This document shows positions 1 to 64,000 of a stretch of DNA of 64,000 bases, piece after piece. The translations under genes were made by a program, and so were the position numbers. Source of the stretch: Roseimicrobium gellanilyticum (lineage in GTDB: Bacteria; Verrucomicrobiota; Verrucomicrobiia; Verrucomicrobiales; Verrucomicrobiaceae); NCBI RefSeq assembly GCF_003315205.1, contig NZ_QNRR01000003.1, positions 248,001-312,000 on the forward strand. The letters run 5' to 3'. A model generated the notes under the pieces. It saw only the letters and a list, made by a program, of their open reading frames with translations, did not search any database and was not told where the DNA came from. Position 1 is the stretch's first letter, and the number at the start of each line of letters is the position of its first letter.

Positions 1-1
1 C

Positions 2-1366
2 GCGACGGACATCAACCGTCTCTGCCATTCCATCCACCTGCTAAGCGGCCACTTCGGCAAGCCTGGGGACGCCCCCACCTCCTTGACCGGTCAACCGAGC
101 GCCTGTGGCACAGCGCGTGAGGTCGGCACCATGTGCCACTTCCTTCCGGGCGGACGCCTCGTGGAGAATGCCGAGCATCGCGCGGACGCGGAGAACCTCT
201 GGAACGTTCCGGCCGGACGCATCAAGCCGAAGATGGGATACCACACCGTGCTCCTGTGGGAAAAATTTTGCACACCCACGGACAAGGGTGGTGACATCAG
301 CACCGTGTGGGTCCAGGTGACGAATCCCGGACAGTCACTCCCCAACCTTCACAAGCTCTTCCAGGCGAAGAAGGACCTGGAGGACAAATTCCTCATCGTC
401 TCGGATGTGTATCCCACCGCGACCACCGAACTGGCAGATCTCGTGTTGCCCTCGGCCATGTGGGTCGAGAAGAACGGCATCTACGGCAATTCCGAGAGAC
501 GCACGCAACAGTGGTTCAAGATGGTGAATCCGCCGGGAGAAGCCCGCGACGACGCCTGGCAGAATATTGCGGTCGCACGCAAGCTGTTCGAGCTCGGGCA
601 TGCCGGTATGAAGGACAAGGAAGGAAAATTTCTCTTCACCTTCAAGGACGAGGCGGGGAAAGACGTTCCTGCGTGGGAGTGGCCCCACTACCACGACCTC
701 AATGTCGACAAGGCGCTCTTTGAAGAATACCGCGCCTTCTCCCGGCTGAAACACAAGGACCTCGCTCCCTACGATGAATATGTGAAGGCGCGCGGACTGC
801 GCTGGCCGGTGGTGCAGCAGCCCGATGGGTCGTGGCGCGAAACGAGATTCCGCTTTGCCGAGTTCGATGATCCCTACGTGAAGAAGGGTGCAGGGATCCA
901 GTTTTACCATTCCACTACCAAGGACGATCGCGCGCAGGTGTGGTTTGCCCCCTACACCCCACCGGCAGAGGCGCCCGATGCGGCATTTCCCTTCTGGCTG
1001 TGTACAGGCCGGGTCCTGGAGCACTGGCATACCGGCACCATGACGATGCGCATCCCTCAACTGCACGGCGCCGTTCCCTTTGCTTATGTGGAAATGCACG
1101 CCGCAGACGCGGAGGAACGCAACATCAGCAATGGCGACAGCGTGGTGGTCAAGACACGGCGGGGAGAACTGCGGCTGCCCGTCTGGGTAAATGGACGCAG
1201 CCAACCTCCGCGCGGCAATCTGTTCATTCCTTTCTTTGATGAGCGCCTGCTCTGCAATCTTCTGACTTTGGATGTGACGTGTCCGATCTCCAAGGAACCG
1301 GACTACAAGAAATGCGCAGCTGCTGTGGTGAAAGCAGGGCTCGCCGCCGGCGCAGGAACCTTTTGA
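2..1366 (+). CDS. napA: Periplasmic nitrate reductase catalytic subunit NapA, C-terminal part (5' end outside window)
   Basis: This is the C-terminal 454 residues of a molybdopterin (Mo-bisMGD) oxidoreductase that reduces nitrate to nitrite in the periplasm. The reading frame is open from base 2 and already in the conserved core (SGHFGKPGDAP, then SLTGQPSACGTAREVG), so the N-terminal Tat signal and 4Fe-4S domain lie upstream of the window. Further NapA-type blocks are VSDVYPTATTELADLVLP, WVEKNGIYGNSERRTQ, and the C-terminal cofactor-binding segment CTGRVLEHWHTGTMT with FIPFFDERLLCNLLT. It is followed after 12 bases by the NapB-like cytochrome, its expected redox partner. NapA rather than cytoplasmic NasA is preferred because of that neighbour and the FFDE/LLTLDVTCPISKEPDYKKCA ending. 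The methionine at 83 is internal, not the start. Confidence 0.93.
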   Translation, partial: ATDINRLCHSIHLLSGHFGKPGDAPTSLTGQPSACGTAREVGTMCHFLPGGRLVENAEHRADAENLWNVPAGRIKPKMGYHTVLLWEKFCTPTDKGGDISTVWVQVTNPGQSLPNLHKLFQAKKDLEDKFLIVSDVYPTATTELADLVLPSAMWVEKNGIYGNSERRTQQWFKMVNPPGEARDDAWQNIAVARKLFELGHAGMKDKEGKFLFTFKDEAGKDVPAWEWPHYHDLNVDKALFEEYRAFSRLKHKDLAPYDEYVKARGLRWPVVQQPDGSWRETRFRFAEFDDPYVKKGAGIQFYHSTTKDDRAQVWFAPYTPPAEAPDAAFPFWLCTGRVLEHWHTGTMTMRIPQLHGAVPFAYVEMHAADAEERNISNGDSVVVKTRRGELRLPVWVNGRSQPPRGNLFIPFFDERLLCNLLTLDVTCPISKEPDYKKCAAAVVKAGLAAGAGTF

Positions 1367-1378
1367 TCAAAAGGGAAC

Positions 1379-2230
1379 ATGAACCCACTCACGCCAGCCG
1401 AACGGGAACGCCGCGCCAAATGGCTGAAGGTGGGTGGCGTGGTGTTGATGACCACTGCAGTGAGCGGGTTCTTCATGGGGCTGCTGCAAACACGATCGCA
1501 ATTGAACCTGACCGTTCCGCTGCAACTCGTGACGGATGCGCGGGACCTCACCGAAGTGCCGCCCGGCAGCGTACCGATTGCGGTGTCTTATGCGAAGCAA
1601 GACTGGCTCCGTGAAGGCAGCAACGCGCAGTGGCGCAATGATCTGGCGAAGCTCATCCAGCCGCCACCACCTCCAGGTCCGCTCCAACCGGCGACTGATG
1701 AACAGCGCGCCCAGGCACTCCACCAGCGCGAACTGCGGCGTGCTTACGATGGCGCTCCTCCCGTCGTGCCTCACCCCATCACCCAGGAGTCATCCGCCTC
1801 GTGTCTGGCCTGTCATGGCCCGGGGCTGGTCGTGAAGGACAAGACCGCTTCAAAAGTCAGCCATGCGCACTTCTCGAGCTGCACCCAGTGCCACGTGCCG
1901 GGAAACGGCCCACAACTGCAGCCGTCCGAGACGACCTTGCTGGCTGAATTCGGAGAGGGGAACACGTTCCATGGCATCGCGTCCCATGGTAAAGGCACAC
2001 GAGCCTGGCCTGGCGCACCGCCGACGGTGCCACATCCCACGCAGATGCGCTCGGACTGCATGAGCTGCCACGGACCAACGGGATTGGCAGGATTGCGCAC
2101 GAGTCATCCAGAGAGGCAACAGTGCGTGCAATGTCATGTGCCCACCCAGCCAGGCCTTCCGATTGGAATCTTCACAGCATTGTCTTCATGGGCTTCAAAG
2201 GAAGAGACCAAAGAAGGAGCGGACGAGTGA
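1379..2230 (+). CDS. napB: Tetrahaem NapB-like cytochrome c subunit of nitrate reductase
   Basis: A membrane-anchored c-type cytochrome expected to pass electrons to NapA. A single hydrophobic segment near residues 17-37 has no clear cleavage site, so it probably works as an N-terminal anchor. Four CxxCH haem-binding motifs are visible: CLACH (142), CTQCH (168), CMSCH (227) and CVQCH (249). The first pair, with PPVVPHPITQESSASC and SHAHFSSCTQCHVP, resembles the classical dihaem NapB. The second pair, with CHGPTGLAGLRTSHPERQQC, looks like an added or duplicated dihaem unit; classical NapB is about 150 residues with two haems. A Shine-Dalgarno-like AAAAGGGA precedes the ATG. No separate NapC-type quinol dehydrogenase is visible downstream, so the anchor and extra haems may take over part of that role (inference). 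Confidence 0.85.
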   Translation: MNPLTPAERERRAKWLKVGGVVLMTTAVSGFFMGLLQTRSQLNLTVPLQLVTDARDLTEVPPGSVPIAVSYAKQDWLREGSNAQWRNDLAKLIQPPPPPGPLQPATDEQRAQALHQRELRRAYDGAPPVVPHPITQESSASCLACHGPGLVVKDKTASKVSHAHFSSCTQCHVPGNGPQLQPSETTLLAEFGEGNTFHGIASHGKGTRAWPGAPPTVPHPTQMRSDCMSCHGPTGLAGLRTSHPERQQCVQCHVPTQPGLPIGIFTALSSWASKEETKEGADE

Positions 2231-2249
2231 TGTCACAACCATTCACGGC

Positions 2250-2630
2250 ATGAAGGAACGATGCTCCAGACGTGAGTGGTTTTCCAGCGTCCTGCGCCCC
2301 TGGCAAAGTCGCAACGCCAAACCGACCGCATTGCGGCAGGGAATTCCCTCACGCGAACCGGTGGCATCAGCTCCGCAAACAACTACACCACCGACGCCGG
2401 ACATCCAGCGTGTCGCAGTAGTGCAGGGTCGCTTCTGCATCGCGCTTACCTCCTTCTGCTCTGTGTGCGTTGAACGGTGCCCCGTACCGGGCGCCATGGT
2501 ATCACAGCGGGGCATGCCCACGGTGCTCGCTGAGGCATGCACCGGATGCGGTATTTGTTTTGATGTCTGCCCCGCTCCGCGCAAAGCCGTCCTCATGCTG
2601 GCAAAGAAGCCAATCCCACCGGTGGGATGA
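2250..2630 (+). CDS. NapF-like 4Fe-4S ferredoxin
   Basis: A 126-residue iron-sulfur protein. Its C-terminal half carries two cysteine clusters, CSVCVERCP (C70, C73, C77) and CTGCGICFDVCP (C97, C100, C103, C107), as in bacterial 2[4Fe-4S] ferredoxins; the first cluster lacks the usual middle cysteine spacing. The N-terminus CSRREWFSSVLRPW recalls the SRR-type start of NapF proteins, which help NapA maturation on the cytoplasmic side. The reading frame is open further upstream inside napB, but the ATG at 2250, 20 bases after the napB stop, is the reasonable start. The region between the N-terminus and the clusters is Pro/Thr-rich and probably disordered. Assignment to NapF rather than another ferredoxin rests mostly on operon position. 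Confidence 0.75.
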   Translation: MKERCSRREWFSSVLRPWQSRNAKPTALRQGIPSREPVASAPQTTTPPTPDIQRVAVVQGRFCIALTSFCSVCVERCPVPGAMVSQRGMPTVLAEACTGCGICFDVCPAPRKAVLMLAKKPIPPVG

Positions 2631-2678
2631 GCATGCGACCTCTCCGCTCCGTCGTACAAACACTCTCCAGATATCCGC

Positions 2679-3044
2679 ATGTCCGAGACTCCAGCCGATA
2701 GCAGCTCAAGGTCCGAAACCGCAGCGAATCCCAACGCGCCCCTCCCTCCCCTGCCCGAATTGCATGGCGGCATGCTCAACAACGAGACACTCGCACAGTT
2801 GTTTGAAGACTACAGCCATTGCACGACGGTCACGGAGATCATACCAAAGCATGCCGCGCAGAGCCATGTGCCGGAGCAGTCGCACCTCACGCTGGCATCC
2901 GCGCAGGAACTCCTGCGAACAGGCAGCGTTCGGGCCCTGCAGGTGCGCTATCACTTCGATGGTGGAGAATGGTGGGACACGATCATGACGCTACCCGAGG
3001 GCTTCCGCCTCGTGCGAATCCGCCATGATTTCGGGCAAGCATGA
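2679..3044 (+). CDS. Unknown protein at the end of the nap operon
   Basis: A 121-residue soluble protein that I do not recognise. The first 25 residues are Ser/Pro/Ala-rich and low-complexity. The folded part starts near LPELHGGMLNNETLAQLFEDY and ends in an alternating hydrophobic stretch (ALQVRYHFDGGEWWDTIMTL, FRLVRIRHDF) suggesting a small beta-rich domain. It follows the ferredoxin gene by 48 bases on the same strand and is the last gene before the convergent glpK, so co-transcription with nap is likely. It lacks the look of NapD (a short ferredoxin-like chaperone), so I do not call it that. Confidence 0.6.
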   Translation: MSETPADSSSRSETAANPNAPLPPLPELHGGMLNNETLAQLFEDYSHCTTVTEIIPKHAAQSHVPEQSHLTLASAQELLRTGSVRALQVRYHFDGGEWWDTIMTLPEGFRLVRIRHDFGQA

Positions 3045-3072
3045 GTTGCCCCGCCCTGATTGCCATTGTCTG

Positions 3073-4617
3073 CTATTTCTTCTTCGCGGATTTCCTGGCG
3101 GGCTTCTTCTTGGCCGGCTTGGAATCCTGGCGCTCCCAACCTTGGGCACGTTTCAGAGCTTCATTCCATCGTTCCCTCAGTTCCTGTACCCTGGCCCTGG
3201 GCATCTTCGGTTCGAAGGTCTTGTCGATTTGCCATTGATGGGAAATCTCACCCGTGTCCTTCCAGAACCCAACAGCCAGCCCAGCGAGGTAGGCTGCACC
3301 CAGTGCAGTCGTCTCCGTGACCACTGGACGCACCACAGGCACGCCGAGCAGGTCTGCTTGGAACTGCATGAGCGGCTCACTCTTTGAGGCGCCCCCATCC
3401 ACGCGTAGCTCCGGCAGCTTCTTCCCCGTGTCCGCGACAATGGCATCCATGAGGTCGGCAATCTGGAACGCGACACCCTCCAGCGCCGCACGGGCGATAT
3501 GGGCCGCGCTCGTGTCTCGGGTCAGGCCCACAATGGTGCCACGTGCATACGCATCCCAATGTGGTGCACCGAGCCCGGCGAACGCCGGCACCAGGAACAC
3601 CCCGCCACTGTCCTGCACGGAGGCCGCAAGCATATCCACCTCTTGCGCGGACCTCACCAGTTGCAATCCATCGCGCAGCCACTGCACCACGGCGCCACCG
3701 ATGAAGACACTCCCCTCCAGGGCAAACTCCCGCTTCTTCCCCAGTTGCCACGCCACCGTAGTGAGCAGCCTTTGCTTCGAGGCGACCGGCGTCGTGCCAA
3801 TGTTCTGCAGCAGGAAGCAACCGGTGCCATATGTATTTTTGCTCAGGCCAGTCTTCACACACATCTGGCCGAAGAGAGCAGCCTGCTGGTCACCTGCGAT
3901 GCCCGCCACCGGCACGCCTTGCAGACCGAGCGAGGTGCTGATCTCTCCGTACACTTCGCTGGAGGAGCGCACCTCCGGCAGCATGCTCAGCGGGACATTG
4001 AAGAGCTTGCACAGCTTCTTGTCCCATTCACCCGTCTGGATGTTGTAGAGCATCGTGCGGGAGGCGTTGCTCGGATCCGTCACGTGCGCATTCTTGCCAC
4101 TGGTGAGCTTCCACACGAGCCACGTGTCCACCGTGCCAAAAAGCAGGTCTCCCGCCTCTGCCTTCTTTCGTGCGCCGGGAACATTTTCCAGCATCCACGC
4201 GACCTTCGTCGCGGAGAAGTAGGCATCAATGAGCAGGCCAGTACGTTGCTGGATCATCTTTTCGTGGCCGGCAGCGCGAATTTCATCGCACATGCCTGCC
4301 GTGCGCCTGTCCTGCCATACAATGGCATTGCAGATGGCATCCCCCGTGTGGCGATCCCACACCACCGTGGTTTCCCGTTGGTTGGTGATGCCCACCGCTG
4401 CGACGTCACTCGGACGGATTCGCGCCCTACCCAATGCCTCCACCGCCACGGAGATCTGGGAGAACCAGATCTCCTGCGGGTCATGCTCCACCCATCCGGG
4501 TTTCGGATAGATCTGGCGTATTTCCTTTTGTGCCACGGACTTGATCTGGCCGTCGTGGTCAAAAACAATGGCACGCACACTCGTGGTGCCGGCATCAAGA
4601 GAGAGGACGTAGGACAT
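3073..4617 (-). CDS. glpK: Glycerol kinase
   Basis: An FGGY-family kinase that phosphorylates glycerol to glycerol 3-phosphate with ATP. It begins with the phosphate-1 motif [18 protein letters not shown] and includes [34 protein letters not shown], the YGTGCF block, and the C-terminal [14 protein letters not shown] and [15 protein letters not shown]. The frame opens 35 codons earlier, but the ATG at 4617 gives the family N-terminus and lies 2 bases after the glpF stop, so translational coupling with the facilitator gene is likely. At 514 residues it is slightly longer than usual because of a lysine-rich tail ([16 protein letters not shown]), a low-complexity basic extension of unknown purpose. 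It converges with the nap operon, with 28 bases between stops. Confidence 0.96.
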
Positions 4618-4619
4618 GG

Positions 4620-5375
4620 TCAGGGAAGCGTGGTTTTTTCGATGACTTTCTGAGCGAAGAGCAGGTGATGCACTCCAGCACCAATCAGCCCGCCGATGAT
4701 GGGCCCCACCACAGGGATCCATGCGTAGCTCCAGTCGGAACCTCCTTTACCCGGAATGGGCAGCAGCGCGTGCATGATGCGGGGACCAAGATCCCGCGCA
4801 GGATTGATGGCATATCCCGTGGGACCGCCCAGCGACAAGCCAATGGCAAACACCAGCAGCCCTATCAGAAGCGGTCCGAACCCCGTGGACCAGCCCTCCA
4901 CGGTGAAATTGCTTTCCGAGGGAATCGCCAGTGCGCCAAAGACCAGCGCGGCCGTTCCAATGATCTCGCAGATGAGGTTTCCAGGCGTATGCCTGATACC
5001 GGGTGCTGTACAGAAGATGCCCAGCTTCGCGCCTTGATCGGAGGTTACCGACCAATGCGGCAGATACGCCAGCCACACGAGTGTGGCGCCAATCATGGCT
5101 CCCAGCATTTGGGCGGCAATGTACCCAGGGACCAATCCTGGATCAAACTTGCCGATGGCAGCCAATCCAATGGACACCGCCGGATTGAGGTGTGCACTAC
5201 TCACTGTACCGACGGAGTAGGCTGCGATCATCACCGCGAGCCCCCAGCCCGCAGTGATGACAATCCAGCCTCCATTCTGGCCTTTCGATTTGTTTAACAA
5301 CACATTGGCGACAACTCCGTCGCCAAAAAGGATGAGCAATGCCGTGCCCACAACTTCTCCAAGGTAGGGTTCCAT
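4620..5375 (-). CDS. glpF: Glycerol uptake facilitator (aquaglyceroporin)
   Basis: A six-helix channel of the MIP family, 251 residues, in the cytoplasmic membrane. Both half-helix motifs are present: [12 protein letters not shown] in the first half and [12 protein letters not shown] in the second. The aspartate after the second NPAR (NPARD) is characteristic of glycerol-conducting GlpF channels rather than water-selective aquaporins. The downstream kinase, 2 bases away, traps entering glycerol as glycerol 3-phosphate, so the two form a glycerol uptake unit. No regulator gene is next to the pair; the 96 bases upstream (5376-5471) would hold the promoter, where I see no clear operator. Confidence 0.95.
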
Positions 5376-5471
5376 AAGGGATAGGAAGCGTTCACCCCTA
5401 GTCAGCGCAGAAGGCCACTAAAACGTCAATACAATTGCACGCATAACCTTGATTGCCGGCGCTCTGCAGCG

Positions 5472-6491
5472 TCAAGCCCTCAGCCAGGCATCCCGATGTT
5501 CTGCGACAAACGCGTCATCGCTGAGATGTGGATAGGCGGCGTATACCCGGTCAATCTCATCCTTCTGACCGGAGCTCAGGCCTTCACTTTCATCGAGGCA
5601 CCAGAGGCCCTCCAGCAATCCCTGTCGACGTAGAACCTCATGAAGACCTGCAATGCATCCGTGATAGTGATTTGCTGCATCAAAGAATGCAGCATTGCAA
5701 TCGGTGACTTCCACGCCAAGTCGCAGCAAATCCGGGGTTGGCTCCGCATTCCGGCTGTTTCTGTGATATTCCACCGCCTGCCGGGTCCACACTGACCAGT
5801 GCCCCAGCAACCCGCCGACAATCCTGCGGGCCGCACCTCCGAAGGAATAAGGCGTGAGAAAGTCGGCGATGATATTGTCGTCATTTCCCGTGTACAGGGC
5901 AATGTCGTCACGCCCCACCTCCATGACGGCGCGAATCACATCGAGCGTCTGATACCGGTTGAACGGCGCAATCTTGATCGCCACCACGCCCTCGATTTCG
6001 GCAAACCTGCGCCAGAAGGAGAATCCCAGCGCCCGCCCCCCAACGCTCGGCTGCAGATAGAAACCCACCACCGGCATGACCTCCGCCACCGCACGGCAAT
6101 GGGAGATCAGAGCATCCTCATCCGCATCCCGCAGGGCAGCGAGGCTCAACAACACCACGTGATAGCCGAGCTTCTCGCACGTCTGCGTTTCCGCGACGGC
6201 CTGTCGCGTTTCACCACACACTCCCGCAACACGCACCAATGGATGAACAGCTCGATTCATCTCCTCCGCCGCGAGGGAAAGCACCGGCTCATACAACCCC
6301 ACACGCGGATCGCGAATGGCAAACTGCGTGGTATGCACTCCCACCGCGAGGCCACCCACACCAGCCGCGATGTAGTAACGCGAAAGCGCACGCTGACGCC
6401 GCTCATCGAGCTTCCTCGCGGAGTTCAAAGCAAGCGGGTGCGCAGGAATGGCGACCCCCTCGTCCAGCATGGCACGAATCCCCAGATTCAT
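5472..6491 (-). CDS. Dihydrodipicolinate synthase (DapA)-family aldolase/lyase
   Basis: A 339-residue TIM-barrel protein of the DapA/N-acetylneuraminate lyase type, which form a Schiff base with a pyruvate-like substrate. Supporting segments are SRYYIAAGVGGLAVGVHTTQ near the N-terminus, VVGFYLQPSVGG in the middle, and VVAIKIAPFNRY, whose lysine is the likely Schiff-base residue, followed by IALYTGNDDNIIADF. The ATG at 6491 overlaps the stop of the preceding GNAT gene by 4 bases (ATGA), which fixes the start and suggests translational coupling; the longer open frame is not needed. The protein is longer than DapA (about 290) and lacks the classical YNxP block, so it is probably not the lysine-biosynthesis enzyme. 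Substrate unknown. Confidence 0.82.
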   Translation of the reverse strand: MNLGIRAMLDEGVAIPAHPLALNSARKLDERRQRALSRYYIAAGVGGLAVGVHTTQFAIRDPRVGLYEPVLSLAAEEMNRAVHPLVRVAGVCGETRQAVAETQTCEKLGYHVVLLSLAALRDADEDALISHCRAVAEVMPVVGFYLQPSVGGRALGFSFWRRFAEIEGVVAIKIAPFNRYQTLDVIRAVMEVGRDDIALYTGNDDNIIADFLTPYSFGGAARRIVGGLLGHWSVWTRQAVEYHRNSRNAEPTPDLLRLGVEVTDCNAAFFDAANHYHGCIAGLHEVLRRQGLLEGLWCLDESEGLSSGQKDEIDRVYAAYPHLSDDAFVAEHRDAWLRA

Positions 6492-6955
6492 ACCTTCAGC
6501 GCATAGTGGATCTGCCGCCCCACTTCCACGAATCCGCATGAGGGATAGAGATGCTGTCCCACAACATTGTTCGCCATGGTCTCAATCATCACATAGGCCA
6601 GGCCTTCACCACGGCAGTATGCAACCGCATGGTCAATGAGTTTGCGCCCAATGCCCCGGCCCTGAGCAGTGCTGTCCACCGCCAGATTGGGAATGCGCCC
6701 CTTCCCTACACCGGGGTCAATGCGAGTGGTGATGTATCCCAGCACTTTCCCGTCCTCCTCCATGACGAACACGCCAGCTGGATTCACCTCGCAATCCTCA
6801 TCCACCTGTCGGGCCTTGCGCCAGCGCCAGTCATGTCCAGCGAGCGGACCAAAGTTGCGCTCCACGTTCTGGTCGATCGCGGTGCCATCGAATCCCTCAA
6901 TGGTGATGCGTCGCATCTGTTCCAAATCATCGGGCTGGTAGGTTCGTATGTTCAT
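6488..6955 (-). CDS. GNAT-family N-acetyltransferase
   Basis: A 155-residue acyl-CoA-dependent N-acetyltransferase. The fold is shown by the opening MNIRTYQPDDLEQMRRITIEGF, the central strand GVFVMEEDGKVLGYI, the acetyl-CoA pyrophosphate loop AVDSTAQGRGIGRKLIDHAV (Q/RxxGxG/A type) and the C-terminal YPSCGFVEVGRQIHY. The gene sits in a leftward run: its start is 7 bases after the upstream epimerase-like gene and its stop overlaps the DapA-like gene by 4 bases. The run suggests a shared catabolic or modification pathway for a sugar or amino-acid derivative, but the substrate cannot be read from the sequence. Confidence 0.88.
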   Translation of the reverse strand: MNIRTYQPDDLEQMRRITIEGFDGTAIDQNVERNFGPLAGHDWRWRKARQVDEDCEVNPAGVFVMEEDGKVLGYITTRIDPGVGKGRIPNLAVDSTAQGRGIGRKLIDHAVAYCRGEGLAYVMIETMANNVVGQHLYPSCGFVEVGRQIHYALKV

Positions 6956-6962
6956 GGTCCGA

Positions 6963-7991
6963 TCAGAATTTTCCGTCCGTGGCTTCGAAGTGCGTAGGCT
7001 TGTTGATGGTAGCGCCTCCCTGTCGAAGCCATTGCGCCGTTGCTTGCATCATCTCTTCGAGGCTCACCTCTGGCGGTCCGAACCACTCGTAAGAACGTGA
7101 GGCATCCCAAAGCCATGCTCGCTCTCCTTCAGTTCGCGAGATGATGGGCTCCTTTCCCAGTAATTCACCAAAACGCCCGGCCAGCCACCTTACAGACACA
7201 CGCTCCAGCCCCGTGGCATTGAGTGCCAGCGGTGGATTCGAGGTGTAAGCCAGACTTTGGATTGCCCGCGCATTCGCATCGCCCTGCCAGATGACATGCA
7301 CGGCGCCCATGCTCACATCCACCGGTTGCCCTGATGCCACTTTCCGCGCCACATCCAGAAGGACGCCGTACCTCAGGTCATTCGCATAGCAGAGCCGGAA
7401 GAAGAGCACCCGTGTGCCATGCTGCTTTGCGTAGTGCGTGAACACCCGCTCACGCCCCACACAGGTGGCAGCATATTCACCGGGAGGATTCAGGGCATCC
7501 TCCTCTCGCGAGCCCGGGCCACTCAATGGCACGAGTGGATACACACATCCCGTGGAAAAGACCACGATGCGTGACCTGGCATAGCGCTCCGCCACATTCG
7601 CCGGCACGAGAGTATTCATCACCCACGTGAGCTCCGGGGCCTCCGTCGTGCCAAACTTCTGCCCCGCCATGAAAATCACGTTCGGCACCTCCGGCAGGGA
7701 CTGGACCGCAGCGCGCTCCAGCAAGTCACATGGGATCACAATGACCCCATGACCTTCGAGTTCAGCACGGGACTTTGCATCCGAGAAGCGTGAAACAGCG
7801 AAGACCTTCCTCTCGTGCTGGCCCAGCTCATCCAGCCCCCGCCGCACCATGCGCGCAAGCGTCGGCCCCATCTTACCGCCAGCGCCGAGGATCGCCACAT
7901 CGCCTTCCAATGCCCGAAGCGCCTCGCGCACTCCGCTGGTCGGCAGACTCAGGAGATCTTCAAGCTCAGTGGTGTTTGTGGGTTGCTGCAT
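6963..7991 (-). CDS. NAD(P)-dependent epimerase/dehydrogenase-like protein (extended SDR)
   Basis: A Rossmann-fold protein of 342 residues. The dinucleotide-binding loop is DVAILGAGGKMGPTLARMV, and later segments fit an extended short-chain dehydrogenase/epimerase: PNVIFMAGQKFG, NTLVPANVAERYARSRIVVF and STGCVYPL. The catalytic YxxxK is not obvious; EYAATCVGRERVF occupies the expected place with Y but no lysine four residues on, so activity may be altered. I use the ATG at 7991 (MQQPTNTTELEDLL) rather than the earlier one at 8015, since the nine extra residues look non-coding. It heads the three-gene leftward run with the GNAT and DapA-like genes. The inverted repeat at 8043-8061 lies in its upstream region. 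Confidence 0.8.
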   Translation of the reverse strand: MQQPTNTTELEDLLSLPTSGVREALRALEGDVAILGAGGKMGPTLARMVRRGLDELGQHERKVFAVSRFSDAKSRAELEGHGVIVIPCDLLERAAVQSLPEVPNVIFMAGQKFGTTEAPELTWVMNTLVPANVAERYARSRIVVFSTGCVYPLVPLSGPGSREEDALNPPGEYAATCVGRERVFTHYAKQHGTRVLFFRLCYANDLRYGVLLDVARKVASGQPVDVSMGAVHVIWQGDANARAIQSLAYTSNPPLALNATGLERVSVRWLAGRFGELLGKEPIISRTEGERAWLWDASRSYEWFGPPEVSLEEMMQATAQWLRQGGATINKPTHFEATDGKF

Positions 7992-8145
7992 GCGCACAGG
8001 TGGACGGCTCCACATGTACGCAGCAAGCGTGGACTTTTAGCCTGTCACCACATCTTGGTGACGGAATCATGATTTGAGAAGACATTCCGCAGTCTTCGCA
8101 GTCTCCAATGCACATCAGCAGTTCACAACCGTCGCCTACGCGACG

Positions 8146-8544
8146 TCAGGCAGAGAGCTGCTGGCGCGTCCAGGGAAGCTTGTCCCAATTGGTCGCCTGC
8201 ACTTCGCGGGGAAACGGGACCGTCTTCTCCGGATAGTAGAAGCTCCATCCCCGTGTAGCACGCCGCACCCCCATGATGAAAACATTGCCAAACTGGCGGC
8301 CGAGGTTGGCTACCATTTCTTTTGCGGCAGCCTGATCCGGCACGTCAGTTTCGTCCACTCGAACTGCTGTAAAGCTGAAGCCATTCGCGCAAACGTAGTC
8401 GCATCGATCGATTTCGTAGGAGGACAAGATGTTCATGCCCGCATAAACACCTGAGAGCCGCTTCCAATTAGTTTCTTTTTCTTCCGGATGTTTTTTTACC
8501 CGAAGTGATATTTTTGTGCCGCCAATTTCTACAACTCGAAGCAA
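8146..8544 (-). CDS. Small unknown protein (possible TTG start)
   Basis: A 132-residue open frame of uncertain status. Composition looks protein-like (DRCDYVCANGFSFTAVRVDE, KEMVANLGRQFGNVFIMGVR, TRGWSFYYPEKTVPFP), with alternating hydrophobic strands and no membrane segment or motif I recognise. The only start that covers the full frame is TTG at 8544; an ATG at 8436 would give 96 residues. The C-terminal part reads like a small alpha/beta domain. It stands alone between the epimerase run and the aminotransferase, on the same strand. Confidence 0.5.
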   Translation of the reverse strand: MLRVVEIGGTKISLRVKKHPEEKETNWKRLSGVYAGMNILSSYEIDRCDYVCANGFSFTAVRVDETDVPDQAAAKEMVANLGRQFGNVFIMGVRRATRGWSFYYPEKTVPFPREVQATNWDKLPWTRQQLSA

Positions 8545-8594
8545 AAAGAATCTTGTGATGTGCTAAAAATTTCGTGCGATTGCAACACCTGCTG

Positions 8595-9761
8595 TTACCC
8601 GCGCAATCTTCGCGAAATCCCATCCACCAATCGCGCCCCCGCTTCACGCAGTGTCGCCTCGCTCTTCGCAAAGTGAAAGCGAACCATCTGCTTCGTCGGC
8701 TCGCGGAAAAAGCTGGAACCCGGCACGCCAGCCACACCGGCCTCTGTCACCATCCACCCGGCTGCACTGGTGTCATCTGCAAAGCCCAGCTCAGACACAT
8801 CCAGCATCACATAGTAGGCCCCCTGAGGCTCCGTGTAAGTCAGTCCTGTGTCGCGAAGGAGTTTCAAGAACACCTCACGCTTCAGGCTGTAGAGATCTCT
8901 CAGTCCTTCATAGTAGCTGTCGGGAAGTTCGAGTCCTGCGATGGCCGCCTCCTGCAGTGGCGCTGCGGCGCCCACGGTGAGAAAATCATGCACCTTCCTT
9001 GCCTGCCGGATCACCGGCGCGCTGGCCTGTACATATCCCAGGCGCCAGCCGGTGATGGAGTACGTTTTGGAGAGTGAATTGCAGGTGATCGTCCTCTCAA
9101 AAGCCCCCGGGAGCGCGGCGAAATGCACGTGCTCATGGCCAGCATACACGATGTGCTCATACGGTTCGTCCGTGATCACAAAGGCATCATGCTCCTCAGC
9201 CAGCCGAAGAATCTGCAGCAACTCCTCCCGTGTGAATACCTTGCCCGTGGGATTGGAGGGATTGCACACGATGATGGCCTTGGGCTTCTGCTGAAACGCC
9301 TTCACAAGCTCTTCCATGGAAATGCCAAAGTCTGGTGGCATCAGTGGTACAAAGATGGGCTGCGCCCCGGAGAGAATCGCGTCGGCCGCATAGTTCTCGT
9401 AGAACGGGGAGAACACGATGACCTTGTCCCCCGGATTGCAGGCAGTCATCATGGCCACCATCATCGCCTCCGTGCTGCCACAGGTCACCACCAGATGCTC
9501 ATCCGGATCCAGAGCCAGCCCGGAAAATCGCGAAATCTTCGCTGCCAGGGCCGCTCGGAATCTCGGCGCCCCCCAGGTAACCGAGTACTGGTGGAAATCC
9601 CCTCTCGTTGCCCGCTCAAGCGCCACCAACAATTCTTCCGGTGGACCAAAGTCAGGGAACCCTTGTGAGAGATTGATGGCCCCATGCTGGTTGGCCATTC
9701 GGGTCATGCCTCGGATGACCGATTCGGAAAAATTCGTGAGGCGCGTAGAAGTGTCAGGCAT
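8595..9761 (-). CDS. PLP-dependent class I/II aminotransferase
   Basis: A fold-type I aminotransferase of 388 residues, cytoplasmic. Family blocks are INLSQGFPDFGPPEEL, HQYSVTWGAPRFRAALA, VVTCGSTEAMMVAMM, IIVCNPSNPTGKVFT, ITDEPYEHIVY, the PLP-lysine segment NSLSKTYSITGWRLGY and VGVPGSSFF-like AGVPGSSFFREP near the C-terminus. This pattern matches the methionine/kynurenine aminotransferase subgroup (YbdL/KAT-like) more than AspC. The ATG at 9761 gives the normal N-terminus; the 15 extra upstream codons of the open frame are not family-like. It lies 78 bases downstream of tRNA-Arg on the same strand and is the last chromosomal gene before the mobile element. Confidence 0.92.
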   Translation of the reverse strand: MPDTSTRLTNFSESVIRGMTRMANQHGAINLSQGFPDFGPPEELLVALERATRGDFHQYSVTWGAPRFRAALAAKISRFSGLALDPDEHLVVTCGSTEAMMVAMMTACNPGDKVIVFSPFYENYAADAILSGAQPIFVPLMPPDFGISMEELVKAFQQKPKAIIVCNPSNPTGKVFTREELLQILRLAEEHDAFVITDEPYEHIVYAGHEHVHFAALPGAFERTITCNSLSKTYSITGWRLGYVQASAPVIRQARKVHDFLTVGAAAPLQEAAIAGLELPDSYYEGLRDLYSLKREVFLKLLRDTGLTYTEPQGAYYVMLDVSELGFADDTSAAGWMVTEAGVAGVPGSSFFREPTKQMVRFHFAKSEATLREAGARLVDGISRRLRG

Positions 9762-9838
9762 TCGCGTGCGACTTAACCGAAGCCCACCGATTCGCAAGTC
9801 TCCCACCCTGCATCCAGGTCAGACCGGCAAAAGCCTGG

Positions 9839-9910
9839 CGTCCCCGTCAGGAATCGAACCTGAATTTAGGGTTTAGGAAACCCTCGTTCTATCCGTTGAA
9901 CTACGGGGAC
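9839..9910 (-). tRNA. tRNA-Arg (anticodon CCT)
   Basis: Reading the minus strand, a complete 72-base cloverleaf can be folded. The acceptor stem is GTCCCCG with CGGGGAC, the D arm is GTTC...GAAC, the anticodon arm is AGGGT-TTCCTAA-ACCCT with anticodon CCT, and the T arm is TCAGG-TTCGATT-CCTGA. CCA is not encoded. It is the integration target of the mobile element: bases 9876-9910, the half from the anticodon loop to the 5' end, are repeated at 49354-49388. The sequence upstream of the tRNA (from 9911 rightward) therefore belongs to the element. Confidence 0.95.
9876..9910. repeat. attL: 35-bp direct repeat within tRNA-Arg
   Basis: Identical over 35 bases to 49354-49388, beginning GGAAACCCTCGTTCTATCCG on the plus strand. 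It corresponds to the anticodon loop, anticodon stem, D arm and 5' acceptor strand of the tRNA. The match stops exactly at the tRNA 5' end on one side and in the anticodon loop on the other. Confidence 0.92.
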
Positions 9911-10310
9911 TTGTTAATTATGAGAACTTTACATCAATCAAATCGCCCCTAAAACCCCAAAGTTGCACCAAAAGTTGCACCTGCTGGGTCGTAAGTGCGT
10001 TGGTGTTTCGGGAGGTTTGAGAAAGTGGCATGAGCGGCTGAAGATGGCGAATTCTACGACCAAAGCAACACTCTTTCATTCACCTTAAACACTCCCGTAC
10101 GGGGGCGTATCGTCGTCAAAGTTGCCTCCAACCACCCCCTGAATAACTTTTTCCCGGTACACTCACTTGGACCTGGAAACCCAGCACCGAATTCACGTCA
10201 AGGTAGGCACTCTGCTACCACCTGAGTAAAGCCCCCGGCTAAATCGCTCAATGCCTCAAGTGCGGAGACAACCACAGACCTGAAAGCCCCACCCTCAAAC
10301 GAAAGACACG
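9911..10310. other. Gene-free left end of the element
   Basis: About 400 bases without a convincing gene. Visible items are a CATAAT hexamer read leftward 7 bases before the tRNA 5' end (possible -10 for the re-promoted tRNA), the 26-bp end repeat, a GTTT/GGTTTGAG-type motif around 10002-10022 that resembles sequences beside the right-end repeat, and the small palindrome CCCGTACGGG at about 10094. Confidence 0.5.
9959..9984. repeat. Left 26-bp end repeat, candidate integrase arm-type site
   Basis: This 26-base stretch contains two tandem GTTGCACC units 12 bases apart and is identical, in the same orientation, to 49250-49275 near the other end of the element. It lies 49 bases inside attL. Paired direct repeats at both ends are what arm-type binding sites of a lambda-type tyrosine integrase look like; the binding role is an inference. 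Confidence 0.6.
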
Positions 10311-10424
10311 ATGACAGAACGCGAAACACTGCAACGAATCGTAGATGACACGAACAAGCTGGCCCGGCTGTTCTATGCCTCGCAAGGCTACCACGGGCTT
10401 TCAACTGAAAGACGAAGAACCTGA
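10311..10424 (+). pseudogene. Short 37-residue gene fragment
   Basis: An ATG-initiated frame of 37 residues starting MTERETLQRIVDDTNKLARL and continuing FYASQGYHG before an early stop. The helix plus aromatic motif (NKLARLFYASQGY) looks like the N-terminus of a longer small protein that has lost its C-terminal part, because the sequence turns non-protein-like after GYHG. It overlaps the unknown minus-strand gene at 10388. It may instead be a genuine micro-protein. Confidence 0.35.
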
Positions 10425-10732
10425 TTCGATAGGTCTAGCGTAAAAAAAGTTCCGGCTAGGCATGGAGCTTCGCCGGGTGCCTCAACAACAGACAATAGGA
10501 CTGTTCCATGCTTCTCATCGTCGTCAGACCTCATTTTGCATCGGATTACTGTAATCGAATCCTCAATTGCAGAGGGACCGAAGCGCTCCCTACAATAGCT
10601 AAGAAAAAAGGGTAGGACTTCGGTGCGGCGTTGAGTCAGCACATCCTTCACAAGTTCTTGTCGTGTAAATTGGAGGGCCACCCTGCCCAACATGCTGGCC
10701 CAGTCTTTTGATAATCCAAGTTCGAAGTTCAT
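10388..10732 (-). CDS. Unknown 114-residue protein
   Basis: An open frame beginning MNFELGLSKDWASMLGRVAL, with an amphipathic helical N-terminal half (RQELVKDVLTQRRTEVLPFF) and a beta-like C-terminal half (ITVIRCKMRSDDDEK, GTVLLSVVEAP, TFFTLDLSNQVLRLSVE). I recognise no family, membrane segment or catalytic motif. An in-frame start 15 bases further upstream is possible. It lies alone near the left end of the element, downstream of and on the same strand as the 497-residue unknown gene, 210 bases away. Confidence 0.5.
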   Translation of the reverse strand: MNFELGLSKDWASMLGRVALQFTRQELVKDVLTQRRTEVLPFFLSYCRERFGPSAIEDSITVIRCKMRSDDDEKHGTVLLSVVEAPGEAPCLAGTFFTLDLSNQVLRLSVESPW

Positions 10733-10942
10733 AAGGGGAAGACACATGCAACACCTCCCAAATAGGGCGTCGGGATGCCTATTGGCACCGCGGTAGACTA
10801 CGAAGCGAGCACTAACTGTCCATTTCTTTTCAGTCTGTAGCCTCTCCTAAAGCACTGAAGAAGGCGGTTGAGGGTTTGCCGGATTTTACAGTCTTAAGGG
10901 TGGAGGCTCTCACACCAACACTACGGAAACCTTGGTGACGAC

Positions 10943-12436
10943 CTAATCCACCAGCGGATCTATTCCGCAATCTTGACACAGCTTTTTGTACCTCTCGAGG
11001 TGACGCGACTTCACCCTCCGATAATTGTCGCCCAGAGTCTGATTAAGAAAGATCTCCCGGTCAATTGCCTCGATGAGATTCCAATCATAGCGCTCACCCT
11101 TTTCCGGCTCTCCCGCAAGCAAACTCAAGCTATCCCTCCGATGGAAGACAAGGTGTTCCCCGCGAATATGAGTCAAAATTTGCTCCAATGGCTCTCGCAG
11201 ATCGACGGTCGCCATTGGTGATTTCTTGAGCACAAAAGAGTACACACGATCCAACCGCATGGGCCACAGGTAGTACAATGCGGCTCGTTCCTTAGCACCC
11301 AGCCATGCCCACGGTACCTTGAAGGGCTCATAAACGATCCTTCCAGTCACCCGAGCACGAAATTCGTAAAAGTACGCGCTTCGCTCCCAATTGTCTTCGA
11401 ACAGCTGCCACGCACTGGAACCAAATCGATTTTCGGGATCATTCCACCACCACAATCCAGATTTCTCAAGCTGATCTTCCTTCGGCTTACTGTCTCCAAA
11501 TTCAAACATTGGCGCTCCTTGGTACGCAAAAGACAACTTCCGGGGCCCCCCGGGGCTACTATCACCCAACGTTCGGGCAATTTCCACAATCACAGAGCCA
11601 GGTACACTTTCTCCCAAAGATGCACCTTGGGTCAGCCATTCTTTAACGCGAGGTTTAGTCCATTGCTTTGCGGGGATGCTCCCAAATCCAATCCTCGCTG
11701 TCCGATTACCGAACAATTCCCCTAGGCAGTCGGAAGACCGGTCAGTAGGCGCGTTAGCTCGAATATAACGCTCGAATAGATGTCCCCTCTCCTCTATCGA
11801 CGCCGACTTCCAGCCTTCATTCTGAGACATCATTGCACCGTACCAAGTTAGCGCCATCTTGTGCGATGGAAATGTCAAGGCTGGTGCTTTGTTGATGTCA
11901 GCGTATCCCCGAATCAGAGAATGGATCTTGCGCTCAAACAAGGTTCTATCGACCGCGCTGGCCGAGGCCCCCGTTCCGCTAGCGTTCATACTCTGCATGT
12001 CCGCTTTTACACAATCAAGGTCAGGTGCCAGAAGCTTCAAAAATGGCTCAACAAACCCCTCAGAAATTCGTAAGAGCGCTTCTACCCAGTCGGCGTCCCC
12101 GATTCTAACCAAGTAGCAGCGATAGCGGTCAGTAATTTCACATGCGACTGGATAGGCGGACCAATCTTGCGAAAGAGATACATGAAGCGCTACGGCAGGG
12201 ATAAGCCCCATCCGCACTGGCGGCCTCAGCACCACAAGGCTGCGCCTGACTGCTCCGCTGGTAAAGCCTGTGGAATCGGCTGCGGTGCTTCTTAGAATAA
12301 GGTACTCACCCTCCACTGGAACAAACTCCTGAAGGTTCCAGATCTGGGGCAAATCTATCCCGGAAATTCGCACTCCCTTCACCTCGCCACCTACAGCGAG
12401 GGATCGTAGTTGTGAAGCGCTAATTGTTGGACTCAT
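10943..12436 (-). CDS. Unknown 497-residue protein of the element's left end
   Basis: A large soluble protein that I do not recognise. The N-terminal third is beta-rich (GVRISGIDLPQIWNLQEFV, GEYLILRSTAADS, VRRSLVVLRPPVRMG). The middle is helical and contains KIHSLIRGYADINKAPALTF and WYGAMMSQNEGWKSASIEER. The C-terminal third is rich in aromatic residues (SGLWWWNDPENRF, ALYYLWPMRLDRVYSFVL) and ends with CQDCGIDPLVD. There is no signal peptide or membrane segment. The gene points towards attL and stands upstream of the 114-residue unknown; cargo genes at such ends are often defence or anti-defence genes, but nothing in the sequence proves this. Confidence 0.72.
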   Translation of the reverse strand: MSPTISASQLRSLAVGGEVKGVRISGIDLPQIWNLQEFVPVEGEYLILRSTAADSTGFTSGAVRRSLVVLRPPVRMGLIPAVALHVSLSQDWSAYPVACEITDRYRCYLVRIGDADWVEALLRISEGFVEPFLKLLAPDLDCVKADMQSMNASGTGASASAVDRTLFERKIHSLIRGYADINKAPALTFPSHKMALTWYGAMMSQNEGWKSASIEERGHLFERYIRANAPTDRSSDCLGELFGNRTARIGFGSIPAKQWTKPRVKEWLTQGASLGESVPGSVIVEIARTLGDSSPGGPRKLSFAYQGAPMFEFGDSKPKEDQLEKSGLWWWNDPENRFGSSAWQLFEDNWERSAYFYEFRARVTGRIVYEPFKVPWAWLGAKERAALYYLWPMRLDRVYSFVLKKSPMATVDLREPLEQILTHIRGEHLVFHRRDSLSLLAGEPEKGERYDWNLIEAIDREIFLNQTLGDNYRRVKSRHLERYKKLCQDCGIDPLVD

Positions 12437-12599
12437 CTATCACTGGAAGCCTCGGGATATACGTGCGACCCGCCGACGCCGCAAGCATTGTCAACACGAA
12501 ACTACGTCCATTTACCCAGAGAGCAAATTTGGACGTCGTAGGCGGGTGTCATCGGAATCGCTTTGCCGCATGCTATGGACCTAACCACCTCGCACTACT

Positions 12600-12860
12600 G
12601 TGAAACCAAATCGACCTACCACCATCCGACTCCCAAGGTCAGGAACCCCAGACCCCGAAACGGGACTTTCACGCTCGGCACTCAACGCTCTGATTCTTCC
12701 CAGCGTCGCCAACGGTTTTAGACCACCTGTCAGGAGCGTCGTGCTGAAGAAGAAGAACGCGACACGGGGGATTCGCCTCATCGTCGTCGAGTCACTGATT
12801 GCTTACCTGAAGAGCCTGGAAACAGACCAAGCGCCTGAGGATTCACCCGCAGACGGCTAA
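12600..12860 (+). CDS. Small excisionase/regulator-like DNA-binding protein
   Basis: An 86-residue protein from a GTG start. The core TIRLPRSGTPDPETGLSRSA, LNALILP and RGIRLIVVESLIAYLKSL has the layout of small winged-helix excisionase-type proteins that read 'target selected - basic wing - tyrosine/leucine helix': a short helix-turn segment, a Lys/Arg-rich wing (VVLKKKNATRG) and a C-terminal helix. I infer a role as recombination directionality factor or repressor of the element, since it is small, basic, encoded on an element with a tyrosine integrase and upstream of the replication module. Function is not proven by any catalytic motif. Confidence 0.6.
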   Translation: MKPNRPTTIRLPRSGTPDPETGLSRSALNALILPSVANGFRPPVRSVVLKKKNATRGIRLIVVESLIAYLKSLETDQAPEDSPADG

Positions 12861-12942
12861 CTCACACAACCCATTTTCGCCTTCTTGGCGAACGTGCCCT
12901 CAGGCCCACGTGACGCGCCTAGCCTAATCATCAGAAAACAAC

Positions 12943-13692
12943 ATGAACACTAACAATGCACCCCCTATGGACCAACAAGATGTAGAGCGGACCACTTCTG
13001 TTGTAGCAGAAGTGGCCCCGATTCAGTCCGCGAGTATGGACGCTCAGCCAACTAAACCAAAACAACGTAGCACTGCCCTGGCCAAACGCAATGCACCCGA
13101 AACCGCCGTTGTTCTGCTCACTGAGGAACAAAAGCAAGTTCTCGCCGAGCAAGAAACGATCATCACGAAAGGCTTAGACACATTCCTCGAGGTAGGAAGG
13201 GCGTTGGCTGTGATACGAGACCAGAGTCTCTATACCCAGCCGACGTTTGAGCAGTACCTGAAAGAACGGTGGAACTACACTCGCCAAAGAGCATCTCAGC
13301 TCATCAGATGCGCCGATCTGCTCCTTGTCTTGGAAACCAGGGTTGACAGCAAGCTGCTTCCGAAAAACGAAAGAACTGCACGGGAACTTTTGCGCGCGAG
13401 TGAAGACAACCGTGTGAAGGTCCTGGAAATCGCACACGAACGCACAAATGGAAACCCGACTGCAGAAGACCTTGCGAAAGTACGCACTGAACTTGAGCCA
13501 AAGAAGCCAAAGGATCCGACTAAGGTTCCAAAGAAGCGTCCAGTGCCACTGAAGACCGCAGTCAAAGTGGCTACAAAGCTTCAAGAATATCTCAGCACCC
13601 CCTCCCCAGAAGACCTTGAAACAATGGAAGGAGAACTCTTCAAAATTGAACTTAAGATGATTGCAGACAACATCAAAAGACTGGCCGCCTAG
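12943..13692 (+). CDS. DUF3102/ParB-like helix-rich accessory protein
   Basis: A 249-residue soluble protein. After a Pro/Gln-rich leader, the central part (QETIITKGLDTFLEVGRALA, then ESLY-like DQSLYTQPTFEQYLKERWNY, TRQRASQLIRCADLL) matches the pattern seen in plasmid and phage proteins where a 'gLf.iGraL..Ird..lY....tFe.Yc..rw' region precedes a helix-turn-helix. A second helical region near residues 135-165 (NERTARELLRASEDNRVKVL) recalls ParB-type spacing. The C-terminus is Lys/Pro-rich. It is followed by a hairpin at 13715-13745 and lies upstream of the Rep-like gene, so I infer a role in replication control or maintenance. Confidence 0.6.
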   Translation: MNTNNAPPMDQQDVERTTSVVAEVAPIQSASMDAQPTKPKQRSTALAKRNAPETAVVLLTEEQKQVLAEQETIITKGLDTFLEVGRALAVIRDQSLYTQPTFEQYLKERWNYTRQRASQLIRCADLLLVLETRVDSKLLPKNERTARELLRASEDNRVKVLEIAHERTNGNPTAEDLAKVRTELEPKKPKDPTKVPKKRPVPLKTAVKVATKLQEYLSTPSPEDLETMEGELFKIELKMIADNIKRLAA

Positions 13693-13714
13693 TCCTTAGT
13701 CGGCATGCGAGACG

Positions 13715-13745
13715 ATCTCGGCTCTCAGTGAGTGGGAGCCGAGAT
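13715..13745 (+). terminator. Hairpin after the DUF3102-like gene
   Basis: A perfect 10-bp stem, ATCTCGGCTC with GAGCCGAGAT, and an 11-base loop, beginning 22 bases after the stop of the upstream gene. There is no T-run, so it may be a weak terminator or an mRNA 3' end stabiliser. Confidence 0.5.
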
Positions 13746-13854
13746 TAAAGCACCGTCGGAAAACCGAAAGATGCCAGACTCGCACTGAATATCTCATCAC
13801 ACGCTGGGATGATTCTCGGTGATTGAGGGGCAATAGAGGTGCAGCCCCCCCTGG

Positions 13855-13920
13855 TTGCATACATATATATCGCACTTATCTTATGCATACTTTCCACTTG
13901 CATTCTGCATAACCTATGAT
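13855..13920 (+). promoter_or_regulatory. AT-rich region with TGCAT repeats and candidate promoters upstream of rep
   Basis: Within this AT-rich stretch TGCAT occurs four times (13856, 13884, 13899, 13906). Two sigma70-like promoters can be drawn: TTGCAT-N16-TATCTT (13855-13882) and TTCCAC-N17-TATGAT (13892-13920). The location directly before a Rep-like gene makes an initiator-binding or origin region plausible, but this is inference. Confidence 0.4.
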
Positions 13921-13943
13921 AGGCTCCAGATCGCATCTTCGCC

Positions 13944-13969
13944 CCAGCCGGGAAATCTCTCCCGGTTGG
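13944..13969 (+). promoter_or_regulatory. Hairpin in the leader of the rep-like gene
   Basis: A 10-bp stem with one G-T pair (CCAGCCGGGA / TCCCGGTTGG) and a 6-base loop ends 22 bases before the ATG at 13992. It would sit in the 5' leader and could modulate initiator expression; no T-run follows. Confidence 0.4.
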
Positions 13970-13991
13970 GCCGAGGATGCCCTAGAAAGCA

Positions 13992-15344
13992 ATGAAAGAA
14001 AAAGACCAACATAGCCAGGGCGGCTCTCAGCCCACGTCAAGCAAGTCAGCATCTCAGTCCCCCTCCGTCGAAGTTTCCGAAAGCACCCCCATTCTGGATG
14101 CTTCCGCAAGGTTCGCAGAGGAAATCGAAGGCCCCAAGCAGGCTCAGGAAATATCAGCAGAGAGCAGCAACCGGTCAGATTCCGGAACTGCGCCTCTAAA
14201 AGATGATGATATACTAATCTCTCCTTCATCTCCCCATTTATTCATTCCCTCCCCTGTTTCAGCTTCTCGTGATTACAGTCTAATCCTTGACGGTCCTCGT
14301 GCTGTCTCCCCTGTAATCATCCAAGCTCCCACTGGCCCACAGACAATTCACAAGGTGGCCGGGGTTGGTGGAGCGCCGAAAGGCGAGAAGAAGACCCCGA
14401 ATACCTATAAGCGCATGGACCAACTCAACTGGTTCTCCTGGGATGAATTGGAAGCAAATGGAACACTACTGTCGGATAAGCAGAATCGGTTCCTGAGGGT
14501 AGCCAACACCAAGCGCACTCAGTATCAGGATGGTTTCGACAAGGGGAACTACTTTGAAAACATCTACCCACTCATTGTCTCCAACTACACCAAGTCCGAA
14601 AAGATTGTCTACTGTGGAAACATACTCAATGGGAAGAAAGTGCCCTGTCATCAATGGGCCTTCTGCAGTAAGTGCGCCTACGTGACTGGGATGGAATCAA
14701 GTCTCATGTATGCTCCGGCATTTAGTGAGACCAACTTTTTCCACCTCACATGCTCCTTCAATGGTCATCACTCTCTGGGTTCAACAAACTACCCAGTGAT
14801 GCAGGACTACTGGGAGGCCAATGAAGCAGCAGTCCGTCATCTTCTCAAAAGTGGCTGGATCGATGGTGCCTGTGTGGTTCATGAATTGGCTCTGCACAGC
14901 TTCGTTCCTGTTCGTGTGGTTCCCCATTCTCACGTCGTCATCACTGCGGATCGAATCAGTCCCGAATTGAAGCCTGCCCTTGTGGACTTCCTCACGAATC
15001 AACCAGGAATCGAAATGCCCCCTTCCATTGATGTTCGTCTCATTGACCATCAACGCGGCTTGGATCGTGTGCTCAAGTATCAAACTGAAGCCATCGACAT
15101 CAAACAAGCCTACGACACTGCCTGGCACAATCAGGTCGACACTGACCGGAAAGGCGCCATCGAACTGAATCAGCAATTGAAGGAATTCCTCGAATCATAC
15201 GGGGCATCCATCTATGGTTTCCCCCGAGTCATTCGCATGGGCAACCTACGACCCGGAACAAAGTCCTACATCGGCAAACTTCAGAAGGAACTGCGCAAGG
15301 CGTCCAAGCGTAAAAGAGCAAAGGCCAAGAAACAGCGTTCTTAG
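13992..15344 (+). CDS. Rolling-circle-type replication initiator-like protein
   Basis: A 450-residue protein with a Ser/Pro-rich N-terminal 130 residues followed by a folded domain. The domain order recalls Rep proteins of rolling-circle plasmids: a cysteine cluster (C208, C219, C225, C228; CHQWAFCSKCAY), a hydrophobic strand (FFHLTCSFNG), a two-histidine motif in a hydrophobic strand (VVPHSHVVITAD, H312 and H314) comparable to the metal-binding HxH motif, and a later KYQTEAID segment near Y363 where the nicking tyrosine would be expected. The usual lysine after that tyrosine is a glutamate, so the match is partial. Ends with a basic KRKRAKAKKQRS tail. Alternative: another zinc-binding DNA enzyme. 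The nearby TGCAT repeats fit an origin. Confidence 0.5.
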   Translation: MKEKDQHSQGGSQPTSSKSASQSPSVEVSESTPILDASARFAEEIEGPKQAQEISAESSNRSDSGTAPLKDDDILISPSSPHLFIPSPVSASRDYSLILDGPRAVSPVIIQAPTGPQTIHKVAGVGGAPKGEKKTPNTYKRMDQLNWFSWDELEANGTLLSDKQNRFLRVANTKRTQYQDGFDKGNYFENIYPLIVSNYTKSEKIVYCGNILNGKKVPCHQWAFCSKCAYVTGMESSLMYAPAFSETNFFHLTCSFNGHHSLGSTNYPVMQDYWEANEAAVRHLLKSGWIDGACVVHELALHSFVPVRVVPHSHVVITADRISPELKPALVDFLTNQPGIEMPPSIDVRLIDHQRGLDRVLKYQTEAIDIKQAYDTAWHNQVDTDRKGAIELNQQLKEFLESYGASIYGFPRVIRMGNLRPGTKSYIGKLQKELRKASKRKRAKAKKQRS

Positions 15345-15507
15345 CCCTTCTGATCAACTTTTACCCTTGTCCGCTGTCCTCATACTCCCGAGCCGCAAAG
15401 ACGCACCAGAAAATTCCCCTGTGCGTTCTAGCGGTCAAGGAGCCTCAAGTTACAAGTTTCAAACAAGCATATCAACAATTGGCGCCATCATACGCCAGTC
15501 ATCATTC

Positions 15508-15987
15508 ATGGAAATCGACTCCGAAAATGGAATCACTCAGTCCGTCGTCTTGCACTCAAATCCCAAGTATCTCCCGGAAGGCAGATATACCATGCAGTTC
15601 GACGGCATCACAACCAATCGCGTGCAAACTGGAAATGGCATCCCCTATCAGGTAGTCCGCGTTCATTTCGCCATTCAAACAGCCTTTCATGGCCGGCGAA
15701 AGTTCTACAAACAATACCGCTACGACGAACTCACTCAACTCGTTCGGGACTTGGGGAACTATTTCGACCGGCTCTTCCCCACATCCAGCAAGTCCATCAG
15801 GAGGCGGTTTGCTTTCTTGAATCGGTTCAAAGGGAGGTTTGCCGATGTGCGAGTGAAGACTCTCACTCATTGTCCCAAGAACGGCATGGTCTCTTGTGTC
15901 ACGGAGTATCATGGCTTTGGGTACTTCCGATACCAGGAACATCTCGCGGCACATAAGGATGTTGATTCCGGGACGCTTACTAATTGA
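15508..15987 (+). CDS. Unknown small element protein, possibly ssDNA-binding-like (A)
   Basis: A 159-residue protein starting MEIDSENGITQSVVLHSN. The frame is open further upstream and overlaps the end of the Rep-like gene, but that upstream part is not protein-like, so the ATG at 15508 is chosen. A beta-rich core (LPEGRYTMQFDGITTNRVQT, GIPYQVVRVHFAI, RRKFYKQYRYDELTQLVRD) has the arrangement 'PEGdY.v...........G..v..v.f', seen in DUF669-type phage and plasmid replication proteins and in the convergent gene at 16180. It ends with an aromatic stretch (EYHGFGYFRYQEH). I infer a role in replication or ssDNA handling at low certainty. Confidence 0.55.
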   Translation: MEIDSENGITQSVVLHSNPKYLPEGRYTMQFDGITTNRVQTGNGIPYQVVRVHFAIQTAFHGRRKFYKQYRYDELTQLVRDLGNYFDRLFPTSSKSIRRRFAFLNRFKGRFADVRVKTLTHCPKNGMVSCVTEYHGFGYFRYQEHLAAHKDVDSGTLTN

Positions 15988-16110
15988 GTGTCTCGAAGTC
16001 AGCCCCCTTCGGATGTCCAAAACCTGAAGCGTACGGAGCTTTACCCTACCCAGAGAATAAATCGCTCTTGTTGCTCCATACTGCAAGCGAACTGTCAGCC
16101 CCTAAAAATG

Positions 16111-16155
16111 AATCGCCCAGATGTACCGGCTTTGAGCCACCACATCTGGGCGATT
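16111..16155 (-). terminator. Strong inverted repeat between convergent genes
   Basis: A perfect 14-bp stem, AATCGCCCAGATGT with ACATCTGGGCGATT, and a 17-base loop. Read leftward it is followed by CATTTTTAG, so it can terminate the minus-strand gene at 16180; it may also stop the rightward gene ending at 15987. Confidence 0.65.
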
Positions 16156-16179
16156 GGTTTCGGATTCCCCTTTGTTCTA

Positions 16180-16638
16180 CTACGCTGCTTCGTTCCCTGG
16201 CATCTGGACGAGAATGCCCGGTTTGGTCACGAGTACAACTTTACAGTATGGCTGTTCGTGCTTGCGACTTGGAACATGAACGACTCTCACATCGCATTCC
16301 CTGTCTATCAGAAGGTGCAAGCCCTCCCGCAGAACTTCCCCATCTTCATTAACTACCTCCACGACATCACTGCCCAAGATGGTGTGGAGTTCCGAAAGCA
16401 TCTCGTTTGAGCCTTCGGGGTAGTTCTTGCCGATTTGAAAGTTCCTGAACCGGTCTTTCATGGAGAGTACGTCCCCCACAAATCTCAGTCGCTCCTTACC
16501 TTGTCTGTCGAACTCAATTTTTGCGTCGACCAATCTTATCCTGTAATCTCCTTCGGGTACGATGAAGGAGTTCTCTTTATTACCTCTCACGTTGTCTATT
16601 CTACTTACATAATTTTGATGATGCGGACATTGGCTCAT
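16180..16638 (-). CDS. Unknown small element protein, possibly ssDNA-binding-like (B)
   Basis: A 152-residue protein with ATG start. The core IVPEGDYRIRLVDAKIEFDR, RLRFVGDVLSMKDRF, NYPEGSNEMLSELHTILGSD resembles the protein encoded at 15508 in layout (PEGdY strand, Gly turn, long strand, helix) although the two sequences are strongly diverged. The same pattern is known from DUF669-like phage and plasmid proteins near recombination and replication genes. C-terminal strands DVRVVHVPS and CKVVLVTKPGILVQMP complete a likely OB- or beta-barrel-like fold. It faces the 15508 gene across a strong terminator. No catalytic residues are seen. Confidence 0.55.
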   Translation of the reverse strand: MSQCPHHQNYVSRIDNVRGNKENSFIVPEGDYRIRLVDAKIEFDRQGKERLRFVGDVLSMKDRFRNFQIGKNYPEGSNEMLSELHTILGSDVVEVVNEDGEVLREGLHLLIDRECDVRVVHVPSRKHEQPYCKVVLVTKPGILVQMPGNEAA

Positions 16639-16882
16639 GAACTCCGGGCTTCAGCACATCGGCGGCCTCAGCGGCTTCCATCAATGAAGCGCATTTACTC
16701 GCTCACTGATGGCGGATATTCCTTATTACACATTGTCAATAACGATTATACCAGAGAGGCCGCCCGTGGTTCCAGACATTTCTCTTGTTGTTCTCCCTTT
16801 TTGTCGCACAACTATGTCTAGTCGAGATTGCGAGTAACTTACTCTCGATGTCTCGGCGCTCTTCGTGATAGAACGTAGCGCT

Positions 16883-18661
16883 TCATGACTGCAGCAGATC
16901 AGTCTCCGGTCCCTTGTGAAGCATTTTCTCTTCGAAGACCCGAAGATTTTCCTCGTGGAGCCGAGCAAACTCACTCCCAAAAACCCGATACAGATCAACG
17001 GCCCTCTTCGCAGCCCACTGAATCGCATCCTCATTATCGCTGTCGGTAAGAATGCTTGCTTCCCGATAGATGGCAACCCGTGACGCTCGACGCTCTTCCA
17101 AGCGCTCCCACGACAACGGTTCTCCGAACTGCTGCTCGATATCAGCCCGGTTCTCCTGCAGGCGGTCGAAGCAATTCTTGACACTCTGTGCTGTCGACCC
17201 ATCCAGGTAGAGCTCGATGCGAAACCGTCCCTGCCTAACAAAGGCTCCCACAATGTTGGCTGTCACGATGCCGTCTGTCTCCATTGACGCAAGTGTATGC
17301 CAGTTTTGACCTTGCGGACTGAGGTTGCGATGTGGGAACCCCTCCGCGTCGACAAGCTTCGCGTTTACGCGGCTAAAGAACGCAATGTAGGCCTGTTGGC
17401 GGTCGTCCGTTCGAACAAACATCAGGCGCTTTTCCGACATGCTGAGAGACTGGGCCTTCCAGCCTTGCGCGAGCCACGCTGCTGCTTGAGGCTTTGACGG
17501 ATCGTTGGCCCACCACGCGCGATATTGATAGGCAGAACCCGGAAGCTTTTCGTTCAATAGTCTCTCGATCTCTTCAAAGGGCATTATGCAAGTCTGCACC
17601 GTGAGCGGAAGCTCAGCAAGATGCACGGACAAAGCTGCATACTTGCCTTGAGGCGCTGAATCTTCCTCGCCTTTGTTCTCATATGGAGGATTTGCAATGA
17701 CGATATCAAACTCTGCCGACGACTTGGGTTGCTCCGCGGGTTCTTTCTCCACAGCCGGAACTGAAGATGACGTTTGTTCTAAGGTGGCGGGCTTTACTGG
17801 CTGGTGCCTTTCCAGCCATCCTGCCGCGAGTTTGATGTCGGCTCGTTCTTTGGCGGTTACGTCTCCTCTGAAATGAGCAAGCTTATTCCGAGCGTCACGC
17901 ACAGTGTTCAAAAGTTTGCGGAGACTCTCAACTCCTGTGGTATCGCCCACTCTTGGAGCCTTTGAGTGACGGAGCAGGATCTCGGTGAACTCGTCAAAAC
18001 TTAGGCGATCGAAGGCTTTGCCCGCTTTCTGCAGTTTAAGACTCGCCTCGGCGGCGGCTAATGCATCCTTGTCATCTGTGTTAGGAGGCGAGCTAAGTCC
18101 AACCTTATTTAGATAGGCCCTAATCGCTCCCGGAAGCTTCTTGCGAGTCTCCGCGGCGCGGTCTGTTACGGTTTCGATCGCCTCTGTGAGCTCCTGGCTT
18201 TGCAGCCCACCGTAGAGAATTTCAATAGCTTCTTTTACACTTTCCTCAACTCCTTCGATCATCATCAGATCGCCCGCGTACTTGTGGAAGTAAGCCGTCG
18301 TATCGGCCGTCGTGACAATGCCAATCAACCTATCATCCTCACCTACGATCAACGCAAAATCGTTCCGTTGAATTACATCAAGCGTGGTGAGCAGATCGTC
18401 TTCAGCATCATACGTCTTGACCTGCTTTATTGCGTCTTTAACCCGGAGTTCAGAAGGCTTGACGTCAAATGCCTGCACCGCATGCAGGATCGTCTCGTGG
18501 GTCACTACCTCTCCACGGCAACGTCCCTGATCGTCCACGACAGGGAGTTGGTTGTATTCGTGTGCCCGGAGCCGATCGATTGCTTCCAGCACCGGTTCAT
18601 GAAGCTGGGCCGTAAGCGGTTGCTGGTCAGGGGGGAGCAGGTCTTTGAGGGACGGTGTCAT
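16883..18661 (-). CDS. CBS-pair / HEPN-like / DUF7662 / DUF4268 fusion protein, candidate defence effector
   Basis: A 592-residue mosaic. Residues 1-125 form two CBS motifs (LRAHEYNQLPVVDDQGRCRG, VIQRNDFALIVGEDDRLIGI), a nucleotide-sensing module. Residues 130-290 are helical with RNKLAHFRG at 258-266, typical of Swt1/HEPN-like domains. At 318-327 stands FDIVIANPPY, an exact look-alike of adenine methyltransferase motif IV, but no other methyltransferase motif surrounds it. Residues 338-412 (KYAALSVHLAELPLTV ... YRAWWANDPSKPQAAAWLAQG) match DUF7662, and 415-570 (RQQAYIAFFSRVNAKL ... WHTLASM) match DUF4268, a domain common in defence islands. AAAGGA precedes the ATG. I infer a nucleotide-controlled defence protein; the domain order is unusual. 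Confidence 0.78.
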   Translation of the reverse strand: MTPSLKDLLPPDQQPLTAQLHEPVLEAIDRLRAHEYNQLPVVDDQGRCRGEVVTHETILHAVQAFDVKPSELRVKDAIKQVKTYDAEDDLLTTLDVIQRNDFALIVGEDDRLIGIVTTADTTAYFHKYAGDLMMIEGVEESVKEAIEILYGGLQSQELTEAIETVTDRAAETRKKLPGAIRAYLNKVGLSSPPNTDDKDALAAAEASLKLQKAGKAFDRLSFDEFTEILLRHSKAPRVGDTTGVESLRKLLNTVRDARNKLAHFRGDVTAKERADIKLAAGWLERHQPVKPATLEQTSSSVPAVEKEPAEQPKSSAEFDIVIANPPYENKGEEDSAPQGKYAALSVHLAELPLTVQTCIMPFEEIERLLNEKLPGSAYQYRAWWANDPSKPQAAAWLAQGWKAQSLSMSEKRLMFVRTDDRQQAYIAFFSRVNAKLVDAEGFPHRNLSPQGQNWHTLASMETDGIVTANIVGAFVRQGRFRIELYLDGSTAQSVKNCFDRLQENRADIEQQFGEPLSWERLEERRASRVAIYREASILTDSDNEDAIQWAAKRAVDLYRVFGSEFARLHEENLRVFEEKMLHKGPETDLLQS

Positions 18662-18881
18662 TTGCGCAGTCCTTTAGTATATCAGGAGGCCCACTCTTCA
18701 CAGCAGGAAAAGAGCATTTCTGGCATCAGGCGGAGGAACCTCTCGCACGGTGGGGGCAAAAGCGCCAAACCCAAATTACTGAGCTCGCCGCATGCTGAGC
18801 ACTGATTTGCATCGCACTCCCACGGATTTGATTAACTCATCGAGTGTACAAAAGTTGGCTAGCAACTTGCTGCAAGCAAAG

Positions 18882-19331
18882 TCACTTCACCCAATACTCG
18901 AACTTGTCGCTCTTGTTCTTGGCGCGCTGCAATCTCCCCTCCTGAACGAATCTACCGAGAGGTCCAGACATATTGGTGATCTTGATGGTGACTCCCAGCT
19001 TCGACTGGCACGCCTCAGTGATGTCGGCAATGGTCCGCCGGTTCTTGAGGTAACCCTTGGAAAGCAAAGCGTTTAGCGCACCGGTTGCACCCATCGCTGA
19101 ACGCTTGCCTCTCTTCTTGGCTGGCGTCGAGATTGATTGATTTTGTGCATTCGGCGGCCTTCCCCTACGGGTCTTCGTGGTGGCAACAGGATTGAGTTCC
19201 GAGCCTGGAGCCGGTCCTATCGCGAAGAATTGCTCCAGTAGCTTCACCTGTACGGTTTCGCTTTTGAACTGGTTGAGTACGCCGGCGAGTTTAGCGAGGT
19301 CGTCTTTGAGTCCGGTGATGGTTGAGAGCAT
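18882..19331 (-). CDS. AT-hook-containing small DNA-binding protein
   Basis: A 149-residue basic protein starting MLSTITGLKDDLAKLAGVLN. The N-terminal third is a predicted coiled coil or amphipathic helix. The middle carries TRRGRPPNAQ, a classical AT-hook (RGRPP), followed by a Lys/Arg-rich linker. The C-terminal 60 residues (LLSKGYLKNRRTIADITEAC, LGVTIKITNMSGPLGRFVQE) look like a winged-helix domain ending in EYWVK. A longer GTG start at 19361 is possible. It lies downstream of the XRE pseudogene on the same strand. Probably a chromatin-like regulator of the element. Confidence 0.65.
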   Translation of the reverse strand: MLSTITGLKDDLAKLAGVLNQFKSETVQVKLLEQFFAIGPAPGSELNPVATTKTRRGRPPNAQNQSISTPAKKRGKRSAMGATGALNALLSKGYLKNRRTIADITEACQSKLGVTIKITNMSGPLGRFVQEGRLQRAKNKSDKFEYWVK

Positions 19332-19409
19332 GGAGGAATGGCAGACGGTGCCCAGCTGCACGCAACCTCAGGGTCCGCACCGAGGTGGAATCACTACACG
19401 CCTTCCTTC

Positions 19410-19637
19410 TCAGCCAAAGATGCCATCAAGAGAGCACTTCAGTTTGTCCACCACCATCTGAAGCCGACCCAAGGTGATGACCTGCTGACACTGCTCCAGG
19501 CGAAGCATGGCTGACGCAGGCAGTCCGACCTTTCTCGAGAATGAGGCATAGGTTGTCTTCCCGCGCTTCTTGCGCAGAAAGGCAACCTATTTCTCATCCA
19601 ACTTGATGCCACCTGCAGAGAATTGGCGTGTTCTCAT
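19410..19637 (-). pseudogene. XRE-type helix-turn-helix regulator with an in-frame amber codon
   Basis: Reading leftward from the ATG at 19637, the frame gives 16 residues (MRTRQFSAGGIKLDEK), a TAG at 19589-19587, then an intact XRE-type segment: VAFLRKKRGKTTYASFSRKV, GLPASAMLRLEQCQQVITLG, RLQMVVDKLKCSLDGIFG and a stop at 19410. The post-stop part alone contains all five helices of an XRE domain. A single C-to-T change (CAG to TAG) would explain the break. No ATG, GTG or TTG exists directly after the amber codon except inside the domain, so the gene is probably inactive. Confidence 0.6.
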
Positions 19638-19710
19638 TCTGGCTACGGAATATTTGGCTTGACCCCCACTCAGCTTTCATTTACTCGACTGAACTATCGG
19701 AGGAACAGCT

Positions 19711-20079
19711 ATGGAATACTATGTCCAGAAAGACGGCCAGCAGTATGGTCCACTCACCAGCACCACACTTCAGGAACACCTCCATGCTGGCACCTCTGCT
19801 CTGACGGACCTGACTTGGGACCAGAAAAGCGCTCAGTGGCTACCCATTGAGGAACTCCTACGGCTCCAGGGTAAACGACATTCGAAGTCCCTTCCCCGGG
19901 GTGTTGCCTGCCTCCAGTGCCTCAGCGGTCCAGATTCAGGGAAACGCGTACAACTCACTGAAAATCCACCAGTCATCATTGAGACCTCAGCAGACTCAAA
20001 TGTCTTGAGTGTCGACCCTGATGCACTACCCCACCATGTTCAGGTCAGTTGGGCGGAGTTCTCGCCTACGAGGCACTGA
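19711..20079 (+). CDS. GYF_2-domain protein, possibly truncated
   Basis: A 122-residue protein. Residues 1-60 (MEYYVQKDGQQYGPLTSTTL, TWDQKSAQWLPIEELL) are a GYF_2 domain: YYVxxxGQQYGP, a helix, and the W...WxP motif. This domain is frequent in Verrucomicrobiota and Planctomycetota, where it mediates protein interactions, often in membrane proteins. The remaining residues (CLQCLSGPDSGKRVQLTENP, VIIETSADSNVLSV) read like the first strands of an FHA-type domain that ends early, so the C-terminus may be lost. A strong Shine-Dalgarno sequence (CGGAGGAACAGCT-ATG) supports the start. The next gene begins 55 bases downstream. Confidence 0.75.
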   Translation: MEYYVQKDGQQYGPLTSTTLQEHLHAGTSALTDLTWDQKSAQWLPIEELLRLQGKRHSKSLPRGVACLQCLSGPDSGKRVQLTENPPVIIETSADSNVLSVDPDALPHHVQVSWAEFSPTRH

Positions 20080-20134
20080 GCGCCCTGTGATCTTCATCTT
20101 CCCGCAACACCGCCTCACCCCGTCCTCCATCGCC

Positions 20135-21340
20135 ATGCCCGTCCCCATCGCCACGCTTTTGACACCTGTAGCCACAAGCCTCACCATCTCCATGCTGAGA
20201 TTGGCGCAAGAAAAAGGCATTCCCCTGCTTGAGAAATTGCTCAGCGAACCTGGGGCATATCTGTCTCGGGTGGGTGACTTAGTCTTGTGGAACGGAGAAA
20301 AGGGGAGCTCCGTAGTCGCCGGCCTTCAGGCGGTGGGAGAGAATCAAACAAGGATTCTGAGCACCGTTGCCGCTATTGAGAATGCCCAACTCACAACCAA
20401 TATCGCCCTGGGCTCCATTCACACCCTCTCCATGGCCTCGCTAGGCATCGCTTCGCTGACAGGCGGCATGATGGTCTGGAGACTCCAAGCCATTCAAAAA
20501 AGGCTGGACCACATCAAATCCATACTGCAAGAGACCCACGCCTTGGTCCGGGCGGGAATTGACGCGAACTTGACTGTGGCGGTGCAGAAACTCGGCGCCT
20601 TCGACAACAACCAAGATCAAAGTGAAGCGAAGGATGCCAGGGACAAAGCCCAATATGTCGCCGCTGTCTATGGAAGGTTGGCCAGCGATGAAGCCATGGA
20701 AAAGAGCCCGAAACTGGCGGCACTCAACTATGCCACTCGGTGTTATTGCCTGGCCTTGCTCACCGAGTTCAGGGCTCGGCTTCTCCTGAACGACACCGGT
20801 GAATTGGCGAATCGTTACATGGCTGAAAAGCCAAGGCTGGAACACATCGCCGGAGTCACCTTCACTCGAACCATCGCTGGAAAACCTGAAGCATTCCTCG
20901 CGCATGCCATGAGGCATCATGGCGTCACGTTGAATCTAATGACTGAACTCTACCAGCATGCACAGCGGCTGAGTGCATTCACCGAAACCCCGATTCGCAA
21001 CTCAACGGACCTGTTTGAGTATGTGTGGGACCGGGGGATTTCAGGTCGCACCTTTCTGCCATGGCCATTTGGAGCCGGACCTGAGGAACTTGCCATCAAC
21101 CTCAAGTACACCATGGCGTGTTTTGAGGACATTGGAAGGGTGGAAGCTCTCTATTTGCATGGCCAGGCCGCGAGAAACTCCGCTGTGCCATTCAAGGACC
21201 TCCAGGAGCAAGTAAAGGCTGCGGAGGAAAAAGTACAAACTCCTGTTGAGAGCCCCACTATCACCAAAATCCCCAGCGAAGAGATTTTTGCGTATGCCAT
21301 GCCTCAACCTCAATCCCAGCAGAATGCGCGTTCCAACTGA
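20135..21340 (+). CDS. Unknown 401-residue protein with a hydrophobic hairpin
   Basis: A protein starting MPVPIATLLTPVATSLTISM; the open frame extends 42 codons upstream into the GYF gene, but that part is not protein-like. An N-terminal hydrophobic stretch is followed by helix-rich sequence and a second weakly hydrophobic region near TTNIALGSIHTLSMASLGIA, then by an amphipathic helix (RLQAIQKRLDHIKSILQETH). The C-terminal 250 residues are helical and soluble (RDKAQYVAAVYGRLASDEAM, LNYATRCYCLALLTEFRARL). I recognise no family. The layout of hydrophobic hairpin plus coiled coil is reminiscent of membrane-acting effectors, which remains a guess. It follows the GYF gene and may be co-transcribed. 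Confidence 0.65.
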   Translation: MPVPIATLLTPVATSLTISMLRLAQEKGIPLLEKLLSEPGAYLSRVGDLVLWNGEKGSSVVAGLQAVGENQTRILSTVAAIENAQLTTNIALGSIHTLSMASLGIASLTGGMMVWRLQAIQKRLDHIKSILQETHALVRAGIDANLTVAVQKLGAFDNNQDQSEAKDARDKAQYVAAVYGRLASDEAMEKSPKLAALNYATRCYCLALLTEFRARLLLNDTGELANRYMAEKPRLEHIAGVTFTRTIAGKPEAFLAHAMRHHGVTLNLMTELYQHAQRLSAFTETPIRNSTDLFEYVWDRGISGRTFLPWPFGAGPEELAINLKYTMACFEDIGRVEALYLHGQAARNSAVPFKDLQEQVKAAEEKVQTPVESPTITKIPSEEIFAYAMPQPQSQQNARSN

Positions 21341-21355
21341 ATCAGCCCCCCACTC

Positions 21356-21724
21356 GTGATTCCCAAGGTCAAGAGCACATCGGCAGCAGCAGTCGGCTGA
21401 TCGCCCACAGCCACACGTCACGAACTCGCTCTCCTGAACATCCCCGCACCTGGTCAATGGTACCTAGGTGAGTGGGAGCTGTTCTACGAGGGACGATTCA
21501 TGAGGCGCATCCTCATCTCATCGGAATCATACCAGTTCCTTGAATTAGGTGGTTCTCGTTCCAAGCCGTATCCCACCAAGGACATCGGAAATGGCAAAGC
21601 GGAAACCATGCTGGGACAAATGCGGGTGGAGTTCTCGAAGCAGACCGCCACTGGCACCAAAATGCGTTGGGAACTCTTCAGCAGAGAGGACCCAGAACGG
21701 TGGGAAGGTGTCAGAGTGAAATAG
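21356..21724 (+). pseudogene. Small gene with in-frame TGA (possible decayed gene)
   Basis: From GTG at 21356 the frame encodes 14 residues, a TGA at 21398-21400, then protein-like sequence to 21724: ELALLNIPAPGQWYLGEWEL, FYEGRFMRRILISSESYQFL, and a C-terminal KMRWELFSREDPERWEGVRV. The aromatic-rich segment just before the first ATG (21500) appears coding, which argues that the ATG-initiated 74-residue frame is only a part of the original gene. TGA could derive from TGG. Function unknown. Confidence 0.35.
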
Positions 21725-21813
21725 TCCGTCAGTTGCTGGTATAATACCCTGAGAGGAATCCAAGCCCGAACGCCAAAGCAAAGGCGGTTCCTCAAATTCA
21801 AAGGAGACAAGCA

Positions 21814-22029
21814 ATGGCCAGAAATCGCCATTACTCTCCTGTCATCTCGCGGTTCGTTGTTTCCGCTCTGTATCATGAAGCTAAAGCACGCAGGATGCCC
21901 ATGACTAAACTCACGGATCATCTGTTGTGCCAGGCTCTCAGAGACACAGACGGCTGGAAGCAAGCTGAGACCCTCCGAGTGGCAGAAGAACCACCGACGT
22001 ATCCCTCGCAGCCATCCAAAGTCGCGTAG
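21814..22029 (+). CDS. Small basic protein, ribbon-helix-helix-like
   Basis: A 71-residue basic protein (MARNRHYSPVISRFVVSALY ...). The stretch SRFVVSALYHEAKARRMPMTKLTDHLLCQAL could form a strand and two helices, the order of ribbon-helix-helix DNA-binding proteins, with KRRMPMT-type turn between helices. A strong Shine-Dalgarno sequence (AAAGGAGACAAGCA) supports the ATG. A terminator follows at 22061. I infer a regulator of the element. Confidence 0.65.
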   Translation: MARNRHYSPVISRFVVSALYHEAKARRMPMTKLTDHLLCQALRDTDGWKQAETLRVAEEPPTYPSQPSKVA

Positions 22030-22060
22030 GGAGTTCACCACCACCCCAGGCATCACGAAG

Positions 22061-22089
22061 ACCGGTTCCCGAAAGGGCGCCGGTTTTTT
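22061..22089 (+). terminator. Rho-independent terminator-like hairpin
   Basis: Stem ACCGGTTCCC / GGGCGCCGGT (with two mismatches), GAAA loop and a run of six T. It terminates the small gene ending at 22029 and lies only 32 bases before the ATG at 22122. Confidence 0.75.
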
Positions 22090-22121
22090 GTGCCTACATC
22101 TCAGCCCGAATACCCAGCCTC

Positions 22122-22706
22122 ATGGCAGTCAAACTCAGTGCCAACTACAGCAAAAAGCTCGGCCTTCCAGTGTTCAGCTCCCACTTCTTCAGCGTGTCTG
22201 TCGAGGTGGAACTGACTGACCTCTCCCAAGTCCAAGCGGAATGCGCAAAGCTCTACCAGCTCCTGCAGCAGTCCGTAGACAAGGAAATCAAGCAGGTCGG
22301 TTTTGTCCCCGATGAGTTCTTTGGCATCGACGCCATTAGGCAGGGACAGAACAGCCCACAAGGCCGTCCTCATCATCAGAACCAGAACGGCAACTGCTCT
22401 CACCGCAACGGGAACAGCCAAGGCCAAGACAAGGGTTCCAATGGTCATTCCCACTCCAGCAATGGAAACACTGACTCCTGGAACTGCACCGACGGACAGC
22501 GCGGGTTCATTCTCCGCATTGTTAACGAGAATCAAATCGACAAGCAGGAAGTCGAGGACCTGTCCCAGCAACTCTATCAGCTCGGAGTGAAGCAGCTCAA
22601 TAAGATGCAGGCTTCACAACTAATTGAGGAATTGCTGGCCAAGGCAGGAAAACCCTCAGGCCGATCCCGCTGGTCTCAACCCCGCAACCAACAGCAACCC
22701 TCATGA
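22122..22706 (+). CDS. Unknown element protein with Asn/Gly/His-rich centre
   Basis: A 194-residue protein. The N-terminal part (MAVKLSANYSKKLGLPVFSS, HFFSVSVEVELTDLSQVQAE) has a strand-helix arrangement; the middle (residues 80-125) is low-complexity, rich in Asn, Gly, His, Ser and Gln; the C-terminal part (RGFILRIVNENQIDKQEVED, QLGVKQLNKMQASQLIEELL) is helical. It overlaps the following PD-(D/E)XK nuclease gene by 4 bases (ATGA), indicating translational coupling and a likely shared function, perhaps as a recombination or ssDNA-annealing partner. I do not recognise the family. There is no Shine-Dalgarno sequence before the ATG. Confidence 0.7.
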   Translation: MAVKLSANYSKKLGLPVFSSHFFSVSVEVELTDLSQVQAECAKLYQLLQQSVDKEIKQVGFVPDEFFGIDAIRQGQNSPQGRPHHQNQNGNCSHRNGNSQGQDKGSNGHSHSSNGNTDSWNCTDGQRGFILRIVNENQIDKQEVEDLSQQLYQLGVKQLNKMQASQLIEELLAKAGKPSGRSRWSQPRNQQQPS

Positions 22707-23560
22707 ACACACTCCTTGCTGCCATACCCCCAAGAGAGAAGATCCAGTCCATTGAGAAGCCAGAAGCCAAACCACCAAGCGAGAAGGACATCATCGCCGG
22801 TCTGCAGAAAATCGTCTCCTCCTCACGGCTGGGGACCTTTCTGCAATGCCGGCTGAAGTTCTATTTCAGATACGTGGCTCAAATCAAGAAGGCAAAGACA
22901 GCAGCTTTGTTTCTTGGGAACGCCGTGCACGAAACCCTCAAAGCCTGGAACAAGACAAGATGGAAGGAGAACCGCCTCCTGTCCCTGAAAGAGCTCCACG
23001 ATGAGTTCTCAAAGGCATGGGAGGAGCAATCCAAAGAAGAACCCGCAAACTGGGAAGGTGAAGAGGAAGCCGAAAAGTTAACAGGCTGGCGGCTCCTGGA
23101 AACCTACATGCGTCAGTACGGGCTCTTCCTTGCCATCAAACCTGAGGCCGTGGAAGTGCCTATTGAAGTGGACCTCGTCAACCATGGTTTACCAAGGCTG
23201 GTCGGGGTGCTGGACTTGGTGCAACAACGCCGGGTAGTCGATTACAAGACCTCCGGCACCACACCAAAGGAAGAACAGGCGGCGCACACCCACGAAGTCC
23301 AGACATGCACCTATGCCGTGCTCTATCGCGAAGCCAATGGCCAGCGTGAACTCGGTATCGAACTGCATTCACTGGTGAAGCTCAAGAACCCCAAGCTGAG
23401 CATCATTGAACTGCCACCCATGAGTGATAGCCAGCAAACCCGGCTGTTTCACCTCATGGAAGCCTATGTAGCAGGACTGGAGAGAAGGGACTTTGTGCCC
23501 TCCCCAGGCTTTGGCTGCATGAGTTGCGAGTTCTTCAATGAATGCCGGCGCTGGTCTTAA
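22703..23560 (+). CDS. PD-(D/E)XK exonuclease of the RecB/Cas4 type with Fe-S cysteines
   Basis: A 285-residue nuclease of the PDDEXK_1 family. It shows SSSRLGTFLQCRLKFYFRYV at residues 39-58 (including C49), the histidine of motif I (GNAVHETLKAW, H76), the catalytic GVLDLV (D171) and VVDYKTS (D180, K182), the QxxxY motif (Q200, Y204) and the C-terminal cluster GFGCMSCEFFNECRRW (C272, C275, C281) that together with C49 would bind a 4Fe-4S cluster, as in AddB and Cas4. This suggests processing of DNA ends. Translational coupling to the preceding gene and position in the replication-type module point to element replication or recombination rather than CRISPR adaptation, as no cas1 or array is present. 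Confidence 0.87.
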   Translation: MNTLLAAIPPREKIQSIEKPEAKPPSEKDIIAGLQKIVSSSRLGTFLQCRLKFYFRYVAQIKKAKTAALFLGNAVHETLKAWNKTRWKENRLLSLKELHDEFSKAWEEQSKEEPANWEGEEEAEKLTGWRLLETYMRQYGLFLAIKPEAVEVPIEVDLVNHGLPRLVGVLDLVQQRRVVDYKTSGTTPKEEQAAHTHEVQTCTYAVLYREANGQRELGIELHSLVKLKNPKLSIIELPPMSDSQQTRLFHLMEAYVAGLERRDFVPSPGFGCMSCEFFNECRRWS

Positions 23561-23614
23561 ATCCCCCACAGGTCAAAACCCCCGCTAAAAGCCCACCCCC
23601 AAACAAAACCCCAG

Positions 23615-23652
23615 AGCCAGTCATCTCCCTACCCGGAGGTGGCTGGCTTTTT
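23615..23652 (+). terminator. Rho-independent terminator-like hairpin
   Basis: AGCCAG...CTGGCT stem with an internal TCTCC/GGAGG extension and TTTTT, located between the nuclease stop (23560) and the ATG at 23673. It ends 20 bases before the next start. Confidence 0.75.
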
Positions 23653-23672
23653 CATTTTCCCCCTCTAACCAC

Positions 23673-23936
23673 ATGAAACACATCCTACTCAAGATCATCA
23701 TCGTGTTCCTACTCGCGGCCACTATCCCTCCTGCTCATGGAGGCTGGTTCGACAAGAAAGAAGACCCAACACAGAAAAGGCTAGTCCAGGTCGAACAGGA
23801 ACTCACCCAGCAGCGCAAAACCAACGATTCCTTGTCCGCCATCATCGGTGTCCTGGGCGTCGGCTGTGTGCTGCTGCTTGTCATCGGAACCGCTCTCGGA
23901 GCCAAAGTACGCCGCCAACATGACCACCAACCCTAA
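23673..23936 (+). CDS. Small exported or membrane protein
   Basis: An 87-residue protein. An N-terminal hydrophobic segment (LLKIIIVFLLAATIPPAHGG) resembles a signal peptide with cleavage near AHG. It is followed by a charged helix (QKRLVQVEQELTQQRKTN) likely to be a coiled coil, and a C-terminal transmembrane segment (SAIIGVLGVGCVLLLVIGTA) with a basic end. The next membrane-protein gene overlaps it by 17 bases, so the two are probably partners in the envelope. Function unknown. The leader before the ATG is C-rich and has no Shine-Dalgarno sequence. Confidence 0.65.
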   Translation: MKHILLKIIIVFLLAATIPPAHGGWFDKKEDPTQKRLVQVEQELTQQRKTNDSLSAIIGVLGVGCVLLLVIGTALGAKVRRQHDHQP

Positions 23937-24462
23937 TCACCGCTGGCCTGAAGACGAGGAGGAAGAGCACGACCAGCGACTGGAAGTGCTCCCACCTGAA
24001 CGCCGGCAGAAGCCTAAGAACTGGGTCCGACGTTTGCGAATCTACCTCTCTCAACACTGGAACCCCGAAAAGCTGGAGGCACCGAAGGTAGACCCTGAAT
24101 TGCCTGAGCTGAACGGCGTGGAAAGGTCTGCAGAGGTATTTCGCTACACGACTCTCTCCACGGAACACTGGCTCTCTCCCAAAGGTTACCTGCGGGAATG
24201 GCTGCGGTTCAATGCCAAGGTGTTCGCGTGCCTACTCATCCCGTCGATTCTGGTGATGCCTTTGGTGACTCTTACCTTGGGTCAGTTCGTCACCTGGGCC
24301 GCACTGATTGCAGCCACTACGGCCAGCGTCATCCTGTTTCCGCTGTCGGCACTCATCTTCATCGGTCTCATCAGTGGATTGGTCTATCTCGGCAAATCCC
24401 TGCTGCTGATGCGCCGGATGCGTGATGGAAGGCGTGGACCGTATGACGAACGATACTATTGA
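23920..24462 (+). CDS. Membrane protein with two or three transmembrane segments
   Basis: A 180-residue protein from the ATG at 23920 (MTTNPNHRWPEDEEEEHDQR); the frame extends further upstream within the preceding gene but that part is spurious. The first 100 residues are hydrophilic and acidic or basic. Hydrophobic segments follow at about 108-128 (FACLLIPSILVMPLVTLTLG), 133-150 and 150-172 (FPLSALIFIGLISGLVYLGK). It ends in a basic RRMRDGRRGPYDERYY tail, which would be cytoplasmic. I recognise no family; the overlap with the preceding small membrane protein suggests a two-component membrane complex. Confidence 0.65.
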   Translation: MTTNPNHRWPEDEEEEHDQRLEVLPPERRQKPKNWVRRLRIYLSQHWNPEKLEAPKVDPELPELNGVERSAEVFRYTTLSTEHWLSPKGYLREWLRFNAKVFACLLIPSILVMPLVTLTLGQFVTWAALIAATTASVILFPLSALIFIGLISGLVYLGKSLLLMRRMRDGRRGPYDERYY

Positions 24463-24509
24463 CCCAGCGCTTGTGCAGAACTTTGCACAGGCCGAATCCC
24501 GAATCAGAG

Positions 24510-24539
24510 CCCGCATGCCTTCACCGGTATGCGGGTTTT
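24510..24539 (+). terminator. Rho-independent terminator-like hairpin
   Basis: CCCGCATGCC / GGTATGCGGG stem with TTTTCGTTTT after it, 48 bases after the membrane-protein stop and ending 29 bases before the clamp ATG at 24569. It supports the ATG at 24569 over the earlier in-frame start at 24422. Confidence 0.8.
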
Positions 24540-24568
24540 CGTTTTCATCCCCAACCAAAGAATCACCC

Positions 24569-26032
24569 ATGAACCCCGAACCCATTACCCTGCCCGTCTC
24601 GGAGCTCAAACCCGCTCTCGCTGGACTGGGCAAAATCATCCTCAACAAATCCACCCTACCAGTCCTCAGAACCATCAAGGTAGAAAGAACATCTGATGGC
24701 TGGATCTGTCTCACTGCTACCGACCTCGACCGGTTCGTGACAGTACGCTTGGAACAGCCAGCCAAAGGTGAACCATTCGCCTTACTGGTTCCCTTCGAAG
24801 ATCTAGCTAAGCTCACCAAATCGAGCAACAAAGGAGACAGCATCCATCTTGAGCCCGGCACCAAGGAAGACGTCATTCTGCGCTTCAACCTCGATGACCA
24901 ACTCGGAGAAACCAGGGCGCCGTCATTCCCGGTTCAGGAGTTCCCTGCCATCCCAAGGATTCAGGCAAACCCTGTCCCGGTGAGTGAATCCTTCCGTCTG
25001 GCTCTCCATGAAGCAATGGCCTGTTCCAGTACTGACGAGACCAGATATGTCCTCAATGGTGCCTGCATCGATGTCAGCCAGCCAGAAGCTCACTATCTCG
25101 TTGGTACGGATGGCAGGCATTTGTTCAGCTGCAATTCCTTCAACCTGCCCTTCCAGAAGTCGCTCATCATCCCCAAACACAAATTCCTAGGGTGGAAAGA
25201 CTTCAACCTAGACGGAGCATGGCAGATGAAGCTCACTGACAGCTCGGACGGCAAAAACCAACTCCTCCAGATTAGTAGCAGAAGATGGCGGTTCATCACC
25301 CGGCTCATCGATGGCAACTATCCCAACTGGCGGCAGGTGATTCCGAACCCCAGAGATGCCAGAACCACCTTGACCTTGGAACCCGACAAACTCGATGCGG
25401 TGATTCAGCTCATCGAACGGATGCCAAACCACGATGAGCAGTACCACTCGCTTGGCATTGAGTACCATGAGAAGGAATGCAGGCTGGCCTTCAAAAGTAC
25501 TGCGGAAGCTCCCTGGACTCGCGTTCCCCTGCCCCACTGCAAAGCCGAAGGAAAACCGGTGACCATCTTTGTGGACCGCCGGCTTCTCCTCAAGGCCCTG
25601 CAGTTCGGTCTCACTACCATTGGTATCATTGATGAACTGTCCCCGCTCAGGTTCTACCTCGGCGGGAGACAGATGATCATCATGCCGGTGAGACCCAATG
25701 AATCAAACCCTCAAGACAACAAGGCTCCGGCACCACCTCCCAAGGAAACGCCGATACCTTCTCCACCACCAACAATTCAAGAAAGGAAACCCCAATCCAT
25801 GCCTACTGAACCCTCTGATACTCCTTCACCACCCGCCAATACGCTCCTCGGCCAGCTTCAACTCGCCATTGAGGAAGTGGATGAAATCGGCGCCCAACAT
25901 CACCAGACCTACAAGAAGCTGCGTGATGTGAGCACCAAGCTTCGCGGGATGCTGATGACACAAAAGGCCAACGACAAGGAACTGCGCACCCTTCGTCAGC
26001 ATCTTCGCGGGCTTCAGACGATGCGCATTTGA
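24569..26032 (+). CDS. DnaN-like DNA polymerase III beta sliding clamp with C-terminal extension
   Basis: A 487-residue protein whose first 375 residues follow the beta-clamp plan. The N-terminal domain has LKPALAGLGKIILNKSTLPV and ICLTATDLDRFVTVRLE; the second has VGTDGRHLF (180-186) and SLIIPKHKF; the signature DGNYPNWRQVIP is at 248-259; the C-terminal domain ends FYLGGRQMIIMPVRPN, like the clamp's terminal MPMR. DnaN forms a ring that tethers the replicative polymerase and other partners to DNA. After it come a Pro-rich linker (about 385-425) and a coiled-coil tail of about 60 residues, both absent from housekeeping DnaN. As an element-borne paralogue it may load the element's own replication or repair proteins (inference). 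Confidence 0.82.
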   Translation: MNPEPITLPVSELKPALAGLGKIILNKSTLPVLRTIKVERTSDGWICLTATDLDRFVTVRLEQPAKGEPFALLVPFEDLAKLTKSSNKGDSIHLEPGTKEDVILRFNLDDQLGETRAPSFPVQEFPAIPRIQANPVPVSESFRLALHEAMACSSTDETRYVLNGACIDVSQPEAHYLVGTDGRHLFSCNSFNLPFQKSLIIPKHKFLGWKDFNLDGAWQMKLTDSSDGKNQLLQISSRRWRFITRLIDGNYPNWRQVIPNPRDARTTLTLEPDKLDAVIQLIERMPNHDEQYHSLGIEYHEKECRLAFKSTAEAPWTRVPLPHCKAEGKPVTIFVDRRLLLKALQFGLTTIGIIDELSPLRFYLGGRQMIIMPVRPNESNPQDNKAPAPPPKETPIPSPPPTIQERKPQSMPTEPSDTPSPPANTLLGQLQLAIEEVDEIGAQHHQTYKKLRDVSTKLRGMLMTQKANDKELRTLRQHLRGLQTMRI

Positions 26033-26057
26033 TTCTCACTTCCACGGCACCAAAAAG

Positions 26058-26093
26058 AGAAGGGCTGGATCCCTCACAGGGTTCAGCCCTTCT
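26058..26093 (+). terminator. Terminator-like inverted repeat after the clamp gene
   Basis: Perfect 10-bp stem AGAAGGGCTG / CAGCCCTTCT with a 16-base loop, preceded by AAAAA and followed by TTC; placed between the convergent clamp gene and zinc-finger gene, so it may act in both directions. Confidence 0.7.
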
Positions 26094-26154
26094 TCACGAA
26101 AGTCCGACGGGTTGGTCCTTATAGAGCATCCCCTCCAACCAACTGAGCCGCGCC

Positions 26155-26406
26155 CTAAAGCGCTGGGACATGTCGCCCTTTGTACGCTCCATCTGGATGA
26201 CGCTGACACGTGTTTGCGGTAAGACTGCTAATTGAGGTCGCCTTGGTTCCACAATACTTACAAACGAACTGTGACTTCTCCGATCCCTCGTACGGTTGAT
26301 GCTTCCCACGATGGGGACCGCTTGGGTGCCTCTGACAGACGCCACTGGTCAGGCTCGAAACAGACGAGGACTTGGTTCCACAGTTCACACAGTAATAATT
26401 GCTCAT
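26155..26406 (-). CDS. Tandem mini-zinc-finger protein
   Basis: An 83-residue protein made of two copies of one unit: YYCVNCGTKSSSVSSLTSGV-CQRHPSGPHRGKH and FVCKYCGTKATSISSLTANT-CQRHPDGAYKGRH. Each has CxxC and, 15 to 16 residues later, CxxH, forming a C2CH-type zinc site, ending in a basic G-K/R-x-H. Such short repeat proteins occur singly or in tandem in Verrucomicrobiota; their role is unknown to me, but nucleic-acid or protein binding is likely. The gene converges with the clamp gene and is divergent from the DUF932-like gene. Confidence 0.78.
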   Translation of the reverse strand: MSNYYCVNCGTKSSSVSSLTSGVCQRHPSGPHRGKHQPYEGSEKSQFVCKYCGTKATSISSLTANTCQRHPDGAYKGRHVPAL

Positions 26407-26549
26407 GCTTTTTTGGTCTTCCCATTACTGTGCGTCCCAACTTCTTCAATACAATGTTTTTGGCGCACTTCAAATTTGGGGCATTCCGCACCAAAGAAGA
26501 AAGGACGCAACAATGATAAATCGCTAGAATCGGCACAAGCAATCGCCCA

Positions 26550-26578
26550 ACCCATGCGCCTCAAGGCCATGGGTTTTT
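26550..26578 (+). terminator. Rho-independent terminator-like hairpin
   Basis: CCCATG...CATGGG stem with GCGCCTCAAGGC inner part and TTTTTT. It lies 37 bases before the DUF932-like ATG, with no rightward gene immediately upstream to terminate. Confidence 0.7.
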
Positions 26579-26615
26579 TCATGCCCCAATCCCAACCATC
26601 AAACCCCATACCCCC

Positions 26616-27383
26616 ATGTACCAACAAGAAACACCCCTCAAACGTCCCAAATGCAATCTCGTCCTGCATTGTGGTGGTCGTGAAGCCAGCCTCGATGAAG
26701 TCAAACGGGTCAAAACCCCGAAACCTACCGAGACCTGGCAGCCAATTCCCCACCTCGACCTCATCAGCGAAGTCCAGGACACCCTCGCCAAGACCAACCT
26801 CACCATTGGCGCTGTCGCTCACAGCCTCAGCCACAATGGAAGCAGGTACTTTGGTCTGATGGAGGTGCAAGGGAAGCAATCCTCCGACGACTACACCTGG
26901 GTTCTCGGCCTCAGGAACAGCCACGACAAGACCTTTCCTGCAGGTCTTGTTGCCGGCGCCAGTTGTTTCATTTGTGATAATTTGTCGTTTTCGGGAGAGG
27001 TTAAATTCGCCCGGAAACACACCCGCCACATTGTTCGTGACCTACCTTTCATCACGGGAAGAGCCATTGGTCAATTGATGGAAAAGTGGCACTACCAGGA
27101 CAAACGCATCGCAGCATACAAGAAAGCTGACCTCGACGACATTCAAGCCCACGACCTTGTCATCCGGGCTACTGATGTCGGCGTGTGCAGCAACCGTCTG
27201 ATTCCTTCCGTGCTGCATGAGTGGCGGAAACCGCGTCATGCGGTATTTGAAGAGCGGAATGTGTGGAGCTTGTTCAATTCGTTCACGGAGTCTCTGAAAG
27301 ACGGCAGTCTCGCAGAGTTACCGAAAAGGACGGAAGCTCTCCATGGACTGCTGGATGTCCATGTTGGGGTCGGGCTCAACTGA
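26616..27383 (+). CDS. DUF932-like phage/plasmid protein
   Basis: A 255-residue protein. The central block YTWVLGLRNSHDKTFPAGLV-AGASCFICDNLSFSGEVKFARKHT is the hallmark of the DUF932 (phage/plasmid-like) family, which is common on plasmids, phages and integrative elements. After it comes RDLPFITGRAIGQLMEKWHY and a helical C-terminus. The family's biochemical activity is not known to me; it is associated with replication or maintenance modules. The C-rich leader has no Shine-Dalgarno sequence, and a strong terminator follows at 27396. Confidence 0.75.
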   Translation: MYQQETPLKRPKCNLVLHCGGREASLDEVKRVKTPKPTETWQPIPHLDLISEVQDTLAKTNLTIGAVAHSLSHNGSRYFGLMEVQGKQSSDDYTWVLGLRNSHDKTFPAGLVAGASCFICDNLSFSGEVKFARKHTRHIVRDLPFITGRAIGQLMEKWHYQDKRIAAYKKADLDDIQAHDLVIRATDVGVCSNRLIPSVLHEWRKPRHAVFEERNVWSLFNSFTESLKDGSLAELPKRTEALHGLLDVHVGVGLN

Positions 27384-27395
27384 CGGTGCCATTAG

Positions 27396-27426
27396 AAAGC
27401 TCCTCTGAAAAGGAGGGGCTTTTTTT
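27396..27426 (+). terminator. Rho-independent terminator
   Basis: Stem AAAGCTCCTC / GAGGGGCTTT with TGAAAAG loop and a run of seven T, 12 bases after the DUF932-like stop. Confidence 0.85.
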
Positions 27427-27734
27427 AGCTATCAGTTCCCGCGGTTCGCGGCTGATGCAGAAGCGAATACACACGGATAGGGATTCACGAGGGGCAGTGA
27501 CGCCCATATGCGCACCTGCAGGGGCACAGCGCGGCCATGCTAGCGCTCAATGCCTGAGTGCCGAAGAACGACTCCAACTCCCTGATTTGGCGACTGTAGA
27601 TCGCCCGCCGCGTAGAAACAGCCTGAGCAACCTTCGCGATGGATCCCACTTAGGCCCACCTCTATCGAAATCCAAACAAGGAATTCTGATTCCAAGATTG
27701 ATTGGGATACTGAGTCTGGGCTTTCGGATTAATG
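27427..27734. other. Gene-free junction between replication-type module and defence operon
   Basis: About 300 bases between a rightward terminator and the 3' end of the leftward defence operon. I see no gene, RNA or convincing hairpin in it. Protein-like composition is absent in all frames I checked. Confidence 0.5.
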
Positions 27735-30700
27735 CTACAAAAAGCGTTCGTCAATGAGCGCCTTTGCTTCCAAGGATAGATTTCCGCCCTCCAAGGTCGT
27801 CACCAGCCGGCCTGGGAAATGCCTGTCATACCACTCCTTCTTAGTCTGCCACTTCCGCTTGTATTCCTCGCGATGCAGCATCCCCAGATGTTCCCAGAAG
27901 AAGCGTTCACCGCGCCAGTTGATCGTGAAATCCGGCAGATAAAATGAACCATCCGGTGCATACAGCGGCTTCTCATATTCGAAAGCCACTTCCCGATCGC
28001 ACAACATGTTGGCGATGATCACCTCGGACTTCGAACGTACCATAACGGCTGCAAGAGTCTTGTGAATCTTCCGATCTTCCAAGTATCCCTCACGCCGCAA
28101 CAGCTCAAAGCCTTTAGGAGCCGGGCTGAATTCGAAGAGCGAGCAGTTGATGCCCACAAGATGCGAGCTCTCCGGCCGGCGAATCTTAAGAAGTGGTGCA
28201 ATGTCTTCCTCGATGAGCAGCGTGCAATGCCTGCTCGCACGCGTCAGCCCCGTGTAGAACAACTCTGGGGATAGCAGCGCCGTCTTTTGCTTCGGCAGAA
28301 TGAAATATACTCTGTCAAATTCACTGCCCTGCGACTTGTGAACAGAAATAGCATAGGCCAGTTCCAAGTTCTCCTCGGGCGGCTCTTCTTTGATCCAACG
28401 TTCCTTGCCGTTCTTCAGGGTCTTCCCCAGCTCCTTGCCGTATCCCACCGCCAGATGCTCTTTCCGCGCAAAGCAGACGCTGAAGCGTTTCATACGAAAG
28501 CCGCTCCATTTCCATTTCGAGCCGTCGAATCCATGCGGCTTCACATAGCCAAGTTCCCCATTGAAGATTTCACAGGCAACATTCGCCCGCTTGTTGAAGT
28601 CCCACGCATGCAGGGGTTCAGAAGCACCTCGATTTCGTACCTGCATCACTTTGTCGAAAAGCGTGATGCCTGCCATTGAGCCCACACGCTCCAGCCTGCC
28701 TCCTCTTGCTTCCTTCTGCAGCCGCAAATTGACTGCCTCCGTGCCGAAATCCTCATGTATGTAAGGCGAGAGCACTTGATGATATTCAGGTCGCAACGGT
28801 CCCTCTTCCGACTTGGCGGCTTCAATCCAGATTTTGTGCTGAGCTTCAGGATCCACCTTCGTCCCAGTATCCTCTTCCATGTCGGCAATGATTCGCGCAA
28901 CCAGCTTTTCCATCAGGTCATTCGCGTCCTTCCAATAGATCGCCCTCAGATCCTTGTCGAGTGCCCCATCAAAAGGCAGATCCTGCAACCGCTGGAACAT
29001 CTCCTCCGCCCGGAGGCTTTCCTCTTCATCCTTGACTGATTTATCAGGCCTCCTCACAAAGACCGAAGCCAGATCAAGAATGCCCGTGCCTCGTCCTGTC
29101 ATGCGATTTTCCATCTGGCGGAGATTGACCGTCAGCTCTCCCACACTCTGTGGATGATTCTCTCTGAGCCAGTCGATGACGTCGGCAAAAACCTTACCTC
29201 GTCCGATAGGAGGTAACTGGTTGGGATCCCCCACGATAATCATCCGCTGCACCGTGTTCCAATTGATCGCACGGAAAAGGGCCGCAGTCAGCTCCAAATC
29301 GAGCATGGAAGCCTCGTCGATGACATAGGTTGTCACCTTATCCTCACGTTGCCCACCGCTGGTCCGCAGAGTCAAGTTGGGATTCAGCCAGCCACGTCTG
29401 GCAAGAAAGGAATGGATAGTGCTGGCACCTTTGCCAGTCTTGTCCCGGATGCGGTCTGCGGCCTTGCCCGTGGGGGCCAGCAGCAGGAACGTGGCATCCG
29501 CGCCGTGAGCCTTTTCAACCGCCTGGAGTATGCGACGGATGATGCTGGTTTTGCCTGTGCCAGCTGCTCCACAAACCACAGCGACGGGACGGCGGAAGAC
29601 CTGATCGCAGACAACGGCTTGTGCAGCCACGGCCTTTTCATACTCGCCTCGGTCCTTCTCAACCAGCTTACTTCCGGCTTCAAACAGCAGTTCCTTCCAG
29701 TACTTCTGCGTGACAGGCGCCTTGAACGCGATGTCCGCATAACCGGCCAACTTGCGAATACGGCTCTCAATCTCCCTCTCCGCCTCATACACCCGGCGGA
29801 GATAGGCATACTCGCACGGTCCCTCCTTCCGGAATACGATGGCTTCCTCCAGACGTTCACGGTCCACATCGAGGTAGGTGTCCTTGAACGCCACCCGCTT
29901 CCAATCTGGAAGAAGCTCCAGTCGGTGATTCACGTCCTGTAATAACTGTCCACAGCTCAGGAACGTGTGCTTGGTTTCGTATCGAAGGCGTTCCACGCAC
30001 ATGGCCCGAAGTCGTCGCCAATCGTCAAGGTCGTAGAGGAAGCTGCCACCGAGGTCGGGAGAAGGAAAGGCTCCATGATCGATACGCGAAAAGGAAATAA
30101 TATCATCCGGATCTTCGCCAATGAACTGCTCGACCAGCAAATAGGGATTATCGCAGATCTCCTGAAGGTCGCCGCTCAGGCAATGGTCCGCTCGCTCGTC
30201 GGATAGGATCCGCTCCATCTGATCCTTGGGCAGATCGAACCTTGGGAGGATAGCGGATAACATCTTCCGCTCGCCCTGTGACTTCAGTTTCCACTGGCGT
30301 CGAATCCGGGTGGCGTCAGGGTCGCTCATTTTGAGTCCAGGAATCTCGTGGGCCTTCCCGTCCAGCCAGGCGAACAAGGCGGTGCAAAATTCCTTGTCCT
30401 TCCCCTCGGCAGCAGCGGCGCGGAAGACTGTCACACCCTCCCCCATGCCAAGGAGGTCCATCACGCGAGCCAACCCCGGATACAATCCGCGCCCTTTCCA
30501 CAGTTCCGCCAGCAAGCTGTTCAGCCAGGCTAGGCGCAATGTCCAGTCTTCCGTGTCGTCGCCGATGTCTCGTAAATAGGCTGCGATCTCAACGAATCGT
30601 TCGATCAGAGTCAAAGCATCGTCATCACTGACGTGGCGTGAGGCATACTTGAAGCAACGCGCGTTGTCAGGGACCAACGTGATCTTCTCCAACACTTCCG

Positions 30701-31364
30701 GCTTGTCGAGATAGCGATGGTAGGGAATTCGCAACCCTTGATCCGGGTAGTGAGTGACGACATTGCGCTGCCAGACAAACCCGCCGGCAAACTTCTCTTT
30801 GGTGGCTTCGTCCGTTCCCTCGTAGAATTCGATGTCGCCCAGTCTCTTGATTCTCGCGACACCGACCACGATGTACCGCTTCTCATCCTCACTGCTCAGC
30901 GGGTTGCTGTAGTTCGCGTAATGGAACACCAAACTTTCATCCGGAACCACCTCTTCGAAGTAAGCCTTGGCCAGCTCCAGCCGCTTGTCGTTGCTCACGT
31001 ATCCGCTTTCCTTCACCTCGTCATTGTACATTGCATCATATGGCCAAATGCACACGGATGCGGGAGGCAGATGCCATTCTGTGCGTTTGCCGCTCGGAAA
31101 GAATGCCGGAGGCTCGTCGTAGGCAGTAAGTGGTTCCGGACCAAAAGCGTTAATGCTGTAGATGCACGGGGGGATGCCGTTGACCTTGGAACAGCATTTC
31201 CCCGCCACGGACTCTTCCCACGCTAGGTCACGCTTGTCCTTGATCTTTTCGCCGGGATACGAGTGTGGACCAACACAATACCGGTTACTTGACGGCTTCC
31301 GGCAAATGCGACCGTTCCAGCCGTCCATGTGCCAGGCCAGGCGTGCTGAGAGATGAGTTGGCAT
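27735..31364 (-). CDS. RecD-like SF1 helicase fused to a C-terminal nuclease domain
   Basis: A 1209-residue protein, last gene of the defence operon. Residues 1-220 form a conserved unknown domain (LSARLAWHMDGWNGRICRKP, CIYSINAFGPEPLTAYDEPP, VFHYANYSNPL). A helical middle leads to an SF1B helicase: Walker A GAAGTGKTS (599-607), DEAS (683-686), IIVGDPNQLPPIGRGK, and the late motif AYAISVHKSQGSEFDRVYF, followed by GLTRAS. This is the RecD/TraA-type arrangement, usually 5'-3' on DNA. The last 100 residues (RSKSEVIIANML, FYLPDFTI with D1145, FFWEHLG with E1158) resemble a PD-(D/E)XK or Vsr-like nuclease. It lies 68 bases after the GHKL-helicase gene. I infer a DNA-degrading or unwinding effector. 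Confidence 0.87.
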   Translation of the reverse strand: MPTHLSARLAWHMDGWNGRICRKPSSNRYCVGPHSYPGEKIKDKRDLAWEESVAGKCCSKVNGIPPCIYSINAFGPEPLTAYDEPPAFFPSGKRTEWHLPPASVCIWPYDAMYNDEVKESGYVSNDKRLELAKAYFEEVVPDESLVFHYANYSNPLSSEDEKRYIVVGVARIKRLGDIEFYEGTDEATKEKFAGGFVWQRNVVTHYPDQGLRIPYHRYLDKPEVLEKITLVPDNARCFKYASRHVSDDDALTLIERFVEIAAYLRDIGDDTEDWTLRLAWLNSLLAELWKGRGLYPGLARVMDLLGMGEGVTVFRAAAAEGKDKEFCTALFAWLDGKAHEIPGLKMSDPDATRIRRQWKLKSQGERKMLSAILPRFDLPKDQMERILSDERADHCLSGDLQEICDNPYLLVEQFIGEDPDDIISFSRIDHGAFPSPDLGGSFLYDLDDWRRLRAMCVERLRYETKHTFLSCGQLLQDVNHRLELLPDWKRVAFKDTYLDVDRERLEEAIVFRKEGPCEYAYLRRVYEAEREIESRIRKLAGYADIAFKAPVTQKYWKELLFEAGSKLVEKDRGEYEKAVAAQAVVCDQVFRRPVAVVCGAAGTGKTSIIRRILQAVEKAHGADATFLLLAPTGKAADRIRDKTGKGASTIHSFLARRGWLNPNLTLRTSGGQREDKVTTYVIDEASMLDLELTAALFRAINWNTVQRMIIVGDPNQLPPIGRGKVFADVIDWLRENHPQSVGELTVNLRQMENRMTGRGTGILDLASVFVRRPDKSVKDEEESLRAEEMFQRLQDLPFDGALDKDLRAIYWKDANDLMEKLVARIIADMEEDTGTKVDPEAQHKIWIEAAKSEEGPLRPEYHQVLSPYIHEDFGTEAVNLRLQKEARGGRLERVGSMAGITLFDKVMQVRNRGASEPLHAWDFNKRANVACEIFNGELGYVKPHGFDGSKWKWSGFRMKRFSVCFARKEHLAVGYGKELGKTLKNGKERWIKEEPPEENLELAYAISVHKSQGSEFDRVYFILPKQKTALLSPELFYTGLTRASRHCTLLIEEDIAPLLKIRRPESSHLVGINCSLFEFSPAPKGFELLRREGYLEDRKIHKTLAAVMVRSKSEVIIANMLCDREVAFEYEKPLYAPDGSFYLPDFTINWRGERFFWEHLGMLHREEYKRKWQTKKEWYDRHFPGRLVTTLEGGNLSLEAKALIDERFL

Positions 31365-31432
31365 ACAATTTTTGAGTTTTAGAACCGTCAGATCTTACGA
31401 ATGCACTTGGAGAACTTTTGTGGGTTTGATAG

Positions 31433-34400
31433 CTAATCCTCAAAGTATCTCGCGCAAAAGTGGTAAGGATGTCGGTCTTGGAATCTCCCGAGATTGTCCA
31501 ACACCGTAACAATTCGGCAGAGCTTCGTGCCTCCGTTCTTTTCTCCACGCAGGCCACGTCCCACGATCTGCATGTACCGCACAGGACTGAATACCGCTCG
31601 TGAGATCAACACCATATCTGTTTTAGGCGCATCGAATCCGGTACTCAAAACGCTGTGGTTGCAGAGAACACGAATCTTGCCTTGCTGAAAACGCTTCAAG
31701 AAATAGCGCCGAGCAATTGTCTGTGTGCCACCGCTCACCGCCGCCGAGGGGATGCCCTGCAGGTTTAGGCGTGCCGACATCTCTTCCGCGTGTGAAACTG
31801 AATTGGCAAAGAGCAATATGCAACGCTCGTTCGCAGCTCTGATTCGCTCCACCAACCGTTCGTTTCGATCACTGTTGCCAGCAAGTCGCTGGTTGATCGC
31901 TTCTAACAGATTCTCAAAAACAATGCCTTCCCACGGTTGAGGAATCTGAGCGAGTCTCTCAATCTCGTCTGGCAACAAGCCTGTGCCTGACTCCAATGCT
32001 TCGCTGACTATCTCCGAAAGAACGCCCTGCCCGCGAAGCCGTGCATGGAGATTTTCCTGCTTCACGGGTTGCCACCGATTGTCAAAACGTTGCGCAAGCC
32101 TGCGGCTCTCCTCGTCATCCATTCGGAAAGGGGTGGCGCTCAAACCTAGAATGGGAGGCTCGTCCTTTTGAGGCGCCCCAGCTCGAGGGGCCTCAGCGTC
32201 CAACCAACGCAGCAGGTTTGTGTAGCTCGGCGCAATTGCATGATGGCACTCATCAACCACAACTAATCCTGGGCACTGAAGCCAAGCCAAGGCACTGGAT
32301 CTGATGCGGTTGTTTAGCGTCTGAATAGATGCAACTATCACAACAGGATTACCGCTGTCATCTATGGCAGGATCTGGATTCCCTCCCCAAAGGCGCACGA
32401 TTCGAAGCTCGGTATTGTCCTCCCCCAAGTTGACCCACACTTGGCGGAAAGCTTGCACTGCCTGTTCGCAGAGCTCATCGGTTTGAGCAATCCACAACAC
32501 TGTTCGTCTAAGAGATTTTGGTTTCAGGACGAGAACGACTGCAGCTTGAACGGTGACTCGTGTCTTGCCGCCCCCGGTAGGAAGGCTGACAACTGCCCGC
32601 CGGCGCTTGTTCCCAAGTTTGATCAATTCTCGAATTCCATGAAAGACATCCTCTTGGAAGTCATGCAAGGGAGGCAAATGGATCGGGCCATTGACGAACT
32701 CCTCTGGGTCGCGTCTGACGTCTGGGGATGTTCCGAATTCTTCAGGAAACCCGATGCTAAGGGCAAAGGCCCGCGCTTGGGCAGGTGTCCATCGTCCTGG
32801 TGGATTCAGTCCTTCCTCAGCAAAGGTTTTTTTCAATGCGCCTAACGTTGCCGGGCCTAGTTGGGCGAGCACGAGAGCTGCCAGAGAGAGTCCGCGACAT
32901 TGCTGTATCCAATCGACATGGGACAACTCGCCCAAAGCCTGCCTGAGAGGTTCGTCACGTTTCCCGACCGCTAGAAATAGCCGCTCTTCCAGCGTCGAAC
33001 CTGATGCCACTCCCGCTCTGAGTTCGTCCACCTTTCCGTCCCCAAGGAGACGCAGTGCTTCGGCGGAATCACTTTGGAGCCATCCAGCAGCAGCCACTTC
33101 TCGCAATACGTGTTCCAGTCTCGCGGACCTGGAGAGTTCGGAAAGTTGTTGGTGATCCAAAATCAGCATGCTTTCCCACAAGAGACACGGAGTCACATGT
33201 GATTCTGCCGAAATCCGCATCTTTAACCCCGCAACCGGAAGACAAAGGGCATGATGTTTCGCGTCTTCTCGCAACACCTCTCCAAGCTCAGGCATTGCGG
33301 CAACCAGTGGGCTTGCAGGTCCGGTTTCATGGTGCCACTCGGGGCGCATCATCTCCGCAAGATCCCTTGCACCTTCATCGAGCCAAAGCCTCATGGTGGC
33401 GTTATCCAATGTCACCACAATGTAGCCGTCGCTTCGCGCACGGGATGCCAAATCAGGCGAGCCAGTAACACAGATTTCCTCAAGCAGAACTTCTTGCTCA
33501 TCAACCCACAGACGATCTGGCACAACCCCATCCCTAGCCGCTCCTCTCCAGAGTTCCCCTAGTGAATCTTGCTCGAGAGAGGCTTTGGTAGTCAGTTCCT
33601 CGATCATTCCCAGCCACAGGCAACAGATCTCTTCACTGCAAATTTCGACCTCCGGAACTGCCGAGAGCAGGTATTCCAGTGCGGATTCCACATCTTGCCA
33701 CTGTTGCAGCATTGCAACTACAGGTTCATGCCTCCGCTCGACCAAAGCATGAAGGCGTACGGTTCTGGAACCAAGTTGGACCGTGCCGTAGCGGTGCAAA
33801 ATCCATATCAATGGGTGAGGCACCTCAATTCGATCATATGTTGAGACGGTCGCGTGGCCGAACGAGATTTTCTTTGCAAATTCACCTTGGTTGAACCGCT
33901 TCAGAAGATGCGCACTAAACTTGGCGTTGGGCTCGCCCTCCAAGCTGATGAGGAGCGCCCATCCGCGCGGAAGTCTCAATCGGAATGGTTGCAAGTAGCC
34001 CCATCTGGCACTTTCGCTGACATTCGTACGATAGAATTCGCGCCAGTAGGACATCCAAGGTCGAAGGCTATCGTGATCCTCAAGCTCAATTGTACCTTCA
34101 GGGAGCTCCACGACGCCCAGCATCTCCAACCACTTTTCGTCTCGTTCGTGTTCGATCTCATCAACCAAGACCCCGCTATTTGACGTGTCAACATCCGGGT
34201 CGACAAGCATTCCGGGCTTCAGGACCTCATTGCCGGGCTGCCAAGTTTCGTCCCGCCTGAGAACTCGAATTGCAGTACGATTTCCAGCCACAAAGCTCGA
34301 TCCAATCTCGAAAGGACACGCCCTCAGGTTCTTCCAAAACACCCTCCACCTGTCCGTTTCGAGATCTGCGTTCCAATCTGGAATATCCCTGCGAAGAGTA

Positions 34401-36136
34401 CTCAGTATATCGTGCCAGGCTGCCCCATCGAGCGGCCTTACCTTCATCACTCCCGAGAGAATCCGCCTTGCATCCTGTTCACTGGCGACTGCCTGCGACA
34501 CGGGATACAATCCGTGGGGTAAAATTACGCCGGGAGGCGCAAATACAGCCTTCGGAGAAGTAATCCAGGCGCCATCTTCAATGGGCACAATGGCAAGATT
34601 GGGAAGGACCTGTTCCCACTCCGTGGGACCGCACTCATTTTGAAACGCCTCGGCAAGCTTGAGAACTCGAAGGCAATGCGAAAGTTCGTGCGAGGTAAGG
34701 AACGAGAACCAGCGCCAGGGCTCCTGCCGCAGCAGGTTCGGAAAATGCTCGTCGTCGGAGGAGGAGTTCGCCCTCAGCCGTTCCGAGAGCACTTGCAGTC
34801 GACCGCTGCGCTGCCGCTGCGAGCAAGAGGGATGCACATGGCACTCTAGTGCCCTTGCGCTCGCCAGTCCCTGCCACATTGTCGTCAGGCCTACATCTTC
34901 CTTGGGTGCCCTCCATAGCTCGCTAGCAGGGCGTAAATTGCCAGCTGCATCGGGAACTACCGCCGCCGTCTCAAACTCCTTCCAGACCGCTTCCACAAGG
35001 GGAGCAGCCTCCTCGTCCTTTCGTTCCATTCGTCTCGGAAATGCATCGATGACGCATCCAGGATCCGATTCCAGATAAAGACTTGGCAGCGTTGCAACAA
35101 TCAGCTTGGCAGCCTCCTGCATTAACAAAGTGTTCCACGCACCACCAACGATGGCATTCCGGTCGTCGTTTACTTTCCACGGGGCATTCAGAATTCCCGG
35201 CAGGTATGTCAGCGTATGCGTCGGGAAGAATGCCCAGAATCGACCGGCCTCCTCTCTCGCCGCGTCGATGGGCATTGCCCAAGCCAATGGGACGGAGTCC
35301 CGCGAGTGAATGTGCGTGGCATCGTCTCTCGCACGTGGCTCCGTGGTCTGTACCTGTCGAGAAGCGAGATGCCACCGGCTATTGTTCCCATCCACCGAAA
35401 GTACGCGTTCATTTTCAGACGGCGCGAATACCCGAAGTTCTTTTACAGAGCCTGTGCCCGCATCTAGGGAAAGCTGAAGAGACACCGGGAAAAAGAGAAG
35501 AAACTCAGTCGGAAACTCAGAAATCTCAGTCCGTAGGCGATCCCGAAGATCAGGCGCCGGAACGTTTACCCGGACTATGGTTTCAGCCCAGTCAAATTGA
35601 GCCAACGTTGAGTCTTTAGCACGTTCCGCATCCTCTAGCGGCCACGCCAGTCGGAGACCTGGACAATGTGAAACACCGAACCGGCTATGAAGTTCATCCC
35701 GACACCTTTCGGGTTCGAATCGAATGGCACCACGAGACCGTGTAAAGAAATCGATCTTTCCGCCCAGTTTCAACAGCGACTTGAAACCAAGACCAAATCG
35801 CCCAATCTGGTTGCCTCGCTTTGGGGACGAATGGGACCTCAGGAGTGCCTTCAACCCTTCGTCAGTCAGGGGAGCACCTGTATTAGCGACATAGAGATGC
35901 TTCGAATCAAGGACTACCTGAATTCTGCCGTCACCCAGCAAAGTGTTATCTTCGTGAGCGTCGAGGATGGCATCTGCGCCATTTTGAACCAGCTCCAGAA
36001 TCTGTCGATAGGCGTACCCCCCCGCTAAAACCCTCTGCTCGATCCCATAGTGCTCCAGGATATCGTCCTTGTACCTTTCATACGCACCGAGCCGTTCATA
36101 ATTCAGTTTCTGGACGACTTCAGAGAGGATTTTCAT
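31433..36136 (-). CDS. GHKL (sacsin/Hsp90-type) ATPase fused to an SF2 DEAD/DECH helicase
   Basis: A 1567-residue fusion. The N-terminus has the Bergerat ATPase motifs of sacsin-like GHKL proteins: RQILELVQNGADAIL (N-box, 45-59), HLYVANTGAPLT (G1-like) and RFGLGFKSLLKLG (113-125). About 900 residues without recognised motifs follow. From 1154 comes a complete SF2 helicase: LHDFQEDVF (Q-like), LPTGGGKTRVT (Walker A at about 1187), VVDECHHA (1294), GLSATPFR, then ILLFANSVSHAEEM, LSTGFDAPKTDMV and MQIVGRGLRG. GHKL ATPases and SF2 helicases meet in several restriction-like systems, but this size and fusion is uncommon. Placed 25 bases after res and 68 before the RecD-like gene. Confidence 0.87.
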   Translation of the reverse strand: MKILSEVVQKLNYERLGAYERYKDDILEHYGIEQRVLAGGYAYRQILELVQNGADAILDAHEDNTLLGDGRIQVVLDSKHLYVANTGAPLTDEGLKALLRSHSSPKRGNQIGRFGLGFKSLLKLGGKIDFFTRSRGAIRFEPERCRDELHSRFGVSHCPGLRLAWPLEDAERAKDSTLAQFDWAETIVRVNVPAPDLRDRLRTEISEFPTEFLLFFPVSLQLSLDAGTGSVKELRVFAPSENERVLSVDGNNSRWHLASRQVQTTEPRARDDATHIHSRDSVPLAWAMPIDAAREEAGRFWAFFPTHTLTYLPGILNAPWKVNDDRNAIVGGAWNTLLMQEAAKLIVATLPSLYLESDPGCVIDAFPRRMERKDEEAAPLVEAVWKEFETAAVVPDAAGNLRPASELWRAPKEDVGLTTMWQGLASARALECHVHPSCSQRQRSGRLQVLSERLRANSSSDDEHFPNLLRQEPWRWFSFLTSHELSHCLRVLKLAEAFQNECGPTEWEQVLPNLAIVPIEDGAWITSPKAVFAPPGVILPHGLYPVSQAVASEQDARRILSGVMKVRPLDGAAWHDILSTLRRDIPDWNADLETDRWRVFWKNLRACPFEIGSSFVAGNRTAIRVLRRDETWQPGNEVLKPGMLVDPDVDTSNSGVLVDEIEHERDEKWLEMLGVVELPEGTIELEDHDSLRPWMSYWREFYRTNVSESARWGYLQPFRLRLPRGWALLISLEGEPNAKFSAHLLKRFNQGEFAKKISFGHATVSTYDRIEVPHPLIWILHRYGTVQLGSRTVRLHALVERRHEPVVAMLQQWQDVESALEYLLSAVPEVEICSEEICCLWLGMIEELTTKASLEQDSLGELWRGAARDGVVPDRLWVDEQEVLLEEICVTGSPDLASRARSDGYIVVTLDNATMRLWLDEGARDLAEMMRPEWHHETGPASPLVAAMPELGEVLREDAKHHALCLPVAGLKMRISAESHVTPCLLWESMLILDHQQLSELSRSARLEHVLREVAAAGWLQSDSAEALRLLGDGKVDELRAGVASGSTLEERLFLAVGKRDEPLRQALGELSHVDWIQQCRGLSLAALVLAQLGPATLGALKKTFAEEGLNPPGRWTPAQARAFALSIGFPEEFGTSPDVRRDPEEFVNGPIHLPPLHDFQEDVFHGIRELIKLGNKRRRAVVSLPTGGGKTRVTVQAAVVLVLKPKSLRRTVLWIAQTDELCEQAVQAFRQVWVNLGEDNTELRIVRLWGGNPDPAIDDSGNPVVIVASIQTLNNRIRSSALAWLQCPGLVVVDECHHAIAPSYTNLLRWLDAEAPRAGAPQKDEPPILGLSATPFRMDDEESRRLAQRFDNRWQPVKQENLHARLRGQGVLSEIVSEALESGTGLLPDEIERLAQIPQPWEGIVFENLLEAINQRLAGNSDRNERLVERIRAANERCILLFANSVSHAEEMSARLNLQGIPSAAVSGGTQTIARRYFLKRFQQGKIRVLCNHSVLSTGFDAPKTDMVLISRAVFSPVRYMQIVGRGLRGEKNGGTKLCRIVTVLDNLGRFQDRHPYHFCARYFED

Positions 36137-36161
36137 CGTAAGACGTGGCGCGGCGTAGTTG

Positions 36162-39100
36162 CTACTTGGATGCGAGATATCTCAGTTCCGTGTCCAGCAT
36201 GGCCGGATCTTTGCACACGTGGAAATCCCAGCGTCCCATCTGGCCCCAATGGTTGACTGCACTTACCCAGCGATGCGCCGCCTGGACTTTAGCTTCGTCT
36301 TGCTGGTTCATCATTCCTTTGATTTCAAGGACAAGACAGACGTCATTCGAAAGCCTTACTAGGAAATCGGGTGAGTAGACGTGCGAAACACCGAGGAACT
36401 CGTACGGGATCGTGAACCCGAGATGATCGTTACGGGCATAGTAGCGGACCGAGTCGCATGCTTCTAGAGTGAAGGCCGCAGAGCGCTCCCATGTCAGAGT
36501 GTCGAGCACCACCTGATCGATATGACTCTTTTGGACAGGGTGACACGCACGGATGGTATTGAAGCGAACGTCCGCCGTGGTGCCATGCGGTTGAAACCGG
36601 TTGATGACGGGAAGCAACGGCGGCTCCCCCGAATCCGTATCGGACTCAATCGCGTCAGTCAGGCGACTCACCACTTGGTCCGCGTAGATCTGGATGCCGA
36701 GTTCACGTCTATCAGCCCCCTTCCAGTTGACCCGGCGCTCAGCAAATTCGCTCACGATCTCCAGCACTTGGGGGAAAAGCTGGTGCCTCGCCATCATGCG
36801 CATTTTTCCTCCTTTCGCTGTTTGGGTGTCAGTCAGGCGAATGACGATCTGCCGGGCCAGTTCGAAGAGGATCGTTTGGAGGTGATGGTTCGCATAGAAC
36901 TCCTCCCGGTTCTGCTCCTTCAGTGCAAATGATGATGTGCCAACGCCTCCATCGCGCACCCCGACCTGGGGCTGGACAAAAAGCTGCAACGGTACTTCCA
37001 TTGGTTGGATGCTCAGAGGCTGCACCTTGTTCCAGTCGCAGCGGATTAGATTCTTACGCAGCTCCAAGACGTAGCCTTCGACATTTGGAAAACGCATCTC
37101 AAATCCCGCGCGTTCCGGCAGGGCACGCACCTGGGTGACCGGCTTGTCGTCAGGCGCCGGGTTTTTAGTAGGGCGTCCCTTGTAAGGAATCACCGAGAAC
37201 GGAATGCCGTACACGTCGGCGTACTCCGGCCGGAACATGCCGGTTTCGGGATCGACGTCATAGCTCAGCCGTCGTAGTCCCCGTCCCACTACTTGTTCGC
37301 AGAGCAACTGGCTACCAAAAGCTCGCAAGCCAAGGATCTGTGTGACATTGTTCGCATCCCATCCCTCGGTGAGCATCTGTACGCTCACGACGCAACGAAT
37401 GTGTTCGCCAGACGTACCCGGTACGCCCACATGTGCAACAATCTGCCGAAGCTTCTCCGCTTCCTTTTCCTTTGTACTACCTTCCCCGGCTTCGGCATCG
37501 GCCAGCAACTTGGAGTCGATGCGCAGTGTATAAGTTCGTTGCTCACTATTTGCCAGTTCGGGAAATGGCAAGCCACCCGGGCTGAATTGCCGTACCTTAC
37601 GAATCTTTCCCTTTGCCTTTGAACCTTCGCCGAACTCTTCGGAATCATCTTCTTCCTCGTCTGCAATATCCTTGACCTCTTCCTGGGTTTCACCGGAGAT
37701 CCTCTCAAAGAAAAGCTGGGCGATGTCCGTGTTGTCACAAACCACGATCATCACGGGCGGGATAAACGTCTGGCCTGGGCGTGACTCTGCATGTTGTTTG
37801 AACCTTTCCTGCCACTGCGAACCAAGTGTTTTCAACGCCGCATCTGCATACCGCCAGACAGATTCGGGCTTTGGCTTTCCTCCCTTGAGATAATCGGCAG
37901 GCTGAAGACGGCGTTTGATCTCATCCCAAAGGCGGAAAAACTTCGGGTCTGGCTGGCCGGTCTGATCGCTTACTGGAAGGCGGGGAATCTTGGTGATGCC
38001 GCTCTCGATGGCATCCACCAAGCCAAAGTCGCTCACGAGCCACGGAAAAGGTGAACCCTCAATCCAACCACTACCAGCGAGGTAAAAGGGCGTGGCGGAA
38101 AGGTCCACACAAAAACCCACACCGACCGCTTGGTTAATCTTGTCCAGCCCCTCGACCCAAACGGTCGCCTCCTCCGCATCTGCATCGGAAACCTCTCCAA
38201 ATCCTCCCTCGTCCCGTTTTTTCCGCTTGCTCTTGGCGGCAAATCGCGCGGGCGCAGGTCGATAGGCATGGTGGGCTTCATCATTGAGTACCATCACTTC
38301 ACCAAGACCGTGAAGTTCCTTGAGTACCCGACGGGAGAACGCATCCGCACCTTCTTCGCCCTTGTTTACGACGGTAAAGTTCTTCCCCGCCTCAGCATGC
38401 GGAGATTCAGGTGCAAAGCCGTGCCAGTTCGTCACCAGAACCTTTCCTTGAAGCATCAGAGAGCGCATCTGGCTTGGCACGATGTCAAACATCTCAAAGT
38501 AACTCTCTTCGCCGGCATCGGGTCGGAGGACTTGGAGACGTTCCTTCACAGTCAGATTGGGACACACAGCAAGAACCGCACGCGGAAAGCGGGTATCCCC
38601 CGGCACTGCCCCGCGGTTGCAAAGAGCCCATGCAGTCAGCATGGCCATGACCACTGTCTTGCCGGAACCAGTGGCCATCTTGCATCCATAGCGCTTCAGC
38701 GGCTTCCATTGTGTTTGCTGCGGTGGGTCCACCAGCCTTGCTACAAACAGTCCCTTCGCAGTACTCTCCAAGGTTTCATCCGTCACCGAGCACAGGGCTT
38801 CGTATCGCTCCCGCGACACCGCCGCCGTCCAACGTGGATTGCGACCGCTGCCTACGATTTCGGTTAGATAGATCACTGTCTCCACGGCTTCGATCTGGCA
38901 GAAGAAGAATCGTCGCTTGCGTTCCGGATTCCTCCAGTGCGTCAGGAGTTTCTTCGTCGTGGCCGTGGCATTCTCGTAGTTGGAGGCTCGCCACCGCGCG
39001 AGGTCGGCACGCAAATCATTCACCAGCCCGAGTTCCTCACTCCCGTAGTCAGACTCTATACCCTCCAAGGACATCTGCGTTTGACCGCTCATCACCCGCT

Positions 39101-39284
39101 GGGTGGTCCAGAAATAGCTCGCCTTACGGCGGCCCGCTGTCTTGATGGCCTTGCCGCTCTTATCGTACGCCCACCAGAACTTCGGTTCGTCATAGGGACC
39201 ATTGATGATCGGCTCCTCCACTGGAGCCTGGATGGGAAGCTCGGATTGGGAAGTGTCGGAGGATTTTGTGAGCGGGCGAGCCAT
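36162..39284 (-). CDS. res: Type III restriction enzyme (Res)-like helicase-nuclease
   Basis: A 1040-residue SF2 translocase-nuclease. Motifs: Q-like FFFCQIEAVETVIYL, Walker A KMATGSGKTVVM (203-214), motif Ia AVLAVCPNLTVKERL, DEAH box LNDEAHHAY (333-341), SAT-type DLSATPFYL, and motifs V/VI EGWDANNVTQILGLRAFGSQ and EQVVGRGLRR. The C-terminal nuclease has YSPDFLVRL (D973) and VLEIKG (E987, K989), the PD-(D/E)XK pattern of Type III Res. In classical Type III systems Res needs the Mod subunit for sequence recognition and cuts after ATP-driven communication between two sites. Here mod is upstream but separated from res by an FRG-domain gene. Length is near the family norm. Confidence 0.9.
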   Translation of the reverse strand: MARPLTKSSDTSQSELPIQAPVEEPIINGPYDEPKFWWAYDKSGKAIKTAGRRKASYFWTTQRVMSGQTQMSLEGIESDYGSEELGLVNDLRADLARWRASNYENATATTKKLLTHWRNPERKRRFFFCQIEAVETVIYLTEIVGSGRNPRWTAAVSRERYEALCSVTDETLESTAKGLFVARLVDPPQQTQWKPLKRYGCKMATGSGKTVVMAMLTAWALCNRGAVPGDTRFPRAVLAVCPNLTVKERLQVLRPDAGEESYFEMFDIVPSQMRSLMLQGKVLVTNWHGFAPESPHAEAGKNFTVVNKGEEGADAFSRRVLKELHGLGEVMVLNDEAHHAYRPAPARFAAKSKRKKRDEGGFGEVSDADAEEATVWVEGLDKINQAVGVGFCVDLSATPFYLAGSGWIEGSPFPWLVSDFGLVDAIESGITKIPRLPVSDQTGQPDPKFFRLWDEIKRRLQPADYLKGGKPKPESVWRYADAALKTLGSQWQERFKQHAESRPGQTFIPPVMIVVCDNTDIAQLFFERISGETQEEVKDIADEEEDDSEEFGEGSKAKGKIRKVRQFSPGGLPFPELANSEQRTYTLRIDSKLLADAEAGEGSTKEKEAEKLRQIVAHVGVPGTSGEHIRCVVSVQMLTEGWDANNVTQILGLRAFGSQLLCEQVVGRGLRRLSYDVDPETGMFRPEYADVYGIPFSVIPYKGRPTKNPAPDDKPVTQVRALPERAGFEMRFPNVEGYVLELRKNLIRCDWNKVQPLSIQPMEVPLQLFVQPQVGVRDGGVGTSSFALKEQNREEFYANHHLQTILFELARQIVIRLTDTQTAKGGKMRMMARHQLFPQVLEIVSEFAERRVNWKGADRRELGIQIYADQVVSRLTDAIESDTDSGEPPLLPVINRFQPHGTTADVRFNTIRACHPVQKSHIDQVVLDTLTWERSAAFTLEACDSVRYYARNDHLGFTIPYEFLGVSHVYSPDFLVRLSNDVCLVLEIKGMMNQQDEAKVQAAHRWVSAVNHWGQMGRWDFHVCKDPAMLDTELRYLASK

Positions 39285-39312
39285 GTTGGGTTTCAGATAG
39301 TGAGGTTTCGCC

Positions 39313-40152
39313 TCATACCCATTGGTACATTTCTTTTAACTCTCGGACAAAGTTGTCCACATCTGGGTAGATGGAACTCCTGCGAGTTCCGAGCAATTCC
39401 ATCTGGGTTCTCATTACCTTCAAGTCGACTCCATCAAAGTCGACTCGGGCGATCACCTCTTCTGGGCAACCGTGCTTGGCAACAAGAACATCTTCGATCG
39501 CCTCGAGTTTTGATCCGTGAACGGTGAAGTATCCTTTCTGAACCTGAATCCGATTGTTGTCTTGGCGTGGGTAGATGGCGACTGGCCAATAGTTGTCATA
39601 CTCTGCGTCTCCATCATGATGGCGAGAAGGAACGACTTTATGGTCTCCTACTTCTTTTGGCAGCCAGATGTTCAGACTCTCATTGTGCTCAGGACTCACA
39701 AGCCCCGCATACCCAAAAAGAGTGCCGTTGAGAATTGTAGGTTGAAGTAGCCATACGCAAGGGGTGTCAGTGGAACTTGCTCCATCAATTGCAAAGAACA
39801 CAGCCGCGATGAAGCTCTCGGTCCAGTCAAGAAGCCGGGTCGGGATACCGTGGTGCTGAGCAAGGTAGTATGTGCTCCACGAGTTCATGCCAGAAACAGG
39901 CGTGAACCGGATTCCCTGCTGGCACAGATCCAGCATTGGTCCTAGCTCCGAATACCCTGTTCGCCAATAGGCGCCGGGCTGAAGCTTGAGCTTGTTGCTC
40001 TTCACACCGCGAAACCAGCAGTAGACGTTTTCTTTCCCTCCCCAACCTTCCAGGATGTCGATGGCCCTTTCGAAACCATTCAGAAGACTTGTCGCCTTCT
40101 CAATTCTGTATGGAACGGAGGGTGCAGCTTTTGTAGATCGTTTCTTCGCCAT
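39313..40152 (-). CDS. FRG-domain protein
   Basis: A 279-residue protein of the FRG family (named after its F-R-G motif). The defining segments are YCWFRGVKSNKLKLQPGAYW (residues 44-63), YLAQHHGIPTRLLDWTESFI and, near the C-terminus, RIQVQKGYFTVHGSK. The biochemical role of FRG domains is not established to my knowledge; they recur in defence islands and in some toxin-like contexts. The gene lies exactly between mod and res (24 and 28 bases), so it is almost certainly part of the system. No signal peptide or membrane segment. Confidence 0.87.
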   Translation of the reverse strand: MAKKRSTKAAPSVPYRIEKATSLLNGFERAIDILEGWGGKENVYCWFRGVKSNKLKLQPGAYWRTGYSELGPMLDLCQQGIRFTPVSGMNSWSTYYLAQHHGIPTRLLDWTESFIAAVFFAIDGASSTDTPCVWLLQPTILNGTLFGYAGLVSPEHNESLNIWLPKEVGDHKVVPSRHHDGDAEYDNYWPVAIYPRQDNNRIQVQKGYFTVHGSKLEAIEDVLVAKHGCPEEVIARVDFDGVDLKVMRTQMELLGTRRSSIYPDVDNFVRELKEMYQWV

Positions 40153-40176
40153 ACCAAGTTGTCATTTCAGATAAAG

Positions 40177-43100
40177 TTAGTTCGCTTTCACCCGATGCAC
40201 ACGCATCACTTCATTGCCTCGGGGATCGATGACTTTCACCGCAATAGTGCAGCGGGCTCCGGCAACAAAAGGAAGGCTTTCCGTCCCGGAAAGGCGAGCC
40301 AACACATCTTCGTCGATGCTGCCTTTCAAAGCCCGACTCAACTTCTCCCATGCCAACCGATCAGGAAAAAACGCCTGACAAATACAGAAAACCTTGCCGT
40401 CGTAGTCTGTGTCCAAGAACCATGCGGCGACCTTCCTCGCATCCGTGGCCTCAATGCTGTTCTTCACAGGGTCGTAAATGTCAACTCCTTCCATGTGCAC
40501 GGTAAATTCGTCACCATTGGACGATATCCTCGTACGGGGCTGCCCAAAGACGGTAAAGATCTGTGCCGTAACTTGGGTCTTTTTCAAGAGATCGCCCATC
40601 TGCACATCCGGTCGTATGAGCGCCATGTGGATACGCATCTCTGCATTCGGATCCTCGTTATTATCCTGGATGCACTCCTGCGCCATGGCGTCGAAGCCAA
40701 AGCCGGCCACCACGAGGTCATCATATCCACGCTTGTAGGCGGTACGCATGGCCTGCTCCACCAAGTAGCTGGGCACGTTCCCCATCTCCGGCCCGACGAC
40801 AACAGCTACCCGGTGTTCCCTGCCATCCTCTTGGGCAAACTCACCTTCAGCATGAATGAATGTATTCTCAACGCGGTCCAGTCGTGCCAGCTTCACGTGC
40901 TTGTTTCCCAAGAAGGTGATGCCGTCCTCTCGCAGAAGGGCAAGCATTCGGTCGATGTGGCTGGAGGCATTGGCGGCGGCCAAGGTCGCCGTTCCTTCCG
41001 GATGATAGGCATCCGCGTCCTCCTTCGGGCTTTCAAAGGTAGCTAGCTCCTCCGGCGCTCCGCCAATAGGGCTCTCTACGAATGGAACCTCGGGACTGTT
41101 TTCGGGCGGCCGAACGCTCTCCACCGTGAAAGGGCCGCTCACTCGTACCACGCCTTGTATAATTTCCGGCTGGTCTACCAGCTCTTCCTGCTCCGCGTTG
41201 GCCGAGATGCAGCCGTTCACCTCATCCATCTTGGCCCGCCATGCTTTCCGGTACGCAACAAGGGCTTCTTGTAATGCGGTAGGCCAATCGGGATCTGTAT
41301 CGAACGGCACTTCCCATTCTTGCCATACGGTGCCCGGGGGAATGGATGCCCGCAGTTGTGTCACTTGGTTTGCAGTGGGGCCGCCTTTTCGCTGCCGGAT
41401 GAGCTTAGGGTCAGTCTCCGGAAGCAGCCAGCGGCGAACATCGGCGTCCGTGTGTTTTTCGCCTTTGGTGCGCACCTTGACAATGAGCTTCTCCAACAGT
41501 TGTTCCCGGAGCTTATCTGTGACGCCTCCGAGAGCGGCATTTAGAATCACGAGTGCATTGCCGAGAATCGGCTCGTGCCGAGCAAAAATGGGATCCAGTC
41601 CCTTATTCTGCGCAATCGACTTTAGTTTTACATGGGGAATCGTCCTGTAGTGGAATCCGTGCTTAGGATTCAAGGGTTGGTTTGGATCTACTCCTCCGGT
41701 CGGATCCTTCGTATTGAAAGTGTCAAAACAGGCTGTGAGCAGGCGCTGACGGGCAATGGCAGCGGCCACGCGCGAGCTGTCGATTGTGATCCACCGCCTA
41801 CCCCATTGTTCAGCAACGAATGCGGTCGTGCCACTTCCGCATGTCGGATCGAGTACAAGGTCACCAGGGTCGGTGGTCATCAAAAGGCAACGCGATATTG
41901 CTTCGGCAGCGGTCTGGACGACATAAACTTTGTCGCCAGTGAATCCGCGCTCACCCAATCCGAGCCAGATATTGGCGCGCGGAGTCTGGCCGAAATCGGC
42001 AAGCATCATCCGATACTCGATGCGCTTCCCGACTTGGACAATGCGGTCAGCTGCCAGCAGTCGCGCCAGTCCGTCGTGGCCGGTTTTCCAATGGTTGTTT
42101 GCCGCGATTCGCCAATCTGTTCCGAATGCCGGAAAAGGTTTGCTACTGTCTTCCGAGCCGCCATCGGAAACAAGCGGTGTGCTGTCAAACACGTGGAGTT
42201 CTTTGGGAATTCGCGAAAGGTCGTCCCGTTCGGCTTTCCACATCGTCCGCCAGAACCCGGTCGCCGCGTCGTAGAGCATTGTGTAGCCAGTCGCGCCCTC
42301 CTCACCTGGCGTTTTTGGCTGAGTAAGTTGGCGATAGCGAACGCGAGCTTTGTCTCGCGCATACCAAATAATGAAGTCCGCCACCGAAGGCAGTAGTTTG
42401 GTAGCCTGTAGTCCGGTTTTGCTGAATACGATTTGCCCGCAAAAATTCTCCGGCCCGAATACCTCGTCCATCACCAATCTGACGCGGTGCAGATTTTCGT
42501 CCGAGATCTGTACGAAAATGGAGCCTGACTCGGTGAGGAGTTCTCGCGCGACTAACAGACGTTGCTTCAAATAGGCGAGGTAGGAGTGGACACCGAGGGC
42601 CCACGTATCCCGATAAGCTTTGATCATCTCAGGCTCACGACTGAGATCCTCGTCCTTGTCCTTCACATCCCGCTTGCCCACCTCGTTCTGCCAATTTGAA
42701 GAAAATTTGATGCCATACGGAGGATCGAAGTAGACCATCTGCACCTTCCCCGCAAGACCCTCGCGCCGAGCAAGCGAAGTCATCACCTGAAGACTGTCGC
42801 CAAGAATGAGCCGGTTCGTCCAAGTCACCTCATGCTGGTACCAAGCTCGCGCCTCCTTGGCAGAGAGCTTCGGCTCAGCAAAGAAGTCCCGCTGGGCATC
42901 CTCTCGCCGCACCGTGCGCAAAATCGCCTGCGCAGAGACCCGTTCATGGATGTGCAACGCCACGGGCTCCACAGCGAAATCCGGCAGTTCCCGCTTCCCG
43001 GCCCACTCCAGCCACGGCTGATCGCTCTCCAAATACGCCCCCAGTTCCGCCGCCTCGTCCCTGGTCAATGAGGTCCGCGTGGCCTTCTCAAGCAACTCCC

Positions 43101-43275
43101 GGCAGCGCACGATGCGCTCGTTGAAACGCAGTTCTGGAGTCCGGTGGGGATCATACGCATATTTCACCTTCGGCTCAGCCTTCACCCTCTCGCCTGGAGG
43201 CGTGCCGGCAGGAGGCAGCAACTTGCGCGTGGCATCCTTGTGCTCGAAATCGGTGACGGGAGTGGCGGTTGGCAT
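40177..43275 (-). CDS. mod: Type III-like N6-adenine DNA methyltransferase (Mod) with long C-terminal region
   Basis: A 1032-residue beta-class N6-adenine methyltransferase. Motif IV DPPYG is at 184-188 (VQMVYFDPPYGIKFSSNWQ) and motif I DPTCGSGTT at 476-484, the IV-before-I order of the beta class. It methylates adenine in a recognition site, protecting self DNA and supplying sequence recognition to Res. Typical Type III Mod proteins are near 600-700 residues; here about 500 residues follow the methyltransferase core. The end (MGNVPSYLVEQAMRTAYKRG ... YDDLVVAGFGFDAMAQECI, TQVTAQIFTVFGQPRTRI) could be an extra domain. FRG and res genes follow on the same strand. Confidence 0.9.
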   Translation of the reverse strand: MPTATPVTDFEHKDATRKLLPPAGTPPGERVKAEPKVKYAYDPHRTPELRFNERIVRCRELLEKATRTSLTRDEAAELGAYLESDQPWLEWAGKRELPDFAVEPVALHIHERVSAQAILRTVRREDAQRDFFAEPKLSAKEARAWYQHEVTWTNRLILGDSLQVMTSLARREGLAGKVQMVYFDPPYGIKFSSNWQNEVGKRDVKDKDEDLSREPEMIKAYRDTWALGVHSYLAYLKQRLLVARELLTESGSIFVQISDENLHRVRLVMDEVFGPENFCGQIVFSKTGLQATKLLPSVADFIIWYARDKARVRYRQLTQPKTPGEEGATGYTMLYDAATGFWRTMWKAERDDLSRIPKELHVFDSTPLVSDGGSEDSSKPFPAFGTDWRIAANNHWKTGHDGLARLLAADRIVQVGKRIEYRMMLADFGQTPRANIWLGLGERGFTGDKVYVVQTAAEAISRCLLMTTDPGDLVLDPTCGSGTTAFVAEQWGRRWITIDSSRVAAAIARQRLLTACFDTFNTKDPTGGVDPNQPLNPKHGFHYRTIPHVKLKSIAQNKGLDPIFARHEPILGNALVILNAALGGVTDKLREQLLEKLIVKVRTKGEKHTDADVRRWLLPETDPKLIRQRKGGPTANQVTQLRASIPPGTVWQEWEVPFDTDPDWPTALQEALVAYRKAWRAKMDEVNGCISANAEQEELVDQPEIIQGVVRVSGPFTVESVRPPENSPEVPFVESPIGGAPEELATFESPKEDADAYHPEGTATLAAANASSHIDRMLALLREDGITFLGNKHVKLARLDRVENTFIHAEGEFAQEDGREHRVAVVVGPEMGNVPSYLVEQAMRTAYKRGYDDLVVAGFGFDAMAQECIQDNNEDPNAEMRIHMALIRPDVQMGDLLKKTQVTAQIFTVFGQPRTRISSNGDEFTVHMEGVDIYDPVKNSIEATDARKVAAWFLDTDYDGKVFCICQAFFPDRLAWEKLSRALKGSIDEDVLARLSGTESLPFVAGARCTIAVKVIDPRGNEVMRVHRVKAN

Positions 43276-43345
43276 GGCAAAGTTGAAATGACAGGGAAGA
43301 GACGAAATTCAAAGCGCAATCGTGCAAAATTGAGGCGTTTAATTC

Positions 43346-44035
43346 TCACTGTAGAATTTCGGTACCCTCCCTCTCCTGTAGCCCGAGGGCCAACACCCCT
43401 GGTGCACGGTGCGGAGCTGAAACCATGAAGGGAACCAAAGGATACATTAGCTGGCCCTTCCACTGCATCAGCGATGATGTGCTGTCATACGCAGCAACCA
43501 GCCGCCGTGCGACTTCCTTGTGATTTCCGCTTTCACCCTCGCGCCGGGTGGCAAAGCCCTCGACCAGATGGACAGTCAAGCCGGTGCTGTCCCGATACCG
43601 AGACAACCGTTCCAAGAAAAAGATAGCTGCCAGGGTGGTAACGGCTCCGGCACTTCTGTACCACGGGCTATGTTCCTCGCGCTTGTCCCGCATATGTGGG
43701 TTTCCTTCATCGCAAAAGTGCGAGGACAGGGGTGCTTCGAGAATGAGCACGGAGGGGCTTGCGGGTGCTGACGTCAACACCTTCGCTGTGGCCTCGCAAG
43801 CCTCGGCAAAGGTGAGGTTTTCCGCCCATATCTTTGCTTTTAATTTTGTCTTTGGACGCCGATGCTCGTAGTCCGCTGCATTGGTTGCAAAGCCGCATGA
43901 TTGTCCTCGGGAGCCTTGGTTCGAACTGCCCCGTGACTCTAGTTGCTCCGACTTCGAGAATCCCAAGTCCACTGCGACGATAACCAGAGAGTTCCCAGAA
44001 ATGTCTGCCTTGGATCTACAGGGTTTGAATTTCAC
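43346..44035 (-). CDS. Unknown protein, possible RNase H-like fold (DUF429-like)
   Basis: A 229-residue protein between the PD-(D/E)XK gene and mod. The opening LVIVAVDLGFSKSEQ and the middle VLILEAPLSSHFCDEGNP are arranged like RNase H-fold proteins of the DUF429 type, where an early strand carries an aspartate and a later strand carries 'iD/EaPl'. A third acidic candidate is HLVEGFATRREGES. The rest is helical (FAEACEATAKVLTSAP, GAVTTLAAIFFLERLSRYRD). If the comparison holds it could be a nuclease or nucleotide-binding regulator, but sequence similarity is weak and I treat the function as unknown. Gaps are 45 bases upstream and 70 bases downstream, consistent with co-transcription. Confidence 0.65.
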   Translation of the reverse strand: MKFKPCRSKADISGNSLVIVAVDLGFSKSEQLESRGSSNQGSRGQSCGFATNAADYEHRRPKTKLKAKIWAENLTFAEACEATAKVLTSAPASPSVLILEAPLSSHFCDEGNPHMRDKREEHSPWYRSAGAVTTLAAIFFLERLSRYRDSTGLTVHLVEGFATRREGESGNHKEVARRLVAAYDSTSSLMQWKGQLMYPLVPFMVSAPHRAPGVLALGLQEREGTEILQ

Positions 44036-44080
44036 GGTCTGAAATTGGGGGGCGATTAAGAAAAAGATGCGAACACCGCA

Positions 44081-44740
44081 TCACACCAACTCCAGCGTTC
44101 CGGAGTCGACGAAGACATGGCGCACGCGATTCATCAATTTGGCCCCACTACGCAGCCCGAGATGAGAGTTTAGGAGCCGGATGGCGCCTAACCACTCCTC
44201 CTTGGTGGTGCGGATTGACGCATCAGGATGATTGCAGAAACAGACCAGCCAGAGCTCGGCTGGAATCCTATTGAGGTGATGTAGAAAGTACAAGTGGGCA
44301 AGCCGGTTGGTCATCTGATAGAAAGACCGGGTCAGGTCTCCCTTGGGTTTGGCTCCCATGTGCAGGGCGGTGGCACCCAAGGCTGACTGGATTTTCGCCA
44401 GGGACGCCGGCGACGCCTTGCAGGAATCGGAATCCATTTCTTCTATGTAAGCCTTAGCTTCCACAAGGATTGCGGTGCCATCATCCGCAATCCCGAGTCC
44501 GTCCCAGTGCGGCCCTCCCCTCGGCCAGAATTCCTTCAGCGCAGTCCGGCTCGTTGTGATTGCCAGCCTGCCTAGGAAATCTGCATCATTGTACTCCGCA
44601 AGCTGGTCTTCCACGATAGGCGAGACCCACTTCACGGGCTGGCCAAGCACAGATTTCCCAAAGAGCGGTCTTGCTACAAGCTTTTGTAGGAGCTTTTGGC
44701 TGCGTTCAGTGTTCGATGCGACAGGAAGGTGTCGAGGCAT
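44081..44740 (-). CDS. PD-(D/E)XK-type nuclease-like protein
   Basis: A 219-residue protein directly downstream of the Z1 gene. Residues 78-100 (GPHWDGLGIADDGTAILVEA, then KAYIEEM) give the pattern D80-x13-E94-x-K96 of PD-(D/E)XK nucleases. A helical region follows with DLTRSFYQMTNRLAHLYFLH, and a late strand ELWLVCFCNH fits the core sheet of the fold. The protein is small and has no separate DNA-binding domain, so it probably acts with the Z1 ATPase. Nuclease genes in this position are known from Z1-associated restriction systems, which supports but does not prove the call. Confidence 0.75.
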   Translation of the reverse strand: MPRHLPVASNTERSQKLLQKLVARPLFGKSVLGQPVKWVSPIVEDQLAEYNDADFLGRLAITTSRTALKEFWPRGGPHWDGLGIADDGTAILVEAKAYIEEMDSDSCKASPASLAKIQSALGATALHMGAKPKGDLTRSFYQMTNRLAHLYFLHHLNRIPAELWLVCFCNHPDASIRTTKEEWLGAIRLLNSHLGLRSGAKLMNRVRHVFVDSGTLELV

Positions 44741-44773
44741 GGCGATGGTGTCTGCGTCGTGGATCTAAGTGGC

Positions 44774-46990
44774 TCAATCTTCGGCTCCCTCGTCGCCCTC
44801 CAGGGCGTCGGGACGAACCTCATTCGCGAAGATGGCCGTCTTGGTATCGCCAGGAGTGAGGACGACTGGCCAATAGAATGGTGTGCCCCGCCAGCCTTGA
44901 CCTTGTTCCTCGCGGCCTTGCTGCCGAAGCATCAACAGTGCAGGAATGTGCGTCGCGACTTCCCGAGCAATCTTGCCCTCGCGGTGTTGTGAGTCAGGGG
45001 CATTGGTGAACCGGCCGCTGGGACGTATACGAACCACCTCGCGTTCACCGCGCCAAATAACCCAAACCAGCCCCCGTTCCGAGGGCTCCTGGCTGTTCTG
45101 GCTGAGATAGGCGAGCGCGCCAATGAGTTCATCTTTGTTCGAGGAGTAGCCTGGCTCCTCAAATTCCAAAGCGGAATATGCGAGCTCGACAACCTCCAGA
45201 GCAACAGCGAGCGGCACGGTGAACGGCGCCTCAGGACTGGATGCCTGCCAATGCCCCGCGAGTATGGAATCGATGCGCAGGATCACTGCCGAAATACGGG
45301 TTTTGTAACCGCTCTGGAATCCGACCGGCAAGAGACGCTTGTGTGGTCTGACAGTTGCTACGTTGGAGAGAAGTATTTTATTGGGGCTACAGGGAACCAC
45401 TGTGCCATCGGAAGCCTTCTGAATGAAGATGACAGACTGATCACCCGGGGCCTCTAGAGCACGGCGCAACGCATTGTCACTTTCCTGCATGCGTCGCATC
45501 GCATCGTAGGTGGTGGCAGCGGTGTAGAAGCGTGTCACTGCCACATCCTCACGCGGCCTGAAACCATACATCCGGGAATGCTGTAGAACTGTGTCCTGCT
45601 GGAAGCGCTTGGGGTTTCTGCCGTAGAAGAAGCCAATGAGATTGGCGATCGTGATCCCGCGGTCGAGAATCTGTCCGCCGATGAAAATATTCATGGGCGC
45701 GCGAAGACGAAGCTGGCCAGAGCGATCCAGCAAGTCCATTACCTGCTCATCAGAGTTCACTTTGGTGATGAGGAGGTACTCGTCCCGCAACGCGGTCAAC
45801 ACTTCAGCACGAACTGCCTCCTTCGCGGGAAGATGGTGCCCCGCGAGAAGAATCGACTGGCCTAGATCGTCGCAAGCTGCATCAATCAATTCAAGCAGTT
45901 CTGGAGCTTCAACCCCAGCTGCAGCGACTAACTGAGACATCAACTCCTCGACCAGTTCCTCCTGCCATGCATGCGAGCCTTTGGCCGCTTCCGTGTGTAC
46001 TAGGAAACTGTAGTTCGCTGGCCTCACTCCGGCATGGCGAGATTGGATCTGGCGGATAGCGGCACCCGTTATGAAAGTGACGATGGCGCGACGAAAGCTG
46101 GTGATGGCTTTGGAAGTGAGAGCATCCGTACGCGGGTCAAAGACACGTCGATCCTTCTTTTTCAATACCGTCATCTCCTTCTCAGAAACCTCTACATGGA
46201 TGAAGTCGGCTGGCCGGGAATCCTCGCTATCTTCCTCGGGGAAATAAACATCGCCACCGACGTAAGCAGGATGCACTGGAACGAGCTTAGTGAAGGCAGG
46301 ACGCACGGGTTTGAAAACCTCCGTGCGAATCTGGATCTCATCAGGTTGAAGATAGAGGGAGTACGGAGTTGCGGTGACTTGGAGAAAGGACGGCTGAGAG
46401 AGAGCGGTTCGCAGATCGTTAATTTGCTTCGCGATTTTCCGCAACTGCATGCCATCCCTGCTACTACGGCTGTAGCCGATGCTCGCGAAGTCAGCTTCAT
46501 CATCGACGATAAGAACCCGCTTTCTACCCAGTTCTGGGTAGTCCGTTACAAGGGCGGCGTGCAATCGGTCAAGGTTGTCTGACTGCTTTTTGACCACGAA
46601 GACGAGTTTCCTTCCTTGCTCCCAGCGGGACAGCTTTGGCAACGACATGATGTCATACACGAGAAGAAGGTTGTCTGAGACGAACTCAGCAAACTCTTGA
46701 TCCAGCCGCTCAAATGTCTGTTTAGCCAACGCTTTCGTGCCTTTTGTGAGCACGACACAGACGTCAAAGCCATTGTCAAAGGCCAAGGCGATGATGCCCA
46801 TAAAGGTTTTGGTCTTGCCGCTCTGAATCTTCCCAAGAAGCATGCCGGGCTGGTCTGAGGTAGTAGCAGTGGAGATGAGCTTGCCGACCGTTTCTTCGAT
46901 GCAACTCTTCTGCTCTGGTGGATAGTCCTTAGGACCAGTAAACGCCGGATAGAAGGCACCATTTGTTTCGAGCGGAGGAATATCAGGCAT
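44774..46990 (-). CDS. Z1-domain ATPase
   Basis: A 738-residue P-loop ATPase of the Z1 family, a helicase-like group found in restriction and anti-phage loci. Walker A is GKIQSGKTKTF (53-63), motif Ia-like VCVVLTKGTKALAKQTFERL, Walker B LIVDDEADFAS (161-170), and the later motif FIGGQILDRGITIANLIGFF with QQDTVLQHSRMYGFR, matching the Z1 signature. The open frame begins at 47170, but the ATG at 46990 (MPDIPPLETNGAFYPAFTGP) gives a normal Z1 N-terminus and avoids overlap with the regulator. It is the first large gene of the operon. In studied neighbourhoods Z1 proteins accompany GHKL ATPases, nucleases and DNA methyltransferases, all present here. Confidence 0.9.
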   Translation of the reverse strand: MPDIPPLETNGAFYPAFTGPKDYPPEQKSCIEETVGKLISTATTSDQPGMLLGKIQSGKTKTFMGIIALAFDNGFDVCVVLTKGTKALAKQTFERLDQEFAEFVSDNLLLVYDIMSLPKLSRWEQGRKLVFVVKKQSDNLDRLHAALVTDYPELGRKRVLIVDDEADFASIGYSRSSRDGMQLRKIAKQINDLRTALSQPSFLQVTATPYSLYLQPDEIQIRTEVFKPVRPAFTKLVPVHPAYVGGDVYFPEEDSEDSRPADFIHVEVSEKEMTVLKKKDRRVFDPRTDALTSKAITSFRRAIVTFITGAAIRQIQSRHAGVRPANYSFLVHTEAAKGSHAWQEELVEELMSQLVAAAGVEAPELLELIDAACDDLGQSILLAGHHLPAKEAVRAEVLTALRDEYLLITKVNSDEQVMDLLDRSGQLRLRAPMNIFIGGQILDRGITIANLIGFFYGRNPKRFQQDTVLQHSRMYGFRPREDVAVTRFYTAATTYDAMRRMQESDNALRRALEAPGDQSVIFIQKASDGTVVPCSPNKILLSNVATVRPHKRLLPVGFQSGYKTRISAVILRIDSILAGHWQASSPEAPFTVPLAVALEVVELAYSALEFEEPGYSSNKDELIGALAYLSQNSQEPSERGLVWVIWRGEREVVRIRPSGRFTNAPDSQHREGKIAREVATHIPALLMLRQQGREEQGQGWRGTPFYWPVVLTPGDTKTAIFANEVRPDALEGDEGAED

Positions 46991-47054
46991 CTGTAGATTT
47001 GGTAGATCTACAGTACAAAAGCTTTGGCGCAATCGTCCACAAGAATTGATTGGG

Positions 47055-47543
47055 CTAGAAATCATTGGGCTCTTCCCAGAGCGCCCAGGTAACCGATGGA
47101 TCTGGCAGTTCCCTCGGGCCTGGAAAGTGAATGCTATCGAGCATAGCTGTGCTGGCACAAGCAGCTTCAATCTTTGTTCCCACCAACTTTCGAAGGGCCG
47201 CTTTCACTGCTGTCCGACGTACAGAGAGAAGGTCGCCGTGCTCGATTTGAAGCACATCCGCCAGGAGGATGAGCTCGAAGTCATAGACCGATCGGATTTG
47301 TGACTCCACCTTTGCTACGGCCACCCGGTCGAGGTGGCTCAGCCCGGCGAGTTGAAGGCGCGCTGCCAACTGCTCCTGCGTAAGCCCCAAGCGCTTCCGA
47401 AGCTCGCGGACGTTCGGGTCGATGAAGTTGCGGAATTTCCGCGCCCTGCGTCCCCCGTCGGGAACTTGACTTTTGTGTTTAGCCACGGGTCGATTGCGTG
47501 AACCCCTACCCTCAATGATTGGCAAATCTGCTCCGTCGGACAT
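47055..47543 (-). CDS. XRE-family helix-turn-helix regulator
   Basis: A 162-residue protein. Residues 43-95 form an XRE domain (VRELRKRLGLTQEQLAARLQ ... VAVAKVESQIRSVYDFELIL). The first 40 residues are basic and unstructured; the C-terminal 60 residues have no recognised fold. As the first gene of the leftward operon it is the obvious candidate to repress or delay expression until the DNA is methylated, as controller proteins do in restriction systems (inference). Upstream, read leftward, TGTATGAT at 47581-47574 could be an extended -10. Confidence 0.8.
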   Translation of the reverse strand: MSDGADLPIIEGRGSRNRPVAKHKSQVPDGGRRARKFRNFIDPNVRELRKRLGLTQEQLAARLQLAGLSHLDRVAVAKVESQIRSVYDFELILLADVLQIEHGDLLSVRRTAVKAALRKLVGTKIEAACASTAMLDSIHFPGPRELPDPSVTWALWEEPNDF

Positions 47544-47573
47544 GACTTCAAAAGTCTACTTGAGCCCGTTCTC

Positions 47574-47600
47574 ATCATACAGTGTTTGTAGCGCGTGGAA
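47574..47600 (-). promoter_or_regulatory. Candidate promoter of the defence operon
   Basis: Read leftward, TGTATGAT (extended -10) lies about 30 bases before the ATG of the XRE gene, with CTTCCA near -35. The shared 118-base space (47544-47661) also has to serve the divergent gene at 47662. Confidence 0.35.
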
Positions 47601-47661
47601 GCTTTCTAATTCCATCAAGTAGGAGCTTGACGAGAAATTCATGACGGGAATAGGAGCATGA

Positions 47662-47964
47662 ATGAAAATCTATCGCCTCACAGCCCCCGATGGCAGCATC
47701 TATGAGAGCACCGTGCCAGGTGATCTTGGAGGCTACTCGTGCGAGCGAATTTACGGACAGCTCGACTGTTGGTCTGCTCGCTTGGCTCTTCCAAAAGGCT
47801 ACGCCCAACATCGTGTATTCTTTGCGGACGAAGCTGCAGCAATCGCCGCAGGCTACCGCCCCTGTGCCAAATGCATGCCAGTGAGGTACAAAGTGTGGAA
47901 ACAAGGTGGGGAGCTCGAAACTGCGAACTACCCCTGGAAGACCTTGCCGAAACTGGCCAAGTAA
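47662..47964 (+). CDS. Small Ada-type zinc-binding-domain protein
   Basis: A 100-residue protein reading away from the defence operon. The segment CWSARLALPKGYAQHRVFFA-DEAAAIAAGYRPCAKCMP resembles the N-terminal zinc-binding module of Ada, in which cysteines hold a zinc ion and 'F.sE..AiaaGYRPCkrC' is the signature. Only CAKC at the end and C47/C54 upstream are present, so the zinc site may be different from Ada's. No methyltransferase or AraC domain follows. AGGAG precedes the ATG. It may sense or bind DNA damage or be a stand-alone cargo gene. Confidence 0.75.
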   Translation: MKIYRLTAPDGSIYESTVPGDLGGYSCERIYGQLDCWSARLALPKGYAQHRVFFADEAAAIAAGYRPCAKCMPVRYKVWKQGGELETANYPWKTLPKLAK

Positions 47965-48067
47965 AATGTTGGCAATCCTGTGTCCACGCGAGCTCGTAAT
48001 TCCGTCAGCCTACTTAGCGACGATGGTGGCTCCCCGTCCGGATGATTCGGGGGATCCCGCCATTCGA

Positions 48068-49240
48068 TCATGATGGAGACAGGCCAGCCAACTCTACCAT
48101 GGGCAGCTTCGCAATGGCTCGCTTCTGGGTATCGAGTTCCAGGCTGACGTACCGAGCGTGGGCAGAATCTGTGGAATGTCCCGACAGCGCCTTTCTCACG
48201 TCGAGAGGAACATCCGCATTGGCCATCCTGGTGATGAAGAAATGCCGGGTGCTGTGGAAGCCCAGTTCGTTGAACGACCTTTTACGCGAAGACGGGTCCT
48301 TGGCGCCTTCATCGGGTTTCATTTCGGGCCGGAGCCCAGTCGTCGAAAGGAGTGCTGCGAACTGGTTGCTCAAGCCGCCGGCGCTTCCCGAGGCACGCCC
48401 AGCCAAGGACTCAAAAATAGCCGCCTTGATCTTCGCAGGCTTCGGAAGAGCCTTGAGGTAGTTCACGATCACAGGGTGCAACGCCAGCTCCACGGCTTCT
48501 CGTTTACGCAGCGCCGTCTTGGAAGGCAAAAACGTGACGGTTTGCTTGGATAGGTCGAACTGCTCCCACCGCAGGTTGGCAGCATCATTTAGTCGAATGC
48601 CAGCGTAGGCACCCAGCAGAATCATCCCCTTCCACTCGGTGCTCGCTGCAGAATAGAGCTGGGAGAGCTGCTCTACCGTGAACGCCTTCCTCCTCTGCTG
48701 TTCCACACCCAGCTTGTTGATAGCATCTGCAGGGTTGTCCGAGCGTTGATTCGTACGCTTGGCCTTCTCCATCATCGCACGAATCACCTTGTGGCTGAAA
48801 TCGGCTGTGCTCGCGCTCTTCCGCTCAGCTTCCAAGTCCCGGAACCGCTCAATCTCCTCAGCGGTGATGCTGCCGATGGATGCCTTGGCTCGCTTCTCAC
48901 CCAAGAACTTCAAGAACCCATTGATGACAGCGTCGTACCTCTTTCGAGTGGTGGCAGTCTTCAGCCCTCGCTCAATCCACTCCTTCGCAAATTCCTTCGT
49001 GGACTGTTTTTGTACCGGTCCCTGCCCCACCCTCTCCAGCAGCTCATTCACGAAGTCCAGGCTACGAGCCTTCGTCAATTCACCCTCATTGGCGAGCTTG
49101 GCCAGGCGCTCCCATCCCAAGGCCATTTCAAGGGCTTTGGAACGCGACTTCTGCTTGGTCGTGCGGAACTTGATAACATCTCCATCACGATACTTGGCAA
49201 TCCAGTAAGGTGACTTCGGAACGCGTCGAACGGTGGCCAT
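48068..49240 (-). CDS. int: Tyrosine site-specific integrase
   Basis: A 390-residue phage-type integrase that should catalyse recombination between the attachment sites. The catalytic residues are visible: R216 (YAGIRLNDAANLRW), K240 (LPSKTALRKREA), H329 and R332 (GFHSTRHFFITR), H355 (LSGHSTDSAHARY) and the nucleophile Y364. An N-terminal arm-binding-type beta region (YWIAKYRDGDVIKFRTTKQK) and a SAM-like core-binding domain (residues 78-175) precede it. It reads leftward from 114 bases inside attR, the normal position. The 26-bp repeat with two GTTGCACC units lies 10-35 bases before its ATG, so integrase binding there could also regulate its own promoter. Confidence 0.95.
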   Translation of the reverse strand: MATVRRVPKSPYWIAKYRDGDVIKFRTTKQKSRSKALEMALGWERLAKLANEGELTKARSLDFVNELLERVGQGPVQKQSTKEFAKEWIERGLKTATTRKRYDAVINGFLKFLGEKRAKASIGSITAEEIERFRDLEAERKSASTADFSHKVIRAMMEKAKRTNQRSDNPADAINKLGVEQQRRKAFTVEQLSQLYSAASTEWKGMILLGAYAGIRLNDAANLRWEQFDLSKQTVTFLPSKTALRKREAVELALHPVIVNYLKALPKPAKIKAAIFESLAGRASGSAGGLSNQFAALLSTTGLRPEMKPDEGAKDPSSRKRSFNELGFHSTRHFFITRMANADVPLDVRKALSGHSTDSAHARYVSLELDTQKRAIAKLPMVELAGLSPS

Positions 49241-49249
49241 GACGGCGAA

Positions 49250-49275
49250 AAAGTTGCACCAAAAGTTGCACCTGC
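49250..49275. repeat. Right 26-bp end repeat, candidate integrase arm-type site
   Basis: Identical to 9959-9984 in the same orientation, with two GTTGCACC units. It lies in the int upstream region, 78 bases inside attR. GGATGTTTGATGAG and CATCCTCAAACATC further right form an additional imperfect inverted pair between it and attR. Confidence 0.6.
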
Positions 49276-49353
49276 CAAGGGCGTTTCAGGATGTTTGATG
49301 AGATCCGAAACCGTTGATTCTGACCTTGTTACACATCCTCAAACATCGAAGAT

Positions 49354-49388
49354 GGAAACCCTCGTTCTATCCGTTGAACTACGGGGAC
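49354..49388. repeat. attR: 35-bp direct repeat of the tRNA-Arg 5' half
   Basis: Exact copy of 9876-9910. Here it is an isolated tRNA half: the 3' half is absent, so no functional tRNA exists at this end. Confidence 0.92.
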
Positions 49389-49404
49389 AACTCAAAATCA
49401 ACGA

Positions 49405-49435
49405 ATTACAACTTCATGAGATTCCCACATGGCAA
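49405..49435 (-). promoter_or_regulatory. Candidate orphaned native promoter of tRNA-Arg
   Basis: Read leftward, TTGCCA and TGTAAT spaced by 19 bases lie 17-47 bases before the residual tRNA 5' end. If the element inserted as proposed, this was the tRNA promoter before integration. The spacing is longer than ideal, so the call is weak. Confidence 0.3.
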
Positions 49436-49551
49436 AAGCTCCACCAATTGTTCTACCTCGTCCGTCATTTTCCGCAGGTCGCCATGATGACACAGACTCA
49501 CGTCGCTGCAAGTTCTACGCAGCAACCAAGTCGAGCAGAATGCTCAGGCTC

Positions 49552-50179
49552 TCACAGCATGCGCTTCAGAGATTCCTCCAGGGCGTGCGAAACAGCGAAC
49601 TTCGTCCCGAAGTCAAAGAAATCATGTTCAAGTGGGACACGGTAGCCTAGGCACAAGAACTCAATGAAGTAGTGCTCATTCTCCTTGAGTTTGTTTCCAA
49701 GGTGGAAAATGGAAGCAAAAGAGCGTTTGTAGCCCATGTCCACAAAACTGCGGCTGTAAGGCATGCGATACGATGGCTCACTCATCAAGAGCCTGTCCTT
49801 GAGAATCGGGATCGCAGGAACAAACTCAATCTCCGGGGCTATCCGGCTTGATGCAATTTGTTCACAAACTTGCAGGCCGACAATGAGCCTGATCGATCAG
49901 GAAATGCGGGTTCAAGGGTGCCCGACTCCTCATCCGGACATAGACTAAGTTGTCATCCGGCAGAGGGCCGCCGAAAGCATTCTTCCAGAGAACGAACTTC
50001 CCATTCTCCCGAATGGAAAGTTCCTGGCTCAGATTCTCCTCGTTCCTATCGCTGAAGGAACAGAATCCCGAGTGCCTGCAGGAATCCAGAGGGAACCTCT
50101 TGTACAACTCCTCTCGAAGGAGCGAAGGCAGGTGTTTTTGGCCATCTTCCAGCGCATTTTTTGCCACGGGGACAGACAA
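49552..50179 (-). pseudogene. Frameshifted gene next to attR (possible immunity or accessory gene of the RHS locus)
   Basis: Two frames on the minus strand join naturally. The first starts at a TTG at 50179 behind AGGATGG (MSVPVAKNALEDGQKHLPSL, FVLWKNAFGGPLPDDNLVYV) and stays open to 49862. The second is open from 49896 and reads IVGLQVCEQIASSRIAPEIE, FVPAIPILKDRLLMSEPSYR, EHYFIEFLCLGYRVPLEHDF to a stop at 49552. One single-base shift between about 49862 and 49896 would give one protein near 208 residues. It follows a membrane-protein gene by 15 bases, in line with the RHS gene, where immunity genes usually sit. A sequencing error is an alternative explanation. Confidence 0.5.
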
Positions 50180-50194
50180 TTGGTATTAACCATC

Positions 50195-50662
50195 CTACGG
50201 ATTGTCTCCCTTTGCCTCGCCGTCCTTTTCTTTCATTTTTTTCAGCTCCGTCAGTAATTCGCGTGCGGCCGGGCTGGAATTTGCCTCACTAGCGCTGTGG
50301 CGCTGCAGCAGATCCTGGAACGCTTTTTCCCAATCGTCTCCAGAATAAGTGGACCCAGTTTGGAGGGACCATTGATTGGAGGCCATCAGAAGGAGAACGC
50401 TGGAGGCCACTGTCCGCTCATTTGGAAGCTTTCCTTCCGAGGTCGCAAATTCCCACAACACGTCGAGTACCGTTCTCGGGGGATCGTATGGACCAATTGC
50501 CAGGTCCACAGTGCTCGCGTGGGCAAGTCCGCCTTTGTTCTCATTGATGGCCGAAGCGAGTCGCATTGCGATTAACTTGTAGTGGATGTAGGGCCACATC
50601 GCGATGACCACCAGAAGCAGAAGTGCCCCCGCCAGTAATGCATACTTAAGCTTCCTTTTCAT
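50195..50662 (-). CDS. Small membrane-anchored protein downstream of RHS
   Basis: A 155-residue protein with a basic start (MKRKLKYALLAGALLLLVVI) and one hydrophobic segment (residues 7-27), followed by a soluble domain that would face the periplasm. The soluble part is helical (HYKLIAMRLASAINENKGGL, TVLDVLWEFATSEGKLPNER) and ends in a charged tail. It starts 9 bases after the RHS stop, so it is likely co-expressed; an immunity or export role is possible but not supported by any motif. Confidence 0.7.
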   Translation of the reverse strand: MKRKLKYALLAGALLLLVVIAMWPYIHYKLIAMRLASAINENKGGLAHASTVDLAIGPYDPPRTVLDVLWEFATSEGKLPNERTVASSVLLLMASNQWSLQTGSTYSGDDWEKAFQDLLQRHSASEANSSPAARELLTELKKMKEKDGEAKGDNP

Positions 50663-50671
50663 AGAAGTGTT

Positions 50672-53600
50672 CTATCTAATAGTGATTCTTCTGCTCCAGC
50701 TGAGCCCCGTGCCCCATTCAACAATTTCAACATCAGCGTATCCACCAACCAACCATCTGCCGCGTTTGACAGATATCTTGGCTTCGATGATGGGAATCAC
50801 CAATAGGGAACTGGGAAGCGTCAGCTTGTGCCACAACCAAACCCCTTGCATGCTTGGACTTGCTTTCACCATCCATGACATAGAGGGCGAGCCATTTAGG
50901 AATGCGCGGGAAGGCCCAGTTATGTCAGCGCCTGCATAGGCAATGGGTCCATTTGTTGCCAGCATTCCCGTGACACTATAGGGATCGTTCTGAACGCGTA
51001 CATAGAGATCTGCATCATCACATGAGTTAATGTCTCCAGACAATGTGAGGTCGTGGTATGAATAGGCAGAGTTGCTGAAGATTCCGATGATGCCGCTGAA
51101 CATGCCATAGTTGCGTCTTTCGGTGTAAATCTCGATATCATAGCCGTGCAGCAAGCCTGTGTGCAGTCCCAAGACGTCATAGGTGGCAATTGGGTTGTTG
51201 CCGACAAATGCGTTGAGTCCCCCAAGTTCATTCACGCCCGCCTCCGGACCCTTTGACGAAGATCTCAAAGCACTCGTATCCGAACTGGACAAGCCAAGGG
51301 CTGAAGCGTATTCGCTATACTGGAACCATGCGTGCTCTGCAATCGGATCCCTGTTGAGCCACCTGCCAAAATCTGGCGAGTAGTATCGGTACCCGTAGTA
51401 GCACAATCCTGTTTCCACATCGGTGTACTTCGTGCTGAACCCGTACGGGCACAGCCCAGCCTGCGTACCGACTGCGGTGATGCGATTTCCGAAGGCATCG
51501 TAGTCGTATCGCGCGACCCATTGTCCACTTGCAGCATCTACCAACCCCATCACGTTGCCGTTGACCTCAGTCATCACGTTATAGACCTTGGCACTGCGAC
51601 CATCATAGACTCCGAGCAGACCGCCTACACCTCCTGCTCCCCGCATGTTCCCGCTCAGGTCCGAGCCCCATACGTAAGAGCGCTCCACAGCGCCACCTCG
51701 CAGTTCATCCAGTTCGACCAGGACATTCCACCCCTCGTAAAGATACTTCCATGAGGCGATGGTCACCCATTGTTCAGGACCTGACTGCCAGCGCTTCACC
51801 ACCTTGGCTACGCGGCGGCTTTGGCCATCATACGCAAACTCCACCCGCATGCGAGGGGGGGCGTTCGGCAGCAGCGCGACCATGCCGTCTGTCTCCATAG
51901 CCAGCAGGCGGTTCTCGCCGTCCCATGTATAGCGCCACCTTCCATCGAAGAGAAGATTGCCATCCTCGTCGTACTGCGGGGAGGTCTGCGCTTGGGGGAC
52001 CCAGATGCGTCCCTGCTTGAGCATGTCCAGCGGAGTCTCCGGCGGCTCGCCGGGGCGGGTGGCCTTCACCTGCACCGAATGCCACACTCCATTGGCGGTG
52101 TTGGGCACCGTGAGCCACTGGGAGAAGCCATCCGGTTCGCCGTTGCCGGGTGGACGTCCGGAAGAGGGCTGGCCATTCACTGCCACGCGCGTGACACCGG
52201 ATGCTGTAAGGCCGCTGATCTCCACCTGACCAGAGTGAGTGATGTTCGCATACTGGTTGAGCGCATTGGCCGTGTAGTTGCGTGCTTTCGCATCTTGGGT
52301 GCTGCTCAGTCGGTTGCCGACGGCGTCATAGTCATAACCCCAGTCCTGCCCGTCGACAGCCAGTCCGTCTGCATCACTGCGCGCCACCCCTGTGACCTCT
52401 CCTCGCAGGTTGTAGTCATAGGCCCAGCCGGGTGGACTTGCTGCCAAAGCAGAGCCTCCCGAAGGGCGATAGGGGAGCACGGCCTCCCTCCGCTGCGGTG
52501 AATTGGCATGGTACGTGTAGTTCCACCCCATGACGCCGTACGTGGACCACGTGGACCCTGCCGTGCCCCGCTGGTAGCGGATGGAACTCACCCTTCCCAG
52601 GGTGTCATACTCCCGCACAGCCACCTGTGCTGTGCCGCCCGTGGCAGTGAATCCCACCTCGCTGATCTGCGGGCTCACGCTGCGGTAGGCATACGTCCAG
52701 GCTGATCCAGCCGGACCATTGATGCCCTGTAGCATTCCGCTACCGCTGGCATGGGTGCGCGTTGCGTTCATCACCACTTCGGTTCCTTTGCGCACTTCAG
52801 CATACCCGGTCTGCGTGCGGTGCCCAACCCGGTGCTCCACGGTGTAGCCGCTCAGCAATCCCGTGCCTGAGATCACTTCCGTCACCTGTTGTCGTGCCGG
52901 GCCATCATAAGTGAAGTCATGCACACCTGCACCATCCGTGCTTTGCGCCAGCGAGCCGTCTCGCAGATACACATGCTGCACATCCGGCGTGTTCGCATCG
53001 TCATACAACACGGAGATGAGACGTCCCACTTTGTCGCGAACGAACTCCGTCTCTTCTCCGCGCGCCCATATGCGGCGCATCAGGCTGCCATTGGCCGTGA
53101 CCTCGTGCTCATAGGTCACTGCCTCATTGGCCGCATCCTTCTGCTCCAGCAGCAGGCCTGTGGATGCTTCATAGACCCACTCTGTGATATTGCCCGCCGT
53201 CACCGGTGTGTTGCTCGCCGGGTCAGTCTGGTAGGTGTGCATCTTCACCTTGTCCCCGAAGGCGTTGTATTCATACCTCACCGGATAGGTGCCTGTGCCC
53301 CACGTCGCTGCCAGTTCGCCTCGCTGACTGTACACCCGCGTGGTCACCGCGCCCTCACCATCCATAATCGATTCCAACTCACCCGCCCATGGTGAGGTTG
53401 GCGCATAGTAGGAGTAAGTGAAGCTGCCCTGCGGCCCACTCGATGATGCGGGGAGATTGCTGCCAGTGATGTGGGTCGTGATGGTCGCGCTCTGCCCTGG
53501 CTCTGTGAAGCTGGTCAGCCGCTCCATGTCATCGTAGGTATATGTCCACTCTCCCGGATGTCCCGCTTGTGTGACACTCATGAGCAGCCCATTCATAAGA

Positions 53601-56599
53601 GTCTGTACTCCATCCAGATCACTGCGGGACGAAGTGGTGGTAACTGTCCGTGTGCGTGTAGTGCTGTTGATGCTGATGGAAGTGGTCAACACCGTGCCAT
53701 CCGCCTGCGTGGTCTCCGAGGGGCCGGCAAGCCCATCCCCCAACTTCCGCCTTGTCCTGGTCAGCCTCCCTTCGGTGCCACTCTGAGCGTTGGTCAAGGT
53801 CAGCGATTCCTGCACCTGCCACCAGTCCCCATTGTCCAGCTCATAAAAGTGCGAGGCCTTGGTGACCGGCTCATTGGAGGCCAGCTCCAGCGTGCCAGAA
53901 TCATCCAGGTCATAACCGGTCAGGTTCTGTGTCCCGGTCTCGATATCATAGCCATGGACTAGATCCGCAGATCCGGTATTCTCCACACGGACAAGCTGTC
54001 CGGCACTATTGTAATGGTGTGTGGTCGTGAGCACCGTACTGTCAGGGCCCGGCTTCTGCTCGCACACGGTTCGACCCACTCCATCCGTATGGCTTTTGCG
54101 CCAGCGGGGCGACTCATTCCCGGAGGTGAGGTTGTAACCATCTCCAATGTAGGTGGTTTGCACCCTGGTTCTGGCCAGCAGGGGATTTGAGGTTCCATCG
54201 ACCGCGTAGGTGTAGTGTTCGTCAACCACAGCGTTGCCGGTCAAACTCTTGACCTGACCATCAAGATATTGTGTGGTTATGGTTTCCCTTCGTTCATTCA
54301 CCGGGCCTGGTCCGTACTCCGTGGTCACCCGTCCTCCCAGGGTGTAACTATAGAGTCGCTCTACGCCATTTTCATCGCATCGCTCCACCACACGACCAGC
54401 GGGGTCAGTCACCTCATAAGAGGTCAGCGTCAGCGTGCCCGCCGTTCGGGTGGTGGCGCGCTTGAGCAGGCCATTTTGTGAAGCCCATCCGTAGGTCGTA
54501 GTCACCCCGTTACGTGTCGTCGAAGCCAGCTCACCATTGCCATCAGCCACCTGCGTGGTGGACACGCCTTCGGCATCTGTGGTCACCAAAGTGGTGGCAT
54601 TGGGCCGCGTCACGGTACTGATCGTCTGCCCATCGATGGTTTCAACCTGTGGGAACCCCGTGGGCGCGGTGTAGCTGATCTCGCGCTCGCTGATATCCAC
54701 ATAAGTGCTGCTTCCGGTATAGACGCGTGTCGTCTGACGCACCGCGCCGAAATCACCCGTCTCTGTCTCCACTTGGGTCGTCTTTCCAGCAATGCCTTCC
54801 GGATTGGCAATGGTACCCATGGTGACTTTGTTCACCGTGCTGGACACCTTTTCATACGTGCGCACCACACCGTCCGCCCCGATGGTCCGGCGTAGATCGC
54901 CACGAACATAACGCCTGGATCCCGCATCCCACTTCTTGTCGTACACTGACGTTTCCACCAGCCTCGGCGTACTCTCGCTTCCGTGATAGCGTTTCGTTTC
55001 GAGCAGGATGACGCTGCCGCTGCCTACCGGGTCCATTCCTTCAGTCTCAATGGAGACTGCCTTGGAAACCATGGCCCCGAGAATGGACTCAGTATTCGTG
55101 CGGGTCGTGGAAATGAGGATGCCCATACTATCATACTGGGTCTGCACTTGCGAAGTTACCCAGCGGGAATTCGAGGAGTCAGCCAGCGAAGGATCCGTCG
55201 GACCATCCAACCACGGCGTGTAGGTAGACTGGATGGCTTCAAACTGATTGTAGACCGCCCACGAACCATCAGGCCGTTCCTCAAGGATAAGGTTCCCTTC
55301 GTTGTCATAGGTGTATTCGGTGACGAGATTGGCACCAGCAGGGTCCACCACTCGTTGGATCAGCGCTTCCCCCCATGTCCGTAGCTCGTAGTGTTCCTCA
55401 TGCGCTGACATCACCACCGTCTGGCTGTTGGGGAGAAGCCTGGATTCCGTAATATGAATGGTACGCGCAGGCGTGGCACCACCGGTGCGAATATCCATGA
55501 TCTCTTTTTTGATGTTGCCATTCACCTCGGTGCGGGAACCGCTGCCATCGCCGTTTAGCACCGCGAATCCCTGGTGCACCGTCGTTTTGCCTTCTACGGT
55601 GGAGCTGATTTGCACACCCATGTCCGTGCCTGATTGCACCTGGGTCAGCACATGCTCCGCGATCGGATCACCGGTGAATGTATACCGCCCCGTTGTGGGG
55701 TTCTTACTGGCGCTCACCACATTTGCATCATAGAAGCGAATGCGAATACCGTCGTCTCCGACAGTGTCCGTGATGTCCACCAGCAGGTTGTCTGTTTTGT
55801 ATTGCACCACCGGGCCCGTCGAGGGCGGCACCTTCACCTGCTCCACCGCCCCCCCGGATCCGGCAGCAGGATTCACGACGTACTCAAGATCTCCGATGTC
55901 CGGAAAGGTATTCGCACTCAGATCTTTCTCAAAAAGCAACGTGCCGAGAGTTACTTCGTTGCCACCTGAGCCAATTATCCCTTTGCCGAGACTGTAGCTC
56001 TGCTGCAATACGACAGGCATGATGGGAAAGTCCGAGCCCCCGCCCCCGACGGGAGAATCATAGTCTGGGGACGATGCGCAGGCCTTGCCGCAGGGAAGCT
56101 CATCGAAGTAGTCGCCGCCAACGGTCTGACTTCCCACGTAGATCGCAGGTTCACCGCCCGAGCACCATTCGACCATGTTTCCAAAACCGTCATCCTCCCA
56201 CCAGCAATGTGCAGGAACCTCCTCAATCCAACTGAAAGCCGAGAGGGCGAAGAAACCGCCGCAGGTTTCAAATAGAACCAACGCCTGGGTATGGGGCATT
56301 GGCTCTTCGGCCGTCTCCACAACGTGGAAATCCATGGAGGCCTCCCATCTGCCTCCTGAGGACTCGGGTAGCTGTACCTCCCGCCTCCATTCGCCAGGGC
56401 CAAACGAATAGGTGTATTCGCCCAGATGCAGGTCTATCGATGCAAGGGGGGAAACTTGCACATGCACGATGACCTTGCGCGAGTTGCAGCAGGAGTCAGC
56501 CTTCGCCCCTCCTGACAATAGCGCAACTGCCAGAACCAGGAGAGCACGGATACAGCAGAACAGGGAATATGAACTGGTGTGGGAGCGCGACATATTCAT
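50672..56599 (-). CDS. RHS-repeat protein (candidate polymorphic toxin or surface protein)
   Basis: A 1975-residue exported protein. A signal peptide is visible (ALLVLAVALLSGGAKA, then DSCCN). A cysteine-rich N-terminal domain of about 200 residues precedes a long run of YD repeats (TYTYDDMERLTSF, YEYNAFGDKVKM, WGYDYDAVGNRLSST, RYDYDAFGNRI). The RHS core ends with YGYRYYSPDFGRWLNRDPIA, the conserved junction beyond which tips vary between strains. The remaining 200 residues (from EHAWFQYSEY through GNNPIATYDVLGL) end in about 150 residues of unknown tip (HTGLLHGYDIEIYTERRNYG ...), with no nuclease motif I recognise. RHS shells encapsulate C-terminal toxins; here the tip may be a toxin or an adhesive domain. 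It is part of a leftward run of secreted proteins. Confidence 0.9.
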   Translation of the reverse strand: MNMSRSHTSSYSLFCCIRALLVLAVALLSGGAKADSCCNSRKVIVHVQVSPLASIDLHLGEYTYSFGPGEWRREVQLPESSGGRWEASMDFHVVETAEEPMPHTQALVLFETCGGFFALSAFSWIEEVPAHCWWEDDGFGNMVEWCSGGEPAIYVGSQTVGGDYFDELPCGKACASSPDYDSPVGGGGSDFPIMPVVLQQSYSLGKGIIGSGGNEVTLGTLLFEKDLSANTFPDIGDLEYVVNPAAGSGGAVEQVKVPPSTGPVVQYKTDNLLVDITDTVGDDGIRIRFYDANVVSASKNPTTGRYTFTGDPIAEHVLTQVQSGTDMGVQISSTVEGKTTVHQGFAVLNGDGSGSRTEVNGNIKKEIMDIRTGGATPARTIHITESRLLPNSQTVVMSAHEEHYELRTWGEALIQRVVDPAGANLVTEYTYDNEGNLILEERPDGSWAVYNQFEAIQSTYTPWLDGPTDPSLADSSNSRWVTSQVQTQYDSMGILISTTRTNTESILGAMVSKAVSIETEGMDPVGSGSVILLETKRYHGSESTPRLVETSVYDKKWDAGSRRYVRGDLRRTIGADGVVRTYEKVSSTVNKVTMGTIANPEGIAGKTTQVETETGDFGAVRQTTRVYTGSSTYVDISEREISYTAPTGFPQVETIDGQTISTVTRPNATTLVTTDAEGVSTTQVADGNGELASTTRNGVTTTYGWASQNGLLKRATTRTAGTLTLTSYEVTDPAGRVVERCDENGVERLYSYTLGGRVTTEYGPGPVNERRETITTQYLDGQVKSLTGNAVVDEHYTYAVDGTSNPLLARTRVQTTYIGDGYNLTSGNESPRWRKSHTDGVGRTVCEQKPGPDSTVLTTTHHYNSAGQLVRVENTGSADLVHGYDIETGTQNLTGYDLDDSGTLELASNEPVTKASHFYELDNGDWWQVQESLTLTNAQSGTEGRLTRTRRKLGDGLAGPSETTQADGTVLTTSISINSTTRTRTVTTTSSRSDLDGVQTLMNGLLMSVTQAGHPGEWTYTYDDMERLTSFTEPGQSATITTHITGSNLPASSSGPQGSFTYSYYAPTSPWAGELESIMDGEGAVTTRVYSQRGELAATWGTGTYPVRYEYNAFGDKVKMHTYQTDPASNTPVTAGNITEWVYEASTGLLLEQKDAANEAVTYEHEVTANGSLMRRIWARGEETEFVRDKVGRLISVLYDDANTPDVQHVYLRDGSLAQSTDGAGVHDFTYDGPARQQVTEVISGTGLLSGYTVEHRVGHRTQTGYAEVRKGTEVVMNATRTHASGSGMLQGINGPAGSAWTYAYRSVSPQISEVGFTATGGTAQVAVREYDTLGRVSSIRYQRGTAGSTWSTYGVMGWNYTYHANSPQRREAVLPYRPSGGSALAASPPGWAYDYNLRGEVTGVARSDADGLAVDGQDWGYDYDAVGNRLSSTQDAKARNYTANALNQYANITHSGQVEISGLTASGVTRVAVNGQPSSGRPPGNGEPDGFSQWLTVPNTANGVWHSVQVKATRPGEPPETPLDMLKQGRIWVPQAQTSPQYDEDGNLLFDGRWRYTWDGENRLLAMETDGMVALLPNAPPRMRVEFAYDGQSRRVAKVVKRWQSGPEQWVTIASWKYLYEGWNVLVELDELRGGAVERSYVWGSDLSGNMRGAGGVGGLLGVYDGRSAKVYNVMTEVNGNVMGLVDAASGQWVARYDYDAFGNRITAVGTQAGLCPYGFSTKYTDVETGLCYYGYRYYSPDFGRWLNRDPIAEHAWFQYSEYASALGLSSSDTSALRSSSKGPEAGVNELGGLNAFVGNNPIATYDVLGLHTGLLHGYDIEIYTERRNYGMFSGIIGIFSNSAYSYHDLTLSGDINSCDDADLYVRVQNDPYSVTGMLATNGPIAYAGADITGPSRAFLNGSPSMSWMVKASPSMQGVWLWHKLTLPSSLLVIPIIEAKISVKRGRWLVGGYADVEIVEWGTGLSWSRRITIR

Positions 56600-56620
56600 G
56601 GGAGTAGACGGGAATTACGG

Positions 56621-58180
56621 TCAGGGTGCGGAAACGGTCGTGGCTGTGGCGGTGGTGGAGCCAGGGGCGGCCTGCGGGCTTTGATCGGCCTTTGCCTTGG
56701 GCGATTCGTGAGGAGGTGTGAAAGCTGTCTCCAGCACCAGCCGGCTCTTCAGCACCGGAGCACTGGTCAGTGTTTTGAGCGGTGCGACCGCCTTCTTGCC
56801 GTCGCTCTTTGTAGTGGACGGCGATTCGCCGCCGCAGCACACCAGTGCATTGTGGGTGGGGATGGACATCCTCAGCGTCGTTTTGCCCGCCTCATTGCGG
56901 TGCTCACGGGCTTTCACCGTGGGACTTCCGTCTGCTGCTGCTACTGCAGGCCACCGGGTGAGGCCGGCATAGCCAAAGGTCAGCGCACTGGCGCCATGTG
57001 GAGAGTGGGTGAGGGCAGTGGGGCGCTCAAGGAGATCACTGCTGTCACGCGCAGGCACGGCGGTGGCTTGCTTCAATAATGGCGGCGCATACTCTCCGGA
57101 ATCTACCATGGTGTATCCCGTGGCATCACTCCACGGAAGTTCCCAGCGTTCCACGGCATAGGCAATTCGGTCGTCATCTCCTTGCACACCTCGGAGTACT
57201 TCCAGCACTGGTGGCTTGCCCTTGCCTTCATCATCACGGACCCATTCCGCATCCACCACGAAGGTCTTGCGTCCCTTCGCTTTCAGTTCGGGCGTGGAGC
57301 CATCCCACTGGTAGAGCAGCCTTCCACCCTTGCCACCTTTGCCACCATCATCCGTGGCAGCTTCAGCTTTCGTCGTGCTGTGATCCAGGACCCATACGCC
57401 CCCCATGCCGCTGGCCACGAGAAGAATCTGGTCCCGCCTGGCATGGTACTCCATGCGGGAGACACCCGCCCACGCAGGCGCAGGTGTCCTGCCGTCATTG
57501 ATATTGATGCGCTCCCCGGGTTCAAAATGTCTGAGCGACTTTGGCAACGGCGCTTCAGGAAATCTGCGCGCATGATTCCACGCCTTCCACTCCCACACAA
57601 TCTGCGCGCCGCTCTTGCCCTGGGGCTGCAGCTCCCAGAGGCACTCACTCCACAATCCAGCCTTGCCAACCTTGTTCGCGTCGCGGCCTTTCCCCTGCGC
57701 AACATCCGGCTCATGACGCTCCCAGACCAGCGCGAGGATATTTCCATTGGGAAGCTGAAGCGCGTCGTGATGCACGAGATTCTTCGGCGTAGATACGGAA
57801 AAGCTCCACTGCTCACCTCCGTCCCAGCCAATCTTGGTGATCCTTCCTCCGGTGGCTCCCGGCGCCATGAATGAACGGGGAATGCGCTCGTCCCGCTCCA
57901 CTCTCAGCAGTGCTCCGGTCTTATCGATGCGTCCTGGTCCTGACGGTATGAACTTGGAAGGCCAAGTATGCCGGACTTCACCGCCCGGTGCGACCAGATA
58001 ACTCTCGCCCTGCATGGACGGCGTCACCAGCAGCAGCGGTTCCGCCGCCTGCACCGGGGCTGTGCCGAGGAATAGCGCCACCACCCCAAAACCGGAGCGA
58101 AACCGGCTGGTTCGACCATGCTTTACCAAGCCTTCCCGCCAGGAGCGGACGCAAAAAATCTGTGATGCCGTTGCACGCAT
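56621..58180 (-). CDS. Secreted arylsulfotransferase (ASST)-like beta-propeller
   Basis: A 519-residue protein with an N-terminal signal (FGVVALFLGTAPVQA, then AEP). Repeated strands with G-x-W/H patterns (APGGEVRHTWPSKFIPSGPG, GRITKIGWDGGEQWSFSVST, VHHDALQLPNGNILALVWER, LWELQPQGKSGAQIVWEWKA) are those of the arylsulfotransferase-like propeller family; HHDALQLPNGN and EYHARRDQILL are typical spots for its histidines. The C-terminus is Pro/Thr/Ala-rich and may be a cell-wall or matrix linker. It could bind or modify sulfated or aromatic compounds, but ASST catalytic activity is not assured. It lies between the TSP3-like and RHS genes with short gaps of 30 and 21 bases. Confidence 0.72.
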   Translation of the reverse strand: MRATASQIFCVRSWREGLVKHGRTSRFRSGFGVVALFLGTAPVQAAEPLLLVTPSMQGESYLVAPGGEVRHTWPSKFIPSGPGRIDKTGALLRVERDERIPRSFMAPGATGGRITKIGWDGGEQWSFSVSTPKNLVHHDALQLPNGNILALVWERHEPDVAQGKGRDANKVGKAGLWSECLWELQPQGKSGAQIVWEWKAWNHARRFPEAPLPKSLRHFEPGERININDGRTPAPAWAGVSRMEYHARRDQILLVASGMGGVWVLDHSTTKAEAATDDGGKGGKGGRLLYQWDGSTPELKAKGRKTFVVDAEWVRDDEGKGKPPVLEVLRGVQGDDDRIAYAVERWELPWSDATGYTMVDSGEYAPPLLKQATAVPARDSSDLLERPTALTHSPHGASALTFGYAGLTRWPAVAAADGSPTVKAREHRNEAGKTTLRMSIPTHNALVCCGGESPSTTKSDGKKAVAPLKTLTSAPVLKSRLVLETAFTPPHESPKAKADQSPQAAPGSTTATATTVSAP

Positions 58181-58210
58181 AACAATCCACCGAATAAAGA
58201 TAACCGTTTT

Positions 58211-60724
58211 CTACTCCAACCGGTTGAATACCGTCAGTCCCACCTCCGAGGCCAACGTATCCGCGTTCGTCACCGGGTCGCTGTTGTTCCAGAACTCCTC
58301 CAGATTGCTCAACCCGTCTCCGTCGGCGTCATCATCCCCACGCACGTCGGAGATCGTGACGAGTGCATCATTGGCATCATCTTCAAATATCTGGCGCTCC
58401 CAGTCATCCGGAATGCCATCGCCATCCTGGTCGTCATTGCGCCACAGGATGAAACAGCGCTTCACGGGTTGACCGGTGAATGTAGCTACTCCCACCATGA
58501 CACCCCGGTCATTCATCGCCGTAATGCTTCCTTGCGGGAGATTCCAGCCTCCTCCACTAGGGGCCGCATCGGCCAATCGCACGATGCCTTCTTCCGTCCA
58601 CAACGCGGGACCGAAGTTTGAGGATGCATTTCCAACTACTTTATCCCAATCGTCCAGAGCAATTGCCGTAAAATTTACTCCTGGTGGGAATGTGTTTTGC
58701 AAAGGGAACCATTGTCCGTCCCGGTAGATCCCTCGCTCACCAGTGCTGGTATCTTGTAGAAACGCATGTCCAAAATTATTGAGTTTTAGCGGCACATAAC
58801 CACTCTCAAACGGCTGAGAGACAACAATATGGCCAGGGCCCTCGGTATCTATATAGACTCCACTGGAGGTTTCGTTGCCATCCATAAAGCTTCGAACGTA
58901 TCCGAGCGCCATGCCCCGTCGGTTGACATGCACTGGCTGAAGTATATCAAGCCCGCTCCAGTCATTCTCAGCAAATTGTGTGTATGCCTCCGTCGTTCCG
59001 TGCAAGGGGGTCTGATACGAGAACAAACCGCTGGATGATGACCGCGCTGCATCAAACAGCGTGTCAAAATCCACAAAGGGCTCGGGAGCTTCAATATATC
59101 CTCCGTCTGAAGTATAGGTGCCCCATAAGACACCTCCATTTGTGAATCCTATCACCGCAGAGGTGTAGGCCAGCCAGTCGGTGCGCTTCAGGTCCACCAC
59201 GAAGGTTTCGTCCATGCTGGCCTGGTACGAATTGTTGAACAGGCTAAATGAATGCACATACTCGTTGTGCACCCCATCAAAGACCGGAGGTGGGGAGTCA
59301 TCATACCATACCCAGCTGTTGACCCAATCGTTTGCCAGAATGTTCACTGTGCCGAGCGAAGCAATCGTTGTGGTTTGACTGAACGTTTGCGGCAAATCCA
59401 CAGCGTTCAGCGTGCTTCCATCCCACCAGAACATCGGAGCACTGCCCGGGGTCAAGGGCTTGTAGTAGCCCAGAACGTGCGAATGGTCGTTAATGGCCAG
59501 GAGTCCACGCGGTTGCACGGTTTCAGTGTTTGTAAACACCTCGGAGACGCCGTTGGAGGGACTCCATTTCACATATCTATAAATGTTGCTCGCCGTGGGA
59601 TAGGACCCAATAACCTCGCCCAGATTGTTGATATCTACAGGTTGAAAATAGTGTCCAAACGCTCCCTCCGCAGCCATGATGCCTCCCAGGTCTTTGAGCG
59701 CGTAACTGCCTGCCGGAGAGGTGCCTTGCTGATACTCACGCAGATTGGAAACACGGTCACCATCCCGGTCTGCCGATCCATCAGCATCATTGTTCGGGTC
59801 CAGGCCAAAGAGCAGTTCCCATGAATCCGGCATGCCATCTCCGTCCGTGTCGGTCGTCTCCTGAGCCCATTGCCCGGTGAACCAATTGTGCGTTTCGTTG
59901 AGGTAATACTGGATACGGGAGATGTTGGGGTCAGCGCTGCTCGCCAAAGCCCGATCGTCCAATCCCGTGTCCATCGAATTGGCGGTTTCAAAGGCATCCT
60001 CCATCCCGTCTAGATCAGCATCCGTGAACACGGGATTTGATGTCCAGATCTTCAGGTCATCCACATACACATCCGCAGGGAGGTTTCCTCCAAACAGCAC
60101 CAGGGCTCCGGGCAGCACACCCCGATCCTTGAAGGCAAGGTTCGCCACGAACATCTTGCCATTCACATAGATGTCCCAGGTGTTGTTCACCGCATCCTGC
60201 CGGATGCTGATGCGCATCCATTCGCTGGCGGTCACACCATCGCGATTCATCCAGAAGCGATGCCCAGTATCCACCCAGTTTTCCCCACCTCCGCTCCCGG
60301 CTCCGTCGCTTACGTAGATCTTCCCCTCAGGCCCGTCCTTGATGAAGCCAATGACCGACCCGTCCAGTACGATCGCCGTCTCAAACCAGTTTTCGTACAC
60401 CACAGGACGGATCCAGAAATCTACATAAAGCACATTTGCACTGCCTGCCCCGCCAAGGTCACGCCGGACTTCCGTTCCCTGACCTCCAACCATCCGCAAC
60501 GCTCGCGTAGCCGACTTGACGTACTGGGTGGTGACAACAGCCTCACCCACCGGAACGGTCCAGCCGGAATAGTTACCGATTGGCGTATTGACCGTGTAGT
60601 TAAAGCTGTCCGTGATGTTCTGCCCGTCAGCCAATTGATCCAGCTGCAACCATGTCATGGTCGTCAACAAGATGGCTCCAAGACGGGATGGGAGGCACCA
60701 TCCGGGATTAGGTAGGGATTTCAT
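58211..60724 (-). CDS. Secreted concanavalin/TSP3-like protein with extracellular HAF-type repeats
   Basis: An 837-residue exported protein beginning with a hydrophobic signal (RLGAILLTTMTWLQLDQLADG). Residues 35-240 look like a concanavalin-type jelly roll (FNYTVNTPIGNYSGWTVPVG, YVDFWIRPVVYENWFETAIV, EWMRISIRQDAVNNTWDIYV). Two calcium-binding TSP3-like stretches follow, DTDGDGMPDSWELLFGLDPN and, near the end, DQDGDGIPDDWERQIFEDDA with DADGDGLSNLEEFWNNSDP. Between them are repeats such as VDINNLGEVIGSYP, AINDHSHVLGYY, VNRRGMALGYV and AMNDRGVMVGVA, the HAF-repeat type of extracellular proteins. Such mosaics are common in Verrucomicrobiota. Role unknown; adhesion or matrix binding is likely. 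Confidence 0.85.
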   Translation of the reverse strand: MKSLPNPGWCLPSRLGAILLTTMTWLQLDQLADGQNITDSFNYTVNTPIGNYSGWTVPVGEAVVTTQYVKSATRALRMVGGQGTEVRRDLGGAGSANVLYVDFWIRPVVYENWFETAIVLDGSVIGFIKDGPEGKIYVSDGAGSGGGENWVDTGHRFWMNRDGVTASEWMRISIRQDAVNNTWDIYVNGKMFVANLAFKDRGVLPGALVLFGGNLPADVYVDDLKIWTSNPVFTDADLDGMEDAFETANSMDTGLDDRALASSADPNISRIQYYLNETHNWFTGQWAQETTDTDGDGMPDSWELLFGLDPNNDADGSADRDGDRVSNLREYQQGTSPAGSYALKDLGGIMAAEGAFGHYFQPVDINNLGEVIGSYPTASNIYRYVKWSPSNGVSEVFTNTETVQPRGLLAINDHSHVLGYYKPLTPGSAPMFWWDGSTLNAVDLPQTFSQTTTIASLGTVNILANDWVNSWVWYDDSPPPVFDGVHNEYVHSFSLFNNSYQASMDETFVVDLKRTDWLAYTSAVIGFTNGGVLWGTYTSDGGYIEAPEPFVDFDTLFDAARSSSSGLFSYQTPLHGTTEAYTQFAENDWSGLDILQPVHVNRRGMALGYVRSFMDGNETSSGVYIDTEGPGHIVVSQPFESGYVPLKLNNFGHAFLQDTSTGERGIYRDGQWFPLQNTFPPGVNFTAIALDDWDKVVGNASSNFGPALWTEEGIVRLADAAPSGGGWNLPQGSITAMNDRGVMVGVATFTGQPVKRCFILWRNDDQDGDGIPDDWERQIFEDDANDALVTISDVRGDDDADGDGLSNLEEFWNNSDPVTNADTLASEVGLTVFNRLE

Positions 60725-60926
60725 GAGAAAGAAGCGCCGCTCTCAGCAGCCGCATTCTTAATCGATCAACTCATGCATGGAGAATAAGCAATCCCTACAC
60801 TCTATATTAGGCACGCTGCTAATGAGTCTAGTTGAAGCAAAATTCATCACCCCGCTGGCGCGATACTTCGCAATCTCATATGTGCACTTGGAAACGCGTC
60901 CCCCCTGCCTCACGCACACCACCACC

Positions 60927-61520
60927 TCACCCAAGACGCGTTCCTGCCTCACCCGGCTGCGCCACATAGATAAATGCAGGCGGTAGATTGGTCCAGACGG
61001 TCGGCGTCGTTTCCACCTTTCTGCTGCGAGACGTCAGCAGGCGGCGAAATTTTTGCCCGCGTGGGCCCCAGTGGATTCCGGTATAGACGAAAGTGGCGAA
61101 CACACCGTCTGGTTTCAGAACGCGGTAAATGCTCTCAAGAAGCTCAGCCTGCACCCGCTCGCTCAGCGCTGCCCAAGGCAGACCCGAAACGATGGTGTCG
61201 AAACCTCCGTCAACGAGATACGGACTGTAGTCGAATTCTTGCGCTGCCGCCTGCTCAAAGTTCATTCCAGGAAACCGGCTCTTCAGCGTGTCGACAAAGG
61301 CTGCATTCATCTCAAGTCCGAGGTAGCGGGATCCCACAGGAAGCGCCTTTTGGATTTCCTCGGTGAACGCACCAGTACCGGGCCCAAGTTCAAGCACATT
61401 CCGGGCTTGCGAAACACCGGCAGCCTTCATCATGAGACGGGCGAGTTGTGGCGACGACGGGGCGACAGCGCCCGTGTGCTGACAATTCTTGATGAATTCG
61501 CGGAAGAAGGTCCAGGACAT
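60927..61520 (-). CDS. SAM-dependent methyltransferase, phospholipid N-methyltransferase-like
   Basis: A 197-residue class I methyltransferase. SAM motif I is NVLELGPGTGAFTEEIQKAL, motif II YLGLEMNAAFVDTLKSRFPG, the acidic motif with DTIVSGLPWAAL, and motif post III RVLKPDGVFATFVYTG. The KNCQHTGAVAPSSPQLARLM segment at the N-terminus and the VSGLPWAAL motif are typical of the PmtA/KsgA-like group that methylates phosphatidylethanolamine. The C-terminal WTNLPPAFIYVAQPGE supports this. It probably acts at the membrane surface. It is transcribed leftward and is separated by about 200 bases from the downstream secreted-protein gene. Confidence 0.85.
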   Translation of the reverse strand: MSWTFFREFIKNCQHTGAVAPSSPQLARLMMKAAGVSQARNVLELGPGTGAFTEEIQKALPVGSRYLGLEMNAAFVDTLKSRFPGMNFEQAAAQEFDYSPYLVDGGFDTIVSGLPWAALSERVQAELLESIYRVLKPDGVFATFVYTGIHWGPRGQKFRRLLTSRSRKVETTPTVWTNLPPAFIYVAQPGEAGTRLG

Positions 61521-61836
61521 TGCACTTTAGAAAAGCACTCTTGCTCAAGAGTCACGCGTGGAAGTTCAACATAATCGTGACGCAGATTGAGTGGCGACAA
61601 TGTCACGTTCAAGCAAGCCTGTGAATGTTATCATGGGCATCGCCTGCATCCCCTTAACATCATTTACCGTCGTAAATACCGGACATATCCAGGTACTCTT
61701 GGACCATCGGGAAGCCGACACAGGTGGACGATGTCTCGCGGGATTTTGCGTTGACTGACTTCCTGACACCCATGCGTGTTTCCAGGATCTCCTGAACTAC
61801 AAACTTGGTCTGCCAAAGACGAAAAAAGAACTCATC
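61521..61836. other. Divergent intergenic region
   Basis: About 316 bases between two divergent genes, with no gene apparent. It must contain both promoters; an A/T-rich patch near 61620-61670 (GTGAATGTTATCATGGGC, CATCATTTACCGTCGTAAAT) is the most promoter-like. An open frame leads into the GTG at 61837 from 61759, but has no usable start. Confidence 0.45.
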
Positions 61837-62484
61837 GTGAAAGAATTCTTTAAAGCCCTTGAAGTCCAGCGTTGGGACGACCATCGCTTCTACCACCACA
61901 GCCGCATCAACCAATCCCTGCATTTCATCAGTGCACTGGTATTCATCACGTCCTACGTGATGTTGTTTATCGAGCCCGCGCTGGCAGGCTTGCTAGCCTG
62001 GGGCATTTCGATGACCACACGACAGTCCGGTCATTTCTTCTTTGAGCCAAAAGGCTACGACCACGTCAATCATGCCACGCATGAACACAAGGAGGAGATC
62101 AAGATCGGCTACAATCTCCAGCGCAAAATCGTACTGATGTCCTTGTGGGCACTGATTCCGCTGGCCCTCTGGCTGGCCCCATCCCTTGGCGGCCTGATCA
62201 TGCCGGCCACAGATCTGAACGGCTATCTTCATGATGTCGGGATCGCCTGGCTGGCACTCGGCTTGGGCGGCATCCTGTTCCGCACGGTGCATCTGTTTTT
62301 CATCTACAACGTGCAGACCGGTTTGACTTGGGCTGTCAAAATCATGACCGATCCCTTTCACGACGCCAGAATCTATGCCAGCGCCCCGCTCTATCTGATG
62401 CGCGGTCAGCTCATTGACCCGATGGATCATGCCCGCTCCGAGGACCCGTGCCCGGCATTGGTGAGAGTTCGCACCGGAGAGTAA
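61837..62484 (+). CDS. Membrane protein resembling DUF962/Mpo1-type hydroxylases
   Basis: A 215-residue protein with a GTG start giving MKEFFKALEVQRWDDHRFYH. Histidines cluster in and between hydrophobic segments: HRFYHHSRINQSLHFISALV, MTTRQSGHFFFEPKGYDHVN, HATHEHKEEIKIGYNLQRK. At least three transmembrane segments are visible (VFITSYVMLFIEPALAGLLA, IVLMSLWALIPLALWLAPSL, AWLALGLGGILFRTVHLFFI). The H...N...H and Q-x-GH-xxFE layout is like the DUF962/Mpo1 fold, a family of iron-dependent fatty-acid alpha-oxidation enzymes. The histidine-rich loop would be the metal site. The similarity is moderate. Confidence 0.6.
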   Translation: MKEFFKALEVQRWDDHRFYHHSRINQSLHFISALVFITSYVMLFIEPALAGLLAWGISMTTRQSGHFFFEPKGYDHVNHATHEHKEEIKIGYNLQRKIVLMSLWALIPLALWLAPSLGGLIMPATDLNGYLHDVGIAWLALGLGGILFRTVHLFFIYNVQTGLTWAVKIMTDPFHDARIYASAPLYLMRGQLIDPMDHARSEDPCPALVRVRTGE

Positions 62485-62515
62485 CTCCGGCCGCTTTCGC
62501 GCCTCACCAAGTCAG

Positions 62516-64000
62516 CTATTGGAACCGGTGCCTCAGCATTTCCCGCAGCACGCCTCGCTTGATCGACTTGTTGGTAAGCGAGGCGTCCTGCCACCACCAG
62601 CCGGCGGCTTGCATCGCTTTTGCTGCGGCGATGATGCGTTCACTCACCTCCGCGAATTCTTCATCAGTGAAGTTGAGGCTGAAGACAAGTCGACCGGTTC
62701 CCACCCAGGACAAGGCCAGCCCATGCGCGCGCAAGTAAAACTGGTACATCCAGTTGTAGCGGGAAGCCCGGGTGAACGACACCGTCCAGATTGTCGAGAG
62801 ATTCGACACAGTGACAGGAAGCCCTGCTTCAAGGAGTCGCTGGTTGAGCTGTTCTGCGCGGCTGTTCCAGACCCCGTCCAGACCCGCATACAAAGCTTGC
62901 ACAGAGGGCGTTTGCACACGCTCGAGGAACACCTGCATCGCCGCCATGACATGCGGATGCGAATTGAAGGTGCCGCGAGCAAAGCAAATGTCCCCCGGAC
63001 GGTCATCGCGGTAGCGCTTCATGAGATGACGTTTGCCACAGACCACGCCCACGGGGAATCCTCCACCGAGCGTCTTGCCGTACGTCACCATGTCCGCCTT
63101 CACTCCGAAATACTCCTGCGCACCGCCCAGTGCGAGCCGGAAGCCGAGGAAGACCTCGTCAAAGATCAGCACAATGCCGTTCGCGGTGCAGGCCTCCCGC
63201 AGTTGCTGGAGCCATCTGGTATAGGCTTCGCGGTCAAAGTGCGCGCTGCGGCTGCTGTCCACCAGCGTGCCGTCTCCAGGTGCAGCCTTGTTCGGGTGCA
63301 GCCCCTGCAGAGGATTCACCAGCACGCAGGCGACATCGCGCCTCTTGCGAAGCACCTGCAGGGCGGCCCCAGACATCTCCTGGAGGGTGTAGACTCTTCC
63401 GGGCGGCATGGGATTGCCGGGACCTGGCTGCACATCATCCCACCAGCCGTGATAGGCGCCACAGAAGCGCACAATCTTTTTCCGACGTGTGTGATACCGG
63501 GCCAGGCGCACTGCCTGCATCACCGCCTCCGTCCCGGACATGTGGAAGGAAACTTCATCCATACCGGAGATGCGGCACAGCTCTTCTGCGTTCCATGCCA
63601 CCGAAGGATGGCAGCTGCCGAGGACCATGCCCATGCCAGCGGCACGTGCGCTGCCTTCGGCCATGCACGACTTGTAGAAGTCATGGCCGAAGACATTGAC
63701 TCCATAAGAACCCGTGAGGTCGATGAGACGCTCTCCATCGAGGTCAGTGACACTCACGCCTTCCGCGGAATCCAGGAACGCTCCGATGGAGAAGTGCTCC
63801 CTCACATACCTGCTGAATTGAAAGGGCACTCGATAAGCGCCCGTGAACTGCAGGTCGGAGATTCTCTCCCTCGCCTGCTTCGTCAGCGCGATGGATTTCT
63901 GGTGTCGCGCATTCAGGGTTGCGGCCAGTTCGGCAAAGCCTGTGCGTCTGGCAGACTGAATATCCGCGGGCGCTCCATCGCACGAAAAGAACCGATCCCC
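62516..64000 (-). CDS. Class III aminotransferase (glutamate-1-semialdehyde aminotransferase-like), 5' end outside window
   Basis: At least 494 residues of a fold-type I PLP enzyme; the frame is open to the window edge. The GTG at 63829 is not the start, because upstream sequence is protein-like (RTGFAELAATLNARHQKSIA, RERISDLQFTGAYR). Class III features are SYGVNVFGHD, EEVSFHMSGTEAVMQAVRLA-like SFHMSGTEAVMQAVRLARYH, FCGAYHGWWDD, the aspartate motif LIFDEVFLGFR and the PLP lysine in VTYGKTLGGGFPVG, followed by ICFARGTFNSHP. The arrangement resembles glutamate-1-semialdehyde aminomutase, but the long N-terminal extension suggests an aminotransferase of a biosynthetic cluster or a fusion. Its stop faces the upstream membrane-protein gene. 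Confidence 0.88.
   Translation of the reverse strand, partial: GDRFFSCDGAPADIQSARRTGFAELAATLNARHQKSIALTKQARERISDLQFTGAYRVPFQFSRYVREHFSIGAFLDSAEGVSVTDLDGERLIDLTGSYGVNVFGHDFYKSCMAEGSARAAGMGMVLGSCHPSVAWNAEELCRISGMDEVSFHMSGTEAVMQAVRLARYHTRRKKIVRFCGAYHGWWDDVQPGPGNPMPPGRVYTLQEMSGAALQVLRKRRDVACVLVNPLQGLHPNKAAPGDGTLVDSSRSAHFDREAYTRWLQQLREACTANGIVLIFDEVFLGFRLALGGAQEYFGVKADMVTYGKTLGGGFPVGVVCGKRHLMKRYRDDRPGDICFARGTFNSHPHVMAAMQVFLERVQTPSVQALYAGLDGVWNSRAEQLNQRLLEAGLPVTVSNLSTIWTVSFTRASRYNWMYQFYLRAHGLALSWVGTGRLVFSLNFTDEEFAEVSERIIAAAKAMQAAGWWWQDASLTNKSIKRGVLREMLRHRFQ

Follow-up and report, generated by a model that had tools for sequence, protein, structure and literature searches.

A tailed second sliding clamp characterises a class of integrative islands carrying defence-like genes in Verrucomicrobiota

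In bacteria, the beta clamp DnaN (E. coli 1MMI and others) has three domains, a client groove and a C-terminal MPxR, and these features are common to the clamps described in this paper. Phages and plasmids with clamps of their own were known before, and on some plasmids the clamp gene is accompanied by loader genes. The clamps of Rhizobium phage 16-3, Caulobacter phage Sansa, a Planococcus plasmid and Nostoc plasmid pn3 are element-borne like the present ones, and the plasmid clamps sometimes have annealing, WGR, DUF1257/DUF2997 or clamp-loader genes as neighbours. Integrase, AlpA-like and primase genes are known from P4-like satellites. Genes of these kinds are also found in some of the islands examined here, and the satellites are described as having defence hotspots in the accessible part of PMC9122126. 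In contrast to them, the five islands delimited in this paper span 39-69 kb and carry a clamp and a nuclease, some of them also a ligase. Pipolins, according to the accessible part of PMC7385651, are integrative elements with a DNA-synthesis factor of their own, as are the present islands; pipolins bring a B-family polymerase, whereas the islands, judged on this point by the clamp alone, bring a clamp.

As seen in Table 1, the window (the whole stretch of 64,000 nucleotides analysed here, from Roseimicrobium gellanilyticum contig NZ_QNRR01000003.1, positions 248,001 to 312,000) contains an open reading frame of 487 amino acids, composed of a beta clamp core, a proline-rich linker and a tail. 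The likely start is the ATG at 24569 and not the GTG at 24422, because homologues begin at the same position. The Pfam model DNA_pol3_beta passes narrowly (24.7 bits, cut-off 24.4) and DNA_pol3_beta_2 reaches 45.5 bits (cut-off 27); the Pfam scan of the 487-aa protein gave no match to the third clamp-domain model. Almost the full profile of PHROG 947, 'DNA polymerase processivity factor', aligns to residues 6-377 (E 4e-29), and the clamp-family profile matches solved beta clamps over positions 12-372, equivalent to three domains, with a best E of 8e-20. Judged by these alignments, the island clamp is composed of three tandem clamp domains. Against TIGR00663, the DnaN equivalog, it scores 80.4 bits, below the curated cut-off of 137.65; therefore, the protein is a clamp, but not one filed as a replicative DnaN. 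The beta-clamp plan through the MPVR end of the core and the signature DGNYPNWRQVIP, both reported in the initial annotation of this DNA, are found in the translation. The approximately 110 additional residues noted there are real and conserved, and consist of a variable proline-rich linker followed by a helical-looking tail.

Table 1. Features of the island and its surroundings, in window positions.
Feature	Position	Strand	Remarks
tRNA-Arg (CCT), integration target	9836..9910	-	ARAGORN
attL, 35-bp direct repeat inside tRNA gene	9876..9910		exact copy at 49354-49388
26-bp repeat, left end, 12-bp internal period	9959..9984		exact copy at 49250-49275; presumably arm-type-like
Small left-end gene, presumably AlpA-like	12600..12860	+	no Pfam match; 54-63% identical in C7 island, a G012 island, L032, L038
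Rep-like protein	13992..15344	+	relatives in a G012 island (40%) and L038 (32%)
GYF_2-domain protein	19711..20079	+	also on left side of L024 and L027
g2	21814..22029	+	71 aa, opens the cassette; by eye a possible ribbon-helix-helix regulator; no Pfam match
g3	22122..22706	+	194 aa, no known family
PDDEXK_1 nuclease, Cas4/AddB-like	22703..23560	+	4-bp overlap with g3
Small putative membrane protein	23673..23936	+	by eye
182-aa putative membrane protein of cassette	23914..24462	+	by eye
Tailed beta clamp	24569..26032	+	core ~24569-25693, Pro-rich linker ~25694-25858, helical tail ~25859-26029
DUF932 protein, last cassette gene	26616..27383	+	
RecD2-like helicase, cargo	27735..31364	-	
TmtA-like sacsin-type ATPase/helicase, cargo	31433..36136	-	
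Type III restriction-like subunit, cargo	36162..39284	-	
FRG-domain protein, cargo	39313..40152	-	
Type III-like DNA methyltransferase, cargo	40177..43275	-	
Z1-domain helicase, cargo	44774..47170	-	
Tyrosine recombinase	48068..49240	-	Phage_integrase PF00589, 49.9 bits, cut-off 27.1
26-bp arm-type-like repeat, right end	49250..49275		
attR, 35-bp direct repeat	49354..49388		

The helical-looking tail, of about 57 residues, was aligned across 44 clamps; its reading as a coiled coil was made by eye. The tail profile matched 118 ORFs (89 distinct proteins) among the 41,043 ORFs of 330 sequences compared, and all 118 also match the core-only clamp profile; no tail was found in this set on any non-clamp protein. 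Among 46 cassette clamps, the residues equivalent to window L185, P252 and P373 are the same in all 46, T180, G182 and M372 in 45 and L162 in 43. Less constant are V257 (34/46) and R375 (37/46), and position 184 is not conserved. These are taken as the groove positions, assigned through E. coli numbering matched on the alignment to solved clamps. On the sequence comparison, the client-binding groove is largely kept in cassette clamps. The dN/dS between the window clamp and that of L024, in the same genome, is 0.12 for the core, 0.18 for the tail (with dS saturated) and 0.48 for the linker, and between the two copies of genome G012 it is 0.20, 0.06 and 0.46, respectively. The core and tail look to be under purifying selection.

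The window genome (G000) comprises 7.93 Mb in 32 contigs. Its ordinary dnaN is a 372-aa frame on contig C4 with a full clamp match, which rules out the island clamp as the sole dnaN, the case that would have refuted the initial annotation; the window protein is an additional clamp. Four cassette clamps exist in this genome, on C3 (the window), C7, C11 and C12, and the latter three are 80, 52 and 51% identical to the window clamp. Clamp matches at E 1e-40 or better were found in 30 of 96 genomes, G000 included, and 28 of these fall among the 59 genomes of the window's family. In named genomes, the clamp profile gave 57 loci, nearly all labelled Verrucomicrobiota; Brevifollis gellanilyticus, Verrucomicrobium sp. 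BvORR034 and Verrucomicrobium sp. BvORR106 are among the carriers. The other labels belong to one Desulfomonile and one Proteobacteria MAG contig, which could be mis-binned, and the Akkermansia muciniphila labels of two named loci (L049, L051) are probably wrong. Within the phylum, 44 of 387 genomes contain the cassette gene g3 (E<=1e-8). Outside the window's family, 67 g3 places were found in 41 genomes, of which 25 (21 genomes) have a clamp match within 6 kb and 42, some on short contigs, do not, including all those in Akkermansiaceae-like genomes and in G211; this count leaves out G000, G002 and G006, where split matches were merged. In all of 20 further clamp loci outside the family, g3 is present and the clamp frame, counted from stop to stop, measures 424-621 aa, the clamp ends aligning as tail. 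Chromosomal DnaN of 20 genomes measures 362-392 aa.

In the maximum-likelihood tree, the 46 cassette clamps lie on one side of a branch, and 20 chromosomal DnaN and 9 phage and plasmid clamps on the other (SH-aLRT 100, and again 100 with the tail columns removed). The trees come from quick searches; some branches are long (L122, L228 and others), which makes finer placing unsure, and groups are defined unrooted, by the side of a branch on which they fall. The phylogeny against chromosomal DnaN that the initial annotation proposed as a check thus gives the cassette clamps as a separate group. By sequence, tailed clamps across Verrucomicrobiota belong to a single group, to which none of the tested chromosomal, phage and plasmid clamps belongs. 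Compared to bacterial DnaN, they differ in the extra residues, the tree group, the multiple copies on islands and the score under the equivalog cut-off. None of the 9 phage and plasmid clamps falls in the group, and no such C-terminal tail is found in the 8 of these sequences inspected; the Nostoc clamp has an N-terminal extension instead.

Clamps on mobile elements are not rare, contrary to the earlier view. The window clamp as query (E<=1e-3) has matches in 36 of 50,697 phage and 44 of 72,556 plasmid records, and the Nostoc plasmid clamp (E<=1e-10) matches 245 plasmid records, some of them chromosome-sized. On plasmid pn3 of Nostoc sp. UHCC 0926, which is typed as conjugative (L259, 7900-16911), genes for DUF1257, DUF2997, an AAA ATPase, a WGR protein, dnaN, dnaX and holA are clustered. 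This is a clamp with its own loader, and a similar dnaN-dnaX-holA arrangement was seen elsewhere. On a Planococcus lenghuensis plasmid (L260, 6878-9068), a Rad52-family gene directly adjoins dnaN. A phage origin of the cassette was considered and rejected: scans of viral contigs, in which distant relatives can be missed by the patterns used, gave 0 clamp loci with the single protein and 1 remote locus, of 24% identity, with the profile. The scan for g3 gave 1 locus, and g3 has no match in the phage or plasmid records. One viral contig was found with g3 and the nuclease (L130, 72.7 kb). DUF932 is common in environmental viral contigs (290 confirmed), and in the best 80 of these 290 stretches (L131-L210) profiles found no g3, nuclease or clamp.

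The clamp gene is carried by an integrative island in a tRNA-Arg gene, at 9876-49388. The 35-bp repeat has only two copies within the window, and the 26-bp repeat is a tandem pair situated just inside both island ends. Together with the tyrosine recombinase at one end, these repeats set the size of the island at 39.5 kb and bear out the earlier assignment of the clamp to a mobile element. At 4 of 8 further loci, repeats of 31-60 bp were found at tRNA-Lys, -Leu, -Phe and -Thr genes, and the stretches they bound are 54-69 kb long. For G000-C12 (whose contig ends near the clamp), G001, G033-C10 and G030-C5, no att repeat of at least 15 bp was found by a search that required one copy no more than 3.5 kb from the recombinase and a second past the clamp, a design that may not suit G001. 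Likeness between G001 and the window ends at window position 9783, with no tRNA detected at that point. At five additional loci, the cassette starts just downstream of tRNA-Tyr (3) or tRNA-Leu (2), and no second copy of the tRNA 3' end was found downstream of the cassette in these 3 and 2 loci. At the tRNA-Tyr site, the likeness of cassette-bearing and cassette-free genomes ends about 20 bases past the tRNA. Comparison of L295 (2278-15706) and L296 (2177-2483) reveals about 13 kb of extra genes beside tRNA-Tyr in one genome only, an insertion hotspot.

Of the 21 family cassettes (11 genomes), 14 have a tyrosine recombinase within 40 kb, where about 2.1 would be expected at random; 7 of the 21, several of them near contig ends, have none within this distance, and G211, which has no cassette clamp, is left out of the count. 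Deeper in the phylum, among the matches listed, a recombinase is found within 40 kb of at least 9 of 20 cassettes. Tandem pairs with an 11-bp period occur upstream of g2 in 5 of 20 loci, a figure that stands without a chance control, and other short repeats also turned up.

The gene order of the cassette is g2, g3, PDDEXK_1 nuclease, 1-2 membrane-like proteins, a WGR-ATP-dependent DNA ligase, clamp, sometimes a 71-aa protein, and DUF932. This order and the counts in 20 loci come from loci fetched for their clamp. Queries with the window proteins found g2, g3 and the nuclease each in 20 of 20 clamp loci and DUF932 in 17; the ligase family is present in 14 of the 20. In the 57 named loci, many of which are cut by contig ends, the nuclease was found in 38, g3 in 37, DUF932 in 36, g2 in 33 and the ligase in 29. 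In a variant of the cassette, DUF932 is replaced by an uncharacterised protein of about 370-515 aa together with two small proteins and an AAA ATPase. The two small proteins are presumably DUF1257 and DUF2997, a pair annotated by these names on the Nostoc plasmid. The ligase is absent from the window cassette, in which 106 bp separate the membrane gene and the clamp, and is present in the C11 and C12 copies. In G211, five g3-nuclease-DUF932 copies (L113-L117) lie in one 3.75-Mb contig and are 93-98% identical over 2-3 kb; their surroundings are otherwise different, with no clamp nearby.

The nuclease, the DUF932 protein and the Rep-like gene that had been placed beside the clamp in the initial annotation are all present (Table 1). 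The nuclease shows a good PDDEXK_1 match, and the Cas4 and AddB models match it under their curated cut-offs; compared to Cas4/AddB-type PD-(D/E)XK nucleases, it is a stand-alone protein, operon-like with g3 and with no fused helicase. The predicted structure of g3 has a beta-beta-alpha N domain, a disordered middle and a three-helix C domain (confident). The DUF932 model (mean pLDDT 68) consists of a helix, three strands and a long helix, and Foldseek found nothing for it at E 0.001. For DUF932 as a single-strand annealing protein no support was found, with no annealing protein among the matches listed and no Foldseek match at that threshold. The best VIA-align row for the model is the TnsE C-terminal domain (Z 6.0, rmsd 3.8, 108 aligned), and such a Z may reflect a common arrangement only. 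TnsE is a clamp partner. Against solved structures by sequence, the best E for g3 and DUF932 is only 0.012. No convincing conserved clamp-binding motif was found by motif search in the cassette partners. Two motif matches were frequent, both in the nuclease: one, in 19 of 21, is probably structural, a Cys-helix stretch, and the other is found in 13 of 21, with the window nuclease not among them. According to the accessible parts of the two papers, E. coli RecB (PMC13254535) and H. pylori DNA ligase (PMC4976356) bind the clamp groove. Such contacts in other bacteria make a nuclease-ligase-clamp cassette mechanistically sensible.

No description of the clamp-cassette linkage was found in the literature searched, outside which most subscription papers fall, and no paper in it treats DUF932 together with a sliding clamp. 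Publications on Verrucomicrobia and sliding clamps (including PMC8357120), in their accessible parts, do not appear to treat island clamps. The accessible text of work on plasmid clamps, integrative elements, satellites and clamps with islands contains no island-clamp cassette among the matches listed, and the accessible main text of a polyvalent-protein paper (PMC5512222) is without DnaN, sliding clamp, WGR or DUF932.

The replication genes of the islands vary. PrimPol-D5 proteins are found in two islands, the C7 island and one G012 island, and a Rep-like protein is found instead in the window, the second G012 island and L038; no PrimPol was seen in the window island. The HUH-like motifs of the window Rep-like protein were seen by eye only, and it has no Pfam (E<=0.05) or PHROG match. 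No VirD4-type coupling protein (PF02534) was matched in G000 or G012. The terminase profile phrog_2 gave five matches in these two genomes, four of which lie outside the delimited islands; the fifth (window 32240-32770, 23.7 bits) is inside a cargo helicase and probably reflects ATPase likeness. For packaging genes in general, the matches listed cover 25 of 65 PHROG families.

The cargo of slots, 3' flanks and four further islands matches models of Lamassu, type III restriction, GajA, AriA, mad3, PtuA, Drt2, pAgo, CBASS cyclase and others, as single candidate genes. A Lamassu LmuB match is among the slot genes, along with other candidates, mad3 and mad2 models match in 5' flanks too, and transporters and enzymes are also carried as non-defence cargo. 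At E<=1e-10, PADLOC gave 242 families in 90 slot and 3' proteins versus 22 in 68 5' proteins, totals that are inflated by related models and come from sets unequal in size, raw for protein number and size. The slot and flank genes were taken from a simple ORF caller, and the flank sets leave out L036, L042 and L043. In the window, the minus-strand block at 27735-47170 looks like one large defence system or several, and a single ORF at 16883-18661 with CBS domains, a weak Eco57I stretch, DUF7662 and DUF4268 is an odd fusion or remnant. Between same-genome copies, the window/L024 and G012/G012 pairs have 80-89% DNA likeness only in blocks, nearly all of them core genes, with differing gaps between. 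The third pair, L025/L026, is alike over 6.4 kb and gapless.

Taken together, the protein is a genuine and conserved second clamp, and it is the hallmark of a class of integrative islands whose cargo is defence-like. As to its role, the balance tips slightly towards a dedicated processivity clamp of tRNA-integrated Verrucomicrobiota islands with defence-like genes, serving island replication or recombination. Most likely, it acts as the island's own processivity ring and as a tool-belt for replication and recombination, a mechanism that we infer. Once the island is excised, its PrimPol or Rep protein would prime it. The clamp loader of the host would then place the island clamp on DNA, as suggested by the retention of the groove that the loader uses. 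The groove may be bound by DNA polymerase III of the host and by the nuclease and ligase of the cassette, and the flexible tail may hold one of the cassette proteins, g3 being the likeliest. In this way, end trimming, annealing, fill-in and sealing would be brought together during island replication and recombination. Against this explanation stand the lack of a clamp-binding motif in the partners, the 42 of 67 g3 places that are clamp-free, the window copy without ligase and PrimPol, the modest share of deeper cassettes with a nearby recombinase (9 of 20 among the matches listed), and the clamp score under the DnaN equivalog cut-off. The initial annotation had suggested an independent replisome adaptor or a decoy clamp. 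The former survives as an element-specific replisome or recombination adaptor, the best reading of an additional clamp on an island with nuclease, DUF932 and Rep-like neighbours; the decoy does not.

Several rival explanations were weighed against the dedicated island clamp. It is possible, though unlikely, that the main work of the cassette is recombination, by which defence genes are shuffled from island to island, island replication not being its job. On this doubtful reading, nuclease, annealing factor, clamp and ligase would recombine islands via the conserved core genes, which would explain the variable genes in slots between them. The likeness confined to core-gene blocks in two of three same-genome pairs is consistent with such exchange, but ordinary host recombination also makes mosaic blocks, and the gapless L025/L026 pair argues the other way. 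Slot genes such as the LmuB match and other candidates, and the excess of defence-model families in slots and 3' flanks over 5' flanks, also point to shuffling, the latter comparison being raw for protein number, size and redundant models. The clamp-less core repeated five times in G211 favours recombination too; however, PrimPol or Rep-like proteins on some related islands point to replication. An anti-phage role of the cassette itself, with the clamp surveying phage replication forks or ends and bringing the nuclease to them, is improbable. That a nuclease is paired with a conserved clamp, and that both sit among the defence-like genes of tRNA islands, would suit it, but the integrase, att repeats and replication genes suffice to explain the location, and at E 0.001 the clamp, g3 and DUF932 have no PADLOC match; the combination of nuclease, ligase and clamp would look like maintenance, not attack. 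Least probable by far is the decoy, a ring that occupies the clamp-binding motif of a phage or host polymerase and thereby blocks it. The kept client groove could allow it to compete, but purifying selection on core and tail, a tail that would be superfluous for a decoy, and linkage across the phylum to DNA-processing enzymes (nuclease, g3 and often ligase) rather than to any target speak against it.

Beyond the dedicated island clamp, a broader and more speculative picture can be drawn, which is held only tentatively. Phylum-wide tRNA-integrated islands might run a portable recombination-replication engine on their own clamp, with the tail docking g3 and the groove docking the nuclease and ligase, and this engine would both copy the excised island and swap defence genes via the core genes. 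If this is true, the engine would make defence islands self-assembling, which bears on the question of what causes defence genes of bacteria to be clustered and mobile in islands. As a natural example of a clamp with its tail tethered, the protein is also a possible tool-belt design. Across a phylum, a conserved candidate machine of clamp, nuclease and often ligase lies at the core of such islands, and its role is testable.
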